Shown in pieces: positions 1 through 64,000 of a DNA stretch of 64,000 bases (position 1 is the stretch's first letter; every line of letters begins with the position of its first letter). This stretch comes from a virus. The notes under the pieces are model-generated. The model ran no database searches. It saw nothing but the letters and a program-made list of their open reading frames with translations, and had not been told where the DNA came from. The DNA is taken from IMG/VR virus record IMGVR_UViG_3300021964_000045, positions 1 to 64,000 of that record; one strand, 5' to 3'. The position numbers and the translations under genes are program-made.

Positions 1-1
1 C

Positions 2-712
2 AAATTTGATGCAAAAGCTCAAGCTAAAAAGTCAGCTAAAAATAAAAGATCTAAGTGGTATGGTATGACTGAAAAAGAAATACTAGGTGCTTGGGAATCT
101 GAAACAGAAAGAGCAATTGGATTAGGAAACTGGTATCACAATCAGAGAGAAGCAGATATGCTAGACTTTAAGACTATTGAAAGACATGGTGTTGAAGTAC
201 CTATTATTAAGCCTTTAGTTAATGAAGATGGTGTTAAAACAGCACCTGAGCAGAAATTAAAAGATGGTGTATATCCTGAGCATTTTGTTTATTTAAAGTC
301 AGCTGCTTTATGTGGTCAAGCTGATTTAGTTGAGATTGTGAATGGATATATTAATATTACAGATTACAAAACAAATAAAGAAATAAAAGAGAAAGGTTTT
401 ACTAATTGGGAAGGTATAACATCAAAATTATATAATCCCGTAAGTCACTTGGATGATTGTAATTTGAAACATTATAACTTACAACTCAGTATTTATGCGT
501 ATATTATTAAAAAGCACAACCCTAAATTAAAGATAGGAGATTTAGTTGTACAACATGTTAAATTTAAGCAAGTAGGTACAGATAAGAATGGATATCCAAT
601 TAATGAATTGATAAATGGGGAACCTGTAATTGAAGAAATAAAAATGTATAACCTACCATATTTAAAAGATGAAGTCAGAAGTCTTATGATGTGGCGTAAA
701 GATAATATATAA
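2..712 (+). CDS. RecB/Cas4-like PD-(D/E)XK nuclease, 5' partial
   Basis: The reading frame is open to the left edge, so the true start lies outside the window; the first internal ATG is at 65. Numbering from that ATG, the core of a RecB-family nuclease is visible: a His in an N-Y-H-N context (H25), G-Q-A-D (D87), D-Y-K (D100, K102) and a Q-x-x-x-Y motif (Q140, Y144). This combination is typical of RecB/Cas4/YqaJ-type nucleases that cut DNA with a metal ion. The stop overlaps the next start (TAATG), so the genes are probably translationally coupled. By analogy with other phages it may act in recombination or DNA processing before packaging; that role is inference. The nuclease fold assignment is fairly secure. 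Confidence 0.75.
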   Translation, partial: KFDAKAQAKKSAKNKRSKWYGMTEKEILGAWESETERAIGLGNWYHNQREADMLDFKTIERHGVEVPIIKPLVNEDGVKTAPEQKLKDGVYPEHFVYLKSAALCGQADLVEIVNGYINITDYKTNKEIKEKGFTNWEGITSKLYNPVSHLDDCNLKHYNLQLSIYAYIIKKHNPKLKIGDLVVQHVKFKQVGTDKNGYPINELINGEPVIEEIKMYNLPYLKDEVRSLMMWRKDNI

Positions 713-978
713 TGGAAACACCACAAATATTTCAAAGCATTCAAGTAATATCAATACAAGAGGAATCTTCTGATGGTATCCCAATTACTATCAGACGTAA
801 CGTTAATACTGATATTGTAATTGATTTAAACAAAGTTGTAGCTTTTCAGCATTATGTAAATCCTAACACAGGTAATATAGACGGTTCAATAACACAAGTA
901 AATGTTGCAGGTTTACTTGATGCAAAATTAATAAAATTACCTTTTAGTGCATTTAAACAATTTATAGACGCTTTATGA
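712..978 (+). CDS. Hypothetical protein, 88 aa
   Basis: A short, probably beta-rich protein that I do not recognise. It has no cysteines, membrane segments or catalytic motifs. Its ATG overlaps the stop of the nuclease gene before it, and its TGA overlaps the start of the next gene (975), so it sits inside a tightly coupled operon leading to the terminase. The coupled overlaps on both sides are the main evidence that it is real. Confidence 0.65.
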   Translation: METPQIFQSIQVISIQEESSDGIPITIRRNVNTDIVIDLNKVVAFQHYVNPNTGNIDGSITQVNVAGLLDAKLIKLPFSAFKQFIDAL

Positions 979-1493
979 TAGTAAGACTTTTTGATATACA
1001 GAATGGTAAAGTAATACCAACAGAACATTGCTACACATTAAAGTTTTTAAAAGATTTAATGGAGGAATATCCAGATACATATATGACTGTATATCAGTAT
1101 TTATTTTATATGTCTTGCCCTAATCCAGATTTAAATCCTTTTTTTAATTTGCCTGAGCATGAAAAAGAAGATATTATAATTGAAGAGATTGGTCTTGAGG
1201 AGTCTACTGAAGATTCTAAAATAAGATATTCTTTAGAGATGGCAAGAAAACTTTATGAAACACCAACGTACAGAGCTTATGTTGGTATTAAGTCAATGCT
1301 TGACAGATTGGCTAGATATATGGAAACAACAGCAATTGAACACGGTAGAGATGGAAATATAAATTCTATGGTAAATGCAGCTGCTAAGTTTGAGCAAATT
1401 AGAAACTCTTATAAGGGAGCCTTTAGTGATATGAAAGATGAACAAGAAAGTTCAGTTAGAGGTGGTGCAGGATTAGCTTATGATCAATTATGA
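975..1493 (+). CDS. Conserved crAss-like protein upstream of terminase, 172 aa
   Basis: A mostly helical acidic protein beginning M-I-V-R-L-F-D-I and ending in a short R-G-G-A-G-L-A-Y-D-Q tail. The pattern (a C-N-P-style 'CPNPDLNPFF' stretch near residue 48 and an 'EHGRDGNI' stretch near residue 118) resembles proteins I associate with crAss-like phages just upstream of TerL; this is memory of a family, not a search. The position makes a packaging role, for instance a small terminase-like DNA-binding subunit, conceivable, but no helix-turn-helix is obvious. It overlaps the previous gene by 4 nt. Confidence 0.65.
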   Translation: MIVRLFDIQNGKVIPTEHCYTLKFLKDLMEEYPDTYMTVYQYLFYMSCPNPDLNPFFNLPEHEKEDIIIEEIGLEESTEDSKIRYSLEMARKLYETPTYRAYVGIKSMLDRLARYMETTAIEHGRDGNINSMVNAAAKFEQIRNSYKGAFSDMKDEQESSVRGGAGLAYDQL

Positions 1494-1636
1494 TAAATGA
1501 TATTAAAAAAGAAAAGTGGGTATTCTGTTATTGGGATGAACCTGTAAAATTAAAATCAAATAAAAACAACAATGCAAAAAGTAAAGATTATCCCAGTGGG
1601 GAAAAAAGTTCTAATAAGAGCAAAAGAGCAATCTAG
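1490..1636 (+). CDS. Possible 48-aa small ORF overlapping GroES-like gene
   Basis: The ATG sits in the ATGA overlap with the stop of the preceding gene, the same coupling used elsewhere in this operon. The first 24 residues (M-I-N-D-I-K-K-E-K-W-V-F and following) look protein-like and fill an otherwise unexplained 78-nt gap. The second half runs in another frame through the first 65 nt of the GroES-like gene and is Lys/Ser/Asn-rich, which could be chance. It may be real, or simply leader sequence for the next gene. Confidence 0.25.
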   Translation: MINDIKKEKWVFCYWDEPVKLKSNKNNNAKSKDYPSGEKSSNKSKRAI

Positions 1637-1856
1637 AATGGTGCCTGGTACTAATATTATTATACCAGATTCAGCATTACAAAAAGAATATAAAGGGTAT
1701 GTTATTGGTGTAGGTGCAGAAGTTTCTGATATTAATGTAGGTGACTTAATACAATATGCTGAATATTGTGTACCAACTGAAATGGAACATGAAGGTAAAG
1801 AACATTTACTAATTAATGTTGGGGATATTCATGCAATTATACAAGAAGTAGAATAA
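1572..1856 (+). CDS. GroES-like co-chaperonin (Cpn10), 94 aa
   Basis: The length is right for a Cpn10 subunit. The protein starts with a beta strand of the K-I-I-P-V-G-K-K-V-L-I type, has a mobile-loop-like stretch around residues 22-34 (V-P-G-T-N-I-I-I-P-D), then Y-K-G-Y-V-I-G-V-G and V-G-D-L-I-Q-Y strands, and ends in H-L-L-I-N-V-G-D-I-H-A-I-I, the usual last strands of GroES. Phage GroES homologues such as T4 gp31 partner the host GroEL to fold the capsid protein. Here the gene lies directly before the terminase and head genes, consistent with that job. The hydrophobic I-I-I in the loop matches the GroEL-binding tripeptide position. It overlaps the terminase start by 1 nt. Confidence 0.85.
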   Translation: MQKVKIIPVGKKVLIRAKEQSRMVPGTNIIIPDSALQKEYKGYVIGVGAEVSDINVGDLIQYAEYCVPTEMEHEGKEHLLINVGDIHAIIQEVE

Positions 1857-4045
1857 TGTATATATCCATTCCAACATATGAATCTGGTAAATGGACTAAT
1901 ACTGAGTTTGAAACAAGAGACAGTTTTAAAGAGTTTGTTTTATCAATCTTTAAAGAACCTGGATTATATGAATTTAATAAAACAGCTTTAGTTTTTAATG
2001 AAGAAGCTGTTAAATTTAACAAAGAAGGTTTCTATTGTTCTGCTCCTTTTAGATCTTCAGATTTTACTTCTTATTGGAATGATCAAAAGAATAAATGCCG
2101 TGTGGGGGTTATCTATAAAGATGGTTCCCACTCTTGGTATTTAACCCGTGACTATTATATGTGGTTAAACTTTCTTCCAATATATGATAAAGAAGAAAAG
2201 AAGTACGGTTTTGCTAAAGTACGTGATGCACAATATCATATGGCATTATATGAAATGTTGGCAGAACTAAGTTATAAGCACTCTGCTATTTTAAAGAAAC
2301 GTCAGATTGCATCTTCTTATTTTCATATGGGTAAGATAATTAATACGTACTGGTTTGAAGAAGGTAGTACATGTAAGATAGGAGCATCTCTTAAAGATTA
2401 TATTAATGATAAAGGTTCATGGAAGTTTCTTGATGAGTATAAAACTTTTTTAAATGAACACACTGCTTGGTACAGACCAAGTAATCCAGAAAAAGTATTA
2501 CTATGGCAACAGCAGATTGAAGTTAAAGTAGGTAATAGAAAAACATCAAGAGGACTTAAATCTAAAATACAAGGTGCTTCTTTTGAAAAGAATGCAACAA
2601 CAGGTGTAGGGGGGCCTACAACTATCTTCTTTCATGAGGAGGCTGGTATTGCACCTAAGATGGATAAGACCTATGAGTACCTAAGACCTGCAATGTCTTC
2701 TGGTATGGTAACAACGGGTATGTTTATAGCAGCTGGTTCTGTAGGGGATTTAGATCAATGTGAACCATTAAAGCAAATGGTACTTAATCCTACAGCAAAT
2801 GATATATACGCTGTAGAAACAGATCTAATGGACAAAGATGGTACTATTGGACTAGCAGGGTTATTCATTCCAGAACAGTGGTCTATGCCACCTTATATTG
2901 ATGATTACGGCAACTCTAAGATAGAAGAAGCATTGGAAGCTATAAACAATGAAAGAGTTCAATGGAAAGCAGATTTAAGTCCAGAACAATATCAATTGCG
3001 TATATCTCAAAAGCCAACTAATATTGCAGAAGCATTTGCTTATAGAAAAGAATCTGTATTTCCTCAAGGTATTTTATCACAACAACAAAAAAGAATTGAG
3101 GAAAAAGAATATGCATATGAGCATATAGAACTTGAAAGAGTCAGTGATGGCATTCTTGCTAAAAGATCAAACAAACTACCTATATCAGAATTTCCATTAA
3201 GCAAGAAAGCCCAAGATAAAACAGGTTGTTTAGTTGTATGGGAAAGACCTGTGTCTAATCCAGAGTTCGGAGCATACTATGCTTCTATTGACCCTGTGTC
3301 TGAAGGTAAGACAACTACTTCAGATTCATTGTGTAGTATTATTGTATATAAAAACTCTGTTGAAATAACAAGAGAAGGCCCACAAGGATTAGAACGTTTC
3401 ATAGAAGCAGGAAAGATTGTTGCATCTTGGTGTGGTAGATATGATGATATTAATAAAACACATAGTCAGTTAGAAATTATTGTAGAGTGGTATAATGCAT
3501 GGACTATTGTTGAAAATAATATATCATTATTCATACAACATATGATAGGTAAAAAGAAACAAAAATATCTTGTACCAAAACAACAGATTATGTTCTTAAA
3601 AGACCTTGGTTCAAACAGAACTGTTTATCAAGAATATGGATGGAAGAATACAGGTACTTTATTTAAAAATCACTTAATATCTTATGCTATAGAATTCTTA
3701 AGAGAAGAGATAGATCAAGAAACAGATGATGATGGTAATATACTTAGTACAACTTTAGGTATAGAAAGAATACCAGATCCAATGTTATTAAAAGAAATGT
3801 TAGCCTACTATCCTGGACTTAACGTGGATAGGCTTGTAACTTTTGCAGCATTAGTTGCTTTTGTTAGAATTCAAGAGTCAAATAGAGGTTATTTGAGAAG
3901 AACTGAATCTGAATTAGATGATTCTTTGGTAAATTCAAATAAATTCCATAAATTAAAGTATAGTCCGTTCAAAAATATTGGAAGGAATAAAACTGCTAAC
4001 GGTGGTCAAAAATTAAAAAGATCAGCATATAAAAATTTTAGATAA
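1856..4045 (+). CDS. terL: Terminase large subunit (TerL)
   Basis: This is the ATP-driven packaging motor and headful nuclease. An N-terminal ATPase is visible: a deviant Walker A region near residues 147-157 (K-K-R-Q-I-A-S-S), a Walker B at 256-262 (T-I-F-F-H-E-E) with the catalytic Glu, and a coupling motif near 286-295 (T-T-G-M-F-I-A-A-G-S). The C-terminal RNase H-like nuclease shows Asp479 in A-S-I-D-P-V, Glu544 in I-V-E-W-Y and Asp658 in N-V-D-R-L. The 729 residues fit crAss-like terminases, which have divergent Walker A sequences. It is followed after 2 nt by the portal gene, the canonical order. Confidence 0.9.
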   Translation: MYISIPTYESGKWTNTEFETRDSFKEFVLSIFKEPGLYEFNKTALVFNEEAVKFNKEGFYCSAPFRSSDFTSYWNDQKNKCRVGVIYKDGSHSWYLTRDYYMWLNFLPIYDKEEKKYGFAKVRDAQYHMALYEMLAELSYKHSAILKKRQIASSYFHMGKIINTYWFEEGSTCKIGASLKDYINDKGSWKFLDEYKTFLNEHTAWYRPSNPEKVLLWQQQIEVKVGNRKTSRGLKSKIQGASFEKNATTGVGGPTTIFFHEEAGIAPKMDKTYEYLRPAMSSGMVTTGMFIAAGSVGDLDQCEPLKQMVLNPTANDIYAVETDLMDKDGTIGLAGLFIPEQWSMPPYIDDYGNSKIEEALEAINNERVQWKADLSPEQYQLRISQKPTNIAEAFAYRKESVFPQGILSQQQKRIEEKEYAYEHIELERVSDGILAKRSNKLPISEFPLSKKAQDKTGCLVVWERPVSNPEFGAYYASIDPVSEGKTTTSDSLCSIIVYKNSVEITREGPQGLERFIEAGKIVASWCGRYDDINKTHSQLEIIVEWYNAWTIVENNISLFIQHMIGKKKQKYLVPKQQIMFLKDLGSNRTVYQEYGWKNTGTLFKNHLISYAIEFLREEIDQETDDDGNILSTTLGIERIPDPMLLKEMLAYYPGLNVDRLVTFAALVAFVRIQESNRGYLRRTESELDDSLVNSNKFHKLKYSPFKNIGRNKTANGGQKLKRSAYKNFR

Positions 4046-4047
4046 GT

Positions 4048-6801
4048 ATGAAAGTATTTAATGCAATGCAATTGAAGAATGGTGCCAAGGCTGATAGCGG
4101 GTATCCGTCAACTTCTAGTCTTACCCAGCCTATACAGTTTTTACCTTCAAAGAAAAAAAATGAAGACTGGGCTGCATGGAATTTAGATTGGCTTGAATTG
4201 CAGGGTATGCAATTTCTTAAACAAAATGCTAGAAAACTATTAAAGAATTATAAGTTAGCAAAAGGAATAATTGATAAAACAGATTACATAGTTGAAGAAG
4301 ACAATGATTATAAAGACCTTGTTGATGTATTGACTAAGGAAGATGAATCAGCTTTAGAACTTAAGTTTTATCCAATTATACCAAATGTTGTAAACGTTTT
4401 ATCTGGAGAATTTTCTAAAAGATATTCTAAAGTTCAGTTTAGAGCAGTGGATGATTTATCTTATAATGAGATGCTTGAACAAAAAAGAGCACTTGTAGAA
4501 GAAAATCTATTAGCTGATGCACAAGAAAAACTTCTATTTAGAATGATAGAAATGGGTGCTAATCCAGAAGACCCAGAATTTCAACAAAAACTTTCTCCTG
4601 AAAATCTTAAGACTTTACCTGAAATAGAAGACTTCTTTTCTAAAGATTATAGAAGCATGGTGGAAGAATGGGCAAGTCATCAGTTAAATGTTGATGAAGA
4701 AAGATTTAAAATGCAAGAGCTTGAGGAAAGAGCCTTCCGTGATATGCTTATTACGGATAGAGAGTTTTGGCATTTTAGAATGCTTGAAGATGACTATGAG
4801 TTAGAATTGTGGAATCCTGTTTTAACTTTTTATCAGAAATCACCAGATGCCAGATATATATCTCAATCTAATTATGCTGGCAAAATGGACCTTATGACAA
4901 TTGCTGATGTAATTGACAAGTATGGATACTTAATGAATCAAAAGCAATTAGAGTCTTTACAAGAAATATATCCAGCAAAATCAGGTGCATATCAGGTATC
5001 AGGTTACCAAAATGATGGTGCTTATTATGATGCTACTAAATCACATGAATGGAATACAGGTTCTCCAAGTTTAGGTTATAGACAATTTGTATCTAATTGG
5101 AATACTTCACCTGAATATGGTGGGGACGTAATTACTTCTATATTAAATGAAGGGGATGATGTTACTAATTGGGGAGAAGGATCTTTAATGAGGGTAACAA
5201 CTGTATATTGGAAGACACAACGTAAGGTTGGACATCTAACTAAGATAACAGAAGAAGGTGAAGTCATTCAAGAAATTATTGATGAAACTTTTAAAGTAAC
5301 AGAAAAACCTATATATGATGATTCATTGTTTAAGAATAAAAACAAAGAAACATTACTACAGGGAGAACATATAGATTGGATTTGGATTAATGAAACTTGG
5401 GGTGGTATTAAAATAGGACCAAACTTACCAGCGTTTTGGAAATCAAATGCAAGTGATAATATAAATCCTATTTACTTAGGGATCAACAGAAAAAAACCAG
5501 GTAGAATACCTTTTCAATTTAAAGGAGATAACTCACTTTATGGATGTAAATTACCTGTTGAAGGTAGAGTATTTTCAGATAGAAATACAAGATCAACATC
5601 ATTAGTTGATTTAATGAAAGCATATCAAGTTGGTTATAATATGGTCAATAATCAAATTGCAGATATTTTAGTAGATGAACTAGGTACTGTAATTATGTTT
5701 GATCAAAATGCTTTACCACGTCACTCAATGGGAGAGGATTGGGGTAAAGGTAATTATGCTAAAGCATACACAGCTATGAAAGATTTTAGCATGTTACCTT
5801 TAGATACATCAATTAGTAACACTGAAAACGCTACAAACTTTAATCATTACCAAACTCTTAATATGGAGCAGACTGGTAGATTAATGTCACGTATTCAATT
5901 AGCAAATTATTTTAAGCAACAAGCATTTGATGCAATTGGAGTTAATCCACAAAGGCTTGGAGCACCTATTGGTCAACAAACAGCAACTGGTGTTACTCAA
6001 GCATTGAATCAATCTTATGCACAGACAGAAGTTTATTTTACACAACACTCAGATCATTTAATGCCTAGAGTTCATCAAATGAGAACTGATGTGGCTCAAT
6101 ACTATTATAGCAATAATCCAAGTGTAAGATTGTCTTATATAAGCTCTGAAGCTGAAAAAGTAAACTTTACTATTAATGGAACTGATCTTTTATTAAGAGA
6201 CTTTAATGTATTTGCAACAACTAAAACAAATCATAGAGCTGTCTTAGATCAATTAAAACAGTTAGCAATTACAAACAATACATCAGGAGCTAGTATTTAT
6301 GATCTTGGTAATATAATTAAAGCTGATTCTATTGCTGAAGTAACTGATATTCTTAAAGATGCTGAAGGGAAGCAAGAATCTCAAAGACAACAAGAAATGC
6401 AACAACAGCGTCAAATGCAAGAAGAGCAGCTTAAAGCAAATGCAGAAGAGCAAAAGCTTAAACGTGAATATGAAGCAATGGAAGCTGATAAAGAACGTCA
6501 GAATGATTTAGAAGTTGCACAAATAAGAGCTGCTGGTTATGGTTCAATGTCAGATATAAATGAAAATAAAGTAAATGACTTCCAGGATGAAATGAAAAAC
6601 ATTAGAGCTGATAGGAAAGACAGAGAGAAAATGGATTTTCAAAGACAACAAGCTACTCTAAAAAATTCTAATGATCAGACAAAGCTTCAGATAGAAAGAG
6701 AGAAAATAGCAGCTCAAAAAGATATAGCAGACAAACAGCTTCAGATAGCTAGAGAGAATAAAAACAAGTATGATTTTAAAGATTCTAAAAAAGAAAAATA
6801 A
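4048..6801 (+). CDS. Portal protein
   Basis: The portal is the dodecameric ring through which DNA is packaged. Evidence is position directly after TerL, size (917 residues, in the range of crAss-like portals), and the layout: a helical N-terminus, a mixed core with a stem-like region around residues 500-560 (V-E-G-R-V-F-S-D-R-N-T-R-S followed by a helix), and a long charged Gln/Lys/Glu-rich coiled-coil C-terminus from about residue 765 to the end. Such extended C-terminal coils (barrel/crown) are known in large podovirus portals. I see no enzymatic motif. Confidence 0.82.
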   Translation: MKVFNAMQLKNGAKADSGYPSTSSLTQPIQFLPSKKKNEDWAAWNLDWLELQGMQFLKQNARKLLKNYKLAKGIIDKTDYIVEEDNDYKDLVDVLTKEDESALELKFYPIIPNVVNVLSGEFSKRYSKVQFRAVDDLSYNEMLEQKRALVEENLLADAQEKLLFRMIEMGANPEDPEFQQKLSPENLKTLPEIEDFFSKDYRSMVEEWASHQLNVDEERFKMQELEERAFRDMLITDREFWHFRMLEDDYELELWNPVLTFYQKSPDARYISQSNYAGKMDLMTIADVIDKYGYLMNQKQLESLQEIYPAKSGAYQVSGYQNDGAYYDATKSHEWNTGSPSLGYRQFVSNWNTSPEYGGDVITSILNEGDDVTNWGEGSLMRVTTVYWKTQRKVGHLTKITEEGEVIQEIIDETFKVTEKPIYDDSLFKNKNKETLLQGEHIDWIWINETWGGIKIGPNLPAFWKSNASDNINPIYLGINRKKPGRIPFQFKGDNSLYGCKLPVEGRVFSDRNTRSTSLVDLMKAYQVGYNMVNNQIADILVDELGTVIMFDQNALPRHSMGEDWGKGNYAKAYTAMKDFSMLPLDTSISNTENATNFNHYQTLNMEQTGRLMSRIQLANYFKQQAFDAIGVNPQRLGAPIGQQTATGVTQALNQSYAQTEVYFTQHSDHLMPRVHQMRTDVAQYYYSNNPSVRLSYISSEAEKVNFTINGTDLLLRDFNVFATTKTNHRAVLDQLKQLAITNNTSGASIYDLGNIIKADSIAEVTDILKDAEGKQESQRQQEMQQQRQMQEEQLKANAEEQKLKREYEAMEADKERQNDLEVAQIRAAGYGSMSDINENKVNDFQDEMKNIRADRKDREKMDFQRQQATLKNSNDQTKLQIEREKIAAQKDIADKQLQIARENKNKYDFKDSKKEK

Positions 6802-6901
6802 ACTTTTTAAATAATTTTAGAAGAAGAAAAACATAGATAGCTATATACTGCAAAAAATGATAATATTTATATGCATTTTATAAGTTTATTTTTAAAATTG
6901 T

Positions 6902-6911
6902 TTGTATATTA
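6902..6911 (+). promoter_or_regulatory. Putative phage late promoter TTGTATATTA
   Basis: Exact copy of a decamer that recurs in five intergenic gaps of this window. This copy shares the 16-mer TTGTATATTATATATG with the copy at 12331. It lies 39 nt before the scaffold-candidate start in the 149-nt gap after the portal gene; the rest of that gap is AT-rich with no clear terminator. Confidence 0.55.
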
Positions 6912-6950
6912 TATATGTAAGAAATAACAATTACAAAAACCAACAATATT

Positions 6951-8243
6951 ATGGCAACAGAAAGTAAAACAGTTGAGAGCAATGTAGCTCAAGTTGATAT
7001 TGATTTAGATAGCTTATTTGATGGAGCAGCCGGAGCAGGAAGCGTTACGGTACCAGAAGAAGATAAACCTAAATCTATATTTAGTAAACCAGAGAAAGTT
7101 GACATGTCATTTGCAGATCCTGAGTATAAAGAAGAGGATGCTGAAGATGATAAGGAAGCAGAAAAAGAGGATGACACTAAAGAAGAGTCAGAATCTAAAG
7201 AGTTAAATAATGATGATAAAAAAGATGCAGAAGATATTTTAAATGCATTTAATGATGATTCATTAGAAGAAGAAAAAGAAGAAAAAGAAACAAGAGGAAG
7301 AAAAAAGATTTCTGGAATAAGTGATGTATTTAACAAGCTTATTAAAGATGAAAAAATTGTTCCTTTTGATGATGATAAAGATTTAGCAGATTATTCTGCT
7401 AAAGATTGGCAGGAGCTTATTGAAGCTAACTTGGAGGAAAGAGCAAATCAAGTTAGAAGAGAAACTCCTAAACAGTTCTTTGAAAGTTTACCACAAGAAC
7501 TCCAAATTGCTGCACGTTATGTAGCTGATGGTGGTCAAGATTTAAAAGGTTTATTTTCTACGTTAGCAGAAGCTGAGACAAAGAAAAGCTTAGATGTTAG
7601 CAAAGAAAAAGATCAAGAAACTATAATCAGTGACTATCTACAAGCAACAGGATACGGCAATGCTGAAGAGATTGCTGAAGAGATTGAAATCTGGAAAGAC
7701 TTAGGAAAGCTTGAACAACAAGCTATGAAGTTCAAACCTAAGTTGGACAAGATGCAAGAAAAGGTTTTAGCTAAAAAGCTAGAAGAGCAAGAAATGCGTA
7801 AAGCACAACAGCAAAAAGCATCTCAGCAGTATATGGAGAATGTGTATAACACACTAAAAGAAGGAGCCCTAGGTGACTTAAAAGTTGATAGAAAGACACA
7901 GTCTATGCTATACAACGGATTAGTACAACCTAATTACCCTTCAGTTAGTGGAAAGAACACAAACTTGTTAGGTCATTTGCTTGAGAAGTATCAGTTTGTA
8001 GAACCAAACTATACATTAATTTCTGAAGCACTATGGTTGTTATCTGATCCAAATGGTTATAAAAACAAAATAATGGAGAAGGGTGCACAAAGTAGTGTAG
8101 AAAAAACAGTAAGAAAGCTAAAGACTGAACAAGCTAATGCTGGAGGTTCCTCTCTTGGAGTAGATCAACGTGAAGAAGAAACAAAATCACGTTCTACAAA
8201 AAGAAAGATACCAAGAAGCAATAACATATTTAAAAGGTTTTAA
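6951..8243 (+). CDS. Probable scaffold / capsid assembly protein
   Basis: The 430-residue protein has a strongly acidic, low-complexity first third (many Glu/Asp/Lys between residues 35 and 115) followed by helical, charged segments and a basic tail (R-S-T-K-R-K-I-P-R-S). No catalytic motif is visible. It lies exactly between portal and major capsid protein, where tailed phages place the scaffold or the scaffold-protease. The composition fits a transient assembly protein better than a shell protein. The function is inferred from position and composition only. A putative promoter lies about 40 nt upstream, and the leader carries AAATAACAATTA, shared with the capsid gene. Confidence 0.6.
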   Translation: MATESKTVESNVAQVDIDLDSLFDGAAGAGSVTVPEEDKPKSIFSKPEKVDMSFADPEYKEEDAEDDKEAEKEDDTKEESESKELNNDDKKDAEDILNAFNDDSLEEEKEEKETRGRKKISGISDVFNKLIKDEKIVPFDDDKDLADYSAKDWQELIEANLEERANQVRRETPKQFFESLPQELQIAARYVADGGQDLKGLFSTLAEAETKKSLDVSKEKDQETIISDYLQATGYGNAEEIAEEIEIWKDLGKLEQQAMKFKPKLDKMQEKVLAKKLEEQEMRKAQQQKASQQYMENVYNTLKEGALGDLKVDRKTQSMLYNGLVQPNYPSVSGKNTNLLGHLLEKYQFVEPNYTLISEALWLLSDPNGYKNKIMEKGAQSSVEKTVRKLKTEQANAGGSSLGVDQREEETKSRSTKRKIPRSNNIFKRF

Positions 8244-8295
8244 TGAGTAAAACAATAATAAACAATAATAATTAACTAAATAACAATTAACAATT

Positions 8296-9912
8296 ATGGC
8301 AACTCCGGTATTAAACAATGGAATTTTCCTTAGAGATACAGCCTACAAGGCTAGTTCTCACGTTGATTCTTATCACCTAACCCAAATGCTTGGATCTTCT
8401 GAGCCTATGGATATGGGACCAGTTGATCTTTGGGCAATGACCCAAAAGGTAGAAATGCCTTTGTATCAAATGGCTTCTTTTGGTGGAAAGAACACAATCT
8501 TAGTAGACAACGCTCGTGGTGAGTACAAATGGCAAACGCCAATTGCACAAGACCTACCTTTTGTAGTGGCAGACATTGAGCCTACACTTACAGAAAAAGG
8601 TATTGACGGTACTACTTTTAAAATCAAAATATCTAAAAGATCTTTTGGACATGGTGATATCATTACTTATGATAAGTACAATGGTTTAGAATTATACATT
8701 ACAGCAGATGATATTATCCCTGCAGGTGATGGATTTATCTACACTGTACAACTTGTAAATAATAATAGTGCTGTTTCATTAGACAATGCTTACTTAGCAC
8801 CAGGAACTAAATTCTTTAGAAAAGGTTCTGCACGTGGTGAGTATGGTGAAAGATTCTCAGACATTGAAACTGGATCTGGATTCCGTGAGTTCTACAACTT
8901 TGTTGGTGGAGCTGAAGCACACGTACACTATTCTATTTCTAGCCGTGCTGATCTTATGATCAAAGGTGGTTTGAATGCTGATGGTACTGTGCCTGTAACA
9001 GAAATCTGGAGAAACTTTGATGAGTCTGGAGATCCTTCTGTATCTTCTATTGAAAGCTTAGTAGCATCTATGGGTAAAGCAGGTGCACGTGAAGCAATGG
9101 AAGATGGACGTTTATCAAGAACGTTTGTTACTAACATGGAAGCTGCTCACTTGAGTAAGATTGCAAATGATATTGAAACTTACCTAATGTGGGGTAAAGG
9201 TGGTAAAGTAAAACAAGACGGACCAGATGACATCAGATTGTCTGTAGGTTTATGGTCTCAGTTGGATAACTCTTTCAAAAGAGTATACAACAAGTCTTCA
9301 TTTACTTTGGATATGTTTAAGTCTGAATTATACAACTTCTACCAAGGTAAAGTTGAATTTAAAGGACCAGACCCACAAAGACAATTGGTTGTACAAACTG
9401 GTATTGGTGGTATGCAACTAATCAACAAAGCTATTGCTGATGAAGTATATGGTTCTGGGTTAGTTCAAAATGCATCTGATATTGGTGCTGTGAAAGGATC
9501 AGGAATGGATCTTGACTTTGGTTTTGCTTACACAAGCTTTACTATTCCTTTCTTAGCTAACGTTAAGTTTGTATTGAATCCAGCATTTGATAACTTACAT
9601 ACTAATGATGTAGAGAATCCATTAATTGATGGAAGACCTTTGAGCTCTTACAGCTTTATCATCTTTGACGTAAGTGAAAATGGAAATGATAACATTCACT
9701 TGTTGAAATTGTCATGGGATAATCAACTTAAGTGGTTCTACCAAAATGGTACTATGGACTATATGGGAAGAACTCAAGGATTTGCATCTACAGGTAACTT
9801 CAATGGTTATAGAGTATATATGACTCAAACCATGCCAGCTATTTGGGTTAAAGATCCAACTAAAGTTCTTAAGATTGTAATGAGAAACCCTGTAACAGGA
9901 GGATCATTCTAA
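8296..9912 (+). CDS. Major capsid protein
   Basis: A 538-residue protein in the portal-scaffold-capsid order. Its codon use is noticeably richer in C-ending codons (TTC, AAC, TAC) than the surrounding genes, as expected for the most abundant virion protein. It is followed at once by a strong terminator. The N-terminus (M-A-T-P-V-L-N-N-G-I-F-L-R-D) precedes long mixed alpha/beta sequence compatible with an HK97-type fold, including an F-G-G-K-N-T segment near residue 60 and Gly-rich loops. I cannot prove the fold by reading. Alternative: the 403-residue protein at 12394 is also codon-optimised, but its position suits an auxiliary protein better. Confidence 0.8.
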   Translation: MATPVLNNGIFLRDTAYKASSHVDSYHLTQMLGSSEPMDMGPVDLWAMTQKVEMPLYQMASFGGKNTILVDNARGEYKWQTPIAQDLPFVVADIEPTLTEKGIDGTTFKIKISKRSFGHGDIITYDKYNGLELYITADDIIPAGDGFIYTVQLVNNNSAVSLDNAYLAPGTKFFRKGSARGEYGERFSDIETGSGFREFYNFVGGAEAHVHYSISSRADLMIKGGLNADGTVPVTEIWRNFDESGDPSVSSIESLVASMGKAGAREAMEDGRLSRTFVTNMEAAHLSKIANDIETYLMWGKGGKVKQDGPDDIRLSVGLWSQLDNSFKRVYNKSSFTLDMFKSELYNFYQGKVEFKGPDPQRQLVVQTGIGGMQLINKAIADEVYGSGLVQNASDIGAVKGSGMDLDFGFAYTSFTIPFLANVKFVLNPAFDNLHTNDVENPLIDGRPLSSYSFIIFDVSENGNDNIHLLKLSWDNQLKWFYQNGTMDYMGRTQGFASTGNFNGYRVYMTQTMPAIWVKDPTKVLKIVMRNPVTGGSF

Positions 9913-9926
9913 GAATATTAATAGTT

Positions 9927-9964
9927 AAAGGGGAGGTTGGTAAAACTTCCTCCCTTTTTTTTTA
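9927..9964 (+). terminator. Rho-independent terminator after major capsid gene
   Basis: GGGAGG (9931-9936) pairs with CCTCCC (9949-9954) across a 12-nt loop, extended by flanking A/T pairs, and is followed by nine T. It starts 14 nt after the capsid stop codon and separates the head operon from the next block. Confidence 0.85.
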
Positions 9965-10047
9965 TTTAAAAAGTGTTATTTAATTCAAATAACTTTTGCT
10001 AGTTTATCTAGCATTAGAAATATTAATAATAAATGTACAAATTATTG

Positions 10048-10055
10048 TACTTTTG
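10048..10055 (+). promoter_or_regulatory. Putative Bacteroidota-type promoter box TACTTTTG
   Basis: Matches the TAnnTTTG -7 consensus of Bacteroidota housekeeping promoters and lies 41 nt before the next start, in the gap directly after a terminator. I do not see a convincing -33 TTTG element at the usual distance, so confidence is limited. Confidence 0.4.
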
Positions 10056-10096
10056 AGTTAAACATAAACATTATTAATTTTTAAAAACCAAAGAAA

Positions 10097-11113
10097 ATGA
10101 GTGATTACACTATTGTAGAAAAGTATCAGCAGAATAAAAACACTGCTATTGCAATCAGACCTTTTTTTAATCCTAATAAAGATAATATGGGATTACAAAA
10201 TTATGGAATGGCTTTGCATGAAGGTGTTTGGCATGAAGAATCTTTAGCTTGTCTAGAGATGAACGGAGTAAAAAGATATCTTACGGGATTGAATGAATTT
10301 GCTCCTGAAGTAAAAAGATTATCTCCTGGAGAGAGAGAAATTAAAATTAAAGAAATAAGAACTACTGTAGCACAATTGGAAGCAGAATTAGCAGCTAATG
10401 TTATAGAGGTTGAAGATAAAGACTTCTGGAATAAAGTAACATTACTTAAGCCTGATAATGATTCATTTTGGTCACGTATTAGTTTAAGATGTGGTAATGA
10501 TCCAGTTTATTTAGATCCTACAAAAGATTCTTATGATTTAATTAAAATTCATGCTATTAATGCAGGTGGTTTTGCTATGGTTGGTAGATCTTTAAAAGAA
10601 GCAAAGAAAGCAGTAAATGCACCTAAGTTTTATTTAGATCAATTGGAAGAAACCATTAGTGAAAGAACTGTATATACTAAACTTAGAAACAGAGCATTGT
10701 CAGAGTTACAAAAACTTTATGATACTGACATTACTAAGTTGATGTATGTTGCAAAAAGTGTTGACATGGAAAGTGTACAATACACTAAATCAACACCAAA
10801 TGATATCATGTATGAAAATATGGATATGTATATAAATGGTGAAGGAACTGAATCAAATAGCAAAAGAGCTGCACAACAGTTTTTAGATGCTTCTAAAGAT
10901 TCAATGGAAAATCTTAAAATTAGAGCTCTTGTTAAAGATGCTTTATTTTATAGATTTATACTTCCTAAATCTTCAGGTTGGATTGAAACAATGGATAGTT
11001 CAGAAAAGCTAGGTAAAAGATCTGGTGAAGTAATTGAATATCTAAAGAATCCTGCAAATGAAGATACACTATTAAGTTTACTATCCAAGGTTGAACCTTA
11101 CTGGAACTCGTAA
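10097..11113 (+). CDS. Conserved late protein of unknown function, 338 aa
   Basis: I do not recognise a domain. The protein is mixed alpha/beta with a long helical stretch around residues 70-110 and more helices in the second half; no signal peptide, membrane segment or catalytic motif is evident. It opens a new transcription unit between the capsid terminator and a connector candidate 11 nt downstream, so a role in head completion or the neck is plausible. A putative TAnnTTTG promoter box lies about 40 nt upstream. Confidence 0.7.
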   Translation: MSDYTIVEKYQQNKNTAIAIRPFFNPNKDNMGLQNYGMALHEGVWHEESLACLEMNGVKRYLTGLNEFAPEVKRLSPGEREIKIKEIRTTVAQLEAELAANVIEVEDKDFWNKVTLLKPDNDSFWSRISLRCGNDPVYLDPTKDSYDLIKIHAINAGGFAMVGRSLKEAKKAVNAPKFYLDQLEETISERTVYTKLRNRALSELQKLYDTDITKLMYVAKSVDMESVQYTKSTPNDIMYENMDMYINGEGTESNSKRAAQQFLDASKDSMENLKIRALVKDALFYRFILPKSSGWIETMDSSEKLGKRSGEVIEYLKNPANEDTLLSLLSKVEPYWNS

Positions 11114-11123
11114 ACTATAAATA

Positions 11124-11825
11124 ATGAATAATCAGACTCTACAAATTAAATTAAAGCAAAGACTTAACAAGCTTGCCAGTAATGACTATGATAATATAGA
11201 ATGCTGGCAAGTTGTAGAGACTTTTAATAAAGCTCAGGTGGAATGGGTGAGACGTCAATTGCATGGTAACAATATGTTCCGTGAAGGAGATGAGATGTCA
11301 AAAAGAAGAATAGATGATTTACAGATTCTATTAGAAGAAACAAATCTACCTGGTATACAACTTGATAACTTTTTTGAATCTACTGCCATTCCTGCTAACT
11401 ATATGGAATTCAAAAGGATATCTGCATTTGCTACAAGTGAATGTTGTCCTGAGCCTAGATCAATGACAGTTTATCTTGCTGAAGAAGCTAATGTAGATTT
11501 GCTTATGAGAGATCCTTTGAAGAGACCTGATTATGAATGGGGTGAAACATATTGCACATGGATTGGTAATGATGTTAGAGTATACAGAAGAGATTTTAAT
11601 ATTACTGATGTTAATTTAACATATTACAGACAACCAACTCTTATTGAAATAGCAGGTTGTCAAAATCCTTATGATGGCACTACTACAGTTACAGATGTAG
11701 AAGCTGATTTTAAAGATGATATAATGGAATTATTATTGGATGAAACAGCAGCTGTAATTGCAGGAGATATAGAAAACTTTAATCAGTATACAACTAATCA
11801 GCAAGATGCTGAGAGAAATAATTAA
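11124..11825 (+). CDS. Probable head-tail connector / ring protein
   Basis: A 233-residue protein with a helical N-terminus carrying a W-Q-V-V-E-T-F-N-K-A-Q-V-E-W-V pattern (about residues 27-41) and a beta-rich second half (V-R-V-Y-R-R-D-F-N-I-T-D-V-N-L-T-Y-Y-R). This layout, an N-terminal helical bundle binding the portal followed by a beta domain, is what I associate with the ring proteins (P22 gp4-like adaptors) of crAss-like and podovirus necks. Position after the capsid gene agrees. The assignment rests on pattern and context, not on a diagnostic residue. Confidence 0.55.
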   Translation: MNNQTLQIKLKQRLNKLASNDYDNIECWQVVETFNKAQVEWVRRQLHGNNMFREGDEMSKRRIDDLQILLEETNLPGIQLDNFFESTAIPANYMEFKRISAFATSECCPEPRSMTVYLAEEANVDLLMRDPLKRPDYEWGETYCTWIGNDVRVYRRDFNITDVNLTYYRQPTLIEIAGCQNPYDGTTTVTDVEADFKDDIMELLLDETAAVIAGDIENFNQYTTNQQDAERNN

Positions 11826-11827
11826 TC

Positions 11828-12310
11828 ATGGATTATAAAAGACCTTTAAAACCAAAAGACAATTCTAAAACAAGTTTATCTAGACCATCTGTAAAAAAAG
11901 CTTCAATGGAAAGATCTGATGAAATGAAAAAGGTTGATGCAATTACTTCTGATCTTGTTGTTGAAATAATGAATGCTAGAACTAGTTTTCACAAATTGCA
12001 TTTACAAGTTACAGGAGATGGATCATTTGCACAACATAAAGCATTAAATGAAATATATGATGCTTTACCAGATCTTATAGATACAGTAGCAGAAGGATAC
12101 CAAGGAGCATGTGAAGTAATATTAGCATATCCTGATAAAGCACCTGTTACTTTAACTAACGTTGAAGGTGCTATTGAATATCTTAGATTTTTATCTTCTC
12201 AGGTTACCAACGCTCAAGCAGTAATACCACATACTGAAGTTGTAAATAATTTAGATCTTATTAAAGATGAAATTAACGCAGCTAAATACAAATTATTATT
12301 TCTTAGTTAA
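11828..12310 (+). CDS. Dps/ferritin-like four-helix protein
   Basis: After a basic, disordered first 30 residues (rich in Lys/Ser/Pro), the protein has a long helix with F-H-K-L-H-L-Q-V-T-G-D-G, then A-Q-H-K, then L-I-D-T-V-A-E-G. His58, His70, Asp85 and Glu89 are spaced 12, 15 and 4 residues apart, exactly the spacing of the ferroxidase ligands H31, H43, D58 and E62 that I recall from Listeria innocua Dps. The family known role is ferrous iron oxidation and storage, with DNA binding by basic tails in Dps. Here the gene sits inside the late structural operon, 2 nt after a connector candidate, so it could be virion-associated or only retain the fold. No stop or frameshift disrupts it. Confidence 0.7.
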   Translation: MDYKRPLKPKDNSKTSLSRPSVKKASMERSDEMKKVDAITSDLVVEIMNARTSFHKLHLQVTGDGSFAQHKALNEIYDALPDLIDTVAEGYQGACEVILAYPDKAPVTLTNVEGAIEYLRFLSSQVTNAQAVIPHTEVVNNLDLIKDEINAAKYKLLFLS

Positions 12311-12330
12311 TTGGTAAATTAAAAGAAAAA

Positions 12331-12340
12331 TTGTATATTA
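12331..12340 (+). promoter_or_regulatory. Putative phage late promoter TTGTATATTA
   Basis: Exact decamer, extended to the same 16-mer TTGTATATTATATATG found at 6902. It lies 53 nt upstream of the start of the apparently abundant 403-residue virion protein in an 83-nt gap. Confidence 0.55.
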
Positions 12341-12393
12341 TATATGTGCAATGACGCACAATTATATATTTGTTAAATTTAAATTAGAAAAAA

Positions 12394-13605
12394 ATGGCTT
12401 ATTTTAATCATGCTTTTTATAAAAGCTTTTTAGCATCAGACGCAAGTGCTGCTGATGGAACAAAAACTTCTGCATTGGCTCCTGGTCAATTGGCATTAGT
12501 TGACGGTAAAGACTGGACTGCTCATGCAGGTGGTGCTTTCCCTACACCTGGACTTGCTTATTTAGTTCAAGGTTCTTTACATGCAAGTGACACTATTGGT
12601 GGTAACAAACATCATGGTGGTTACGCTGAATCTGTAAAATCAAAAGGAATTAACCCAAAATACTTAACAAGAGTATGGGAATCTTCTTGTATTGATGCTG
12701 CTCCAGCAACAGTAGAAATTGAAGTTGGTCCTAAGTGTGCACCATGTGGTTCATCACTTTTCATGAGACTTGACGTTAAAGGTGCTCCTGCATTACGTTT
12801 TTTAAATCACAATGCTTACGCTGTTGGTGATTCTGCTGGTGTATGTTGTATTGATGGTCAAGAATTTGTTGATCCTGCATTAGCACTTGCTGAAGCTGCA
12901 AGAATGTTGCTAGCTGATCCAATCATTGAACCTTTTGTTAAAGAAGCTGTAGGTGGTGGTGTATCAATTACTACTAGTGCTTCAGGTGCTCCTGTAACTA
13001 CTGTATACACAATTGAAGATGCATTGAATGGAACTTACGTACCATCTACTGATCCAGTAGCTGATGCTGTTTCTGCTAAAGTTGCTTTTGTTGGTGCTTA
13101 TGTAGATACTAAGTTTGGAGATTGTTCTTTTGATACACGTGATTACTTTGGTAAAGAGCCAATTCAATTGGTAGCTTCTATCATGGATGAAACTGGTAAC
13201 CCATGTAATGATTGTGGTACTGTAGTAACTACTCCAGGTACTATGCAACAAAAGACTGGTGAGAGTGTTTTAAGAAACATTTTATTGACAGAGTCTTATG
13301 GGCAAGCTCCTTTCCATCAAGGAAACACGGATGCACAACGTATGCGTGAGATTGAAGGATCTGAGGAAGTAATTGCTGCTGTTGATCGTTCTGCTTTATA
13401 CAAAGCTTACTATGTACAACACAGTATTCCACGTTTAAACAATGCTACAAGCGTATTTGATAATGATCAGTATGTTTATGAAATCTTTGTTAAATGTGAT
13501 GATGCTGCAACTCAAGGTGAAGTTGAAGCATTATTGGATGTATTGATTGCTGCAGCTGTAGCTTCAGGAAACCCAATTGTAAGAGAAGATTCTATTGATC
13601 AATAA
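12394..13605 (+). CDS. Abundant virion structural protein, Cys-containing (auxiliary capsid or tail candidate)
   Basis: Codon use is as biased toward preferred codons as in the capsid gene (many GGT, GCT, AAC, TTC), and it has its own promoter motif and a strong terminator, so it is probably made in large amounts. The 403 residues include clustered cysteines: K-C-A-P-C near residue 112, V-C-C near 151 and P-C-N-D-C-G near 270, which could bind metal or form disulphides in the mature particle. I do not recognise the fold. Candidates are an auxiliary capsid/decoration protein or a tail component; the shell itself is more likely made by the protein at 8296. Confidence 0.65.
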   Translation: MAYFNHAFYKSFLASDASAADGTKTSALAPGQLALVDGKDWTAHAGGAFPTPGLAYLVQGSLHASDTIGGNKHHGGYAESVKSKGINPKYLTRVWESSCIDAAPATVEIEVGPKCAPCGSSLFMRLDVKGAPALRFLNHNAYAVGDSAGVCCIDGQEFVDPALALAEAARMLLADPIIEPFVKEAVGGGVSITTSASGAPVTTVYTIEDALNGTYVPSTDPVADAVSAKVAFVGAYVDTKFGDCSFDTRDYFGKEPIQLVASIMDETGNPCNDCGTVVTTPGTMQQKTGESVLRNILLTESYGQAPFHQGNTDAQRMREIEGSEEVIAAVDRSALYKAYYVQHSIPRLNNATSVFDNDQYVYEIFVKCDDAATQGEVEALLDVLIAAAVASGNPIVREDSIDQ

Positions 13606-13630
13606 ATATTAGATAACTCTAAATAATGAA

Positions 13631-13659
13631 GGGTGAGGGAGAAATCTCTCACCCTTTTT
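13631..13659 (+). terminator. Rho-independent terminator
   Basis: GGGTGAG (13631-13637) pairs with CTCACCC (13648-13654), followed by five T and an AT-rich tail. It lies 26 nt after the stop of the 403-residue protein gene and is followed within 22 nt by a promoter motif, marking an operon boundary. Confidence 0.85.
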
Positions 13660-13680
13660 ATTTTATAATTAGATCTTTTT

Positions 13681-13690
13681 TTGTATATTA
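13681..13690 (+). promoter_or_regulatory. Putative phage late promoter TTGTATATTA
   Basis: Exact decamer directly after a terminator and 38 nt before the start of the fibre/adhesin island, the arrangement expected of a promoter. Confidence 0.55.
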
Positions 13691-13728
13691 TTACTGTAGC
13701 ATAATAGTTTTATTTAATCAAAATAATC

Positions 13729-14280
13729 ATGGCAGATAAGCACATACTAAGTTTAGAAGTTCCAACAGTAGCAAACTGTGAGATACTATCTATAAAAGAT
13801 ACAAGCCAATATTCATCTAAGCTTAATGTAGATTGCGGTGAAATATTCATTACTCCTCCTGGGTATAATGCACCTGCTATTATAAAAGTAGACCCAAATT
13901 TTGATGTTACTTTAAATGGGTGCCTTTTAGGAACTCAAGTTGATAATTGCGGTACAATGAGAACACAATTACCTGATGGAATATATATAATTAAGTATGT
14001 TGTTTCTCCAGGATTAAAAGTTTTTGTAGAGTACAATCATTTAAGAATAACAAATTTACTTACTTTATACTATGAAACTCTTTGTCATATTGATGTAAAG
14101 GATTGTGAACCCCATAGTGAAAGAAAAGATTTAATTGATGAAATGAAATATATTAGAACTTTGATAGACGCAGCTGTAGCTAAAGTAGAATATTGCAATA
14201 GTCCATCAGAAGGTATGTCTTTATATGATTATGCTAAGAAAAGATTACAAAAGATATCTTGCAAAGTTGTAGGATGTTAA
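13729..14280 (+). CDS. Hypothetical Cys-containing protein, 183 aa
   Basis: The first two thirds look like a beta sandwich (alternating hydrophobic strands such as I-Y-I-I-K-Y-V-V and L-K-V-F-V-E-Y); the last third is helical. Eight or more cysteines are spread along it, including C-K-V-V-G-C at the very end. It starts the unit that carries the mini-protein and tail-fibre genes, so a small tail or fibre-attachment role is likely. I do not recognise a named family. Confidence 0.6.
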   Translation: MADKHILSLEVPTVANCEILSIKDTSQYSSKLNVDCGEIFITPPGYNAPAIIKVDPNFDVTLNGCLLGTQVDNCGTMRTQLPDGIYIIKYVVSPGLKVFVEYNHLRITNLLTLYYETLCHIDVKDCEPHSERKDLIDEMKYIRTLIDAAVAKVEYCNSPSEGMSLYDYAKKRLQKISCKVVGC

Positions 14281-14299
14281 ATTAAAAAACCAATAAATT

Positions 14300-14422
14300 A
14301 TGTGTAAGCACTGTAATAAATCATTTAGTTGTGGATGTCAAAAAACAAAAGCTTCAAATGGAGTTATTGTTCACAAGACATGTCTTAAACAATATGAAGA
14401 AGCTTTAAAAAATAGCAAATAA
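14300..14422 (+). CDS. Cysteine-rich mini-protein, 40 aa
   Basis: A 40-residue ORF between two tail-associated genes. It begins M-C-K-H-C and continues with C-G-C near residue 11 and a further Cys at 28, giving a C-x2-C, C-x-C, C pattern that could hold one zinc ion. The spacing fits well: 19 nt after the previous stop and 5 nt before the next ATG. The N-terminal part of the protein at 25322 has a similar Cys pattern with a C-G-C-K core. Function unknown; a structural zinc-knuckle is the simplest reading. Confidence 0.65.
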   Translation: MCKHCNKSFSCGCQKTKASNGVIVHKTCLKQYEEALKNSK

Positions 14423-14427
14423 ACAAC

Positions 14428-14934
14428 ATGGATTCTGCATTAGAAAAAACAATACACACTCAGCAAAAATTTGCAACAGCAGTGTATAAAAATTTTATGT
14501 CATTAAGATATGGAATGGAACCTTGTTGCATTGTTGATATGGAAGCAGCTGTAATAGATAAAGAACTTTGTGATTGGCAATCCTTAAAAAGTAAAAATGA
14601 AATGGGTTTAAGAAAAAGAAATATAAAACAATGTGAAACAGCTTCAGAAAAAGATGCTGTTATATGGACAAGTGTTGATGTAGATGCTTTAATAAAAAGA
14701 TTAGACATATTAGAAACAACAACATTAGAAGATGAAAAAGATTTAAACTTTATATATGAACAACCTGTAGGATCACTTAAATGGGTTATAAATCACAATT
14801 TAGGTAAGAAGCCATCTGTAAGATTAGAAGATCTTGCTGGTAATGATCTTATGGCTGAAATAGATTATATAAATAATAATACATTAGAAATAGTATTTGC
14901 AATACCTGTTGCTGGTAGTGCTTATTTAAATTAA
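14428..14934 (+). CDS. Short tail-fibre-type protein with C-terminal beta module, 168 aa
   Basis: The N-terminal 100 residues are helical and contain a Cys pair (P-C-C-I). The last 60 residues have the pattern W-V-I-N-H-N-L-G-x-x-P-S-V, then D-L-A-G-N-D-L-M-A-E, then L-E-I-V-F-A-I-P, typical of a small beta-sandwich module found at the ends of phage tail and fibre proteins. The next gene ends in a related module. It is likely an attachment or tip protein of the fibre apparatus; the exact role is unknown. Confidence 0.6.
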   Translation: MDSALEKTIHTQQKFATAVYKNFMSLRYGMEPCCIVDMEAAVIDKELCDWQSLKSKNEMGLRKRNIKQCETASEKDAVIWTSVDVDALIKRLDILETTTLEDEKDLNFIYEQPVGSLKWVINHNLGKKPSVRLEDLAGNDLMAEIDYINNNTLEIVFAIPVAGSAYLN

Positions 14935-14977
14935 TAGCAACAAATAAATAACAATTAATAACAACTAAAAAACAATT

Positions 14978-16825
14978 ATGGCTTTTAAGTATTTGTCTCA
15001 TTTAGAGACGTTAAACATTGACATGCAAGGGTATGAGTTACAGAATGCTGTAGTACACTCTCTTACCACTGCAACAAGACCCGCCAGTCCAACTGAAGGG
15101 CAAATTATTTACAATCAGACATCATCTTCTTTAGAAGTTTATGATGGTTCTAGTTGGGTATCTGCAGCTGGTGATATTACTGCTGTAACTGCCGGTGCTG
15201 GTTTATCAGGCGGTGGTGCTTCAGGTTCTGTCACACTTGCTTTAGATTATGCTGGTGCTGATAACTTTATCTTAGCTGCTGGTGCAGGTTCAGGTGATGT
15301 TACAACATCAATGAAGATTGCAGTTAGTAATGCTTCAGATAATGTAGATTACTTTACAGTAGCTGCTTTACCATTTACAAATAACACTGGTACTGTAACT
15401 TCTGTTGGTGGTACTGGTACAGTAAGTGGTCTTACTCTTACAGGAACTGTAACTAGTTCTGGTAACTTAACACTTGGTGGTGCATTAACATTAACTTCAG
15501 CACAAATAGTAGCTGGTTTAGGTTATACACCTTATGATGAGACAAATCCAGACGGATTTACAGATTTTGCTGAACCAGGTATTTTCTCTGGTGGAGGTAC
15601 TCCTACATTAGCTGCTGGCGTTACTGCTGCAGAAATCAGAACATTAATTGGTGCTGGTACTTCAAGTACTTCAGGTACGGTTACTTCTGTTGCTGCTGCT
15701 GGTAATGACGGAATTACAGTTTCTGGTTCTCCAATTACTGGTGCTGGTACTATTACGTTAGGTTTATCAGACGGTGGGGTTAGTAATGCTAAATTAGCTA
15801 ATTCTTCTGTAACGTTTGGTTCTACTACAGTTGCATTAGGTGCTACTTCAACTTCTATTGCTGGTTTAACTGCATTAGATTTTGTAGCAGGTGATAGATC
15901 AATTGGTGCTTCTATTGGTGCTAATGATTTAACTCTTGGTGCTGCTGCATCTACAGTTGTAATTCCTGGTAACTTAACTGTTAACGGAACAACAACAACT
16001 GTTAATTCTAACACTGTAAATATTGGTGATGCAATTATCACATTGAATTCTGATGAAGCAGGTGCTCCTTCTCAAAACGCAGGTTTTGAAGTAGAAAGAG
16101 GTACATCAGCTAATGTTCAGTTTGTATGGGATGAATCAGCTGATAGATGGGACTTTGGTGCTGCCTATGATGTACGTGCTAATGCCTTTGTTGGTGATCT
16201 AGAAGGTAATGCTGACACAGCATCTGCTTGGGCAACTGGAAGAACTATTACTCTTGGTGGTGATGCTGCTGGTTCTGTATCAATTGATGGTACTGCCAAC
16301 GTAACTCTTACTGTTTCTGGTGTTGAAGCATCTAGCGTTAAAGCTAACTCTGTTGCTCTTGGAACTGATACTACTGGTAACTATGTGAAATCTATTGTTG
16401 CTGGTGAAGGTATTGATGTTACTGCAGCTGGTGAAGGTGCAGACGTAACAATTTCTGCTGAAGATGCTTCTACAAGTAATAAAGGTATTGTTGAATTAGC
16501 AACATCTGCTGAAGCAGTAGCAGGAACTGATACTTCACGTGCTGTAACACCAGCAGGAGCCAATGCATTAGTTACAGACAGAATAAATGCACATAAGTTT
16601 GCTGATACGATGCCAGCAGGGCTAGTAGTTTATCCAGCTCCGCATGGTTTTGGTAGTACTTTTGGTGTTGTTACTGTTCTTCCTATAGTTGCTACTCTTT
16701 TTGATGCAGTAACAGGTGAGCAAGTTATGGCTGAAATGGTTCAAGTAGATCCAGATAACCTTGAAATTAGATTGGTAGCACCACATGCTAACGATATAAT
16801 TATAGCATTACAATACGTTGGGTAA
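14978..16825 (+). CDS. Tail fibre protein, 615 aa
   Basis: A 615-residue Gly/Ala/Thr/Ser-rich repetitive protein. The N-terminus (about 1-65) carries the segment T-R-P-A-S-P-T-E-G-Q-I-I-Y-N common at the start of trimeric fibre proteins, followed by V-Y-D-G-S-S-W-V. The shaft has repeated T-V-T-S-V-x-G-x-G, L-T-L-T and G-L-G-Y-T-P-Y elements known from phage fibres and beta-helical adhesins. The last 70 residues form a module resembling the end of the preceding protein. It probably mediates host contact. The leader contains AAATAACAATTA, shared with the capsid and scaffold genes. Confidence 0.8.
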   Translation: MAFKYLSHLETLNIDMQGYELQNAVVHSLTTATRPASPTEGQIIYNQTSSSLEVYDGSSWVSAAGDITAVTAGAGLSGGGASGSVTLALDYAGADNFILAAGAGSGDVTTSMKIAVSNASDNVDYFTVAALPFTNNTGTVTSVGGTGTVSGLTLTGTVTSSGNLTLGGALTLTSAQIVAGLGYTPYDETNPDGFTDFAEPGIFSGGGTPTLAAGVTAAEIRTLIGAGTSSTSGTVTSVAAAGNDGITVSGSPITGAGTITLGLSDGGVSNAKLANSSVTFGSTTVALGATSTSIAGLTALDFVAGDRSIGASIGANDLTLGAAASTVVIPGNLTVNGTTTTVNSNTVNIGDAIITLNSDEAGAPSQNAGFEVERGTSANVQFVWDESADRWDFGAAYDVRANAFVGDLEGNADTASAWATGRTITLGGDAAGSVSIDGTANVTLTVSGVEASSVKANSVALGTDTTGNYVKSIVAGEGIDVTAAGEGADVTISAEDASTSNKGIVELATSAEAVAGTDTSRAVTPAGANALVTDRINAHKFADTMPAGLVVYPAPHGFGSTFGVVTVLPIVATLFDAVTGEQVMAEMVQVDPDNLEIRLVAPHANDIIIALQYVG

Positions 16826-16840
16826 TAATTAAATAATCAA

Positions 16841-16859
16841 TTAGATTTGTAAAATCTAA
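16841..16859 (+). promoter_or_regulatory. Hairpin with embedded TAnnTTTG box before long fibre gene
   Basis: TTAGATTT (16841-16848) and AAATCTAA (16852-16859) form a perfect 8-bp inverted repeat with a 3-nt loop, ending 10 nt before the start codon. The left arm and loop contain TAGATTTG (16842-16849), a perfect TAnnTTTG box. It could be a host-type promoter, a translation-modulating hairpin or an AT-rich coincidence. Confidence 0.35.
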
Positions 16860-16869
16860 AAAAAGAAAT

Positions 16870-19800
16870 ATGGCAATTAAAATTTTATCTTCATTAGAAC
16901 TTGGCAATTATCAGTTTTCATCAGAAGATGGTAGCAATGGTCAAGTGTTAACAACAGATGGTAGTGGAAATGTGAGTTTTCAATCAATCCCACAATCTTC
17001 TAACTTTTATTTGAACGGTGCATCTTTTAATACAGGCTCAGGGGTATTAACTTTGACTGTTAATGGTGCAACTAATCAAACTGTTGATTTAGATGGCAGA
17101 TATGCTTTAAGCAGTCATGTTCATGATTATGACAATTATGGTTCTTGGTCACTTAAAACAAATAGTGTTCAAAGAACTACTGTACAGTCTGGGGGCACAT
17201 TAGATCTTATTGCAGGATCTAATGTAGCCCTCAGCTACAGTGCTGGAGGAAAAGTCACAATTTCTTCCACAGATACAAATGATAATACAAATCATTATGT
17301 GACAGGTGCATCTTTTAGTACCAGCAATGGTATACTAACATTAAGTAGACTTGGTTTAGGTGATCTAACGGTAGACCTAGATGGTAGGTTTACAGATAAT
17401 GGTTACGCAGATGCAATGAATCAACATGTAAGAGTTGCTGATTCACCTACATTTAGAAATTTAACTCTTGGGGGAACAGCTAATCCTAGATTAGATTTTA
17501 ATGGATCAAGTGATACTGGTGTTGATATGTCAATTGTAGCTACTCCGGAAGGTCTTGATTTTATTGAGCCAGAACAATCTGATAAAATACAGTTTCAAAT
17601 ATTTGATGATGGTGGTGTAAATTCTCCATTTGGTTATCAGTGGAACGGTCAATCATTAGATTCAAGGTATGCAGCGGCTTCTCATGAACATCCTATTTCA
17701 GAAGTAGCAGGTTTACAAGAACAATTAGATGGTTTACAACCAGCTGGTTCTTATTTAACAAATGAGACTTTAACAGAATTATCTATAAGTGCTAATGTTC
17801 TTACATATAAAGATGAAGCAGGAGTTACCCATGATATAGATTTATCATTATATTTAGATGATAGTAATCTTGCTAGATTGACAAGTGGTACTCTTAATGG
17901 TAGTACAGGTGTTGCAACTTTTACGCGAAGTGATAGCTCTACATTTACTGTAGATTTTAGTGCATTTCTTGCAGACGCTAATAACTATGCTGATGCACTT
18001 TCTTTTAGTACTAGCAATGGTGTTCTTACTTTAGGAAGAAACGGATCTTTAGCTGATTTAACTGTAGATTTAGATGGTAGATATTTAACCTCATTACCAA
18101 GTCATAACCACAATTCATTATATGATACAATTGGTTCTGCCAATGAAGTAAACACAAGAATTGATCAAGAAGTATTACCTGCTATTGATGCTAAATTAGA
18201 TAGTTCTGTAAATCCAATTAAAGCTGCTACAGTGTCTAATGATACTATTACATTTACAAGAGCAGATAATACAACATTTAATGTAACAACTTCTGATGCA
18301 AATACATGGAGAGGAATTCATGATACACCAGTTGATGGTGCTACTGCAATTTCAATTAGTTCTAACTGGGCTTTTGATAATGTTAAAAAAGCAGTTCCTT
18401 CTAATGCGGTATTTACAGATACTAATACACAGCTTACAGATGCGCAGGTTAGAAGTAAATTTAGTGCTGGTTCAAATGTTTCTATAAGTTCATCTGGTGT
18501 AATATCATCAACTGATACAAATACTGATACAAATAATTATTTAAGTTCTGCTTCTTTTAATACAACTAATGGAGTACTTACACTTAATAGAAGTGGATTG
18601 GGTGCAGTAACCGTTGACTTAGATGGGCGTTATGCTTATAGTTCACATAACCACACTTCTTTAACAGGAGTTACTTCCATAGGCTTTGCTGCACAATCAT
18701 CAGATGCTGCTTCAATTTCAACAACCATTAGTAGTACATCAACATTTTTTGATTTTAACTTAACTGATGACAATAGTAATGATTGGTGGAGATGGAGGTT
18801 TACACCTTCAGGTAGTACGGTTTATGATGCAATGACATTAAAACCTATAAGCAATGGTAGATCAGATTTAACTCTTTCTGGTGTTATGTATGCTTCTGGT
18901 GGTAATAGTGGTCAATGGAATCAAGCAGTTGCTTGGGGTAATCATGCTCTTGCCGGATACACAAGTAATGTAGGTACTTTAACAGGTATATCTACAGGTA
19001 CTGGTTTGGATGGAACTTGGAGTTCTGGTTCTGGTACTATTACTTTGGATTTATCTGAGTTAGCTGATAAAACTGATGCTATTGATGCTTCAGTTGATGA
19101 AATAATAATGTTAGATAATGGAGCAGAAAGAAGAAAAAGGTTTGCTGAAATCTTTGGTTCTGCTGCATATGTGAATACAGGATCTTTTGATGCTGCTGGT
19201 TCAGCTGCTGCTGTAGCTGATGAACTCAATCTAAGAATTGATAATGAAGTTTTTTCTGCAATCCCAACAAATAACAATCAATTAACAAATGGGGCTGGTT
19301 ATATCACGGATGGTAATACTGGGTGGAATAACACTTACGGTTTTATTACAGATGGTAATACTAATTGGAATAATACTTATGGGTTTATTACTGCTAGTTC
19401 TACCGACACCCTAACTAATAAGTCAGGTAATATCTCTCAATGGACTAATGATTCTGGATATATTACATCTATACCATCATCATATGCAACTGATTCTGAA
19501 GTTGACACTAAAATAACTACAGCAATTAATAATCTTATTGATGGTGCACCTGGTGCGCTTAATACATTAAATGAATTAGCTGCAGCAATTGGTGATAATT
19601 CTAGCTATGCAGCTAGTATCACTACAGCATTGGCTGGAAAGCAAGCAGCAGGTAATTACTTTACAGATGGTGATACTGTTATTAACATGGCTAATAATGA
19701 TGGTTTTGTTTATAATGACTCAACCAACAGAATGTATGTTAAACTTGATGGTAGTGACAAGGAGATTTATCATACAGGTAATTTTAATCCTGCAAGTTAT

Positions 19801-21762
19801 CAAGCTGCAGGTACATACAATACTATTATTGGTACAGACTCAGATATAAATACTTCTGGAGCTACTATTATAGATAACATCTACGTTACTGATGGTGTAA
19901 TTACAAGCATGGGAACAAGAGTATTGACCTTAGCAAATTTAGGTTATACCGGTGCTACTAATGCAAACTACATAACAAATAACAATCAGTTAACAAACGG
20001 TGCAGGATACCTAACTTCTACAAACGACAGAAACTATATTACAGATAGTAGAGGTGGTTATAGACTTCCTTCTTATTATAATGACAGATATGCTCAATGG
20101 GATTTCCAAAGTAGTACAGATACTGCAGCCGGAGGTGATGAATGGCATGGTATTTTAACTGTATCCAAATGGTCAGCTTTTGATATAACCCATAGACAAG
20201 AACAATTATTATTTACTGGGGATAATTTAAAAAGAAGAACTGCATTAAGTGATAGTGAGTGGGGTGAAGTTAAAACTATTTGGGACTCTGGTAATATTAA
20301 TCCAATTGTTTCTGCTACTGTATCAAATGATACTACAACCTACACAAAGGCTGATGGTAGTACGTTTGCACTAACTACTTCAGATGCTAATAGCAATGTT
20401 TATGTAACAGGTGCTTCATTTAATACAGGTAATGGTGTACTAACATTAACTAGAAATTCAGGATCTGTTACAGTTGATCTTGATGGGCGCTACTTACAAA
20501 GTATTAGTTCATCAAATGTTACAACTGCTTTAGGTTATACTCCTTTGAGTACATCAGGTAAAGCTGCAGATTCAAACCTTTTAGATGGATTAGACTTAGC
20601 AACAGGTAGAAATAATGTAGCAAATCAAGTTGTAAGAACCAATTCAAGTGGTTACGCTGACTTTGGTTGGATTAACACAACATCTGGAAACACAACAGGT
20701 ACTCTTACAGATATATATGTAAACACTAATGATGGATACATAAGAAAAGCAACACCTGCTCATTTTAGAAGTCAGATTACTGATGGTGCTTATGACTCTA
20801 TAGGTTCAGCAGATGCTGTTAACGCTCGTATTGATAATGAAGTGTTACCAGCTATACCTATAAATAATAATCAGTTGACTAACGGGGCTGGATATATAAC
20901 ATCTTATGTAGATACAAACTACTACTTAAACGGAATTACTAAGAGTGGTAATACTTTAACATTCTCTGTAAACGGAACTACTAATCAGACCTACACATTT
21001 GGCGATGCTGCATTCCAAAACGCTGCGGCTATGACTGTAGCAGAAGCAGGTTATGCTTCAAGTGCAGGTGAAGCAAATTATGCTGAGAGTGCAGGTGCTG
21101 TAGATTGGGCGGCAGTGACAAGTAAGCCTACAATACCTACAAATAATAACCAATTAACAAACGGTGCAGGATATATTACATCTTATGTAAACACCACATA
21201 CTCAGCTGATGGTAATTATGGTATGACTTTATCTGGCACTACATTCAGATTAGAAGATGATAGAAGAAGAAACTCAACATCTACTGATATATATACAGGT
21301 AATACACATGATTTTACTTGGTATGATGCATCTGTAGGTATTAGATGGTATACTGCTGGTGCTGAAGATATGCGTTTGCAAGATAACGGTACACTTCATG
21401 TAGATGGTGATGTTATTGCTTATTCTAGTACAATATCTGATAAAAGACTTAAAGATGATGTTGTTACAATAACAAATGCTGTAGACAAAATTAAAGCATT
21501 AAGGGGAGTTGAATACACATGGAATGCAGGTACAAGAAAAGATAAAAGAGATCTTGGTCTTATAGCTCAGGAAGTTGAAGAAGTTTTACCAGAGATTGTG
21601 CATGAGCATGAAATGCCTCTTATGGAAGATGCTGAAGAAGGTACAGTTTACAAAACAGTTGATTATGAAAAAATTGTAGGTGTATTAATTGAAGGTATGA
21701 AAGAACAACAAGCGGAGATTGACTTATTGAAAGCAGAAGTAAAATTATTAAAAAGTAACTAA
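16870..21762 (+). CDS. Long tail fibre with C-terminal S74 intramolecular chaperone
   Basis: A 1,630-residue fibre. The shaft is built of repeated modules, chiefly an S-F-x-T-x-N-G-V-L-T-L ... V-D-L-D-G-R-Y unit and an N-N-N-Q-L-T-N-G-A-G-Y-I-T unit. The C-terminal 110 residues match the endosialidase chaperone (peptidase S74): S-D-K-R-L-K-D-D-V begins at Ser1523, with Lys1528 five residues on, the Ser/Lys spacing of the known autocleavage dyad; D-L-G-L-I-A-Q-E-V-E-E-V-L-P-E follows, and a terminal coiled coil (E-G-M-K-E-Q-Q-A-E-I-D-L-L). In this family the chaperone trimerises the fibre, then cleaves itself off at the Ser. It is probably the receptor-binding fibre; no depolymerase motif is recognised. 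Confidence 0.9.
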   Translation: MAIKILSSLELGNYQFSSEDGSNGQVLTTDGSGNVSFQSIPQSSNFYLNGASFNTGSGVLTLTVNGATNQTVDLDGRYALSSHVHDYDNYGSWSLKTNSVQRTTVQSGGTLDLIAGSNVALSYSAGGKVTISSTDTNDNTNHYVTGASFSTSNGILTLSRLGLGDLTVDLDGRFTDNGYADAMNQHVRVADSPTFRNLTLGGTANPRLDFNGSSDTGVDMSIVATPEGLDFIEPEQSDKIQFQIFDDGGVNSPFGYQWNGQSLDSRYAAASHEHPISEVAGLQEQLDGLQPAGSYLTNETLTELSISANVLTYKDEAGVTHDIDLSLYLDDSNLARLTSGTLNGSTGVATFTRSDSSTFTVDFSAFLADANNYADALSFSTSNGVLTLGRNGSLADLTVDLDGRYLTSLPSHNHNSLYDTIGSANEVNTRIDQEVLPAIDAKLDSSVNPIKAATVSNDTITFTRADNTTFNVTTSDANTWRGIHDTPVDGATAISISSNWAFDNVKKAVPSNAVFTDTNTQLTDAQVRSKFSAGSNVSISSSGVISSTDTNTDTNNYLSSASFNTTNGVLTLNRSGLGAVTVDLDGRYAYSSHNHTSLTGVTSIGFAAQSSDAASISTTISSTSTFFDFNLTDDNSNDWWRWRFTPSGSTVYDAMTLKPISNGRSDLTLSGVMYASGGNSGQWNQAVAWGNHALAGYTSNVGTLTGISTGTGLDGTWSSGSGTITLDLSELADKTDAIDASVDEIIMLDNGAERRKRFAEIFGSAAYVNTGSFDAAGSAAAVADELNLRIDNEVFSAIPTNNNQLTNGAGYITDGNTGWNNTYGFITDGNTNWNNTYGFITASSTDTLTNKSGNISQWTNDSGYITSIPSSYATDSEVDTKITTAINNLIDGAPGALNTLNELAAAIGDNSSYAASITTALAGKQAAGNYFTDGDTVINMANNDGFVYNDSTNRMYVKLDGSDKEIYHTGNFNPASYQAAGTYNTIIGTDSDINTSGATIIDNIYVTDGVITSMGTRVLTLANLGYTGATNANYITNNNQLTNGAGYLTSTNDRNYITDSRGGYRLPSYYNDRYAQWDFQSSTDTAAGGDEWHGILTVSKWSAFDITHRQEQLLFTGDNLKRRTALSDSEWGEVKTIWDSGNINPIVSATVSNDTTTYTKADGSTFALTTSDANSNVYVTGASFNTGNGVLTLTRNSGSVTVDLDGRYLQSISSSNVTTALGYTPLSTSGKAADSNLLDGLDLATGRNNVANQVVRTNSSGYADFGWINTTSGNTTGTLTDIYVNTNDGYIRKATPAHFRSQITDGAYDSIGSADAVNARIDNEVLPAIPINNNQLTNGAGYITSYVDTNYYLNGITKSGNTLTFSVNGTTNQTYTFGDAAFQNAAAMTVAEAGYASSAGEANYAESAGAVDWAAVTSKPTIPTNNNQLTNGAGYITSYVNTTYSADGNYGMTLSGTTFRLEDDRRRNSTSTDIYTGNTHDFTWYDASVGIRWYTAGAEDMRLQDNGTLHVDGDVIAYSSTISDKRLKDDVVTITNAVDKIKALRGVEYTWNAGTRKDKRDLGLIAQEVEEVLPEIVHEHEMPLMEDAEEGTVYKTVDYEKIVGVLIEGMKEQQAEIDLLKAEVKLLKSN
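17015..21200 (+). repeat. Degenerate fibre-shaft repeats
   Basis: Two repeat families lie inside the long fibre gene. The V-L-T-L ... V-D-L-D-G-R-Y unit occurs near 17015, 17305, 17995, 18545 and 20405. The N-N-Q-L-T-N-G-A-G-Y unit occurs near 19265, 19975, 20865 and 21140. They are conserved enough at the DNA level (for example the shared AACAATCA/GTTAAC-type openings) to allow recombination that changes shaft length. Confidence 0.75.
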
Positions 21763-21763
21763 T

Positions 21764-22663
21764 ATGCCACTTCAAGGATCAGGTCAAATAAGTATAAGTG
21801 ATATTAATGCAGAGCTTGGATTATCAAATTCAAATTCAAGTTTAAGAACTTTATCTGCTGATGCTGGATTTTCTACTCCAGATGCAATGTCTGAGTTTTA
21901 TGATTATAGTTCTAGTCCACCAGAAGTAAATGAATATTTTTGGGATTTTGTTGAAGATCAAAACGGTACTCGTTATTTAGCTAATTTTCCCAGCATTAGC
22001 CATACAGATAATTTTTCATTTAGTATGTGGGTACGGCCTTCATGGACGGCTACAGATATTAATGTTGTTTTGTTTGACTTCGTACAGGATACCAGTAATA
22101 GGTTTTTCCTAATTTATGACTACGGATTAAATAGATTTGTTTGGAGGTACAGGTCTGCCGGAGCTAATTTTGATAGACAGTGGAACCTAACAGGAGCTAA
22201 CAGTGCAGCTACAGGCTTGGGTACTAACTGGAGCGCAATAAATAGAGGACTCCGTAACGGATTTGATTTTGTACATCTTGCAGGGTCTTATGATGCTTCT
22301 CAAACTAATGCTTCTAATGCTTATAAGATATATTGGAACGGTGTAGAAATGCCTGTACAAGCAGTAGCAAACAGTAACGCAAAAAACGACTTTATTAAAG
22401 AGTCTTTATACATAGATGTTAACGGAACAAACAGTACTGCTGATAGAGATGCTGAATTTGATAATATTGCCTTCTGGAAAGGTAGGGTACTTTCTGCTGC
22501 TGATATCACAGCATTATACAATAACGGAACACCGGCTACAGCAGCATTTGTCAATCAAGAAAACAGTCTAGACTTTGAAGCCACCTTTGAAGAAGGAATA
22601 CCAGAGGATACTACTGGTAACTGGCAATTAGAGTACGCTGGAGGAAACCCAGAACCGTATTAA
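21764..22663 (+). CDS. LamG/concanavalin A-like lectin-domain tail protein
   Basis: The N-terminal 50 residues (G-S-G-Q-I-S-I-S-D-I-N-A-E-L-G) are a segment common in small phage tail proteins. Residues about 57-265 show the laminin-G/ConA jelly-roll pattern: F-S-M-W-V-R-P, V-L-F-D-F, W-R-Y-R, then F-V-H-L-A-G-S-Y-D, Y-K-I-Y-W-N-G-V, and D-N-I-A-F-W-K-G-R-V-L-S-A-A-D-I-T-A-L-Y-N-N-G, the classic end of LamG_3 domains. Such domains bind glycans. It starts 1 nt after the long fibre stop, so it is translated with the fibre and may form part of the same adhesion device. Confidence 0.82.
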   Translation: MPLQGSGQISISDINAELGLSNSNSSLRTLSADAGFSTPDAMSEFYDYSSSPPEVNEYFWDFVEDQNGTRYLANFPSISHTDNFSFSMWVRPSWTATDINVVLFDFVQDTSNRFFLIYDYGLNRFVWRYRSAGANFDRQWNLTGANSAATGLGTNWSAINRGLRNGFDFVHLAGSYDASQTNASNAYKIYWNGVEMPVQAVANSNAKNDFIKESLYIDVNGTNSTADRDAEFDNIAFWKGRVLSAADITALYNNGTPATAAFVNQENSLDFEATFEEGIPEDTTGNWQLEYAGGNPEPY

Positions 22664-22699
22664 AATTAACAAATATTTTTTTATTTAAATTTCTTTTGA

Positions 22700-22707
22700 T
22701 ATATTTG
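22700..22707 (+). promoter_or_regulatory. Putative Bacteroidota-type promoter box TATATTTG
   Basis: Perfect match to TAnnTTTG in the 66-nt gap before the 94-residue gene, 22 nt upstream of its ATG. No clear -33 element is seen, and the AT-rich background makes chance matches possible. Confidence 0.4.
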
Positions 22708-22729
22708 TAGAAATTAATTTTATAATACC

Positions 22730-23014
22730 ATGGCAAAAGCAAAAAAATCAACACCAGCAGTAGAAAAGATTTCTGCTGAAGAATTAGAACAATTACAAGG
22801 TTTGCAAAAATCAATTGGATCAGCTTTAAACAGCTTATCAAATATTGAGATTGCAAAGTTTGAACTACTTAATGATCATTCTAGAATGAAAGCAGCAATG
22901 CAAGAACTTTCTGCTCAACTACAAGAAAAATATGGGGAAGTAAATATTTCTCTTATTGATGGAGTTATTTCAGAAGTACCTGCTCAAGAAGCTGAAATGG
23001 AAGTTGCTAAATAG
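22730..23014 (+). CDS. Small coiled-coil protein, 94 aa
   Basis: After a basic start (M-A-K-A-K-K-S) the protein is one or two long amphipathic helices (E-E-L-E-Q-L-Q-G-L-Q-K-S-I and onwards), then a short beta-like end (K-Y-G-E-V-N-I-S-L-I-D-G) and an acidic tail. No cysteines and no catalytic motif. It stands alone between two putative promoters within the adhesin island. It could be a chaperone or linker for a neighbouring fibre protein, but I do not recognise the family. Confidence 0.7.
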   Translation: MAKAKKSTPAVEKISAEELEQLQGLQKSIGSALNSLSNIEIAKFELLNDHSRMKAAMQELSAQLQEKYGEVNISLIDGVISEVPAQEAEMEVAK

Positions 23015-23031
23015 CATCACTTACATTTTTT

Positions 23032-23137
23032 AAATCCTATTTTATAACTTAAGTAATCATCTTCTTGTTTGATTACAAAAACTTTTGTATATTATATATA
23101 TATACAAGTAGGTTTTCTAAGTTGTAAAATAGGATTT
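23032..23137 (+). promoter_or_regulatory. 20-bp inverted repeat enclosing a promoter, ahead of VWA gene
   Basis: The 20 nt at 23032-23051 are the reverse complement of 23118-23137 apart from one position that would be a G-U pair in RNA. The 66-nt interval contains a nested 7-bp hairpin (GTAATCA 23053-23059 / TGATTAC 23070-23076) and the TTGTATATTA promoter motif at 23085. The right arm ends 1 nt before the ATG. A read-through transcript could therefore hide the translation start, while a transcript from the internal promoter would lack the left arm. Confidence 0.55.
23085..23094 (+). promoter_or_regulatory. Putative phage late promoter TTGTATATTA
   Basis: Exact decamer followed by an AT run, 44 nt before the VWA gene start and inside the inverted repeat at 23032-23137. 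Confidence 0.55.
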
Positions 23138-23138
23138 T

Positions 23139-25304
23139 ATGTTACCAATAAAAAACGGAAGCACTTCACCGTGCTCAAATATATCTTCAAACTGTGTTGT
23201 TTGGCAAGGTCCAGACATTCCTTGCATAGGTTTGTGTAGTGGAGACACGGTTAGTGATGTTATTGCTAAGCTTGCAGAAAAATTATGTAATCTATTAGAA
23301 GCAGGTTCTCCTGATATAGATCTTTCAGGTTTAGATCTTGCTTGTGTATTACCGGAAGGTTCTAAGGCACCAGATGCATCACAAGATATTATACAACTTA
23401 TTATTGATTATGTGTGTGATATTGAAACAGGTACCATAGCTGGAGAGGTGTCACCAATAGAACTTTGTGATGAGTTAATTTATGAAGATCCTGCAACTGG
23501 ATTAGACGTAACTGAGCTACCACTAGCTGATTATGCAGCACTTCTTGGTGCTAAAATTTGTGATATAATTGAGAGTATTGATGTTATTAAGTTAACTCTT
23601 TTAGATTATGAATCAAGAATTACAATATTAGAAGAGTGTGTTGGTTTACCTTGTACAGAGACTGTAGATGAAGTAAATGTTGTTTCATCTTGTATTATAC
23701 CATCTGCTACAGTTCCTCACTCTACATTAACTTTAGCTTTAGAAACAAGATTTTGTAATTTAGAAGAAGCTATAGGTAGCCCTGCAATTATAGTAAATGC
23801 TGTCAATACAGCAGGTTGTATCACAGGCTCTGATTCTACGCTATCTCAAACAAGTACATATGGTAGTAATCCTGATTGGATTAATACACCAACAACTTTA
23901 ACACATTCTGTTCAAAATGCTTGGGTTGTACTATGTGATATGTATGCAGCTATACAAGATATACAACTGAACTGTTGTCCAGGTGGATGTGATTCTATTA
24001 TGTTTGATTATTCAGCATCTGTCAATAATGATGGTGCTGGTGTAGCAACTAGTATTTCTTTATTATTTACAGGTACATCACTAAGCTCTGGTTTTAGTGA
24101 TTGTGGTGGTTCTACCACAGTTACTTTGACTGATGTTAATGGTGCAACAAAAAGTTCTGTAGTAAGTGTAGCTGCTTTAGCAGGAACTACTACAGCTTCT
24201 GTAATACCAATTAGTCCTTTAAGTCCTTATGGGGATATAACAATTGAAGTTCCTTTTTGTGTAGAAGATGAAACAGATCAATGTAATGAAACTAAAATAA
24301 TTACATTACCAATCGGAGTTGTATGTCCAACAGATATAGCAGCAGAAAATGTTACAGCAACTGATGTAACTGTAACATTTACAAATGTACTTGGTTCTGG
24401 AGCATCCTATGTAATAGAAATATTGAAAGATGGTTTAGTTGTTCAGACAAGAACTGTAAACTCTCCAGCAGGTTCTGTGGCGGAAGTCTTTACAAGCTTA
24501 GATCCTAATGATGGATACACTATTAGAGTAACAGCATCTATAAGTGGACAATCAAGTACTTGTACAACTGTTTATTTTGTAACATTGACAGATGAACCTC
24601 CATGTGACTCTGGTATAGACCTGGCAATTATTATGGATTATACGGCTTCAATGTCATTACAAATAACTAATGCAAAAAGTGGAGCTGCGTCTTTAGTATC
24701 AACAGTAGCTCTAGAATCAGGATCAAATGCTTATAGAATGGGTCTTGTAATTACTGATGAAGTCCCTAATGGTGGTAATGTAACCTATTCAACTAATACA
24801 GAATATACATCATTACCAACTGCTCAAAAATATGTTAATACTGCAGGGACTCCTAATTCAGATATTTATATTACTGCAATGGAAATGTTTGGATCAAATA
24901 ATGGATTTCAGTTCCAAACTCAATTAAGCAAATTAGATAATACACTACCTTTGGGTCTCGGTGTTAATGGAGCAGAACCAATGGATATAGCATTAGATTT
25001 AGTTATAAATAATAATTTCCTTGGTTCATTTAGAAATAATATTGCTAAATATATTGTGATAATTACAGATGCCGAACCTAGTGGTACAGATGATGCCTAT
25101 AATTCTCCAGGAGGAGATAATGATGATGCATTTATTGCAACTTTGGAAACATCTTGTATTGCTCAAGGTATAAAAGTATTTGTATTGGGTACAGGTGCTA
25201 ATAATCAAGTATATAAAGATCTTGCAACAAATACAGGTGGATCATGGAATACTTCATTTGGAAGTGATTCAATTCAATCTGCTATTGAAAATGCATGTGA
25301 TTAA
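23139..25304 (+). CDS. FN3 + von Willebrand A domain virion adhesin candidate
   Basis: A 721-residue protein. The N-terminal 300 residues are Cys-containing with repeated 'L-C-D' and 'C-x-L-E' segments. Around residues 300-390 lies an Ig-like stretch, then a fibronectin type III domain (about 395-490: V-T-A-T-D-V-T-V-T-F ... Y-T-I-R-V-T-A). The C-terminal 230 residues form a VWA domain: D-L-A-I-I-M-D-Y-T-A-S-M with Asp500, Thr502 and Ser504 in the MIDAS position (Thr replacing the usual first Ser), and I-V-I-I-T-D-A-E-P-S and V-F-V-L-G-T-G further on. VWA domains bind protein ligands through a metal ion. Position among fibre genes suggests a surface adhesin of the particle. There is no signal peptide, as expected for a virion protein. 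Confidence 0.8.
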   Translation: MLPIKNGSTSPCSNISSNCVVWQGPDIPCIGLCSGDTVSDVIAKLAEKLCNLLEAGSPDIDLSGLDLACVLPEGSKAPDASQDIIQLIIDYVCDIETGTIAGEVSPIELCDELIYEDPATGLDVTELPLADYAALLGAKICDIIESIDVIKLTLLDYESRITILEECVGLPCTETVDEVNVVSSCIIPSATVPHSTLTLALETRFCNLEEAIGSPAIIVNAVNTAGCITGSDSTLSQTSTYGSNPDWINTPTTLTHSVQNAWVVLCDMYAAIQDIQLNCCPGGCDSIMFDYSASVNNDGAGVATSISLLFTGTSLSSGFSDCGGSTTVTLTDVNGATKSSVVSVAALAGTTTASVIPISPLSPYGDITIEVPFCVEDETDQCNETKIITLPIGVVCPTDIAAENVTATDVTVTFTNVLGSGASYVIEILKDGLVVQTRTVNSPAGSVAEVFTSLDPNDGYTIRVTASISGQSSTCTTVYFVTLTDEPPCDSGIDLAIIMDYTASMSLQITNAKSGAASLVSTVALESGSNAYRMGLVITDEVPNGGNVTYSTNTEYTSLPTAQKYVNTAGTPNSDIYITAMEMFGSNNGFQFQTQLSKLDNTLPLGLGVNGAEPMDIALDLVINNNFLGSFRNNIAKYIVIITDAEPSGTDDAYNSPGGDNDDAFIATLETSCIAQGIKVFVLGTGANNQVYKDLATNTGGSWNTSFGSDSIQSAIENACD

Positions 25305-25321
25305 GATAAAAAAATAAAAAA

Positions 25322-25882
25322 ATGAGTTGTAATTGTAATACATGTAAATCAAGTCCGTGTGGTTGTAAAGATCATAGTTTAACTACACCTTGTGGTTATA
25401 CTGACTGTAGTCCAGGTAATGAAAGATGTGATGATGTACAGTGTACTGAATGTGTTTCATATTGTGGATCTACATTTCAAGTTGAAACACCAGGTGGTAT
25501 TTTAAAAATAAATACCGGTGAAAGGCTTGATATGATTATACAAAAATTTAGTTTAATGATAGCTAATGGTTTAGGTGTTTGTACTGCAGATAATGTACAT
25601 CATGCACCTTATAACGTTTATGCTGAAGATATTACAGATACAAGCATAACTGCAGTTTGGGGTGGTATATCTTCTTTAAGTACAGCATTTAATGTTTATT
25701 ATGATACTGTGGTTAGTCCATCTGGTTGGGTTTTAGCTAACGCAACTCCATTGGCAACAGCAATAGATGATTTTAACATTACTTTATTAGCACCAAGTAC
25801 AGAATATAAAATTAAAATAGTATCCGTTTTAGGATCAACAACTTGTGATTCAGTTGAGATTTTGGTTACTACAACAGCATAA
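25322..25882 (+). CDS. Cys-rich N-terminus plus fibronectin type III domain protein
   Basis: The first 50 residues hold about 14 cysteines in C-N-C-N-T-C, C-G-C-K and C-x2-C patterns, suggesting metal or disulphide knots. The last 90 residues form an FN3 domain (Y-N-V-Y-A-E-D-I-T-D-T-S-I-T-A-V-W ... L-A-P-S-T-E-Y-K-I-K-I-V-S-V-L). Ig-like and FN3 domains often decorate phage particles and bind weakly to glycans. It follows the VWA gene by 17 nt and ends the adhesin unit at a terminator. Probably a small surface or decoration protein. Confidence 0.75.
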   Translation: MSCNCNTCKSSPCGCKDHSLTTPCGYTDCSPGNERCDDVQCTECVSYCGSTFQVETPGGILKINTGERLDMIIQKFSLMIANGLGVCTADNVHHAPYNVYAEDITDTSITAVWGGISSLSTAFNVYYDTVVSPSGWVLANATPLATAIDDFNITLLAPSTEYKIKIVSVLGSTTCDSVEILVTTTA

Positions 25883-25928
25883 CAACAAGAAGTGGTGGTT
25901 TGTTGGTTTTCTACTACTAACGTTGGAG

Positions 25929-25958
25929 AGGGTCCCTACGGGGACCTTCTTTTTTTTA
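25929..25958 (+). terminator. Rho-independent terminator with UACG tetraloop
   Basis: GGTCCC (25931-25936), loop TACG, GGGACC (25941-25946), then a T-rich tract. C(UACG)G is a very stable UNCG-type tetraloop. It closes the adhesin operon. Confidence 0.9.
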
Positions 25959-25973
25959 TACAATAAATTTTAA

Positions 25974-25981
25974 TATATTTG
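25974..25981 (+). promoter_or_regulatory. Putative Bacteroidota-type promoter box TATATTTG
   Basis: Perfect TAnnTTTG match 16 nt after a terminator and 21 nt before the phosphoesterase start. The preceding T-tract makes a -33 element hard to judge. Confidence 0.45.
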
Positions 25982-26002
25982 GTAAACTTTTAAATATTTC
26001 TT

Positions 26003-27223
26003 ATGAGTAACTTAAAACAAAAAGTAAAAGATAGTTTAAGATGGAAAAAGCATCCAGCCATTAGTAGTGAAAGACTTGGTATAAGTGAAGAAGAATATAT
26101 TAAGATAAAAAAACAAATTTTGCAAGAAAGAAAAAAAGATAAAAAGCAAAATAATTTTTTTAACAAACTATCTAAAAATTCAGAAATAACAGAGGCCATA
26201 AATCTAGATAAAGGTGAAGGTAAGATATCAGGAACCTTCAACCATGAACCAAAGAGCGCAGAAGAGATAATTAAGTTATTGAAGATAGATATAAACAAAT
26301 GGAAACTATCTCAGTACTGGAATAAACAAATGGGTGATCATTGGAGAGTATCTGCTTTAGTATCTCAAGTTAAAAACTCTGAACAAAAGCTATTTGAAGA
26401 TTTACTAAAAAACTGGGAACCTAAAACGTATAGAATACCTTCATCTAAAATTAGCAAAGGAAATAAAGAAACTGTATGTGGTGTTATGTCACTTCAAGAT
26501 ATTCATTTTGGTAAAGAAGGTAATGATACAATTGATAAAGATTTTGAAGATACTATTATAAATTTAATGGAAAGAGCAACACCAGCTCATTACATTGAAA
26601 AAATGTATTTTGTTGTAGGAGGTGATTTAATCAACATGGATACTTTTGAGGGTACAACTACAAGCGGTACAGGTTTAGATAACTGTATGCCTGCCACAGA
26701 GGCTTATATGCAAGCGTTTGATGCAATGCATTGGGCAATTAATTATATTAGTGCTTTTTGTAAAGAATTGGTTGTTGTCTATGTACCAGGAAATCATGAT
26801 AGGCTTTCTTCATTTCATTTAGTTCATGCTTTATCTAAGTCCATAAAGTCAAGTAAAATAACCTGGGATGTTAAATATGAAGAAAGAAAAGTGCATGTAT
26901 ATGGTAACAACTTTAATGCATTTGAACATGGTGATAAGAGAAGTAAAAATAATCCTTTAATATATGCCAGTGAGTACCCAAAGCAATGGGGAACTACAAC
27001 TAACAGAACATTATTTAAGGGTCATATTCATACTGATAGACGAGTGGAATATATGACATCAAATGAAACAGCTGGATTTATAGAAAAAACATTACCAAGT
27101 TTAGGTAAAACAGATTACTACCATTACTCAAATAAATATGTTTGTAATAGAAGATCAGGAAAATTAGAACTTCAACACCCGTTAATGGGTAATATCTGTG
27201 AATTAACATATCAGGCAATATAA
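26003..27223 (+). CDS. Calcineurin-like metallophosphoesterase, 406 aa
   Basis: The C-terminal 250 residues contain the full metal-site signature: D-I-H (Asp166, His168), G-G-D-L-I (Asp208), G-N-H-D (263-266), E-H-G-D (His309) and G-H-I-H (340-343). The N-terminal 150 residues are basic and helical, with an L-G-I-S-E-E-E-Y-I-K-I-K-K segment that could be a small DNA- or protein-binding domain. Family members hydrolyse phosphodiesters or phosphomonoesters, including Mre11/SbcD nucleases; the substrate cannot be told from sequence. It lies between adhesin and neck genes, flanked by its own promoter box and terminator, so it may be expressed separately. Confidence 0.88.
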   Translation: MSNLKQKVKDSLRWKKHPAISSERLGISEEEYIKIKKQILQERKKDKKQNNFFNKLSKNSEITEAINLDKGEGKISGTFNHEPKSAEEIIKLLKIDINKWKLSQYWNKQMGDHWRVSALVSQVKNSEQKLFEDLLKNWEPKTYRIPSSKISKGNKETVCGVMSLQDIHFGKEGNDTIDKDFEDTIINLMERATPAHYIEKMYFVVGGDLINMDTFEGTTTSGTGLDNCMPATEAYMQAFDAMHWAINYISAFCKELVVVYVPGNHDRLSSFHLVHALSKSIKSSKITWDVKYEERKVHVYGNNFNAFEHGDKRSKNNPLIYASEYPKQWGTTTNRTLFKGHIHTDRRVEYMTSNETAGFIEKTLPSLGKTDYYHYSNKYVCNRRSGKLELQHPLMGNICELTYQAI

Positions 27224-27225
27224 AG

Positions 27226-27262
27226 AACAGCAACTTATACTTTCATAAGTGCTGTTTTTTTT
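27226..27262 (+). terminator. Rho-independent terminator
   Basis: AACAGC-(A)-ACTTAT (27226-27238) pairs with ATAAGT-GCTGTT (27245-27256), one bulged A, 6-nt loop, running into eight T. It begins 3 nt after the phosphoesterase stop. Confidence 0.9.
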
Positions 27263-27270
27263 GTAAATTA
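27261..27270 (+). promoter_or_regulatory. Variant late promoter TTGTAAATTA
   Basis: One mismatch to the recurrent decamer TTGTATATTA, directly after a terminator and only 11 nt before the next ATG. The very short leader is unusual, so it may be part of the terminator tail instead. Confidence 0.3.
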
Positions 27271-27281
27271 ATAATATAAGT

Positions 27282-27848
27282 ATGATTAATAATTTTAATA
27301 AGCCTGACTTAAATGCCCCTAGATATAGGAGTAAAACGTTAGGTATACTAAATAAAGAAACATTTAAAGAATTTAAAGACAAGAGACCATTATACTCAAA
27401 CATAGATGATGATAAGTTAAAAAATATTATTAAGCTATATAACAGAGCATTATGGAAAGGAGTAATAGAACATAGAGACGGTGTAGAGTTACCAGATTCA
27501 TTAGGTTATATATTTATAGGAACATGTCCTCCGGCTAAGACTGTGAATATAGATTATTCTAAATCTAATGAATATGGTAAAGTTTTAAGAAATAAAAATT
27601 GGGATACGGACGGAAACATAGGAAAGATATTTTATACAAATTGGTCAACTAAATACAGATTTAAAAACAGAGAACTTTGGTCTTTTGTTGCCTGTAGAGA
27701 TTTTAAAAGATCAGTGGCTAAAGAATATCCTAAAAGTTGGACTAAGTATGTAAAGATGCAGAGCAAAATGAAAGTCTCTCATTTATATGATCCTAATTCA
27801 AATGATACTAAAGAAGCACTAAAGAACTATGATGAATTTGAAACATAA
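27282..27848 (+). CDS. Conserved protein of unknown function, 188 aa
   Basis: No catalytic motif that I can name. Distinct stretches are A-P-R-Y-R near residue 12, R-D-G-V-E-L-P-D-S-L-G-Y-I-F-I-G-T-C-P near residues 64-82, K-I-F-Y-T-N and a basic, Trp/Tyr-rich end. The pattern resembles a conserved gene I associate with crAss-like phages upstream of the ring/muzzle genes. The invariant-looking Gly/Cys/Pro segment suggests a folded, possibly enzymatic or nucleic-acid-binding protein. It starts the neck operon and is followed 5 nt later by a ring-protein candidate. Confidence 0.65.
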   Translation: MINNFNKPDLNAPRYRSKTLGILNKETFKEFKDKRPLYSNIDDDKLKNIIKLYNRALWKGVIEHRDGVELPDSLGYIFIGTCPPAKTVNIDYSKSNEYGKVLRNKNWDTDGNIGKIFYTNWSTKYRFKNRELWSFVACRDFKRSVAKEYPKSWTKYVKMQSKMKVSHLYDPNSNDTKEALKNYDEFET

Positions 27849-27853
27849 ACATC

Positions 27854-28525
27854 ATGACAACTATAGGATCAGTAATATCAAGAATAAGAGGTCAAGTAAA
27901 AGCAGAAGTACAAGATGCTTTTGTAACTGACAGATATGTATATAGCTTAATACAAAAATTTGCACAACTGTTAATTAGAAGGCAGGATAATGCAAATAAG
28001 CTTATGAAATTTAATGCTATATGGAAGACTCTTCCTTTTATAGAATTAATTGAAGTAGATAAAGTAGAAGCAGCTTGTACTGGAATCCAATCAGGTTGTA
28101 CAATTAAAAGAACTAAAAATAAGCTTCCTAATATGATGGAAGGTTATTGGGGTCCATTAATTAGAACTGTTAGCTCTATAGATGGCTCTAGAGAACTTAA
28201 AGCTACCCATCCGGGTACTTATACCTCCTTAACAAAAACAACTTCTTTTAGATACAATAATCAAAAATATTTTTGGTATATGAATGGCTATTTATATTTA
28301 CCAGATTTAGAATGGGATGCTGTAAAATTAGAAGGTGTTTTTGATGATGATATATCAGATTGGCTGTGTGAAACCAAAGATGAATGTACGCCAAGATACA
28401 AGCAAGAAATAAATATTCCAGAATCATTATTTGCAGAGATAGAGCAGCAAGTTATGCAAGTTATGTCTAATACATTAAGAATACCATCTGAAGATTCTGA
28501 TAACAAAATTAATTTACATAGATAA
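27854..28525 (+). CDS. Probable ring / head-tail connector protein, 223 aa
   Basis: An N-terminal helical region (I-G-S-V-I-S-R-I-R-G-Q-V-K ... L-I-Q-K-F-A-Q-L-L-I-R-R-Q-D) is followed by beta-rich sequence with aromatic strands (N-N-Q-K-Y-F-W-Y-M-N-G-Y-L-Y-L-P) and a terminal helix. This fits the portal-adaptor or ring-protein plan. Its stop overlaps the next start and both lie directly before the muzzle candidate, as ring proteins do in crAss-like phages. No residue is diagnostic, so the call is from plan and position. Confidence 0.6.
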   Translation: MTTIGSVISRIRGQVKAEVQDAFVTDRYVYSLIQKFAQLLIRRQDNANKLMKFNAIWKTLPFIELIEVDKVEAACTGIQSGCTIKRTKNKLPNMMEGYWGPLIRTVSSIDGSRELKATHPGTYTSLTKTTSFRYNNQKYFWYMNGYLYLPDLEWDAVKLEGVFDDDISDWLCETKDECTPRYKQEINIPESLFAEIEQQVMQVMSNTLRIPSEDSDNKINLHR

Positions 28526-29406
28526 TGGCAATATCACACAAATACAGAACCTTTGATAGTTTAATGGAAGACGTTTCTATTGACTTTTCTTCTTATGCTT
28601 TAGAAGGCATGATTGACGCTGCACAACTTATTAAAGTAGCAACAAGAGTTAACTATGATTTAGGTATAAGAATACATAGAACAAAACAAGTAGTTTTGGA
28701 TGTAGAACACAATAAAGCTAGACTACCTCATGACTTTGCATATTTAAACTATGCATTTATTTGTGGTGATTACAATGTTGAAGTAAGCATGCCATCAGGA
28801 ACTCATATTGAAGATGTTGCTGTAGATTATGTACCTGATCCAGGTTTTACAGATTCATGCAGTGATGGTACTTGCAATGATGTTTGTGTAATTCAGAATT
28901 GTCCTGACGGTAAAGAATATAAATTAATACATAAAGTAGCACCAAGTCAATATAGATCTTACACTGCTTTTTCACCGTTACGTATAACAAATGTCAATGA
29001 TGCTACTTGTGACTGCCCTAATATAAATGTTAAATCAGAAATGATTGCTGAAATTAAAGATGGATTTTTAAAAACAAACTTTAAGACAGGAAAAGTATAT
29101 CTAAATTTTCAAGGAGCAATGGAAGATAATGAAGGTAACTTATTAGTACTGGATCATCCTTATTGTAATGAGTATTATGAATACGCTTTAAAACAAAGAA
29201 TACTTGAAAATATGATATTTGCAGGAGAACCTGTAGGTAATCAAATGGGGTTAATAGAACAAAGGCTTAGAGCTGCAAGAAATAACGCTTTATCATTTGT
29301 TAATACTCCTGACTTTGCTGAATTAAAAAAGATGTGGTTGGTTAATAGAAAAGCTCAATATCATAACTACTACAATATGTTTAAAAGTGGACCTACATTA
29401 AGATAA
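28525..29406 (+). CDS. Probable ring / head-tail connector protein, 293 aa
   Basis: A helical N-terminus (F-D-S-L-M-E-D-V ... A-A-Q-L-I-K-V-A-T-R-V-N-Y-D-L-G) leads into a beta region with L-P-H-D-F-A-Y-L-N-Y-A, a Cys-rich insertion (C-S-D-G-T-C-N-D-V-C, about residues 112-122), and a C-terminal helical part with Y-E-Y-A-L-K-Q-R-I-L-E-N. The pattern of an N-terminal helical bundle, strands carrying 'K-A-R-L-P' and a helical end is what neck-ring proteins of this group show. It overlaps the previous gene by 1 nt and is 4 nt from the muzzle candidate. Confidence 0.62.
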   Translation: MAISHKYRTFDSLMEDVSIDFSSYALEGMIDAAQLIKVATRVNYDLGIRIHRTKQVVLDVEHNKARLPHDFAYLNYAFICGDYNVEVSMPSGTHIEDVAVDYVPDPGFTDSCSDGTCNDVCVIQNCPDGKEYKLIHKVAPSQYRSYTAFSPLRITNVNDATCDCPNINVKSEMIAEIKDGFLKTNFKTGKVYLNFQGAMEDNEGNLLVLDHPYCNEYYEYALKQRILENMIFAGEPVGNQMGLIEQRLRAARNNALSFVNTPDFAELKKMWLVNRKAQYHNYYNMFKSGPTLR

Positions 29407-29410
29407 TATT

Positions 29411-32400
29411 ATGGCAAAGAAAAGAAATACAAAAAAAGCCAGCAAACCTAATTTACAAAATACATCTAGTGTAGACATTAGAATATTTTTAAAAGGTATG
29501 GTTAAAGATCCTAATGCTTCTTTTCAACAAAAAGATACTTGGTCTCACGCACGTAATGCAATAAATAATTCTGTAGACGGAGATGTAGGTTTGTTAGGTA
29601 ATGAACCAGCAAACGTAGCTTGTGGTAGAGCGCCTTATACTATTATAGGAGCAGTGCATACTTATTCAGATCAATGGATTATTTATTCCACTGATAATGT
29701 TAATTCAGAAATTGGACTATTTGATGATAGCAAATGTGAATATACTACTTTAGTTAATGATCCATGTTTAGCATTCAATCAACATCATTTAATAACAGGT
29801 GCAGCAAAAGAAAATTTTGATTGTACTTGGCAAGTATATTGGGATGATGGAAATAATCCATCCAGGACACTTAACATAGATGATATACCTTGGAAACAAA
29901 TTGTTGTATCTAATCCAGGAGATCCTTGTGTTATATATGAAGATACCAATGATTTAGATTGTGAAAAAATAAGACTTGCTCCTTTGTTAGATACGCCTTG
30001 CGTTAAGATAAAAAAGTCTGAAAGTGGTGGTCAGTTAAGAAATGGATCATACCAAGTCTTTATAGCTTATACTGTAAATGAACAAAAGGTAACTGATTAT
30101 ATTGGAGTATCTAATATTCAATCATTATTTGATCATGCAGGTACTTCTGGTTCATTAGCTATAAACGTTACTAATCTTGATAAAGAATTTGATTATTATG
30201 AGTTAGTAATACTAAGTAATAATCAAGAAAATACTGTTGCAAAAAAAATAGGATTATATAGCACTGAGCAATCAGATATAGAAATAGATTATATTGATCA
30301 ATCTTTAGTTACTGTACCTCTAGAATTTATACCTCTGCGTACACCTGCTTATGAAAAATCAGATGCAATGTATGTTGTAAATGATTATTTAATAAGACAA
30401 GGACCTACAGAACAATTTGATTTTAACTACCAACCTCTTGCTAATAAAATAAAAACAAGATGGACTGTAGCTGAATACCCTGCTGACTACTATTATAAAA
30501 GTGGTAATAAAACAGGATTCATGCGTGATGAGCAATACGCTTTTTTTATAAGGTGGATTTACAACACAGGTGAAAGATCAAGTTCATATCACATACCAGG
30601 TAGAGCACCAAGAACAAATGGAGTTAATCAATTTGGACAGACTGTTGATGAGACAGCAATTAATGTTACACAAAATGCATTAAACGGTACAGAACAAAAT
30701 TATCAAGTTTATAATACTGCTACTATAACTCAGCCTAGTTTAAGTATACCCACTGGTGATGGAGGTACTATTATTGCAAAAGGGGATATGGCTTATTGGG
30801 AGTCAACTGAAAAATATCCAGCAACTAGACCAGATCTATGGAATACTTCTTCAAATCCTATATGGGGAGGTGGTAATCCAGATTATGATTTATGTGGCTT
30901 ACCCATAAGACATCATAAAATGCCAACAGAAGAAATTGGATCTCAGTTAATGCTTTCTGGTCTAAATGCTGGTGGTGCTAATACAATAAGAATCCTTGGT
31001 GTTGAATTTTATGATATACAACCTCCTTTAGATAATGATGGTAATTTGATTACTAACATAGTTGGTTATGAAATACTAAGAGGTTCAAGAGAAGGTCATA
31101 GATCTATTCTTGCAAAAGGTATATTTAGAAACATGAGAGTTTATGATATACCAGACGGTGGACAAACTCTTGGTAATGATAAAGGATTATATCCAAATTA
31201 TCCATACAATGATTTAAGACCTGATATATTTTTTCATGATGGTAAGAAAAATGATCAACACAGAACAGATGGTTGTGATAATTTTACTCAGTCTAAAAAT
31301 AATTACAAGCCCTTAACAGGTTATAAAAAAGATTACTTTACATTTCATTCACCTGAATTAATGTTTAGAAAGCCTTTTTTAAATGCTTATGAAACTAGAA
31401 TATATGGTGAGTTAAATGGTGAGTCTGTTGGTAAATTTATAAAATCAGAAAATCACCCTCAAAATAAATTATTAAGAAATGGTGCTGCAATTGTTGCCGG
31501 GCTTTTTGGTATTGGTTATGCAGTCAGACAAGTTCAAGGAGAAACAACAAAAGAACAACAAGCACTTCAAGGTTTTAATCCAATATATGCACCATGGTTT
31601 GTTGGTGGTCCAGGTTCTACAGGTGGTACTTTTACAGGTGGTTTTACTGCAGCAAGTGGTACGATACCACTAATGGCAGGTGGAAGTGCTATAGCTAATA
31701 TCCTTGTTAATGAGCTTTTAAAAAATGCCGTAGATGTTAGTGATATATATACGGGTGGTCTTGTATCTGATTTAGTATTGGAAGGTAGAGGAGCAACTAG
31801 CTTTTTAGCTACTGCTGCTCCTGGTACAATGGGTGGTGGAGTGAATAGAGGTGTTACCTATACTAGCCCTGACTCTGCAATACCTAGTTTATTAGGTGTA
31901 GCTATGGGTCTTGTTATTGCTCAGAAAAATATTACAATAGGAGCTCAAGAACTTATTGATTTAATGTATAACCTTGTTGCTGAAGATGATTTTGCATTTA
32001 AATATAATTCACATGGATTTTATAATTTTTTTAGAAAAAGATTATCTAATCAACTTTATAGAACCAAAAATAAAAATGCTAATTATGTAAAAAGTTCATT
32101 TCAAGAATTTGAAGGTTTTAAAATAAATAATTTATTTAGACCAATGACAGTTGCAATTGCAACAGAAGATGAATTTGATAATCCTATTAAACTTGATAAT
32201 TCTAGATATGCAATTGGTGGTGATGCTACTTCTGACTACTTAGATAATTTTTTAGAAAATCCAGAGCAAGAACAAACAAGAAATATATCTGCCTTATATG
32301 GTGGTTTGAAATTTGAGTTTGAAAATCAGTATGGTCAATTGGATGGTATTAAACAAGTTCAAATGAAAGGGTGTGTTGAATTAATTACTGCAGAAAACAC

Positions 32401-34498
32401 ATATGACACTTTTCAATCAGAACCTATTTTTTCAGGTGATATTTATGTAAATAGATACACAGAAAAAACAATCATGCCTATCTTTGCTGATTTTTTAAAT
32501 GGACAACCTGATCAATTTACTTATGATTATTTACAAAGAATAAATATTCCTTACCCAAGATTTTGGATGGACACAAGGAAATTTGACACTTCTGCTTTAG
32601 CAATGGAAATTGTTACGCTTGGTTTTGCAGACACAAAAAATCAAGCTTTACCAAATGATTTATTTTATTTAGATAGAGGGATAAATAGTTGTGGAACTGG
32701 TTTTTCAGATGTATTTAAAGGTAATGATCCTAATCAAGCTTTCAATATGACAACAGCATATATGTATACTCATGTAAATGGTGTACAAGATTTTTATGTT
32801 GAGTCTGAATATAATTTAGCTTATAGAGATTGGGATGATCAAGATGATAAAAGACATTATGATTCATATGAGTTTGCAGAAGTTGATGCTTTATTTCATG
32901 CTGATCACATTAAAAAAGGTAACTTTTATAAATATGATTTATCATTAAGTGTAAGCAAGATGATAACTCAGGTTACTTCTTTTGGTAATGTTCAACCTAG
33001 AGATTATGATCCTACAATAGCTGAAAATTGTTATCAGCATTATCCTAAAAGATTAATTTATTCTTTGCAGGCTAAACAAGAAGCTAAGAAAGATTTTTGG
33101 CGTGTGTTTTTAGCAAACAACTATAAAGATTTTAAAACTAAGGTTAATGTAATAAAACCAATTAATAAAAGTGGTGCTATTATATTTTTTCCATATCAGT
33201 CACCTCAGATGTTCCAGGGTGTAGATCAACTACAAACAGACTTAGGAGTTAAGGTAACAATAGGAGATGGTGGTTTATTTAATCAACCTTTTCAAAATAT
33301 TGTTAACTCTGATTTGTCAAATGAACATGGCTCATCTGAAAGTGCAAGATCTGTTGTTAATACACCAATGGGTTTATTTTATATATCACAAGCCCAAGGT
33401 AAAATATTTCATTATACCGGAAGGTTAGATAACATATCAAATGTTGGTATGAAGCAATGGTTTAATAAATACTTACCATCTCAATTAATAAAACAGTTTC
33501 CAGAATTAGAGTTTAGTAAACTATCAGATAACCCTGTTGTTGGTATAGGTTGTCAGTCTATATTTGACCCTAACTATAATATTGTATATTTTACTAAAAA
33601 AGATTATAGAGTAAAAGAAAGATACTTAGATCAGAATTCAAGATTAGGTTTTGTTGTTTTTGAAAATGGTAATTTCTTATTCAAAAGAAGTGCAACATCT
33701 GCTGGTTTTTTAATTAGCATAGGTGATCCTACTTTCTTTGAAGATGCATCTTGGACTGTGTCTTATGACCCAAAAATAAAAGCATGGATATCATTTCACG
33801 ATTGGCATCCTGAACTTGTACTACCTAGTATAAATAACTTTTTAACTACTAAGACAGATACTAATCCAGCTGCTAGAAATAAAGGTAGTATATGGAGACA
33901 TAACAGCAGATGTGATTTATATAGTAATTACTATGATGTTGATTATCCTTGGGAGGTTGAAATAATAGAAAATACAGGCTCTAATGTTAATACATTAAGA
34001 AGTGTAGAATATCAGTTAGAATCTTATGTTTATAAAGGTGATTTAGAAAATGGTTGTGCTGATGATAGATGGCATGATTTAGATTACAATTTTAATGAAG
34101 CTATAATTCATAATTCAGAACAAGTATCTGGTTTACTAAGATTAAATTTAAATCCTAAAGAAGATCCTTATGGTGCACTACAATATCCAATAGTTGGTTT
34201 AAATGATATTAATATTCTTTATTCAAAGGAAGAACAAAAATATAGATTTAATCAATTTTGGGATATTACAGATGACCGTGGTGAATTTACTGGTGTACAA
34301 CGTAGTGCTTTTATAACTCAAATAAATGGATATATAAAAGATTTAAATTTTGCAAATCTTAACTATTCTAAAGAAGAGGTTCAACGTAAGAAATTTAGAC
34401 ATTATTATAATAAAGTTTTATTAAGAAGAAGAGTATCTGGTAATAGAAAAATGTTAATAAAACTAGCAAGTACAAAACTTAATAATTCTTTTAGATAA
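29411..34498 (+). CDS. Muzzle / 'stabilization' tail protein, 1,695 aa
   Basis: The N-terminus after a Lys-rich start reads I-F-L-K-G-M-V-K-D-P-N-A-S-F-Q-Q-K-D-T-W-S-H-A-R-N-A, followed by N-N-S-V-D-G-D and L-G-N-E-P-A-N. This signature matches my recollection of the large crAss-like protein annotated as stabilization protein and identified as the tail muzzle in the crAss001 structure. The body is beta-rich, as in tail tubular/nozzle proteins with propeller-like domains; residues around 690-840 are Gly/Ala-rich and hydrophobic and may be an insertion. It probably forms the distal tail nozzle for DNA and cargo release. Position right after two ring candidates agrees. Confidence 0.8.
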   Translation: MAKKRNTKKASKPNLQNTSSVDIRIFLKGMVKDPNASFQQKDTWSHARNAINNSVDGDVGLLGNEPANVACGRAPYTIIGAVHTYSDQWIIYSTDNVNSEIGLFDDSKCEYTTLVNDPCLAFNQHHLITGAAKENFDCTWQVYWDDGNNPSRTLNIDDIPWKQIVVSNPGDPCVIYEDTNDLDCEKIRLAPLLDTPCVKIKKSESGGQLRNGSYQVFIAYTVNEQKVTDYIGVSNIQSLFDHAGTSGSLAINVTNLDKEFDYYELVILSNNQENTVAKKIGLYSTEQSDIEIDYIDQSLVTVPLEFIPLRTPAYEKSDAMYVVNDYLIRQGPTEQFDFNYQPLANKIKTRWTVAEYPADYYYKSGNKTGFMRDEQYAFFIRWIYNTGERSSSYHIPGRAPRTNGVNQFGQTVDETAINVTQNALNGTEQNYQVYNTATITQPSLSIPTGDGGTIIAKGDMAYWESTEKYPATRPDLWNTSSNPIWGGGNPDYDLCGLPIRHHKMPTEEIGSQLMLSGLNAGGANTIRILGVEFYDIQPPLDNDGNLITNIVGYEILRGSREGHRSILAKGIFRNMRVYDIPDGGQTLGNDKGLYPNYPYNDLRPDIFFHDGKKNDQHRTDGCDNFTQSKNNYKPLTGYKKDYFTFHSPELMFRKPFLNAYETRIYGELNGESVGKFIKSENHPQNKLLRNGAAIVAGLFGIGYAVRQVQGETTKEQQALQGFNPIYAPWFVGGPGSTGGTFTGGFTAASGTIPLMAGGSAIANILVNELLKNAVDVSDIYTGGLVSDLVLEGRGATSFLATAAPGTMGGGVNRGVTYTSPDSAIPSLLGVAMGLVIAQKNITIGAQELIDLMYNLVAEDDFAFKYNSHGFYNFFRKRLSNQLYRTKNKNANYVKSSFQEFEGFKINNLFRPMTVAIATEDEFDNPIKLDNSRYAIGGDATSDYLDNFLENPEQEQTRNISALYGGLKFEFENQYGQLDGIKQVQMKGCVELITAENTYDTFQSEPIFSGDIYVNRYTEKTIMPIFADFLNGQPDQFTYDYLQRINIPYPRFWMDTRKFDTSALAMEIVTLGFADTKNQALPNDLFYLDRGINSCGTGFSDVFKGNDPNQAFNMTTAYMYTHVNGVQDFYVESEYNLAYRDWDDQDDKRHYDSYEFAEVDALFHADHIKKGNFYKYDLSLSVSKMITQVTSFGNVQPRDYDPTIAENCYQHYPKRLIYSLQAKQEAKKDFWRVFLANNYKDFKTKVNVIKPINKSGAIIFFPYQSPQMFQGVDQLQTDLGVKVTIGDGGLFNQPFQNIVNSDLSNEHGSSESARSVVNTPMGLFYISQAQGKIFHYTGRLDNISNVGMKQWFNKYLPSQLIKQFPELEFSKLSDNPVVGIGCQSIFDPNYNIVYFTKKDYRVKERYLDQNSRLGFVVFENGNFLFKRSATSAGFLISIGDPTFFEDASWTVSYDPKIKAWISFHDWHPELVLPSINNFLTTKTDTNPAARNKGSIWRHNSRCDLYSNYYDVDYPWEVEIIENTGSNVNTLRSVEYQLESYVYKGDLENGCADDRWHDLDYNFNEAIIHNSEQVSGLLRLNLNPKEDPYGALQYPIVGLNDINILYSKEEQKYRFNQFWDITDDRGEFTGVQRSAFITQINGYIKDLNFANLNYSKEEVQRKKFRHYYNKVLLRRRVSGNRKMLIKLASTKLNNSFR

Positions 34499-37400
34499 TG
34501 AAGAAGAAATTTGAATACACGGAAACAAAAGGATTACCGGGAGGACCTAATGAATACATAACTCATGTATCAGGTATGTTTAGTACTGAAGGGTATAAAA
34601 GAAACTCACCTGATGTAAACAATCCTTACAATATAATTCCTTCTGGGTCTATAACAATGAAAGGTGTAGACTTCCCTGTTATGGGAACAGATAATCTGGG
34701 TAATAGCAAAGCAATGATACCGGGTAATGATTATCAATTTCCTGGAGATATGGTATTTGAAACTCCTATGTATAAAAGAGGGGGTGGTTTATTAACTAAG
34801 ACTATGAAGTGTAATAACTGCAGTTGGGAATGGAAAGCTGCAGATGGAGGTAATGATGTAACAACGTGTCACAAATGTGGAGGAGAAGCTTTACCTAAAG
34901 CTCAAGATGGAAATGGAGAATATATAGTTAAATCAGGAAATACTTTTGATGGGATTGCTAATAAATTAGGTATTGATAAACAAGCTCTTAGAGAAGCTAA
35001 TCCTGGAATAGATTATAATAAACTTAAAATAAATCAATTAATTAAATTACCTACACAAGTTGTACAGAAACCTGTACAACAACCTGAAGAAACATCAAAA
35101 GCAGTTGTTAAAAAAGAACCATTTAATAATTATACAATTACTCCAGATTTACTTTATAAACAAGCTTATGTAGAATCAAGGCTTGAACCTAAAGCAAAAA
35201 ATAGTTTAGGGTATATGGGTTTAGGGCAGATAGGGGAAGGTGTTATAACTGATTATAAAAGAGCAACAGGGGTTAAAGAAGTAGATCCATATGATCCAAA
35301 ACAAAATCATGATGTACAAGAGTGGTCAATGAATGAATTATATAATGCTTCATTTATAGATAAACCAGGTGCCACTGCAGAAAATAGATTGATTAAGGCT
35401 TTAGCTTCTTATAATTATGGACGAGGTAAAGTAAAAGATATATTAGAAGCAGAAAAAGCTAAAGGTAATGATATTTACAAAAGTAATGATTGGACAAAAC
35501 AATTACCTAAAGAAACAAGAGAGTATATAGATATGATTGTTTATAATGGTAAAACTGAAAAGAGACCCAATGTGCAAGAAAATTATCTTAATGCTACAAC
35601 AGATGATTCTTATAAAGATTTAAGAAGTATATATAAGTTTCAACTTAAAGGTGAAGTAAATTCTAAATCTGCAGCTGTATTTGATATACCATCTTACTAT
35701 GGTGATTTGGGTAGAAGATTTGTGCAAGAACAAAGAATTGTTGCTCAAGATAATACAAGGGTTAGTATACCTGCCGTAAATAAAGAACTGGCTTTCTTTA
35801 ATAAAATAGAAAAACAAGATTTAAGTAATTTTAAATATGATGTAAGACCAATAGAAATTGCAAGAGATAATACAAATGTTGTATTACCCGGTAGACCGGA
35901 ATTAAATACATCTTCTCCTGAACAATTAGATATTGCAGGTAGACAATTAGAACGGCCTAATTTAGCACGTCAATTTACAGAAGCAGTAAATGAGTATACT
36001 CCAAAAAATAAGTATGAAAAGGATTATGCAAATGCTTCATCAGATGAAATAAAAAATCTTCAAAGAACTTTAATTAAAGAAGGTTATGGTAGTTTATTGG
36101 GTGAATTTGGTGAAGAAGGAAATGGTGTAGATGGTAAATTTGGACCTAAAACAAAAGCTGCTTATAACAGTTTGATTTCTGACGGAAATTTAGGTTTAAA
36201 TAATATTGATAAATATTATAAAAAATATTCTAACAATAATAAAGCAGATGTAATAAAAATTCAAAATACTCTTGTAGAACAAGGTTATTTACCAGAAAAA
36301 ACAAAAGATGGTAAAAGTAATATAGATGGTAAATTTGGAGACAGAACTAAACTTGCACTTCAAGAATATAACTCATCCACCAAAGATGAAGATCCTAATG
36401 CTTTTATATTTAATAATATACCAAATAAATTAGAAGATCCAAGATGTGCTGCTGGTATGTGTTCTATACTTGAAGATAACAATATAATAACAGAAGCTCT
36501 TGGTATAAAGTATAAGAATGCTTGGGACATACATGAAAATATGAGGAATGCAGGTAATAGTCAAAGTATATACAATATATATGATGAACCTGAATTTGCT
36601 AATTTGGGTCCAGGTACATCTGCTGAAGAACTTAAATCAATAACAAAGGAAGTTAAACAACGCTCACAAACAAAAGAATCAGATTATGAAGTTGGAGATA
36701 TTGTTGGTTTGTATTGGCCTAATTCACAGTATCATGAAGAAACTTTGAAAAATTCAAAAACGTTTAATACACACGTTGGTTTTGTTTCTGATTTTGATAA
36801 GAATGGTAAACCCATTATAACCCATAACGTTAGTGGTAATGTCTTACAGCAACCGTATGATCAGCTTCAAACAACTTGGATATCAAGACCAGAAAAAAAT
36901 GTAAAACTTAACAAAAAGTATGATGCTTCTGAATATCAAAAAATAGAAGTAGATGAAAATCTTATTTCTAATTTTGAAGCAAAAAAGGAAAGACCTTTAA
37001 CAACTAATGAAAGAGATGTTGTTGGTAATATAATGAAGAGGTCAAGATATAATGCACAAGCTATTCCTGAAATGCTTAATTCATCAGTTGACAGAAATTG
37101 GTTAGAAGCAGCAACATTTGCAATAACAGGTGTTGAAAGTTCTGCGGGAATTTCACCAAATACACCAAGAACTGTAGAAGAAGCAGCTAGTCAAAATTAT
37201 GGTTTGCAGGGGTTAGCATATACTATTAAAGATAAAACATCAGAAGATATATCATTAGGTGTGGCCAAAACAAAGTTTAATTCTTTAGATAATTTTGCAA
37301 AAGAGTATTTTAATATTAATAGCCCAGAAGATCTGGCCAATGATAATAAAGCAACAGATGCAGTAAGTTATTTATTAGTTAAGCATTATGAATTATTTAA

Positions 37401-37962
37401 AAATTATTCTCAACAATATCCAGAGTTAGGGCTAACAGATCAAGACATTAAAAACATGTCTATTTTAGCACATAATCAAGGTACAAATATGCTATTAAAA
37501 ACAGGAAGAAATTTATCTGGACCTGGAGATAATAGATCAATAGAAGAACAAATTGAAAGTTTAAGAAAACTATATCAAGGAAAGATAAAAGATGTATCAT
37601 CTACAAAACTTAAGTATCTTGGTGACGTTGGTGAATTTATTTATAATCTTACTAAAGATGAAGGTGATGAAACTTACGTGTCTAAATCAAATAGATACAT
37701 AGATGAAGTTTACAATAAAAATAAAAAACAATATGTAAATGTTGATAGCCGTAAACCTAAGCCATCAATAATGGCAAAAGGCGGTGAGTATCAAGTATTT
37801 AGCAATTATGTAAATGGAATGTACGATAATACACCTAATGATAAAGAAGCTAAAAAAATATATGACAAATTAAATAGAGTACACTACAAAGATGCAAAGA
37901 AAGCTGGCACAACAGTTCCTAATTACATTTTAAGTGTGTTAATGAATACAGCTAATGATTAG
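34498..37962 (+). CDS. Multi-domain virion peptidoglycan hydrolase
   Basis: Domains in order: a zinc ribbon (C105-x2-C108, C124-x2-C127), the L-P-K-A-Q-D-G motif (132-138), a LysM domain (about 141-185, Y-I-V-K-S-G-N-T-F-D-G-I-A), a lytic transglycosylase-like domain (about 212-345) with candidate catalytic Glu226 in Y-V-E-S-R-L and Y-M-G-L-G-Q-I, two peptidoglycan-binding-1 units (511-565 and 582-628, each with D-G-K-F-G), and a CHAP/NlpC-like region (about 645-800: candidate Cys650 or Cys655, His759, His776). A further helical region from about 840, with G-V-E-S-S-A-G near Glu880, looks like another muralytic domain. It likely opens the cell wall during infection. An M-A-K-G-G motif is at 1092-1096. 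It overlaps the muzzle stop. Confidence 0.8.
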   Translation: MKKKFEYTETKGLPGGPNEYITHVSGMFSTEGYKRNSPDVNNPYNIIPSGSITMKGVDFPVMGTDNLGNSKAMIPGNDYQFPGDMVFETPMYKRGGGLLTKTMKCNNCSWEWKAADGGNDVTTCHKCGGEALPKAQDGNGEYIVKSGNTFDGIANKLGIDKQALREANPGIDYNKLKINQLIKLPTQVVQKPVQQPEETSKAVVKKEPFNNYTITPDLLYKQAYVESRLEPKAKNSLGYMGLGQIGEGVITDYKRATGVKEVDPYDPKQNHDVQEWSMNELYNASFIDKPGATAENRLIKALASYNYGRGKVKDILEAEKAKGNDIYKSNDWTKQLPKETREYIDMIVYNGKTEKRPNVQENYLNATTDDSYKDLRSIYKFQLKGEVNSKSAAVFDIPSYYGDLGRRFVQEQRIVAQDNTRVSIPAVNKELAFFNKIEKQDLSNFKYDVRPIEIARDNTNVVLPGRPELNTSSPEQLDIAGRQLERPNLARQFTEAVNEYTPKNKYEKDYANASSDEIKNLQRTLIKEGYGSLLGEFGEEGNGVDGKFGPKTKAAYNSLISDGNLGLNNIDKYYKKYSNNNKADVIKIQNTLVEQGYLPEKTKDGKSNIDGKFGDRTKLALQEYNSSTKDEDPNAFIFNNIPNKLEDPRCAAGMCSILEDNNIITEALGIKYKNAWDIHENMRNAGNSQSIYNIYDEPEFANLGPGTSAEELKSITKEVKQRSQTKESDYEVGDIVGLYWPNSQYHEETLKNSKTFNTHVGFVSDFDKNGKPIITHNVSGNVLQQPYDQLQTTWISRPEKNVKLNKKYDASEYQKIEVDENLISNFEAKKERPLTTNERDVVGNIMKRSRYNAQAIPEMLNSSVDRNWLEAATFAITGVESSAGISPNTPRTVEEAASQNYGLQGLAYTIKDKTSEDISLGVAKTKFNSLDNFAKEYFNINSPEDLANDNKATDAVSYLLVKHYELFKNYSQQYPELGLTDQDIKNMSILAHNQGTNMLLKTGRNLSGPGDNRSIEEQIESLRKLYQGKIKDVSSTKLKYLGDVGEFIYNLTKDEGDETYVSKSNRYIDEVYNKNKKQYVNVDSRKPKPSIMAKGGEYQVFSNYVNGMYDNTPNDKEAKKIYDKLNRVHYKDAKKAGTTVPNYILSVLMNTAND

Positions 37963-37979
37963 GCATTCTCACCAATATT

Positions 37980-37989
37980 TTGTATATTA
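37980..37989 (+). promoter_or_regulatory. Putative phage late promoter TTGTATATTA
   Basis: Exact decamer in the 46-nt gap after the hydrolase, 19 nt before the next ATG. It would drive the cargo and giant-protein genes. Confidence 0.55.
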
Positions 37990-38008
37990 ATTATATATAT
38001 TATTATCA

Positions 38009-40300
38009 ATGAAAGCAAATAAAAAAAGTTTATACCAAGAAGGTGGTTCAGTAGATAAAGAGTCTATTAATCCTGTAGTTAATGAACTTTCTGCAGTTAT
38101 AAAAAGTAATATAGAAAATGGAGGTTCCCCGGAAGAAGTATTAAAAACTTTTTTATTACAAGGTATACCTGTTGATCAGCTTACAATAGCCTTTGAATCA
38201 GCTGGTTATGATCCAGGAGCATTTGGTGAATTATTGCAAAATGTTGAAATAATGATGGCTCAAGAAGAACAAGCTCAACAACCAGAGCAGCAAGTTCAAG
38301 AGCAAATGCCTCCATCAATGATGCAACCAGAAAACATAGAACAACCTCAAATGCAATTTGGTGGTGGTACAAATGTATCATCTGGTTTTTTATCACAAAG
38401 CCCTCAAGACAAACGTCCTATTTATATGCCTCCAGTTCCTGCAAAAGGAAATTTATTGGGTGCTGCTTTTTTATTAGATGACGCAGCTGGAAGATTATTT
38501 TCAGGAGAAGATGCCAACAATGATGGTGTTATGGATGGAACATTTAGAGACTGGAGTGCAAAACGAGCAAGATATAAAAAGAAGCAGTTAGGTAATAGAA
38601 GTTACACTGTAGATTACAAAGGTTTAGATCCTGCTGATTATGCACCTAATTGGGAAGATTTAGCAGATTTAACAGAGACAAAATTTTCAAAGTTTTTTAA
38701 AGGTAAAAAAGAAAGAGAAAGAATAAACCAAGTACAGAATACAGGTTTGCAAACAAAAGAAGAGTTTGCTGAAAATATTTTTAAAAATAGTTTGGTAAAC
38801 TTTGATCCAGAAACAAATAATTATACTGGTGTATTAGCATCAGATGAAGAAGACTATGATGTATTAGGTAAAAAAACTAAAATAGATCTTGGTTTACTTG
38901 GACCAAAAAAAGAAAGAAAATTTAAAGATCCATCCTCTTGGTTTGGAAGAGAAGAAGCCCCTTTAAGTCAAAATGCTAATTCATTTCAGAATGTTGTAGA
39001 AAGATTAAACCAAGTAAATGATATAGATTCAGAAATGATGATTGAGGCTGCTACAAATTATGAATCAGGTCAAGGCTTAAATGCAAATAGAAGTTCTTAT
39101 GATAAAAGTTTATTAAGTCCTGAAGAATATGTAAAGGCACAAGCTGATTACAGAAATATAATGCTTGGTAATATACCAATGGAATCAACAAATCCAGCTA
39201 ATTTTATTACAAATACACCTAGTAAAGTAACAAAAACAGAACCGGTAGAACCAGAGCAACAACAAAGATCTGTTGTAGAATTACCACGAGAAGAAGTAAC
39301 ATCTACACCGGAAGTTGATTCTTACAAGGATTGGGCTAAAAAAAATCAGGTTAGACTTCAATTAAAAGGGTTAACTACAGAGGCTCAACAACGAGCTGTT
39401 TATGAAGCTGAATCTGAATTTGAATTTAAATATGGAGGTGATTATTTACCTAAAGCTCAGATGCTTGGTGAATTTGATCCTAACAATCCATTTGGTTTAC
39501 CTGACTTTTCTCAGATGGGTCAAACATCATACATAAATCCAGCAACTGGACAACCTTGGACTGCTGGTACACCTAGTACTACACCTAGTACTACACCTAG
39601 TACTACACCTTTACAAGATCAACAACCTGTTTATGCCAGTGGCCCAGGTTCTGGTATGGGAAGTATGTTCTTAGATCAACAAGCATTTCAGCAAGAGTTA
39701 GATGCATTAAATACATCTTTAGGGGATGCAGAAGAATCTACTGCAACAGCTTTAGGGGATGCACAAGAACCTACTGTAAAAAGAAAAAGAACAGTGGGTA
39801 ATGCTCTTAAGCAAGCTAAAACTTTTATAAAAGAAAATCCATCAATGAGGGCTTTTGGTGATGTTTCAGATTTTGTTGTTAAAGGTGCTAATATGGCCAA
39901 TGAGCTTTTTACTCAGGCTAAATTTTATGACTATAAAAATGAATTAAGAAATTCAACAATGGCTGACAAAGTCTATTTAGCTACAGAAAATCCCGTAAAT
40001 AAAAGAGGTACCTTTGATGCTAATTTAGGTTTGGCAGAACCAGACAATCTTGTTGATTATTATGCTCAAGCAATGTACGGAAAAGAAACGTACAAATCAG
40101 GTGGTGAGTTTGAACCACATATGATGTTTGATCCTGTATCAGGAAAAGGTTATAAAGCTAATGTAGAATCTGATCATAATAGATATGCTAAGTTAGGTTT
40201 CTTACATCAAGATGAAATGCAAAAAGGTGGAGAAGTAGAAATAGATAATGATACGCTAGCAGCATTAATAGCTGCAGGTGCAGATATAGAAATATTATAA
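38009..40300 (+). CDS. Cargo-type virion protein with GG motifs, 763 aa
   Basis: Largely disordered, Gln/Glu/Pro-rich protein without a recognised enzyme domain. It carries several [M/Y]-x-x-G-G motifs (Y9-Q-E-G-G, M115-Q-F-G-G, Y695-K-S-G-G, M737-Q-K-G-G), a K-Y-G-G-D-Y-L-P-K-A-Q segment (Leu480 to Gln484), and a calcium-loop-like D-x-N-x-D-G-x-x-D at 168-176. The C-terminus (D-P-V-S-G-K-G-Y-K-A ... Y-A-K-L-G-F-L-H) looks conserved. Position between the muzzle/hydrolase genes and the giant proteins suggests an internal, ejected cargo protein; this is inference from crAss-like gene order. Confidence 0.6.
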   Translation: MKANKKSLYQEGGSVDKESINPVVNELSAVIKSNIENGGSPEEVLKTFLLQGIPVDQLTIAFESAGYDPGAFGELLQNVEIMMAQEEQAQQPEQQVQEQMPPSMMQPENIEQPQMQFGGGTNVSSGFLSQSPQDKRPIYMPPVPAKGNLLGAAFLLDDAAGRLFSGEDANNDGVMDGTFRDWSAKRARYKKKQLGNRSYTVDYKGLDPADYAPNWEDLADLTETKFSKFFKGKKERERINQVQNTGLQTKEEFAENIFKNSLVNFDPETNNYTGVLASDEEDYDVLGKKTKIDLGLLGPKKERKFKDPSSWFGREEAPLSQNANSFQNVVERLNQVNDIDSEMMIEAATNYESGQGLNANRSSYDKSLLSPEEYVKAQADYRNIMLGNIPMESTNPANFITNTPSKVTKTEPVEPEQQQRSVVELPREEVTSTPEVDSYKDWAKKNQVRLQLKGLTTEAQQRAVYEAESEFEFKYGGDYLPKAQMLGEFDPNNPFGLPDFSQMGQTSYINPATGQPWTAGTPSTTPSTTPSTTPLQDQQPVYASGPGSGMGSMFLDQQAFQQELDALNTSLGDAEESTATALGDAQEPTVKRKRTVGNALKQAKTFIKENPSMRAFGDVSDFVVKGANMANELFTQAKFYDYKNELRNSTMADKVYLATENPVNKRGTFDANLGLAEPDNLVDYYAQAMYGKETYKSGGEFEPHMMFDPVSGKGYKANVESDHNRYAKLGFLHQDEMQKGGEVEIDNDTLAALIAAGADIEIL
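39569..39610 (+). repeat. 12-bp tandem repeat (ACACCTAGTACT x3.5)
   Basis: Three exact copies of ACACCTAGTACT (39569-39604) and half of a fourth, encoding a T-P-S-T repeat linker inside the 763-residue cargo protein. The unit is a multiple of three, so copy-number change would only lengthen the linker. Confidence 0.95.
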
Positions 40301-40302
40301 TC

Positions 40303-42990
40303 ATGGCAAAAATTAAAATAAATAAATTACCTGAAGGTTTTGAATTAAAAGATGGTAAGGTTACAAAGTCTATGCAGCAAGGTGGTGCCACCACAGGTGA
40401 TCAATCTGGATATGGTCTTGTAACAGATAACTTAACACCAAATCAATTCAATGATGATGAAAGTAAGTCAATAAGATATTCACTTTCTTCAGTGCCTAGA
40501 GATATGGCTAATTTAGAAGCAGAGGGTGGTGAAACTGTATTAACTGATTTAAATGACAGTGGTCAGTTTGGTTTATATAATATAACTGGTCCTAGACATG
40601 GTAGCGGTGGAGTTCCTATGTTTTTACCAGAACAGTCATTTGTATTTTCTGATACACAAAAAATGAAGCTTAGTAGAAAAGAGTTAGCAGAATTTGGTGT
40701 AGAATCTAAAAAGAAAATGACTCCTGCACAAGTATCAAAAAGATATCAACTTAATGAATTTATAGGAGCAATGGAATCAGAAGATACTGATCCTATAAAA
40801 TTTAAAAGTGCAGAATTAATGGTTGATAAAAATCAAAATAAATTATCTAAGTTGGCATTTGCACAGGAATCAAAGAAAAATTTTGAGGATGGTGTACCTC
40901 TTGCTTCACATCCTTACTTAGTAAGTATGGGGATTGATCCTATGGAGTTTACTCAAAAAGTGGAAAATATAACTAGGGAACAAGCGGCACAAAGAATGCT
41001 ACAATCTCTACCTCCAGAAGAACAAGCAAAAATGGCAGCTCTTCAACAGATGATGGCTCAAGCTGGACAACAGCAACAAATGCCAATGGCTAAATATGGT
41101 AATGAATTACCAAAAGCTCAAGATGGTAACAAGGAGTATAAAAGTTTTTTATATGATTATCAACCACCTATAGTTGCCCAGGATAATACATATGTTAACA
41201 ATCCATATATAAATGTTGAAAGGAATCTTGATTATATGAATAATCAGCTAAAGCAAGCAAAAGAAGAAGACGATGCGCTTGAGAATAAATATTTTAGCAC
41301 TGACTTAGGAGATACTCCGGAAGGTTCAATTGATTTTGGAGTAACTTCAGTTAATGATGATGTTGTAAAAGAAGAAACTGCAGTAACACAACCGGCTAAC
41401 AATAATCAATCTAACCCTTCTACTGAACGTAGAACAGCCGGTAGACAGATTGGTGGTAGAAGAATTGACCTTCAAGGTTTTAAAGGTGGTAAAGCTTTAG
41501 GTTCTGGTTATAAGCAATATCAAGAATTAGAGCGTTTGTTTACATCTGATTCACCTGAGTGGGTTGCAACTACTGATAAAGCATATGCTGCATTTAGAGC
41601 TAATGCTATAGCACAAGGGATACCAGAAGCTGATATTCCAACAAAAGATGTTGCTATGCAAAATTTCTTGAAGTATCAAGAAAATAACTATAAGATACAA
41701 GACTTGGTTCCTGATGAATATAGATATGCTACTCAATTAGATAAGGGTAGTGATAATGCAAAGGATGTAAAGAAAAATGAAAATACACAGAAGCTTTTTA
41801 ATAAAACTGCTGAGTTATATCCTGATCAATATGAAGCTTATCAAATAGATGATGCAACAACTAAAATGAATCAGTTGTTTTTCCAAGCTGTTACTTTAGC
41901 AGATGAGCAAAGTGATAATCCTAATTTAAATTATTTAGCTAGCGGGCCTACCCAAAAGGGCAACTGGGCTGACAACAAAACAATATCTAAGGCAGAAGGC
42001 TTTTATGGTAACAATACTTTAAATCAAACATTACAAGTAAGAGAACCAGAGAAACCAGAACCACCAGAAACACCACCACCACCAGACACACCAGAACCAC
42101 CTCCTGTTAAAACCTATACTCAACCTGATCCAGAATTTTGGACGCAAGATTTAAATAATCTAGCTGCAATTGCCATGAGGGATAGAGAGTTATTTTTACC
42201 ATGGCAACCTGCTGTGGAAATACCAAAAGCTGATTATGTACTTGAAGAACCCACAAGACAGTTGGCTGATGTTAATGAGCAACTAAATATAATTACTCAA
42301 GGTGCAGGAGCATTTGGAAATCCTCAAGCATTTAATGCTAGAGCATCACAAGCTCAGGGTAAAGCATTTGCACAAAACGCAAATACTTTTGCTCAAGTTC
42401 ATCAAAGAAATATAGGAACTGTTAATAGAGGTTTGGCACTGAATGCTCAATTAGAAGCGGGTGCAAAAAGGGAACAGAGAGATAGAGATGTTAAGTTATA
42501 TGATGATACACAACTTACTCTTCAAAACTATATGGATGAAAAGAATTTAGATAGAGAACAATACACAGGTTTAATGAACACAGCTCTTACTAATAGAGCT
42601 AATACAGCAAACCTAAATACATTGTATCCTTACTATAACATAGATCCAACACAAGGTGGTATAATTGAAATGACAGGTGATTTACCAAGTATAGTTGCTA
42701 ATAAATCAGCAGGAAATCAATTGAATAAATATGATGAAATGTCACAAAGAGCTTTAGATTTAGAGGCTAAAGGTTTAGATGGTAGCACAATAAACACAAT
42801 ATTGCAAAACACATATGGACAAGCACCTAAAGTAGCACCTAATACAGGAGCAGATCCGTATGCTGATGCTTTAAGAATGATACGTGAATCAGGTATGCCT
42901 GCTGGCTATCCAGGTGGACGTAAAGCAAACAAAGGTAAAGAGATTAAAGAATACGCTATTCCTTTTTATGCAGGTAAGACAGGTTTTTAA
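40303..42990 (+). CDS. Cargo-type virion protein, 895 aa
   Basis: Begins with a short lead ending in M24-Q-Q-G-G, then a conserved-looking segment (residues about 60-150) with L-Y-N-I-T-G-P-R-H-G-S-G-G-V-P-M-F-L-P and S-F-V-F-S-D-T, which resembles a segment I associate with crAss-like cargo proteins. A Gln/Met-rich stretch (about 235-262) leads into A-K-Y-G-N-E-L-P-K-A-Q-D-G (Leu269 to Gly275), the motif shared with the hydrolase and the preceding protein. A Pro-rich linker lies near 585-600. The C-terminal third is helical and Ala/Gln/Asn-rich. Two nt separate it from the previous gene. Probably packaged with the genome; function unknown. Confidence 0.6.
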   Translation: MAKIKINKLPEGFELKDGKVTKSMQQGGATTGDQSGYGLVTDNLTPNQFNDDESKSIRYSLSSVPRDMANLEAEGGETVLTDLNDSGQFGLYNITGPRHGSGGVPMFLPEQSFVFSDTQKMKLSRKELAEFGVESKKKMTPAQVSKRYQLNEFIGAMESEDTDPIKFKSAELMVDKNQNKLSKLAFAQESKKNFEDGVPLASHPYLVSMGIDPMEFTQKVENITREQAAQRMLQSLPPEEQAKMAALQQMMAQAGQQQQMPMAKYGNELPKAQDGNKEYKSFLYDYQPPIVAQDNTYVNNPYINVERNLDYMNNQLKQAKEEDDALENKYFSTDLGDTPEGSIDFGVTSVNDDVVKEETAVTQPANNNQSNPSTERRTAGRQIGGRRIDLQGFKGGKALGSGYKQYQELERLFTSDSPEWVATTDKAYAAFRANAIAQGIPEADIPTKDVAMQNFLKYQENNYKIQDLVPDEYRYATQLDKGSDNAKDVKKNENTQKLFNKTAELYPDQYEAYQIDDATTKMNQLFFQAVTLADEQSDNPNLNYLASGPTQKGNWADNKTISKAEGFYGNNTLNQTLQVREPEKPEPPETPPPPDTPEPPPVKTYTQPDPEFWTQDLNNLAAIAMRDRELFLPWQPAVEIPKADYVLEEPTRQLADVNEQLNIITQGAGAFGNPQAFNARASQAQGKAFAQNANTFAQVHQRNIGTVNRGLALNAQLEAGAKREQRDRDVKLYDDTQLTLQNYMDEKNLDREQYTGLMNTALTNRANTANLNTLYPYYNIDPTQGGIIEMTGDLPSIVANKSAGNQLNKYDEMSQRALDLEAKGLDGSTINTILQNTYGQAPKVAPNTGADPYADALRMIRESGMPAGYPGGRKANKGKEIKEYAIPFYAGKTGF

Positions 42991-43049
42991 ACCTAAAGAG
43001 TGTATTAATAAAGTTTTTAAAACTTATAAAATTTTAGTAATTTAGTATT

Positions 43050-46000
43050 ATGGCAACATACGTACCAGGAAGTAAGACATATTCAAGAGAGATTCAACCA
43101 TTTACACCAGACTATAAGTTTTTGTCTAGTGTATTAGGTACCAGACAGGATCGCTATGATACCAACTATAAACAATTAAGTGATTTATATGGTAAAGTTG
43201 TGTATGCAGATTTATCAAGAGAAGACACAATTGGAATGAGAGATCAGTATGCAAATAAACTTGCACCAAAAATTCAACAAATTTCAGGTATGGATCTTTC
43301 TCTACGTCAAAATGTTGATTCAGCAAAGAGTGTATTCAAACCTTTTTATGAAGATGATCTTATTGTTAAAGATCTTGTTTATACAAAACAGTTTAAACAA
43401 AACGCCCAATTAGCACAAGCATTTAAAAACTCTGATAATGTAGAACAAAGAAAAAAGTATTGGTCTACGGGCATGCAATATTTAAACTATCAAATGGAAG
43501 ATTTTAAAACTGCTGATAGAGATGCAGCTTTAAAGCAAGGTCTACCAACATATATAGAAAACGTTGATTTATATTCAATGTCTACTAAGCTTTTAAAGGA
43601 TGCTGGATTTGGAGATGTAGAAATTGATATTCCAGATCCAACAGGTCATTGGATTATCAGAGAAAAAAATGGTAAACAACAAGTACCAGGAGCTTATAAC
43701 TTTTTACAAAAAACTTTATTAGAAGACCCAAGGGTGATGGATGCTTATAGAGCAAGTGGTTATGTTGATTCTAGAAACTTTGCACAAAAAGGATTAGACT
43801 CTGGTTTATATTCTACTGTGTTAGAGGGACAGACTGCATGGGCTAAAGACAAGCTAAGTGATCTTGCTCAAAGAAATGCTACGGCTAATGAAATAATTAA
43901 ACAGCAGTTTGATGAAGCTTTATCAGCTAAAAATAATTGGGAGGAGTATGAAAGAACATCTGGTGTAATACCCAATAGTCCAGAAGCAAAAGCAATGATG
44001 GAAGCTCTTGAGCAATATGAAAAGAGTAGAGGTGCATTAGAGAGAAATGAAGAAACATTACAAAGGGTAGACAATCTAAATATTGATGAAGATCCTGATC
44101 TTTTAAACAAAGCATTTAATCTTTTGATGAACTATAATCTTAGCACTGACATATTAGGTGCAGCTAAGGCACATAGCATGAAAGATTATTCTAGAACTAT
44201 TACTGCTAACCCATACAAAAAGTTGGAAGTTCAACATAAGTACAGTATGGCTAGAATTGAACAGCAGCATATTAATAGAAAAAAAGAAATTGCTCTTAAA
44301 GCACAATTAGATCCAAGTGTTGCTCCAACTGCTTCTAGTAGTTTAGTAGATGCATTATTTGGTGGAACTATAACAGGTATAACAAAAAACTCAACTGAAG
44401 TTAGAGAAGTGGAAGATGCAATGGCAGACAATACTGAAAGAGCTGCTGAATATGCACAAGAAACTAATAAAGGTAAAGCTGATTTTATTCTAAAAATGGA
44501 TCAACTTAGCAAAGTAGGAGGCGGTCTTCAAAATACTGAATATAACAGTATGGAGATTAAGCTAAATGATGGCACTAAGTTTAAAGGTACATATGATGAA
44601 ATAAAAGCAAAACTTAATGAAGAAGGTAATGAAAATCTAGTTGATTTAAATTATGATAATGCTGTTAAGATACTTACAAATAAATTACCAACTAATAACC
44701 CTAAAGCTTTAGAAAGTCCAGAACTTATACAAGCATATAGCATGTATAATACTATACAAGGACGACAGAATAAATCAATTGCTTATGAAAAAAGTTTAAA
44801 CACTGTATTAGCTAAGAACTATGATTTATTAAAAGTTGGAACTACAAAACAAGGTCAACAATTAAAAAAACAAATTGACGCTAATATTCCAGAGCTCGTT
44901 ATTACAAGTCAACTTGATGATACAAAAAGAGCAGTTCTTTCTAAAGATGATTTTGTAGAATTATATCTAAAAAGAGCTAAGGCTGGTCAGATTGAAGGTA
45001 AAAATTATAAAGAAGGTAGAGGAAGAAGAAATGATAAAGGTGAATATGAATATATTTCTGCTACAATTTTTCCAGAAGTTGCTGATTGGATAGATGAAAA
45101 AATTGATGAAAAAATATTTGGTGATATAATTTTTCTTGAAAAAGATGCAAGAAAAGATGCAGAAGCGGCTTATAAAGTTCAATATGATTTACTTAATCAG
45201 AGTATAGATGGTACCTTAAATGTTAATGAAATGGGAGGGTCAAGAACTTTCCAACCATTTTCAGCAGAAGCTGTATTTAGAGGAATTCCTTTAGATGAAA
45301 TGAATGAAAGCAATCTGTTTACTTATCAAGGTTACGGAGCTACATTTAATGTCAACACAATAGCTTCTGATAAAAAAGCACAGGAAATGATTTTCAACTT
45401 TAAGAGACAGTATGATATGAGCTCAGAAAAAGTTGTTATGACTGCAGGTGCAACTGAATTAGTAAATGATACAAGAGCTCAATTTATTGTTGATGAAGTG
45501 ATAAGAGACAGTAGACAAGCAATGCTTGATCCCAAAGCTGCAGCCTCTAAGAAGTTTTCTTATCAGTTAGAGTATAATCCTGTTGAAACAATAGACGGTA
45601 AAACATATGCATCATACACAATAAAAAATGACTATGACTATGTTAAAGGTTTTTCAGGAGCAACAAAAGGCGCTGGTGGTGGAAAAAATACAGCAATGTT
45701 AAATCCTACGGAAATACCACAGTACACAGAAATTAAAGTAATAGTTCCTTCAGAGCAAGACATGAATCCTAGAAAAGCAGGTCAGTACAATGTATCTTCA
45801 GTTGATACAAGTATTGATTTAGCAGATGATAAAGTTTATAATTATAATGCATTTTCTGAAAAAGCTGGATCTTTTAAAGTATTTAAAAATAATGATAATT
45901 ATTATGTTGCTATGGAAATGATGCAACTAGATCCAAAAACAGGTTTGTTTAATTCAGCTGGTGTTCAATCACCAATGTTGATTGAAGATAAAAATGGTCC

Positions 46001-46118
46001 TGCTGGTAAGCATAATATTGATAACTTTGTAAATCATTATCAAATGATAATGATGGAAGAGTTTAGAAGAAATATTGAAGCAGAGCAGGCTTGGAAGAAA
46101 AAAAACATGCCTAAATAA
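43050..46118 (+). CDS. Large helical cargo protein conserved in crAss-like phages, 1,022 aa
   Basis: The N-terminus (F-T-P-D-Y-K-F-L-S-S-V-L-G-T-R-Q-D-R-Y-D, then L-S-D-L-Y-G-K-V and L-R-Q-N-V-D-S-A-K-S-V-F-K-P-F) matches a pattern I recall from a large protein preceding the RNA polymerase gene in crAss-like phages. The protein is mostly helical, without cysteines or membrane segments, with a more beta-like C-terminal third. No catalytic motif is seen. Its place between cargo proteins and the giant polymerase-type protein supports an internal virion location. No promoter motif precedes it beyond an AT-rich 59-nt gap. Confidence 0.62.
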   Translation: MATYVPGSKTYSREIQPFTPDYKFLSSVLGTRQDRYDTNYKQLSDLYGKVVYADLSREDTIGMRDQYANKLAPKIQQISGMDLSLRQNVDSAKSVFKPFYEDDLIVKDLVYTKQFKQNAQLAQAFKNSDNVEQRKKYWSTGMQYLNYQMEDFKTADRDAALKQGLPTYIENVDLYSMSTKLLKDAGFGDVEIDIPDPTGHWIIREKNGKQQVPGAYNFLQKTLLEDPRVMDAYRASGYVDSRNFAQKGLDSGLYSTVLEGQTAWAKDKLSDLAQRNATANEIIKQQFDEALSAKNNWEEYERTSGVIPNSPEAKAMMEALEQYEKSRGALERNEETLQRVDNLNIDEDPDLLNKAFNLLMNYNLSTDILGAAKAHSMKDYSRTITANPYKKLEVQHKYSMARIEQQHINRKKEIALKAQLDPSVAPTASSSLVDALFGGTITGITKNSTEVREVEDAMADNTERAAEYAQETNKGKADFILKMDQLSKVGGGLQNTEYNSMEIKLNDGTKFKGTYDEIKAKLNEEGNENLVDLNYDNAVKILTNKLPTNNPKALESPELIQAYSMYNTIQGRQNKSIAYEKSLNTVLAKNYDLLKVGTTKQGQQLKKQIDANIPELVITSQLDDTKRAVLSKDDFVELYLKRAKAGQIEGKNYKEGRGRRNDKGEYEYISATIFPEVADWIDEKIDEKIFGDIIFLEKDARKDAEAAYKVQYDLLNQSIDGTLNVNEMGGSRTFQPFSAEAVFRGIPLDEMNESNLFTYQGYGATFNVNTIASDKKAQEMIFNFKRQYDMSSEKVVMTAGATELVNDTRAQFIVDEVIRDSRQAMLDPKAAASKKFSYQLEYNPVETIDGKTYASYTIKNDYDYVKGFSGATKGAGGGKNTAMLNPTEIPQYTEIKVIVPSEQDMNPRKAGQYNVSSVDTSIDLADDKVYNYNAFSEKAGSFKVFKNNDNYYVAMEMMQLDPKTGLFNSAGVQSPMLIEDKNGPAGKHNIDNFVNHYQMIMMEEFRRNIEAEQAWKKKNMPK

Positions 46119-46146
46119 TAATACATTTTAAGATAAAATAATCAAC

Positions 46147-49100
46147 ATGCAAGATTCAAATATACAGACTGATCCTATCTATCAACCAGATGACTTTCAG
46201 TTTCAACCAATTGATGAAATGTTTGACTTAGACTTTGATGCAGAAAGCGTTCAAGGTATGGGAGATTACATGAAAAATTTAGAAGCATTGGCACCAGCAA
46301 TGAATCAATATGCAATGCCTCTTGATCTACCTATTTCAAAACACAATTCACCTAAACCTGGTTTTGATAATTTTGAATCATTTAAAAAAGTATTTAATTC
46401 ACCAACTCCTTTTTTAGGTGGTGAACAACAAATGAAATTACAAGATCCTATAATTTCTGGAATTAAGTCTTCTAGTTATGACAGGTATGCAAGAATGGAT
46501 GCTTTTGATAAATTGGGTTGGAGACCTGATATGGATATGGAGTCTTACTATAATGCAAATACTACAGGATGGGATGATTTTAAAAGGTCATGGGGTCCGT
46601 GGTGGACTAACTTTTCAAGTGGTTTTACAAGTGCTGCTAGATCTTGGGGTGATTTGTTTAGTGGTGATGAAAGCTACTGGACATCAGCAGATTTAGAAGG
46701 TGCTACTGCTATGTCAGAAGCAAACAGATTAGGAGCAAGTACAAGAGGTGGTACCACTGGTTTCTTAGTTAATCTTAATCTAAATGCAGCTCAAACATTA
46801 GGAACAATTAGTGAAATTGCTGCAGAAGAATTAGCACTTGCCGCTGCTGGTGCTGCTTTAACTTCAACTGGTGCTGGAGCTCCAGCCGGTATAGGTGCAT
46901 TTGTTGCTGGTACGGGTAAAAATTTTGTAAAAGGGATTAAGAGTATAGGTAATATATTTGATATTACAAGAACAGTAAGGCTTGGTAAAGATGTATTATC
47001 AACTCTTAGAACTGCCGATAAAGCAAAAGATTTTTGGAGTGTAGCTAAAGCAGGAGGAAGATTAGCTGGTGACTTTTTTACACCAGAATTAAGAGCCACT
47101 TTAAAGTCTTTTAAATCTTCTGAAAGTGCCGCGAGAGGTTTAAGTAATTTAGCTAAGACATCAAAATCATTTGGTGCATTTTACAGAGATGCTAGAGCAA
47201 TAAACCTTACAATGAGTGAATCTAAACTTGAAGCAGGTTTTGCTTATCAAGATATGTTTGCTGAAAATGTTGAAAGAGTAATGCGTGAAAACGGTGGTGC
47301 TCAATTAACACCAGAACAATTAAATGATATAAATATTGAAGCATTAAAGGCAGCTACAAATTCTGTTTTATTTAATGCTCCAGCAATTTTTATAACTAAT
47401 AAAATTGTTTTAGGTAAAGCCCTTGGCGGATTTTCTCCGCAACTAAGAAGAATTTTTAATAAAGTAGGAAATTCTAAAAACATAGTAAGAAAAACTACAG
47501 TACAAAATTTTATAAAGAATAGAGCTGCTGGTAAGACAGCAGGTAAATTATTTCAAGAAACATCTAATAAATCAGTTATTGGTAAATTATTTGGTTGGAA
47601 TAAATTAAAAGCTTTAGGTGTTAAGGGTAGTCTTAAATATACAGCTGGAGGAATACTTAGATATTCTGCCGGTGGTTTAAGTGAAGGTTTGCAAGAAGTC
47701 TATCAAGAAGGTGTTGCTGTAGGTCTTGTTGATTATCATTCAGCATTATTAGATACACCAAATGCTAATAGACATGATCTTCAAAAAGCAGCAATGATGG
47801 CTGGTATTGATAGTCAAACAACCGGTCAAGGGTTTGAAACTTTCTTGTCTGGATTTTTAATGGGTGGATTAGTCCAAGGTCCTCAAAGACTAATGTTTGA
47901 GGTATTGCCTAGTTACATTCAGGAAAAAAGAAATCCTAAAGACTATGCAGAATATAAAAAACAAAGAGATGAATTTGTAGATAAGGTTAATGACATAGCA
48001 GAAGAAGTTGCTAAAGATCCTGCAAATTTTATGAGTTCTTCAAAACTAAACTTTTTTAGCCAAAAACAATCTGAAGATGATGGTGATAAACACATGTTTG
48101 AAGATAGTGAATTAGGCTTAAGAGATAGCAATGATGATTCTTTTATTATGAATGCTCATCATATGGTTGCTAATGGAACAGAAGGTTTATATATAGAACA
48201 ACTGGAAGATATTCAGAAATTATCTGATGAAGCATTAATAGAAGCTTATCCTAATCAAAAAGAAGATATAGAGTCTGGTAAGTTTAAAGAACGTGTTGAT
48301 AAATCAATTGAAAGAATTAAAAACTTCAAAAAAGACTATGATGCAAGTTTTAACATTATAGAAAACCCTTATGCGTTTAAACAATTTGAACAAGGTTCAA
48401 AAGAATATAATATTGCATTAGCAAAATACAGTGCTGTAGAACATGGACGTTTGCTTTATCTACTCAGTAAAGAATCTTTTAAATCTGCTGCTAATAGAAG
48501 AGATGCAATTGAACAAGCTCTTAAGCTTACAACAGCAGAAGGTAGCGCTGACGTTAATGATCTTACACCTTTATTGGCTGTTGATTCTATACAAAGAGAA
48601 GTTGCTTTATTAAGTAGTGAAATAGAAGCTTTAGAAAATGCAGAAAATATAGATAAAACCATTCTTGATTCTAAGAAAGATAAACTTGTTGCTCTTACCG
48701 GATACTTAGTTACTCTTCAAAGCATAGAAGATAAAGAAGCAGGTGTATATGATAGAGATAAGATGGAAGTTCTTAAAACTCCACTTAAAGCATATATTGA
48801 ATCTGTATCAAAGAATGTTTTACTTGATGATGAAAAGTTGTCTTACTTAGTAAAGCAATTAGTAGATCACAGTTATTTAGATAAAAGAGCTCAAGTTTAT
48901 GCTCGTAGTGTATCTATGTTTAGTGATCAAGCTAAGTTTACTGAAATGTCAGATAGATTAAGTGAAGTGTTTTTAACACGCTTTAATAATATTAAAAGAG
49001 ATTTTAAAGCAAGTGTTATAAAGGGTATGCAAAACCAGGAAAGAGTTTCTTTGCTAGAAGCTTTGGCTGCTATAGGTAGTGAAAATAAAAACGGTGGTGT

Positions 49101-52100
49101 TTACGCAGAAACAGAACAGTCTGTTAAATTTATGGAAACAGGTGATGCATCTGTTTTAGTTGATTTCTACACAGAAGCAGGAAAAGTTTTTAAGTCTAAT
49201 AGTAATGAGTTGTATGGAAAAATACAAACTCTTATAGATAACTATAATAGAGTTAAGTTTGAATCTGAAAAGTCTGATGTTAAAGCTGAAGAAACAAAAA
49301 CAGATGTAAACAAAAAAGATACAAGTACTGATAAAAAATCAGAGTTAAATGATTACTTAAAGTTATCTTCTGATAGCCCTATACTTAACGTAGAAGATGG
49401 TATTGATATACTAAAAGAAAATGAATCTCCTTTTTCTAAACTACTATTAGAAGATTTATATTCAAGATACAAGCAACAGCAAAGAATTGCTAAAGAACCA
49501 ATTGTAAGCAAAGCAGATTGGATTAATACAACAGAAGGAACTAATGCTGTAGCAGCGCTAGAAAAACTTAAAGGTATATGGCTTGCCTCTGAAAGCAATA
49601 AAGCTTTAACAGATCAAGCTAAAAATAACATTGCTAAGAGTGAAGAAGGATTCCAAGAATGGATACTTTCTCAAAAGGATGATGCTTCTGTTTATAGATC
49701 ACTTGAATTTGGTGGTTTAAAAGCTACAGACGTAGAAAGAAATGAAACTAATGAAGGGTTTGATTCTGTTGTAGAAGATAATCCTTTGCTTGAATGGGCA
49801 GATAAAGGCCCTGGTGTAAATATTCTTAAAAAAGAAATAGCAAGTATTGATTCTATAGATGATGAAGATGTATCTGATGTTAGAGAAACAATATACACTT
49901 TAACAGATAACTCTGGTAACAGAGTGTCAGATGATCTTTTAGATTTAGCTGGTTTAGATAGAGCTGCTTTTACAGATTTTCAACAAGCCGTTGATGCATT
50001 TGAAGAACTTAAAAAAGTTATACCTGATACAACTCCTTTTAATTTTGATGGTGTTACATTAAAAAATCTAGATGTTGTAGAAGATGCCAATGGTAATAAG
50101 TTTAGAGTTTTAGGCACTGCATCTTCTGCTAATAATGGAGCAAAGCTTGAATTAATTTCTCTTGAAAAACAAGATACAGAAGGTGTAGATAAAGCACTTT
50201 CTTCTTTTACAGTTGAACAATCTGGTTTTTCAGATTTGTATACAAAGGTTGAAGAAACATTTGAAGGTGTTAAGCTATCAGCTAATGCTGTAAAACTTTT
50301 ACCATCTGAGGTTAATGGTATCTATCCTAAATCATTTGGGCCATTTGGCACAGACACAGATGTAGATATGAGATTTAACAAGGTTCTTTCTTTATTATCT
50401 CCAGAGCAACTATCTACTTTAGAAATTAAAATAAGACCAAACCCAAATCAATCATCAAATTTCTTAAGAGCAGGTGATGATACTACTGAAAACAAACTTA
50501 TTGTTAGAGGAGATAAGTATACAATGGAAGTAGTTATACCTGAAAACATGAGAGAAGGTATATTAGAAAGAATGGATGGCTTTAGTTATCCTGAAAATTG
50601 GGATGGTGCTATTGGATTTGTAAGAAATGATCATTTTAGATTTACTAACAACGGTAATCAAAATGATATAGTTGAAATAAATCAATTAGAAGATAAAGTA
50701 ATAGAGAGATATATTACACCAGATGGAGTGAGTGTTTCAGAAATGAAGCAAGAAATGCTTAAGCAAAAATATCTTACTCTAAAGATAGATGAGTTGATGA
50801 AAGATAAAACTAATGCTACCATAACCATGGCAGACTTAGAAAGCTTAAACTTCTCATTTAAAGTAACAGGTGGTCAGTATGAAGACACCAATAGCTATGA
50901 TACTACATATGATAACTTAGATCAAAATAAATATGATGGTCATAAGATTGTAATTGTTAATACAAGGAACGTTGATTCTATTGGTGAAAGATTTGAAACA
51001 GATATTGAAGATCCACAAGAACATCTAGCATTTGTAGAAAAAGTAATTAGTGAGTTAGAATCAACTCCTGTTGAAGGAGGTGATGCTAACATGTATCAAA
51101 AGGCTATTTCAAAAGGAGGGTACGTAGGTATTATTAAAGATCCTCTTACAGGTAAGATTGTACTGGCTAGATTAGTACCTAGAAATTTAGAAGTAGATGA
51201 GCGTAATGAATTATTTACAGAGCTTATAACCAAAGCTAAAGAAGTTAGAGATTCTAAAACTGGTACACAACCTAAGCAAACTACTGAAGCAGAAAGTTTA
51301 AAAGCTGTTCAGATTCTTTACCAAGGAATATATGGTACCCCTTATCAGCAAAATGTAGGTGGTCCTGGCTTAGTAAAACTTGAGGTAGAGGTTGAGGAAG
51401 AACAAGATCAAAACTATGTAGGAATTAAATTTGTAACTACAATAATAAGCAAAAAAGGAAATTCTATAAAGCAAAACGAAAAGAGATATGTTACTGCAGA
51501 GCAGTTTATAAATGAGTTTAATTTAACTGATGAAGAACTAGATAATACTAAACCAGCTACTAAAGAATCAGGAAGCCAATCTATACCTCTTACTAAAGAA
51601 GATGGAGAAAGGCGTATAGCAGAATATGGGCAAGAAAAGTTAAAGCTTGAAAAAGTTGGTAGTGGTTATGGTATGCCTTTGAGAACTTACTTACAGTTAA
51701 TGGAAGAAGAGTCTACTGGTAAAATTACTGTACTAAGCATTAGAAAAGATACGGCTAATGGTAATACATTCATATCTATTGTGGGTCCTTATGGTCCGCT
51801 TGATATACAGGTTAATAGGGAACCCGCTTCTATAAAGCAAGCTGCTAAATCTCAACAAGCTAGTAAGGCTGAAACTACAAAAAGTAGCATGCCTTTATTT
51901 GATTGGAATAAACAATTTAATAATAAATTTTTTAGTGCAACTAACCCAACAGAAAAAACATACTTAGACTTACAGGTTACAAAATCTGGAGACATTGTTT
52001 TAAGAGTTAAAGTTGGAGCTAAAGGCTCTACATTGACAGCAATGCAAAGCTTTAAATCTGCTGAGTTAGATAACTTAAAACCAGAAGACATTTTAAGTTT

Positions 52101-55100
52101 ATACTCATTGCTTAATCAAAATCAAAAAGTTATAGACTTTAATGCAAAAAGCAATAATATATTAAATTTTGGTGAGCATAATTTAAAAACAACTTTCCCA
52201 TTAGATGCTACGTTAGATCAAATTTTAAATCAAACAAAAACAAATTTAGACTCACGTGTTCTTAAAGGTGTTAGGGTAAAGCTTGAAACAACAGATGAAA
52301 TGGTTGCTGGCCTTAAAATGGTTCAAGCATCTAAACCTGTTAATGCTCCATCTGATGAGTATAGTCAATTTGTTGATACTGGTTTTGTGTCACAAGAAAC
52401 ACTGGAAAGAATAGCTAATAAAGAAGCTAATAAACCCGGTTCTCTTACACTTGAAGAGCAAGCAATATATGCAGACAAAGTTGCTGAAATAAATAAAATA
52501 TTACAGCAAAAAGCAAATGTTGAAATGCAAGAAGATATTGACTTGCAGGCTATGAGTGAAGAGCGTTATAATGAATATAAATCTAAAGACTTTAAAGATT
52601 TACCAAGAGAAATAAAAATTGGTATTGTAAATCAAGTTGTTCAGGAAGGTAGAGAATCTCTAACTGAAAGACAACAAGAAATACTAAAGGTTAACAATGA
52701 TGAGCTTGAATTGCTTATCATGTCTAAGTCATATACTAAACCAGTTGAAGCTGAGGGTAAAACATTAGAGCAAGAAATAGCAGAGGTTGAGGAAGCAATA
52801 AAGAAAGAAAAGAAACGTATTGCCAATGAAGCTAAAAGAACAGGACAACATCAAGCTACTTTAAGAAAAAATTCTAAGATTTATGTAAGCTTGGTAGATA
52901 AGCTTGATGAATTAGAAAAAAGAAGTACTGATGAAAGTGCATTTAAAATACTTGATCCTTCTGAGACTTTACAGAAAGAGGAATCTATTGATGAGTTTTT
53001 AGAATGGGCTGCTGTAAACTTACCTGACTTTATTAAAATTAAAGACTTGTCTGAGATTAAGACACGTTTAAAAAGTACAGGTACAACAGTAGGTCAGTTT
53101 ACAATGGCTTTAAGAAATATTGCAGGAGGCCTTAGTGTTGAAGGTACAATTTACACTGGACCATCTAACGGTATAGGTTATCATGAGTCTTTTCATGCTG
53201 TATTTAGAATGCTGCTTACTACAGAAGAGCAAAATAATTTATTGAAACTTGCCAAAGATGAGGTAAGAAAGAAATTTAAAACATATAAAGCTCTTCAGGA
53301 AGACATAAGCAAATTTGCAAACAGACATCCTAAGTATAGACAGTTGTCAAAAGCTGCATTAGAACGTGAATACTTAGAGGAGTATATGGCTGATCAATTT
53401 CAGGCATTTAAAACAAATCCAAGAAGTACAAAAACTAGTTCAACAATTAAGAGTTTCTTTAACCGTGTTGTTGAATGGATTAAGTCTGTATTAAAGTCTT
53501 TTAGAAAAAATGAACTTGATTTATTTTATGAAAGAATAGACGCTGGTAAATACAGAAATACTCAAATATTAGATAATCAATATACTAATTCATTAGAATC
53601 TGGAGTAGCAATAGATGCATTTAAAGCAATACCTTATAAGATCATTAGAGGTACTAAATTAAAATCAGCTAAATACTTAGATCCTGCCAAAGCAGATATG
53701 CTTACAAGAATGATTGGACAAGTATATGTTACAAGAAGAGGTGATTCAAAGTATAGTGAATTACAAGATGAGGAACTATTATCTGCAACAATTATTGATT
53801 TTGCAGATTTATATGATTCAGAAAAAGATATCTATGCAAGTCTTTCTGATGTTGATTTAGATACTGTTGAACAGTTAAATGAAGCCCTTAATCTTCAAGA
53901 AGGTAAAGCTGTTAAAGAATCAGTAACTAAGTATCTTGATATTTTGAATCTTAAGTTTGATGAGATGGATGATCAAATTGAGGAAGATGAAGATGATTAT
54001 GGTTCAAGAAAAGTAGGTGATTATACAAAAGATGCAAATCAAACAGGTGGTTATAATTCAGCTACAAAAGAAGTTAGAACATTTATAGCAGGTGTATCTA
54101 TTGATTCTAAAGATATGTTTGGTAATGTAGAGTTACAGGACGGTACACCAATAAGAGTACCTGTTAACCATATAGACGTTTATAACGGTCTTATGTTGGC
54201 TGGTATGAATGAAACAAGTGACAGTAAGATGTTAGAGAAGTTGTATTATTTTTCACGTAGAAATGAAAATACAGCTGCAGTAATTGATGAGTTGTTTAGA
54301 GTAACTGGAATTGACATAAATGAATTTAAAGAAACTGGTCAAATACCAAATAAAATAGATAACTCAATGTTGTTTAATCAATTCATGACAACATTTAAAA
54401 ATGCTAGATTTGATTACATCTTTCAATTAACTGATCCTACTACAGGAAAAGTTAGAATTATTTCAGCTTCCAATAGAGATGCAGCAAATGCACAAATAGA
54501 CTATTGGAAAAAAATATTTAATGATAAGTTTGAAATATTTAGAACAGATAATGCAAGTGTAAGACAAGCTGTATCTGGAGTTGCCATGCTTTCAAAAGAT
54601 ATGGAAAAGAAAAAGATTACAAATAAAGATTTAAAAGCTAAATCATTATTGTATTCTAAACTTATTAGTGAACAGCTGGGTATAAAGTTAAGTCCTTTAT
54701 ATATAGAAATAAGTATTGCAAATAACCTATCAGGTAAATTAACCAAGTATCAAGAAACTCTTATTGATATGGGTAAAAATGCAAGATTACTTAGAAGAGA
54801 AGATTTAACTTTAATTACTACTAAGCTTACAGGTAAAGAAAAAAGCACAGGTAAACCATTACCAGAAAATTTATTTATTGATGACTCAGAAAGAGGTTTA
54901 AGTTCAAGGTTAAAACAAATAGCATTAGGTAATGCATTATTTGATGAGACAGTTGGTAATACAGTTTTTGAAGATCCTGAAAGAAACTTAATATATGCAC
55001 ATCAAAATCAGACATTTCATTCAAGAAGAATGATTGAGTTGTCAGATGATGCTGTAATTAGAAAATTACAAGAACAGTTTCCAGATAACACACTTCTTAA

Positions 55101-58100
55101 TTCTGAAGCATTTTTAGAATTGAGTACATCAAAGCAATTACAATTAATCAGAACCGCTGGTTCTAACATGCTTGCTGAAAATGTAGAATCAATGGATCTA
55201 CAAGAAGCAGATGACTTATCAAGACAATCTGTACAAGGTACAAAGTATGGTAAGTTTAATTCAGTTGAATTCACAAGCAACTTAATAAATAGCTACTTTG
55301 AAAGATTCAATACTAAATCAAATAAAGTTGAGACAGCAGCAAATACTGCATTAGCTCCTGTATTTATAAGGCTAATTGAGTCATCAAATACTGGTGATAG
55401 TGTTGGACTTCCTGTTATTAAAGCCGTTAAACTAAGTTCAGATGGTAAAGATGTTGTACTAACACCAGAAGCATTTGATCAGTTTGTAAATAGACTTAGA
55501 ACAGAGTACAATATTATACAAAAAAATAATCAAGACTATGATAAAAATGGTCCTGGTAATATTAAAGGTTATAATGATAGTAAGAATGGACGTGGGTTTA
55601 AGTTCTTTAAAGGTGATTCTCTTATAAGCAAAGAAACACAAGCTGAATTAATTAAATCAGCAGTTGAAGGTAAAACCTTTGATGAAGTATTTGGTAAAGA
55701 ATACAAGACAGAATTGAATAATATAATTAAAGACTATATTAAAGAATTCCAAGGTCTAGCTCAAAAAGCAAGATTAACTACTTCACAACATGTCAAAGGT
55801 ATATTCCCAGATACAGAAAAAGCTTCATCTAGTATGGAAAAGCTAAATGTATTTAGAAAGAATGAACCTGCCAACTTAGCTCAAATATTTATAAGCAATT
55901 GGTTAAACACAATGGCTATTAATGAACTGATATTAGGTGAAGAAGCTAAGTTGTTTAAAGATGCAGTGATAGATCCTATTAAAAGAGCTAAGATGCAAAA
56001 CGCAGCTCATGATTCTATTGCTTTTGATTTCTTACCAAAGGATGATAGCTTAGGTATATCTCATACACTTGGTAGAGAATCTATTGGTTTATTTACATTT
56101 ACTGATCCGGCTACAGAAGACGGTGGTGATAAAGCTGATGCACAATCTTATCAAACAGCTAAAGGTGCTCGTTACTCTGCATATGGATTAGGTAGTTTAA
56201 ATAGTGCATTAGCTAAGATGTATGATGCTATTGATAACGGGGAGAGTGTTGATAATGATTGGTTTAGTACATATCTAAAACAACATCCTAAACATGCTCC
56301 TTTAAATTCAAAGAAATATGTTTTTGGTAATGGTCAAACATTTATCAAAACATCTACAGTTGTCTTAACAAAAGAACTTACTTCTTATAAAAATGAAGAA
56401 GGTGCGTGGGTGGCTAAAGTAGGAATGGAAAGACTACACAACTTACGTGAAAACATGGAAAGGTGGGAGTCTCAAAATGATGGTAAGATTGCAATTGCTG
56501 CTCCTGAGTCAGCAGTTAAAATGCTAAAACAAAATGTAATTGATAATGAAAGCATGACAGCTGAAACAATGGTTTTAAATGAAGAGCATGTTACTTTATT
56601 GGATGCCAAAGATTTTGGTAGACAGATGGTAAATCCTTCAAACAAACTTTTGATGACGGATGCTAGTCAAATTAAAACTATTATAACATCTGAGCAAGCA
56701 GTACTAGATAAAGACTTTAAAGTTGTAATTGATGGTGAAGAATTACCAATTGCTGATGTGGTAAAAGAATATCATAGATTTACAGCTGCTGGTGTTAACT
56801 TTGAATACAGTGATAAAAAGAATTTAATATTTGATTTACTACCTCACTTGGAAGAGAGTGTATTAGAGCAAATGGATATTGAACCAAATTTATATTCTTT
56901 TATTAAGACAGCACAAGCAAATTTAAAATCATCTGCTGCAAGTAGTACGGAAGTAGAATTCTTTACAGAAGAAGATGGAAAACCTAAATATGAATTAAAC
57001 AATCCAATAACAAGTCAGAAGTTTGAACAGTTCTTTATGGCATACTTTAGCAAAAAAGTATTAAGTCAAAAAGTACCAGGTGTAACACTTGCATTAATGT
57101 CTGACTTTGGAGTACCTGTTATTAGAGAGATTTATTCTTTTGACACAACAGGTAGACCGGATAAACAAAGAGTTGTTAGAAGAAAAAATTCTAATCAGTA
57201 TAATGGTCAAAATCTATTAGACATAACCAATGCTGAAGATTTAGAATTGGCAAAACAACAACTTGAATCAGATCCTTCTAAACCAATTGTTGTTTTAGAT
57301 AGATTACGCTATGACATGAAAGAATATGACATGGTTAATCCAAATGATCCTTCAACTTGGGTGGCAACTAATATTAGATATGCTGAGACACTTATGCCTG
57401 CTCATCATGAAGACGTGATGCGTCATTTAGAAAATAAAAACATTAAGGATCTACCTGATTCTGTAGCTAAAATGTTTGCTGTTAGGATACCTACACAAGA
57501 TAAGCATTCTTCAATACCTTCAAAGGTTGTTGATTTTTTACCTGTCTTTTATGGGTCAACTGCAATATTCCCTGAAGACTTAATTAAAGTATCAGGAGCA
57601 GATTTTGATATTGATAAAGTATATGCAGCAATTAAAGAGTGGTATTATAAAGACGGTAAGTTTACTGAATATGGTACCAGAAAAGGCTCTGAAGGATTTG
57701 CTGATTATATTAGATATACAAACAAAAAAGTTGCTGAAAGAGGTAGTAACTTAAATGAAGCTTTATTAAAGTATAATGCTGGAGGTCTAGCAGCTGAAGT
57801 TGAAAGTAAATCAATTGAAGAAATAATGGATCTTTTAACATTAGGTTATAGCCCTGAAGCAATTGATGCTTCTATTATGCTTGGACTACCTATTACAGAA
57901 AAAGAATATAATAAGTATATTAAAGATAATGGAGTAGAACCATATAAAGCTTCTATTACAAATAAATTAGTTAGCTTAAAATATTCACTTGTAGGAAATA
58001 CTAAACTTACAGAAACAACAGATGGCTCTGTTCCTGTATCATACCAGCCTGCAGATATTGAAGCTGTTAAAGAAGTGTGGGAAAGCTTAAGTAATCGTTT

Positions 58101-60975
58101 TGAAATACTTAAGACTTATACTAAAGATGGTGACATGTCAATTGATAATTTGATAGGTCAATTCTACAGTCACAAAAATGTTAAAGAAAACTCAGGTCTT
58201 ATTGGAGCTGTTGTACCACCTGCTACAATCATTAACTTTTTAAAGGAAATGAATGTTTCTTCAGAATGGTTTAGTTTAGATGTAGATGGTATATCCTATA
58301 ATAGATTTACTAATAAAAGTGAATCAGATAGAACACACTATATAATATCTAATTTAATTACGCTTGCAACAGATGATGCAAAAGAACGTTTGCTGAGTAA
58401 ACTTGGATATAACAAAAAAGGAATAAAGCTTGTTTTGGCTATGGTTTCTTTTGGTATTCCATTAGAGCAAGCATCAATGCTCGTTAATGTAAAAGCTGTA
58501 AGAGAAATTCTTGAAGAAAGTGAATCACCAATGAGTGATATTAGAGTAGCAAGAAAAGATCTTTTAAAACGAAATGTTGAAGCTAAGCCTGTAACAACTG
58601 CTTCATTAGGTAAAGGTATAGAAGGAGATGTATCTGATCAAGAATTATTAGGTTTATTAAATCTAGTAATTCAAGCAGATGCACTATCTGGTGAAATAGA
58701 TAATTTGCAAGCAATATTTAGTTTGAATAAAGGTTTTGGAAAAGACTTTTCATCTTTAATGAATGTAGATGATTCAATAGATAAAGCAGGATTGTATTTA
58801 TCTAATCAAGAAATGCAAGATTCTATTTCAAACAAACAAAGAATATTTGATTTAAGAAATGCTTTTAGCACAGACTTATCAAAAGATAAACCAGTGCGTC
58901 ACTACATTGGAGAATACATAAGAATATTTGAAGACTTTAAAAGAAATGTATTACCTGAAGTATTTACTTCTCAGAGTCCTGATTTTAAACGTATTCTTCA
59001 AGGAGTATTAAGCTACACTAAAATTGTTGGTGGAAAAGAAGGAGCTAAAGTAAAAGCTCAAATTCAAAAAGACATGCTTTCTTACTTTACAATTAAGGCT
59101 TATATGAAAGACTTATTTGATAGAGAAGCAGGATCTCTTGTTGGTGGTTCATTAACAAATGAATTTTTGTATCCAAGTGAAAACAGTGACTTTAATATTA
59201 CTACAGTATTTAAGGATCTTAAGAATAACTTTAATACAGGTGATAATTATTTTCTTGACTATTTTGTATTTACAAAAACTGTAAAGTCAGAGGATAATAA
59301 AACAGGGATGAATATTGCAACTACAAGAAGCTTTGGTAAATTAAGTGACAATGAAAAAGTAAGAATACAAAATGGTTTTCAAGCCCTTTACGGTGATATC
59401 AAAACAAGAAAGGAAGCTGTGCATATACTTCATTATATAATGGCCAAAGACGGTTTAAGTTTGGCAGCAGGTAGTTTGTTACAAGCTATTACACCATTTG
59501 GTTTAGAAAAATATTTAGGGGCAAGTACTGAAGTGTTTAAAACATTTAAAGGACAAAATAAATTTGAGGATGTATTTGGTCAAAGCTTACAAGAATTAAG
59601 TTTAGATTTTATAAATAACTATGGTATGTCTGCTTCTTTTGCTAGTAATATAAAAGCTGACTATACTGTTTTTTCTAAAAATTCTGGATACTCAACTAGA
59701 GCTGATAAAGATAGATTAACAGTTGTTAGATCAGATAAAGATTCAGCACCTATGATATTTCCTAAATTTATTTTTAGAGAAACTAAAAATCCAATTGGAG
59801 TTCAAAAACAATATTATAAGTTAGTAAGTGGAAGTTTAAAAGAAAATGAAGTATCTGTTGACAATATAGACGCTTCTCTATTGACAGAAGGTCTTTATGA
59901 AAAGTTTGATTTAGAAGGTTCTTATTATCAAAATGGAATAGGATTTATTTTTGATAATGAAAATTTTAAAAGACCAAAGACATTTGAGTTATATACAACA
60001 GATAGATTTGATGCAGTAGATGTAAACTTTGATACGACTACTATTCCGGATGATGTTACAATGCCAGAAGGTATTTCTGAATTAAGTAGTTTAAATAATG
60101 TAAATAGAGTTGCAACAGAAAAAGGTATTGAAGTTGGAGGAAAAAATATTGCAGATATTACAGATAAAGATATACCAGAGGGAATTAAAGATGCTGCTGA
60201 TAAATTGCTAGCATTTACTAAAAAAGGTTCACCAGCAACACAAACTAGTGGGGTTACTATAAATAATAAAAAATGGACTAAAGATTCTCCAAAAGAAAAC
60301 CTTAATACTGCTTATGTATTTACAGAGAATATAAACTCAATAGGAGATACTAGAGTTGGAGGAGGCTCTGCTGTAATTAGAAATAATCCTAATGCCGTTG
60401 GTATAGTAACTAAGAAGTATTATACATATAAAGAAAATAGGGATGCTAATAATAAAGAGCAATGGAATGCTAACTTTCAAGATACAGATGCTGATTTTGA
60501 ATTATTTAAGAAAGTTAACTTAGAACAATTTGCTAAATTAGATAAATTTGATTCTAAAATATTTCCAGATTCTTTTGCTAATTCTTTGGCTGCTGTACCT
60601 AATAGATTTGCGTTATGGCTTCAGAATGAATTACAAACTAGATATGGTTTAGTTACTGAAGTAAACAGTAAAGGAACGGGTCTAATATCTAAATCTGTAC
60701 AGCCAACACAACCAACACAACAAACTAGTGAAGTTGAAACTGGTCAGTTAGATTTGTTTGATGTTAGTGAATTGCAATCATTAGGTTTACCTTTGACAGA
60801 TAATTTTAGTATATTGCTGGAAGATTTAAAAACAACACCTGGGGCAATTCAAAAAATGAAAGAAGATGGTGTTAATATATCAGATTTAAATTCTCTTAAA
60901 GAATCATTTAAGAAGAGTGCATTTACAGAAGAATCACAATATGAAGAGCACTTGAGAAAGTGTTACTTAAAATAA
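46147..60975 (+). CDS. Giant virion protein: zincin protease + putative RNA polymerase, 4,942 aa
   Basis: One uninterrupted 14.8-kb gene. The N-terminus is acidic; residues about 215-262 are Ala/Gly-rich and hydrophobic, and another hydrophobic patch lies near 561-580 (F-L-S-G-F-L-M-G-G-L), possibly membrane-active. A zincin-type metallopeptidase is seen at H2346-E-S-F-H2350 with a likely third ligand in E-E-Y-M-A-D (2411-2416). V-S-G-A-D3819-F-D3821-I-D3823-K carries the three metal-binding Asp of the beta'-type double-psi barrel of RNA polymerases (N-A-D-F-D-G-D in cellular enzymes); crAss-like phages encode such single-chain polymerases. Near the C-terminus lie a V-F-T-E-N ... G-G-G-S-A-V-I-R region (about 4720-4850) and Q4867-L-D-L-F, a beta-clamp-binding-like pentapeptide. 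It probably enters the cell with the DNA and transcribes early genes. Confidence 0.75.
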   Translation: MQDSNIQTDPIYQPDDFQFQPIDEMFDLDFDAESVQGMGDYMKNLEALAPAMNQYAMPLDLPISKHNSPKPGFDNFESFKKVFNSPTPFLGGEQQMKLQDPIISGIKSSSYDRYARMDAFDKLGWRPDMDMESYYNANTTGWDDFKRSWGPWWTNFSSGFTSAARSWGDLFSGDESYWTSADLEGATAMSEANRLGASTRGGTTGFLVNLNLNAAQTLGTISEIAAEELALAAAGAALTSTGAGAPAGIGAFVAGTGKNFVKGIKSIGNIFDITRTVRLGKDVLSTLRTADKAKDFWSVAKAGGRLAGDFFTPELRATLKSFKSSESAARGLSNLAKTSKSFGAFYRDARAINLTMSESKLEAGFAYQDMFAENVERVMRENGGAQLTPEQLNDINIEALKAATNSVLFNAPAIFITNKIVLGKALGGFSPQLRRIFNKVGNSKNIVRKTTVQNFIKNRAAGKTAGKLFQETSNKSVIGKLFGWNKLKALGVKGSLKYTAGGILRYSAGGLSEGLQEVYQEGVAVGLVDYHSALLDTPNANRHDLQKAAMMAGIDSQTTGQGFETFLSGFLMGGLVQGPQRLMFEVLPSYIQEKRNPKDYAEYKKQRDEFVDKVNDIAEEVAKDPANFMSSSKLNFFSQKQSEDDGDKHMFEDSELGLRDSNDDSFIMNAHHMVANGTEGLYIEQLEDIQKLSDEALIEAYPNQKEDIESGKFKERVDKSIERIKNFKKDYDASFNIIENPYAFKQFEQGSKEYNIALAKYSAVEHGRLLYLLSKESFKSAANRRDAIEQALKLTTAEGSADVNDLTPLLAVDSIQREVALLSSEIEALENAENIDKTILDSKKDKLVALTGYLVTLQSIEDKEAGVYDRDKMEVLKTPLKAYIESVSKNVLLDDEKLSYLVKQLVDHSYLDKRAQVYARSVSMFSDQAKFTEMSDRLSEVFLTRFNNIKRDFKASVIKGMQNQERVSLLEALAAIGSENKNGGVYAETEQSVKFMETGDASVLVDFYTEAGKVFKSNSNELYGKIQTLIDNYNRVKFESEKSDVKAEETKTDVNKKDTSTDKKSELNDYLKLSSDSPILNVEDGIDILKENESPFSKLLLEDLYSRYKQQQRIAKEPIVSKADWINTTEGTNAVAALEKLKGIWLASESNKALTDQAKNNIAKSEEGFQEWILSQKDDASVYRSLEFGGLKATDVERNETNEGFDSVVEDNPLLEWADKGPGVNILKKEIASIDSIDDEDVSDVRETIYTLTDNSGNRVSDDLLDLAGLDRAAFTDFQQAVDAFEELKKVIPDTTPFNFDGVTLKNLDVVEDANGNKFRVLGTASSANNGAKLELISLEKQDTEGVDKALSSFTVEQSGFSDLYTKVEETFEGVKLSANAVKLLPSEVNGIYPKSFGPFGTDTDVDMRFNKVLSLLSPEQLSTLEIKIRPNPNQSSNFLRAGDDTTENKLIVRGDKYTMEVVIPENMREGILERMDGFSYPENWDGAIGFVRNDHFRFTNNGNQNDIVEINQLEDKVIERYITPDGVSVSEMKQEMLKQKYLTLKIDELMKDKTNATITMADLESLNFSFKVTGGQYEDTNSYDTTYDNLDQNKYDGHKIVIVNTRNVDSIGERFETDIEDPQEHLAFVEKVISELESTPVEGGDANMYQKAISKGGYVGIIKDPLTGKIVLARLVPRNLEVDERNELFTELITKAKEVRDSKTGTQPKQTTEAESLKAVQILYQGIYGTPYQQNVGGPGLVKLEVEVEEEQDQNYVGIKFVTTIISKKGNSIKQNEKRYVTAEQFINEFNLTDEELDNTKPATKESGSQSIPLTKEDGERRIAEYGQEKLKLEKVGSGYGMPLRTYLQLMEEESTGKITVLSIRKDTANGNTFISIVGPYGPLDIQVNREPASIKQAAKSQQASKAETTKSSMPLFDWNKQFNNKFFSATNPTEKTYLDLQVTKSGDIVLRVKVGAKGSTLTAMQSFKSAELDNLKPEDILSLYSLLNQNQKVIDFNAKSNNILNFGEHNLKTTFPLDATLDQILNQTKTNLDSRVLKGVRVKLETTDEMVAGLKMVQASKPVNAPSDEYSQFVDTGFVSQETLERIANKEANKPGSLTLEEQAIYADKVAEINKILQQKANVEMQEDIDLQAMSEERYNEYKSKDFKDLPREIKIGIVNQVVQEGRESLTERQQEILKVNNDELELLIMSKSYTKPVEAEGKTLEQEIAEVEEAIKKEKKRIANEAKRTGQHQATLRKNSKIYVSLVDKLDELEKRSTDESAFKILDPSETLQKEESIDEFLEWAAVNLPDFIKIKDLSEIKTRLKSTGTTVGQFTMALRNIAGGLSVEGTIYTGPSNGIGYHESFHAVFRMLLTTEEQNNLLKLAKDEVRKKFKTYKALQEDISKFANRHPKYRQLSKAALEREYLEEYMADQFQAFKTNPRSTKTSSTIKSFFNRVVEWIKSVLKSFRKNELDLFYERIDAGKYRNTQILDNQYTNSLESGVAIDAFKAIPYKIIRGTKLKSAKYLDPAKADMLTRMIGQVYVTRRGDSKYSELQDEELLSATIIDFADLYDSEKDIYASLSDVDLDTVEQLNEALNLQEGKAVKESVTKYLDILNLKFDEMDDQIEEDEDDYGSRKVGDYTKDANQTGGYNSATKEVRTFIAGVSIDSKDMFGNVELQDGTPIRVPVNHIDVYNGLMLAGMNETSDSKMLEKLYYFSRRNENTAAVIDELFRVTGIDINEFKETGQIPNKIDNSMLFNQFMTTFKNARFDYIFQLTDPTTGKVRIISASNRDAANAQIDYWKKIFNDKFEIFRTDNASVRQAVSGVAMLSKDMEKKKITNKDLKAKSLLYSKLISEQLGIKLSPLYIEISIANNLSGKLTKYQETLIDMGKNARLLRREDLTLITTKLTGKEKSTGKPLPENLFIDDSERGLSSRLKQIALGNALFDETVGNTVFEDPERNLIYAHQNQTFHSRRMIELSDDAVIRKLQEQFPDNTLLNSEAFLELSTSKQLQLIRTAGSNMLAENVESMDLQEADDLSRQSVQGTKYGKFNSVEFTSNLINSYFERFNTKSNKVETAANTALAPVFIRLIESSNTGDSVGLPVIKAVKLSSDGKDVVLTPEAFDQFVNRLRTEYNIIQKNNQDYDKNGPGNIKGYNDSKNGRGFKFFKGDSLISKETQAELIKSAVEGKTFDEVFGKEYKTELNNIIKDYIKEFQGLAQKARLTTSQHVKGIFPDTEKASSSMEKLNVFRKNEPANLAQIFISNWLNTMAINELILGEEAKLFKDAVIDPIKRAKMQNAAHDSIAFDFLPKDDSLGISHTLGRESIGLFTFTDPATEDGGDKADAQSYQTAKGARYSAYGLGSLNSALAKMYDAIDNGESVDNDWFSTYLKQHPKHAPLNSKKYVFGNGQTFIKTSTVVLTKELTSYKNEEGAWVAKVGMERLHNLRENMERWESQNDGKIAIAAPESAVKMLKQNVIDNESMTAETMVLNEEHVTLLDAKDFGRQMVNPSNKLLMTDASQIKTIITSEQAVLDKDFKVVIDGEELPIADVVKEYHRFTAAGVNFEYSDKKNLIFDLLPHLEESVLEQMDIEPNLYSFIKTAQANLKSSAASSTEVEFFTEEDGKPKYELNNPITSQKFEQFFMAYFSKKVLSQKVPGVTLALMSDFGVPVIREIYSFDTTGRPDKQRVVRRKNSNQYNGQNLLDITNAEDLELAKQQLESDPSKPIVVLDRLRYDMKEYDMVNPNDPSTWVATNIRYAETLMPAHHEDVMRHLENKNIKDLPDSVAKMFAVRIPTQDKHSSIPSKVVDFLPVFYGSTAIFPEDLIKVSGADFDIDKVYAAIKEWYYKDGKFTEYGTRKGSEGFADYIRYTNKKVAERGSNLNEALLKYNAGGLAAEVESKSIEEIMDLLTLGYSPEAIDASIMLGLPITEKEYNKYIKDNGVEPYKASITNKLVSLKYSLVGNTKLTETTDGSVPVSYQPADIEAVKEVWESLSNRFEILKTYTKDGDMSIDNLIGQFYSHKNVKENSGLIGAVVPPATIINFLKEMNVSSEWFSLDVDGISYNRFTNKSESDRTHYIISNLITLATDDAKERLLSKLGYNKKGIKLVLAMVSFGIPLEQASMLVNVKAVREILEESESPMSDIRVARKDLLKRNVEAKPVTTASLGKGIEGDVSDQELLGLLNLVIQADALSGEIDNLQAIFSLNKGFGKDFSSLMNVDDSIDKAGLYLSNQEMQDSISNKQRIFDLRNAFSTDLSKDKPVRHYIGEYIRIFEDFKRNVLPEVFTSQSPDFKRILQGVLSYTKIVGGKEGAKVKAQIQKDMLSYFTIKAYMKDLFDREAGSLVGGSLTNEFLYPSENSDFNITTVFKDLKNNFNTGDNYFLDYFVFTKTVKSEDNKTGMNIATTRSFGKLSDNEKVRIQNGFQALYGDIKTRKEAVHILHYIMAKDGLSLAAGSLLQAITPFGLEKYLGASTEVFKTFKGQNKFEDVFGQSLQELSLDFINNYGMSASFASNIKADYTVFSKNSGYSTRADKDRLTVVRSDKDSAPMIFPKFIFRETKNPIGVQKQYYKLVSGSLKENEVSVDNIDASLLTEGLYEKFDLEGSYYQNGIGFIFDNENFKRPKTFELYTTDRFDAVDVNFDTTTIPDDVTMPEGISELSSLNNVNRVATEKGIEVGGKNIADITDKDIPEGIKDAADKLLAFTKKGSPATQTSGVTINNKKWTKDSPKENLNTAYVFTENINSIGDTRVGGGSAVIRNNPNAVGIVTKKYYTYKENRDANNKEQWNANFQDTDADFELFKKVNLEQFAKLDKFDSKIFPDSFANSLAAVPNRFALWLQNELQTRYGLVTEVNSKGTGLISKSVQPTQPTQQTSEVETGQLDLFDVSELQSLGLPLTDNFSILLEDLKTTPGAIQKMKEDGVNISDLNSLKESFKKSAFTEESQYEEHLRKCYLK

Positions 60976-60982
60976 AATAATA

Positions 60983-63900
60983 ATGGCTAAGTGTTATAAT
61001 AAAAATTTACCTGAGTATCAATCTTTATCTGAAGAGTTTAAAGATAACATGGTTGTTGATAGCTTAATTGAAAAATGGCAAGCATTAAATAACTCAGAAG
61101 AGTTCCCTACTGTAGAACAAGCAAAACAAGTAAAAGAAGAACTTAATTTATCTTTTTCATTAAAGACTAAGGCTTTTACAGATGCGTTAATATCTAATTT
61201 AGTAAGAAACAAAATTATACATTACTCAGAAAAGTATGGTGGTTACTATCTTAATAATACTAGAGGGGATGAAAGAATTGGTAATCCTGAAAGCTTAAGA
61301 ATTAACTATAATAGATTAATGGGTTACTTAGATAAAAATAAGATACCTAGAGATGTTATAGATGATACTGAAACAAGGAGGTCACGTAGGATTTTTATAA
61401 ATGAAGATGCACTGATGCCTGCAGATGTTTTACCAAAAAGCAGAAGAGCAGCAGGTACTCACACAGTTGATGTATTAAATCACGTGAGACAAATGATACC
61501 TGGCTTAGAGTATAAAATTCTGTCTGTTAAAGAAGCAGAGAATCTTTATGAGTCATTACCACCATCTCAAAAAAATAAAACACCATTTGCTCAAATAAAT
61601 AGTTTTTACGTAAATCAAACAGCTATCTTAATCAAAGGTAGAGTTACCCATGACATTGCAATAGAAGAGGTCTTACACCCTTTAATTGATGCAGTGTATG
61701 TAGACAACCAAGAGTTATTTAATAGCTTGTACAATGAAGCTGTAGCTAATTTTCCTGAACTCAAGCAAGAAATAGATGAAGCTTATAATACTAAGTATAG
61801 AAAGTTTAGTGAAAAGCACAGACAACTTGAACTTGTTACTCAAGCTTTAACAAGATATTTTTCTAATGAGTTTGAAAATACACCAACTAAATCATTTAGA
61901 GATAAGGTTGGAGAGTTTTTAAATTGGTTCTTAGATGTAATTAAAAATCTTTATGAAGTATATACAGGTGGTACAGCTAAGCTTAAAGTAGATAATATAA
62001 AACCAGGAACAAGTTTATCAGATATTGCAAAACTTCTTAATACAAGTGAGCTTCAATTTAAGTTAGAAAAGAAAGTTGATTCTAAGGTTAGATATTCACT
62101 ATCTGAAGAAAAGCAAAACTCATTAGATCAAATAAGAAGAAAAGGTAATGATGCACAAAAAATTGTTTTAGATAAACTATTTCATGCTGCACAACAAAGA
62201 AAAGGAGATACGCCTACATTCAGTGTAGGTAAAAAAGATATTGGAGATAATGATGACATAGTAATATTAAATGAGAAAAATCATACTTACTATAATTTAA
62301 AAGATCTATCTATTGAATATGTTTCATCTACAACTGCTATTGGTGGTAAGATGGAAAACTTAGATAATGTACAAATGAATCTTGCCGTTGGTAATGACTT
62401 TGACAATATAGCTGAGTCTATAGTATTAGGAAAGTCATTAGCGGATATCAAAGAAGCTGGTATGCAAATCTTAACTGATGAGCAACTAACCAGAGCATAT
62501 TATTCAATGGATGGATATATCAAGGCAATTACCAACCAAGGAGATATATTAGTACCTCAAGTTGTTGTTCATGGTAAAAACGCAGAAGGTATTAACATTG
62601 CAGGAACTATTGATTTACTTGCAATAACACCACAGGGTAAATTAAAAATATTAGATTTAAAGACAAGTAAAAATAGATTATCAACTAGTGAAGATGGTAA
62701 ATATAATACTGAATGGGATTTAAAAGATGATTCTTTATTAAAAGCTTATGGTGTAGAAAAATTATCAACTAAACAAAAACATAATCTTCAAGTAAACTTA
62801 TATGCAAGAATGCTTGAGAATATGGGCTATGAAGTTGACTCTTCTGAACAAGGGGCAAGTACTCATCATATATGGGTTGACATAAAAGGTAAAGGTAAAA
62901 ATCAAACATTTTCAGGAAATTTTGAAATAGAGGATATGGTTTTTCATCCTATAAGTCAAAATAAACCTTACGTTGATGCTCTAATGCCTAAGAATATAAA
63001 TAAAGTATCACAAGCAGAACTTGATAAGGCACTAGCTGATACGGGTGATTCAACCAAAATACTTGATGAAATAAACAACTCTGAATTTGAAGGACTAGAT
63101 GAATATAACCCATCTGAATTTGGTGGATTGGAACAAAACATGTACTTCAATGCAATTAAAAAATATAGAAAAAGTCTTACAACTAGACGTGATGTAATTG
63201 AAACAGTAAGATCTGCTGTTTACATGGACAGATCTAAAGAAGATGCAGTAGAAAGAATAAGTACTATGCTTGCATTTACAACTATTGCATTAACGGAAAA
63301 AGGAGAAGCACCTAGAGTATTTACAGAATTGCTTAGAGATGTTAAAAAAGAATTAGAATCCTATGAAAAGTTTCTTTTAAATAAAGACAATGCATCTAAT
63401 CCACTATATTTAACAAGGGCAACAAATTATGAAAACTTTATTAAAACATTTGAAGGATTATATAAATTACCATCTATTGCCTCGTTAACTGGAATACAGA
63501 AAGATCTAATACTACAAATACAAAATACATTAAATAGACTTAGTGAATCTACTGCGGAAAAACCAAGCATTATTGATGAAGCATTATTTACTCATGGAAA
63601 AGCTATTATTAAAAAATATTCAGGTAAAGATTTTACATCTTATGTAGATCCTATAACAGGAGAAGTTGTAAATCCATTTGACGATTTATTTTACTCTGTA
63701 ATAGAAGACATGAGTACTGTTGATTATTATACAAGAGATATAAATACAGCAGAAGATACTATTCTTGCTACAATGAAAAAGATGTGGCATGCAAAAAGGC
63801 AAGAAGTTCTTGATAGAATAGAAGCAAGAAAAGGTTTTGTTTTATATGCGTCTAGACTAGCTAAGCTATCACCAGGAAAAAGTCCAAAAGATATCTATGA

Positions 63901-64000
63901 ATTCATGATTGAATTGGATAAAAATGGTGTACATACGGGAGAGCTAGTTAAAAAGATAGGACCTCAATACTATGATCAGTTTAATGCTTTATATAAATCA
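60983..64000 (+). CDS. Second giant virion protein with degenerate zincin and RecB-like nuclease domains, 3' partial
   Basis: Starts 7 nt after the previous stop and stays open for 1,006 codons to the window end. Residues about 200-330 resemble the zincin region of the preceding protein (E-E-V-L-H at 228-232 where H-E-x-x-H is expected, a later L-E-L-V-T-Q-A-L helix, then an amphipathic F-L-N-W-F-L-D-V-I-K-N-L-Y helix), but the first His is Glu, so it is probably inactive. Residues about 500-650 form a RecB-family nuclease: G-T-I-D544-L-L, L-D558-L-K560-T-S, and Q603-V-N-L-Y607. The rest is helical. It is likely packaged and ejected like its neighbour. Confidence 0.75.
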   Translation, partial: MAKCYNKNLPEYQSLSEEFKDNMVVDSLIEKWQALNNSEEFPTVEQAKQVKEELNLSFSLKTKAFTDALISNLVRNKIIHYSEKYGGYYLNNTRGDERIGNPESLRINYNRLMGYLDKNKIPRDVIDDTETRRSRRIFINEDALMPADVLPKSRRAAGTHTVDVLNHVRQMIPGLEYKILSVKEAENLYESLPPSQKNKTPFAQINSFYVNQTAILIKGRVTHDIAIEEVLHPLIDAVYVDNQELFNSLYNEAVANFPELKQEIDEAYNTKYRKFSEKHRQLELVTQALTRYFSNEFENTPTKSFRDKVGEFLNWFLDVIKNLYEVYTGGTAKLKVDNIKPGTSLSDIAKLLNTSELQFKLEKKVDSKVRYSLSEEKQNSLDQIRRKGNDAQKIVLDKLFHAAQQRKGDTPTFSVGKKDIGDNDDIVILNEKNHTYYNLKDLSIEYVSSTTAIGGKMENLDNVQMNLAVGNDFDNIAESIVLGKSLADIKEAGMQILTDEQLTRAYYSMDGYIKAITNQGDILVPQVVVHGKNAEGINIAGTIDLLAITPQGKLKILDLKTSKNRLSTSEDGKYNTEWDLKDDSLLKAYGVEKLSTKQKHNLQVNLYARMLENMGYEVDSSEQGASTHHIWVDIKGKGKNQTFSGNFEIEDMVFHPISQNKPYVDALMPKNINKVSQAELDKALADTGDSTKILDEINNSEFEGLDEYNPSEFGGLEQNMYFNAIKKYRKSLTTRRDVIETVRSAVYMDRSKEDAVERISTMLAFTTIALTEKGEAPRVFTELLRDVKKELESYEKFLLNKDNASNPLYLTRATNYENFIKTFEGLYKLPSIASLTGIQKDLILQIQNTLNRLSESTAEKPSIIDEALFTHGKAIIKKYSGKDFTSYVDPITGEVVNPFDDLFYSVIEDMSTVDYYTRDINTAEDTILATMKKMWHAKRQEVLDRIEARKGFVLYASRLAKLSPGKSPKDIYEFMIELDKNGVHTGELVKKIGPQYYDQFNALYKS

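Follow-up and report, generated by a model that had tools for sequence, protein, structure and literature searches.

The closest described counterparts of the locus analysed here are the giant RNA polymerases of crAss-like phages, which according to a review reach about 6,000 residues (PMC10136315). Packaging, ejection and early transcription have been described for phi14:2 and crAss001 (PMC10172136, PMC7886860), and it is from these two phages that we argue by analogy; the RNAP-associated proteins of crAss001 have been found in virions (PMC10172136), and gp076-gp078 of phi14:2 are structural proteins detected by mass spectrometry. Three modules can be traced across such genomes: A, an N-terminal part followed by a zincin; B, the polymerase; and C, the ORF that follows. 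PhiCrAssBcn22 (Steigviridae) carries the same three modules as the protein described below, but in three separate ORFs (proteins 49, 46 and 47), whereas in Carjivirus communis (Intestiviridae) the fusion is the opposite one, with A alone (gp45, annotated “RNAP associated protein fused to zincin protease”, so that the zincin had already been named) and B and C joined (gp44, “RNAP catalytic subunit fused to unknown RNAP subunit”). The gp96 protein of Thermus phage P23-45 (5,002 aa; PMC10770324) is likewise a very large virion protein that combines a two-barrel RNAP with a metallopeptidase domain, but there the RNAP is N-terminal and fused to a tape measure, its motif is DFDGD (PMC10770324), and its fold match to our protein is weak (E 0.015).

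The window, by which we mean the whole stretch of 64,000 nucleotides analysed, comes from a record of 76,858 bases (IMGVR_UViG_3300021964_000045) and contains a 4,942-aa frame that opens with ATG and is uninterrupted along its whole length (Table 1). A first-pass annotation had reported it as a single ORF with HESFH at residue 2346 and SGADFDIDK further on, all of which we confirm. Searching with the whole protein (phmmer) retrieved nothing from the PDB or from PHROGs, so that profiles built from its own clade were needed, and weak Pfam matches to DUF3666 and MgtE_N fell under the cut-off. The DUF7831 domain near the C-terminus is an optional insertion (column occupancy about 14% among relatives); a NADAR domain (E 3.3e-8) is inserted in the giant chain of one relative in our zincin alignment, A3.

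Table 1. Features of the window and their positions (position 1 is the first base of the window).
Feature	Positions	Strand	Remarks
Giant protein, modules A (N-terminal part and zincin) and B (virion-type RNA polymerase) in one chain	46147..60975	+	
Module A, residues 1-2290, conserved N-terminal region of RNAP-associated protein	46147..53016	+	Profile matches: Lbo-JY46 XAI97382 (1,552 aa), 1,812-aa Spirosoma oryzae ORF
Zincin-like metalloprotease domain (predicted), residues ~2330-2470	53134..53556	+	HESFH 2346, EEYMAD 2411-2416
HESFH (HExxH) codons, residues 2346-2350	53182..53196	+	
Module B, residues ~2490-4690, phi14:2 gp66 counterpart (outer limits approximate)	53614..60216	+	
DFDID putative catalytic metal-binding motif, residues 3819-3823	57601..57615	+	
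DUF7831 domain, residues 4706-4780	60262..60486	+	
Module C, 1,918-aa ORF	60983..64000	+	Extends beyond the window, to record position 66739
Degenerate zincin motif in module C, EEVLH at residue 228	61664..61678	+	
Large terminase subunit TerL, crAss-like (phrog_6681)	1856..4045	+	
Portal protein (phrog_6547)	4048..6801	+	
Major capsid protein (phrog_11589)	8296..9912	+	
Tail stabilization-type structural protein, 5' of cargo and transcription block	29411..34498	+	

PHROGs matches identify a crAss-type TerL (24-27% identical to crAss-like terminases), portal and major capsid protein, which together with the transcription block are the features by which Crassvirales are recognised, and on these genes the genome is crAss-like. 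The top annotated relative of the major capsid protein is that of cyanophage Lbo-JY46 (28.6% identity over 99%), followed by epsilon crAss-like phages. Scanning IMG/VR yielded at least 600 stretches matching the giant protein, of which at least 512 were confirmed as relatives; the best 80 of these served as loci for comparison. In a quick, unrooted tree of the polymerase core (epsilon and zeta left out), the 17 environmental rows fall together on one side of a branch (SH-aLRT 100), separate from all 11 rows of Steigviridae, Intestiviridae, Suoliviridae and Crevaviridae and grouping with none of these families. The giant protein is placed with good support in an environmental crAss-like branch that is little described and counts hundreds of relatives in IMG/VR, and it extends the crAss virion polymerase into that large branch. 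Elsewhere in the same phage, a two-component-like pair of neighbouring genes, one encoding a protein with a histidine-kinase ATPase domain and the other a protein with a response-regulator receiver domain, lies next to ribonucleotide reductase genes (locus L002 7062-8392; about 67,961-69,291 of the record).

The first-pass annotation had read the frame as a crAss-like single-chain RNA polymerase, and one profile and two structure comparisons, all with 6VR4 (phi14:2 gp66) first, bear this out. Homology to gp66 extends beyond the catalytic motif: a clade-only profile (44 sequences, gp66 absent) run against all PDB sequences found 6VR4 as its sole significant chain (E 1.6e-15), and in a whole-genome control picked out gp66 in phi14:2 at 3.4e-17. 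A profile that included gp66 hit 6VR4 at 1.7e-205 and was dropped as circular. When the C-terminal 2,091 residues were used as a tblastn query, 98 phage records were returned, those listed being crAss-like or unannotated gut phages, several labelled RNAP. Predicting the structure in segments, as the first-pass annotation had proposed, gave an AlphaFold2 model of residues 3240-4420 (pLDDT 83.9, pTM 0.84) whose top Foldseek match is 6VR4 (E 1.4e-25 over 1,286 columns), with entries of the RNAi polymerase QDE-1 second. For residues 2270-3330 sequence profiles detect no counterpart in gp66, and the predicted model of this segment also matches 6VR4 by fold (E 5.5e-14), its best matches in a viral library being mostly crAss-like proteins, including those of phi14:2; the counterpart of the solved phi14:2 enzyme therefore begins shortly after the zincin. 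These are whole-fold matches of predicted models to a gp66/QDE-1 type of structure with two double-psi barrels, as opposed to barrel-by-barrel superpositions. Residues 4300-4690 have no profile match to other crAss-like proteins. Taken together, the clade profile and the two predicted models support reading residues ~2490-4690 as a gp66-like polymerase, and the giant protein as a known and correctly identified kind of protein in a little-described branch is a well-supported conclusion. The window protein shares with gp66 the DFDID motif, the fold across nearly all of residues 2270-4420 and the position in the gene order, but gp66 is a stand-alone protein of 2,180 aa, with A and C encoded by separate genes, and identity is very low.

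Among other genomes the polymerase frame is not always organised in this way. One relative has a polymerase ORF of 3,294 aa in which the usual N-terminal module and zincin spacing are missing (L045 4589-14470), and in cr116_1 (L098 7104-17969) the polymerase gene is broken inside the catalytic motif (TGSDFD, then other sequence), with a small ORF between and the remainder in a later ORF, an intron-like arrangement. Apparent splits of the ORF in L027 and L082 were rejected as real gene splits, and look like frameshift or assembly errors, because their positions differ and the frame is unbroken in L028, which is nearly identical to L027.

The catalytic motif itself requires care. DxDxD occurs five times in the giant protein, so the pattern alone says little, and one might argue from it that DFDID arose by chance in a segment of some unrelated fold. 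The copy at 3819 is the only one within a conserved block, the [TS]GxDFDxD block of the gp66 family, and the agreement of the profile and both structure comparisons on 6VR4 refutes the chance reading at the level of prediction and leaves it a negligible probability. S577-G-A-D-F-D-I-D584 of alignment A2 is invariant in 44 sequences, an invariance that comes partly from selection because the motif helped to retrieve them. The suggestion that DFDID is unusual and marks a distinct branch was mistaken: the motif of gp66 is TGSDFDIDK (at 1361), DFDID also occurs in cr127_1, cr3_1, cr107_1 and cr118_1, and DFDVD in Carjivirus, cr55_1, cr11_1, cr128_1 and PhiCrAssBcn22. We therefore rejected DFDID as a branch marker; that the branch is distinct is a conclusion from the tree.

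Upstream, the H, E, F and second H of HESFH are invariant in 40 aligned relatives, and this motif played no role in the search. HExxH is found in 75 of the 80 best IMG/VR relatives, in the same frame and 1,457-1,854 residues upstream of the DFDID motif; the other five comprise two loci cut by the locus end and three with split or differently organised frames. About 65 residues further on, EE..AD is invariant or nearly so in the 40 relatives, and its two glutamates (E142/E143 of alignment A3, within EEYMAD), both invariant, include a candidate third zinc ligand. The domain matches the C-terminal end of the separate 2,341-aa protein PhiCrAssBcn22_49 (residues 2152-2296, profile E 2.9e-15), whose zincin ending “LYHDINNGRYSNA” corresponds to “LFYERIDAGKYRNT” in the giant protein; the joint between A and B sits just past this shared ending. 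The zincin model, mostly helical and of modest confidence, has no metalloprotease match in the PDB, and the sequence match to Pro-Pro endopeptidase is weak (E 0.32).

The first-pass annotation had also supposed a fusion to what may be separate polypeptides elsewhere, rightly so, as the zincin part matches the end of PhiCrAssBcn22_49 and the polymerase part matches phi14:2 gp66. We infer that residues 1 to about 2470 are the equivalent of the virion protein with a zincin tail that Steigviridae make separately, by homology for the zincin and from order and size for the rest; outside the zincin, module A gave no convincing profile match to its Steigviridae counterparts, and tblastn with it found zero phage records. 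Steigviridae keep all three apart (A|B|C), Intestiviridae and Crevaviridae join the last two (A|B+C; for Crevaviridae from the B+C fusion of cr127_1 only), and Suoliviridae and the window clade join the first two (A+B|C). The zincin-polymerase fusion is therefore not new as judged from published genomes: cr1_1 and cr55_1 (4,551 aa), cr118_1 (4,946 aa) and cr130_1 (5,801 codons, with in-frame stops) have it, with HEAFH about 1,440-1,590 residues ahead of DFDxD and then a separate C ORF. Unlike the window phage, these Suoliviridae are gut phages that cluster by themselves in the core tree, and their N-terminal module is unmatched by the profiles used. Module C starts within about 45 bases after B in relatives where this is readable, has counterparts in phi14:2 gp076, PhiCrAssBcn22_47 and the C-terminal half of Carjivirus gp44, and gives a weak PD-(D/E)XK match. 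The second zincin-like motif, in module C, looks inactive in the window clade and in cr118_1 (gp15), where it is EExLH/EExMH (EExLH throughout the relatives listed); the motif is HELVH in cr1_1 and cr55_1 and HEIMH in phi14:2 gp076. The epsilon phage phi17:2 showed none of the three modules in its large structural proteins. That the modules are split into genes at differing points offers a natural experiment on which parts need to pass through the tail jointly.

We assign a probability of about 0.9 to the reading of the giant protein as a crAss-like RNA polymerase of gp66 fold, with A and B fused and with virion packaging, ejection and early transcription by analogy. Residues ~2490-4690 would form two double-psi barrels in one chain, a predicted fold in which DFDID would hold the catalytic magnesium, a putative chemistry. 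As in phi14:2 and crAss001, the chains would travel inside the capsid, pass through the tail as threads and refold in the host, where the polymerase would transcribe early genes; the next ORF, module C, would be the third member of the set. A polymerase made early in infection instead of being carried in the virion has a precedent in P23-45, which also encodes a second polymerase belonging to the same superfamily but not part of the virion (PMC10770324), but the gene lies within the structural and cargo order and is fused to a virion-type protein, and the counterparts in phi14:2 and crAss001 are in virions (PMC10172136 for crAss001), so we regard this as very unlikely and hold that the window phage probably packs its polymerase in the virion.

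The weakest step concerns the zincin, which, we suggest with low confidence, is likely to cut the fusion, or other proteins, in the course of ejection. Two alternatives address processing and leave the identity of the polymerase as above. One is a polyprotein in which the zincin cleaves near the A/B joint (~2470-2490) at assembly, releasing a free gp66-sized polymerase, with the fusion only setting stoichiometry and packaging. In the model a low-confidence linker (2448-2492) separates the zincin from the polymerase, Steigviridae make A and B as two proteins, and HExxH is widely kept; yet no conserved cleavage motif is seen at the joint, the Steigviridae zincin is intact though it has nothing there to cut off, and in Spirosoma the zincin is still fused to B and is degenerate. 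We consider such cleavage possible, though short of an even chance. The same standing goes to a zincin that acts at ejection on proteins of the host or the phage (in the periplasm, for example) while sparing its own chain: it closes the RNAP-associated module also where this module is a protein by itself (PhiCrAssBcn22_49, cr128_1, Carjivirus gp45), but its fold is only predicted, with the PDB search for metalloproteases empty. The fused form opens self-cleavage by the zincin to a direct test.

The flanking modules also occur where the polymerase does not. Besides the closest annotated capsid protein, the Leptolyngbya phage Lbo-JY46 has homologues of the module A N-terminus in a 1,552-aa protein (profiles N1, N2 and N3 at 33.2, 46.6 and 22.1 bits, against 8.5, 5.1 and 5.5 for shuffled sequences, the N2 control being the best of 600) and of module C in a 2,748-aa protein (94.7 bits, shuffled 4.6). 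Unlike the window, its whole 125-kb record contains no match to module B, in a search that recovers gp66 in phi14:2, and the two giant proteins tested contain no match to the window zincin. This combination suggests that A and C are themselves ejection proteins, independent of B, although loss of B in Lbo-JY46 explains the pattern equally well. In module C of this phage (L096 12355-25261), HEFMH stands where the window clade has EExLH. A broader proposal, which we offer tentatively and think on balance unlikely, is that A and C would be an older, polymerase-free ejection machine to which a removable gp66-like polymerase was joined variously (A|B|C, A|B+C, A+B|C, A|zincin+B|C), and that the branch, with its integrated relatives, would be a new family-level crAss-like group.

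Human-gut crAss-like phages have been described as incapable of lysogeny (PMC8375218). On a contig of Spirosoma oryzae (NZ_PVTE01000009.1), host-type genes run to about 106.5 kb and are followed by a tyrosine recombinase (108.2-109.5 kb) and, at 140-196 kb, by homologues of the capsid, stabilization, A, zincin+B and C proteins in the order A|zincin+B|C, with EEAFH as a degenerate zincin motif. A right border was not found for this element (region ~108-217 kb, L113-L122), which is apparently a crAss-like provirus and points to Bacteroidota as hosts of the window phage's relatives, as with other crAss-like phages. A polymerase frame of 3,599 codons is present in another Spirosoma, S. terrae, on a 574-kb contig.
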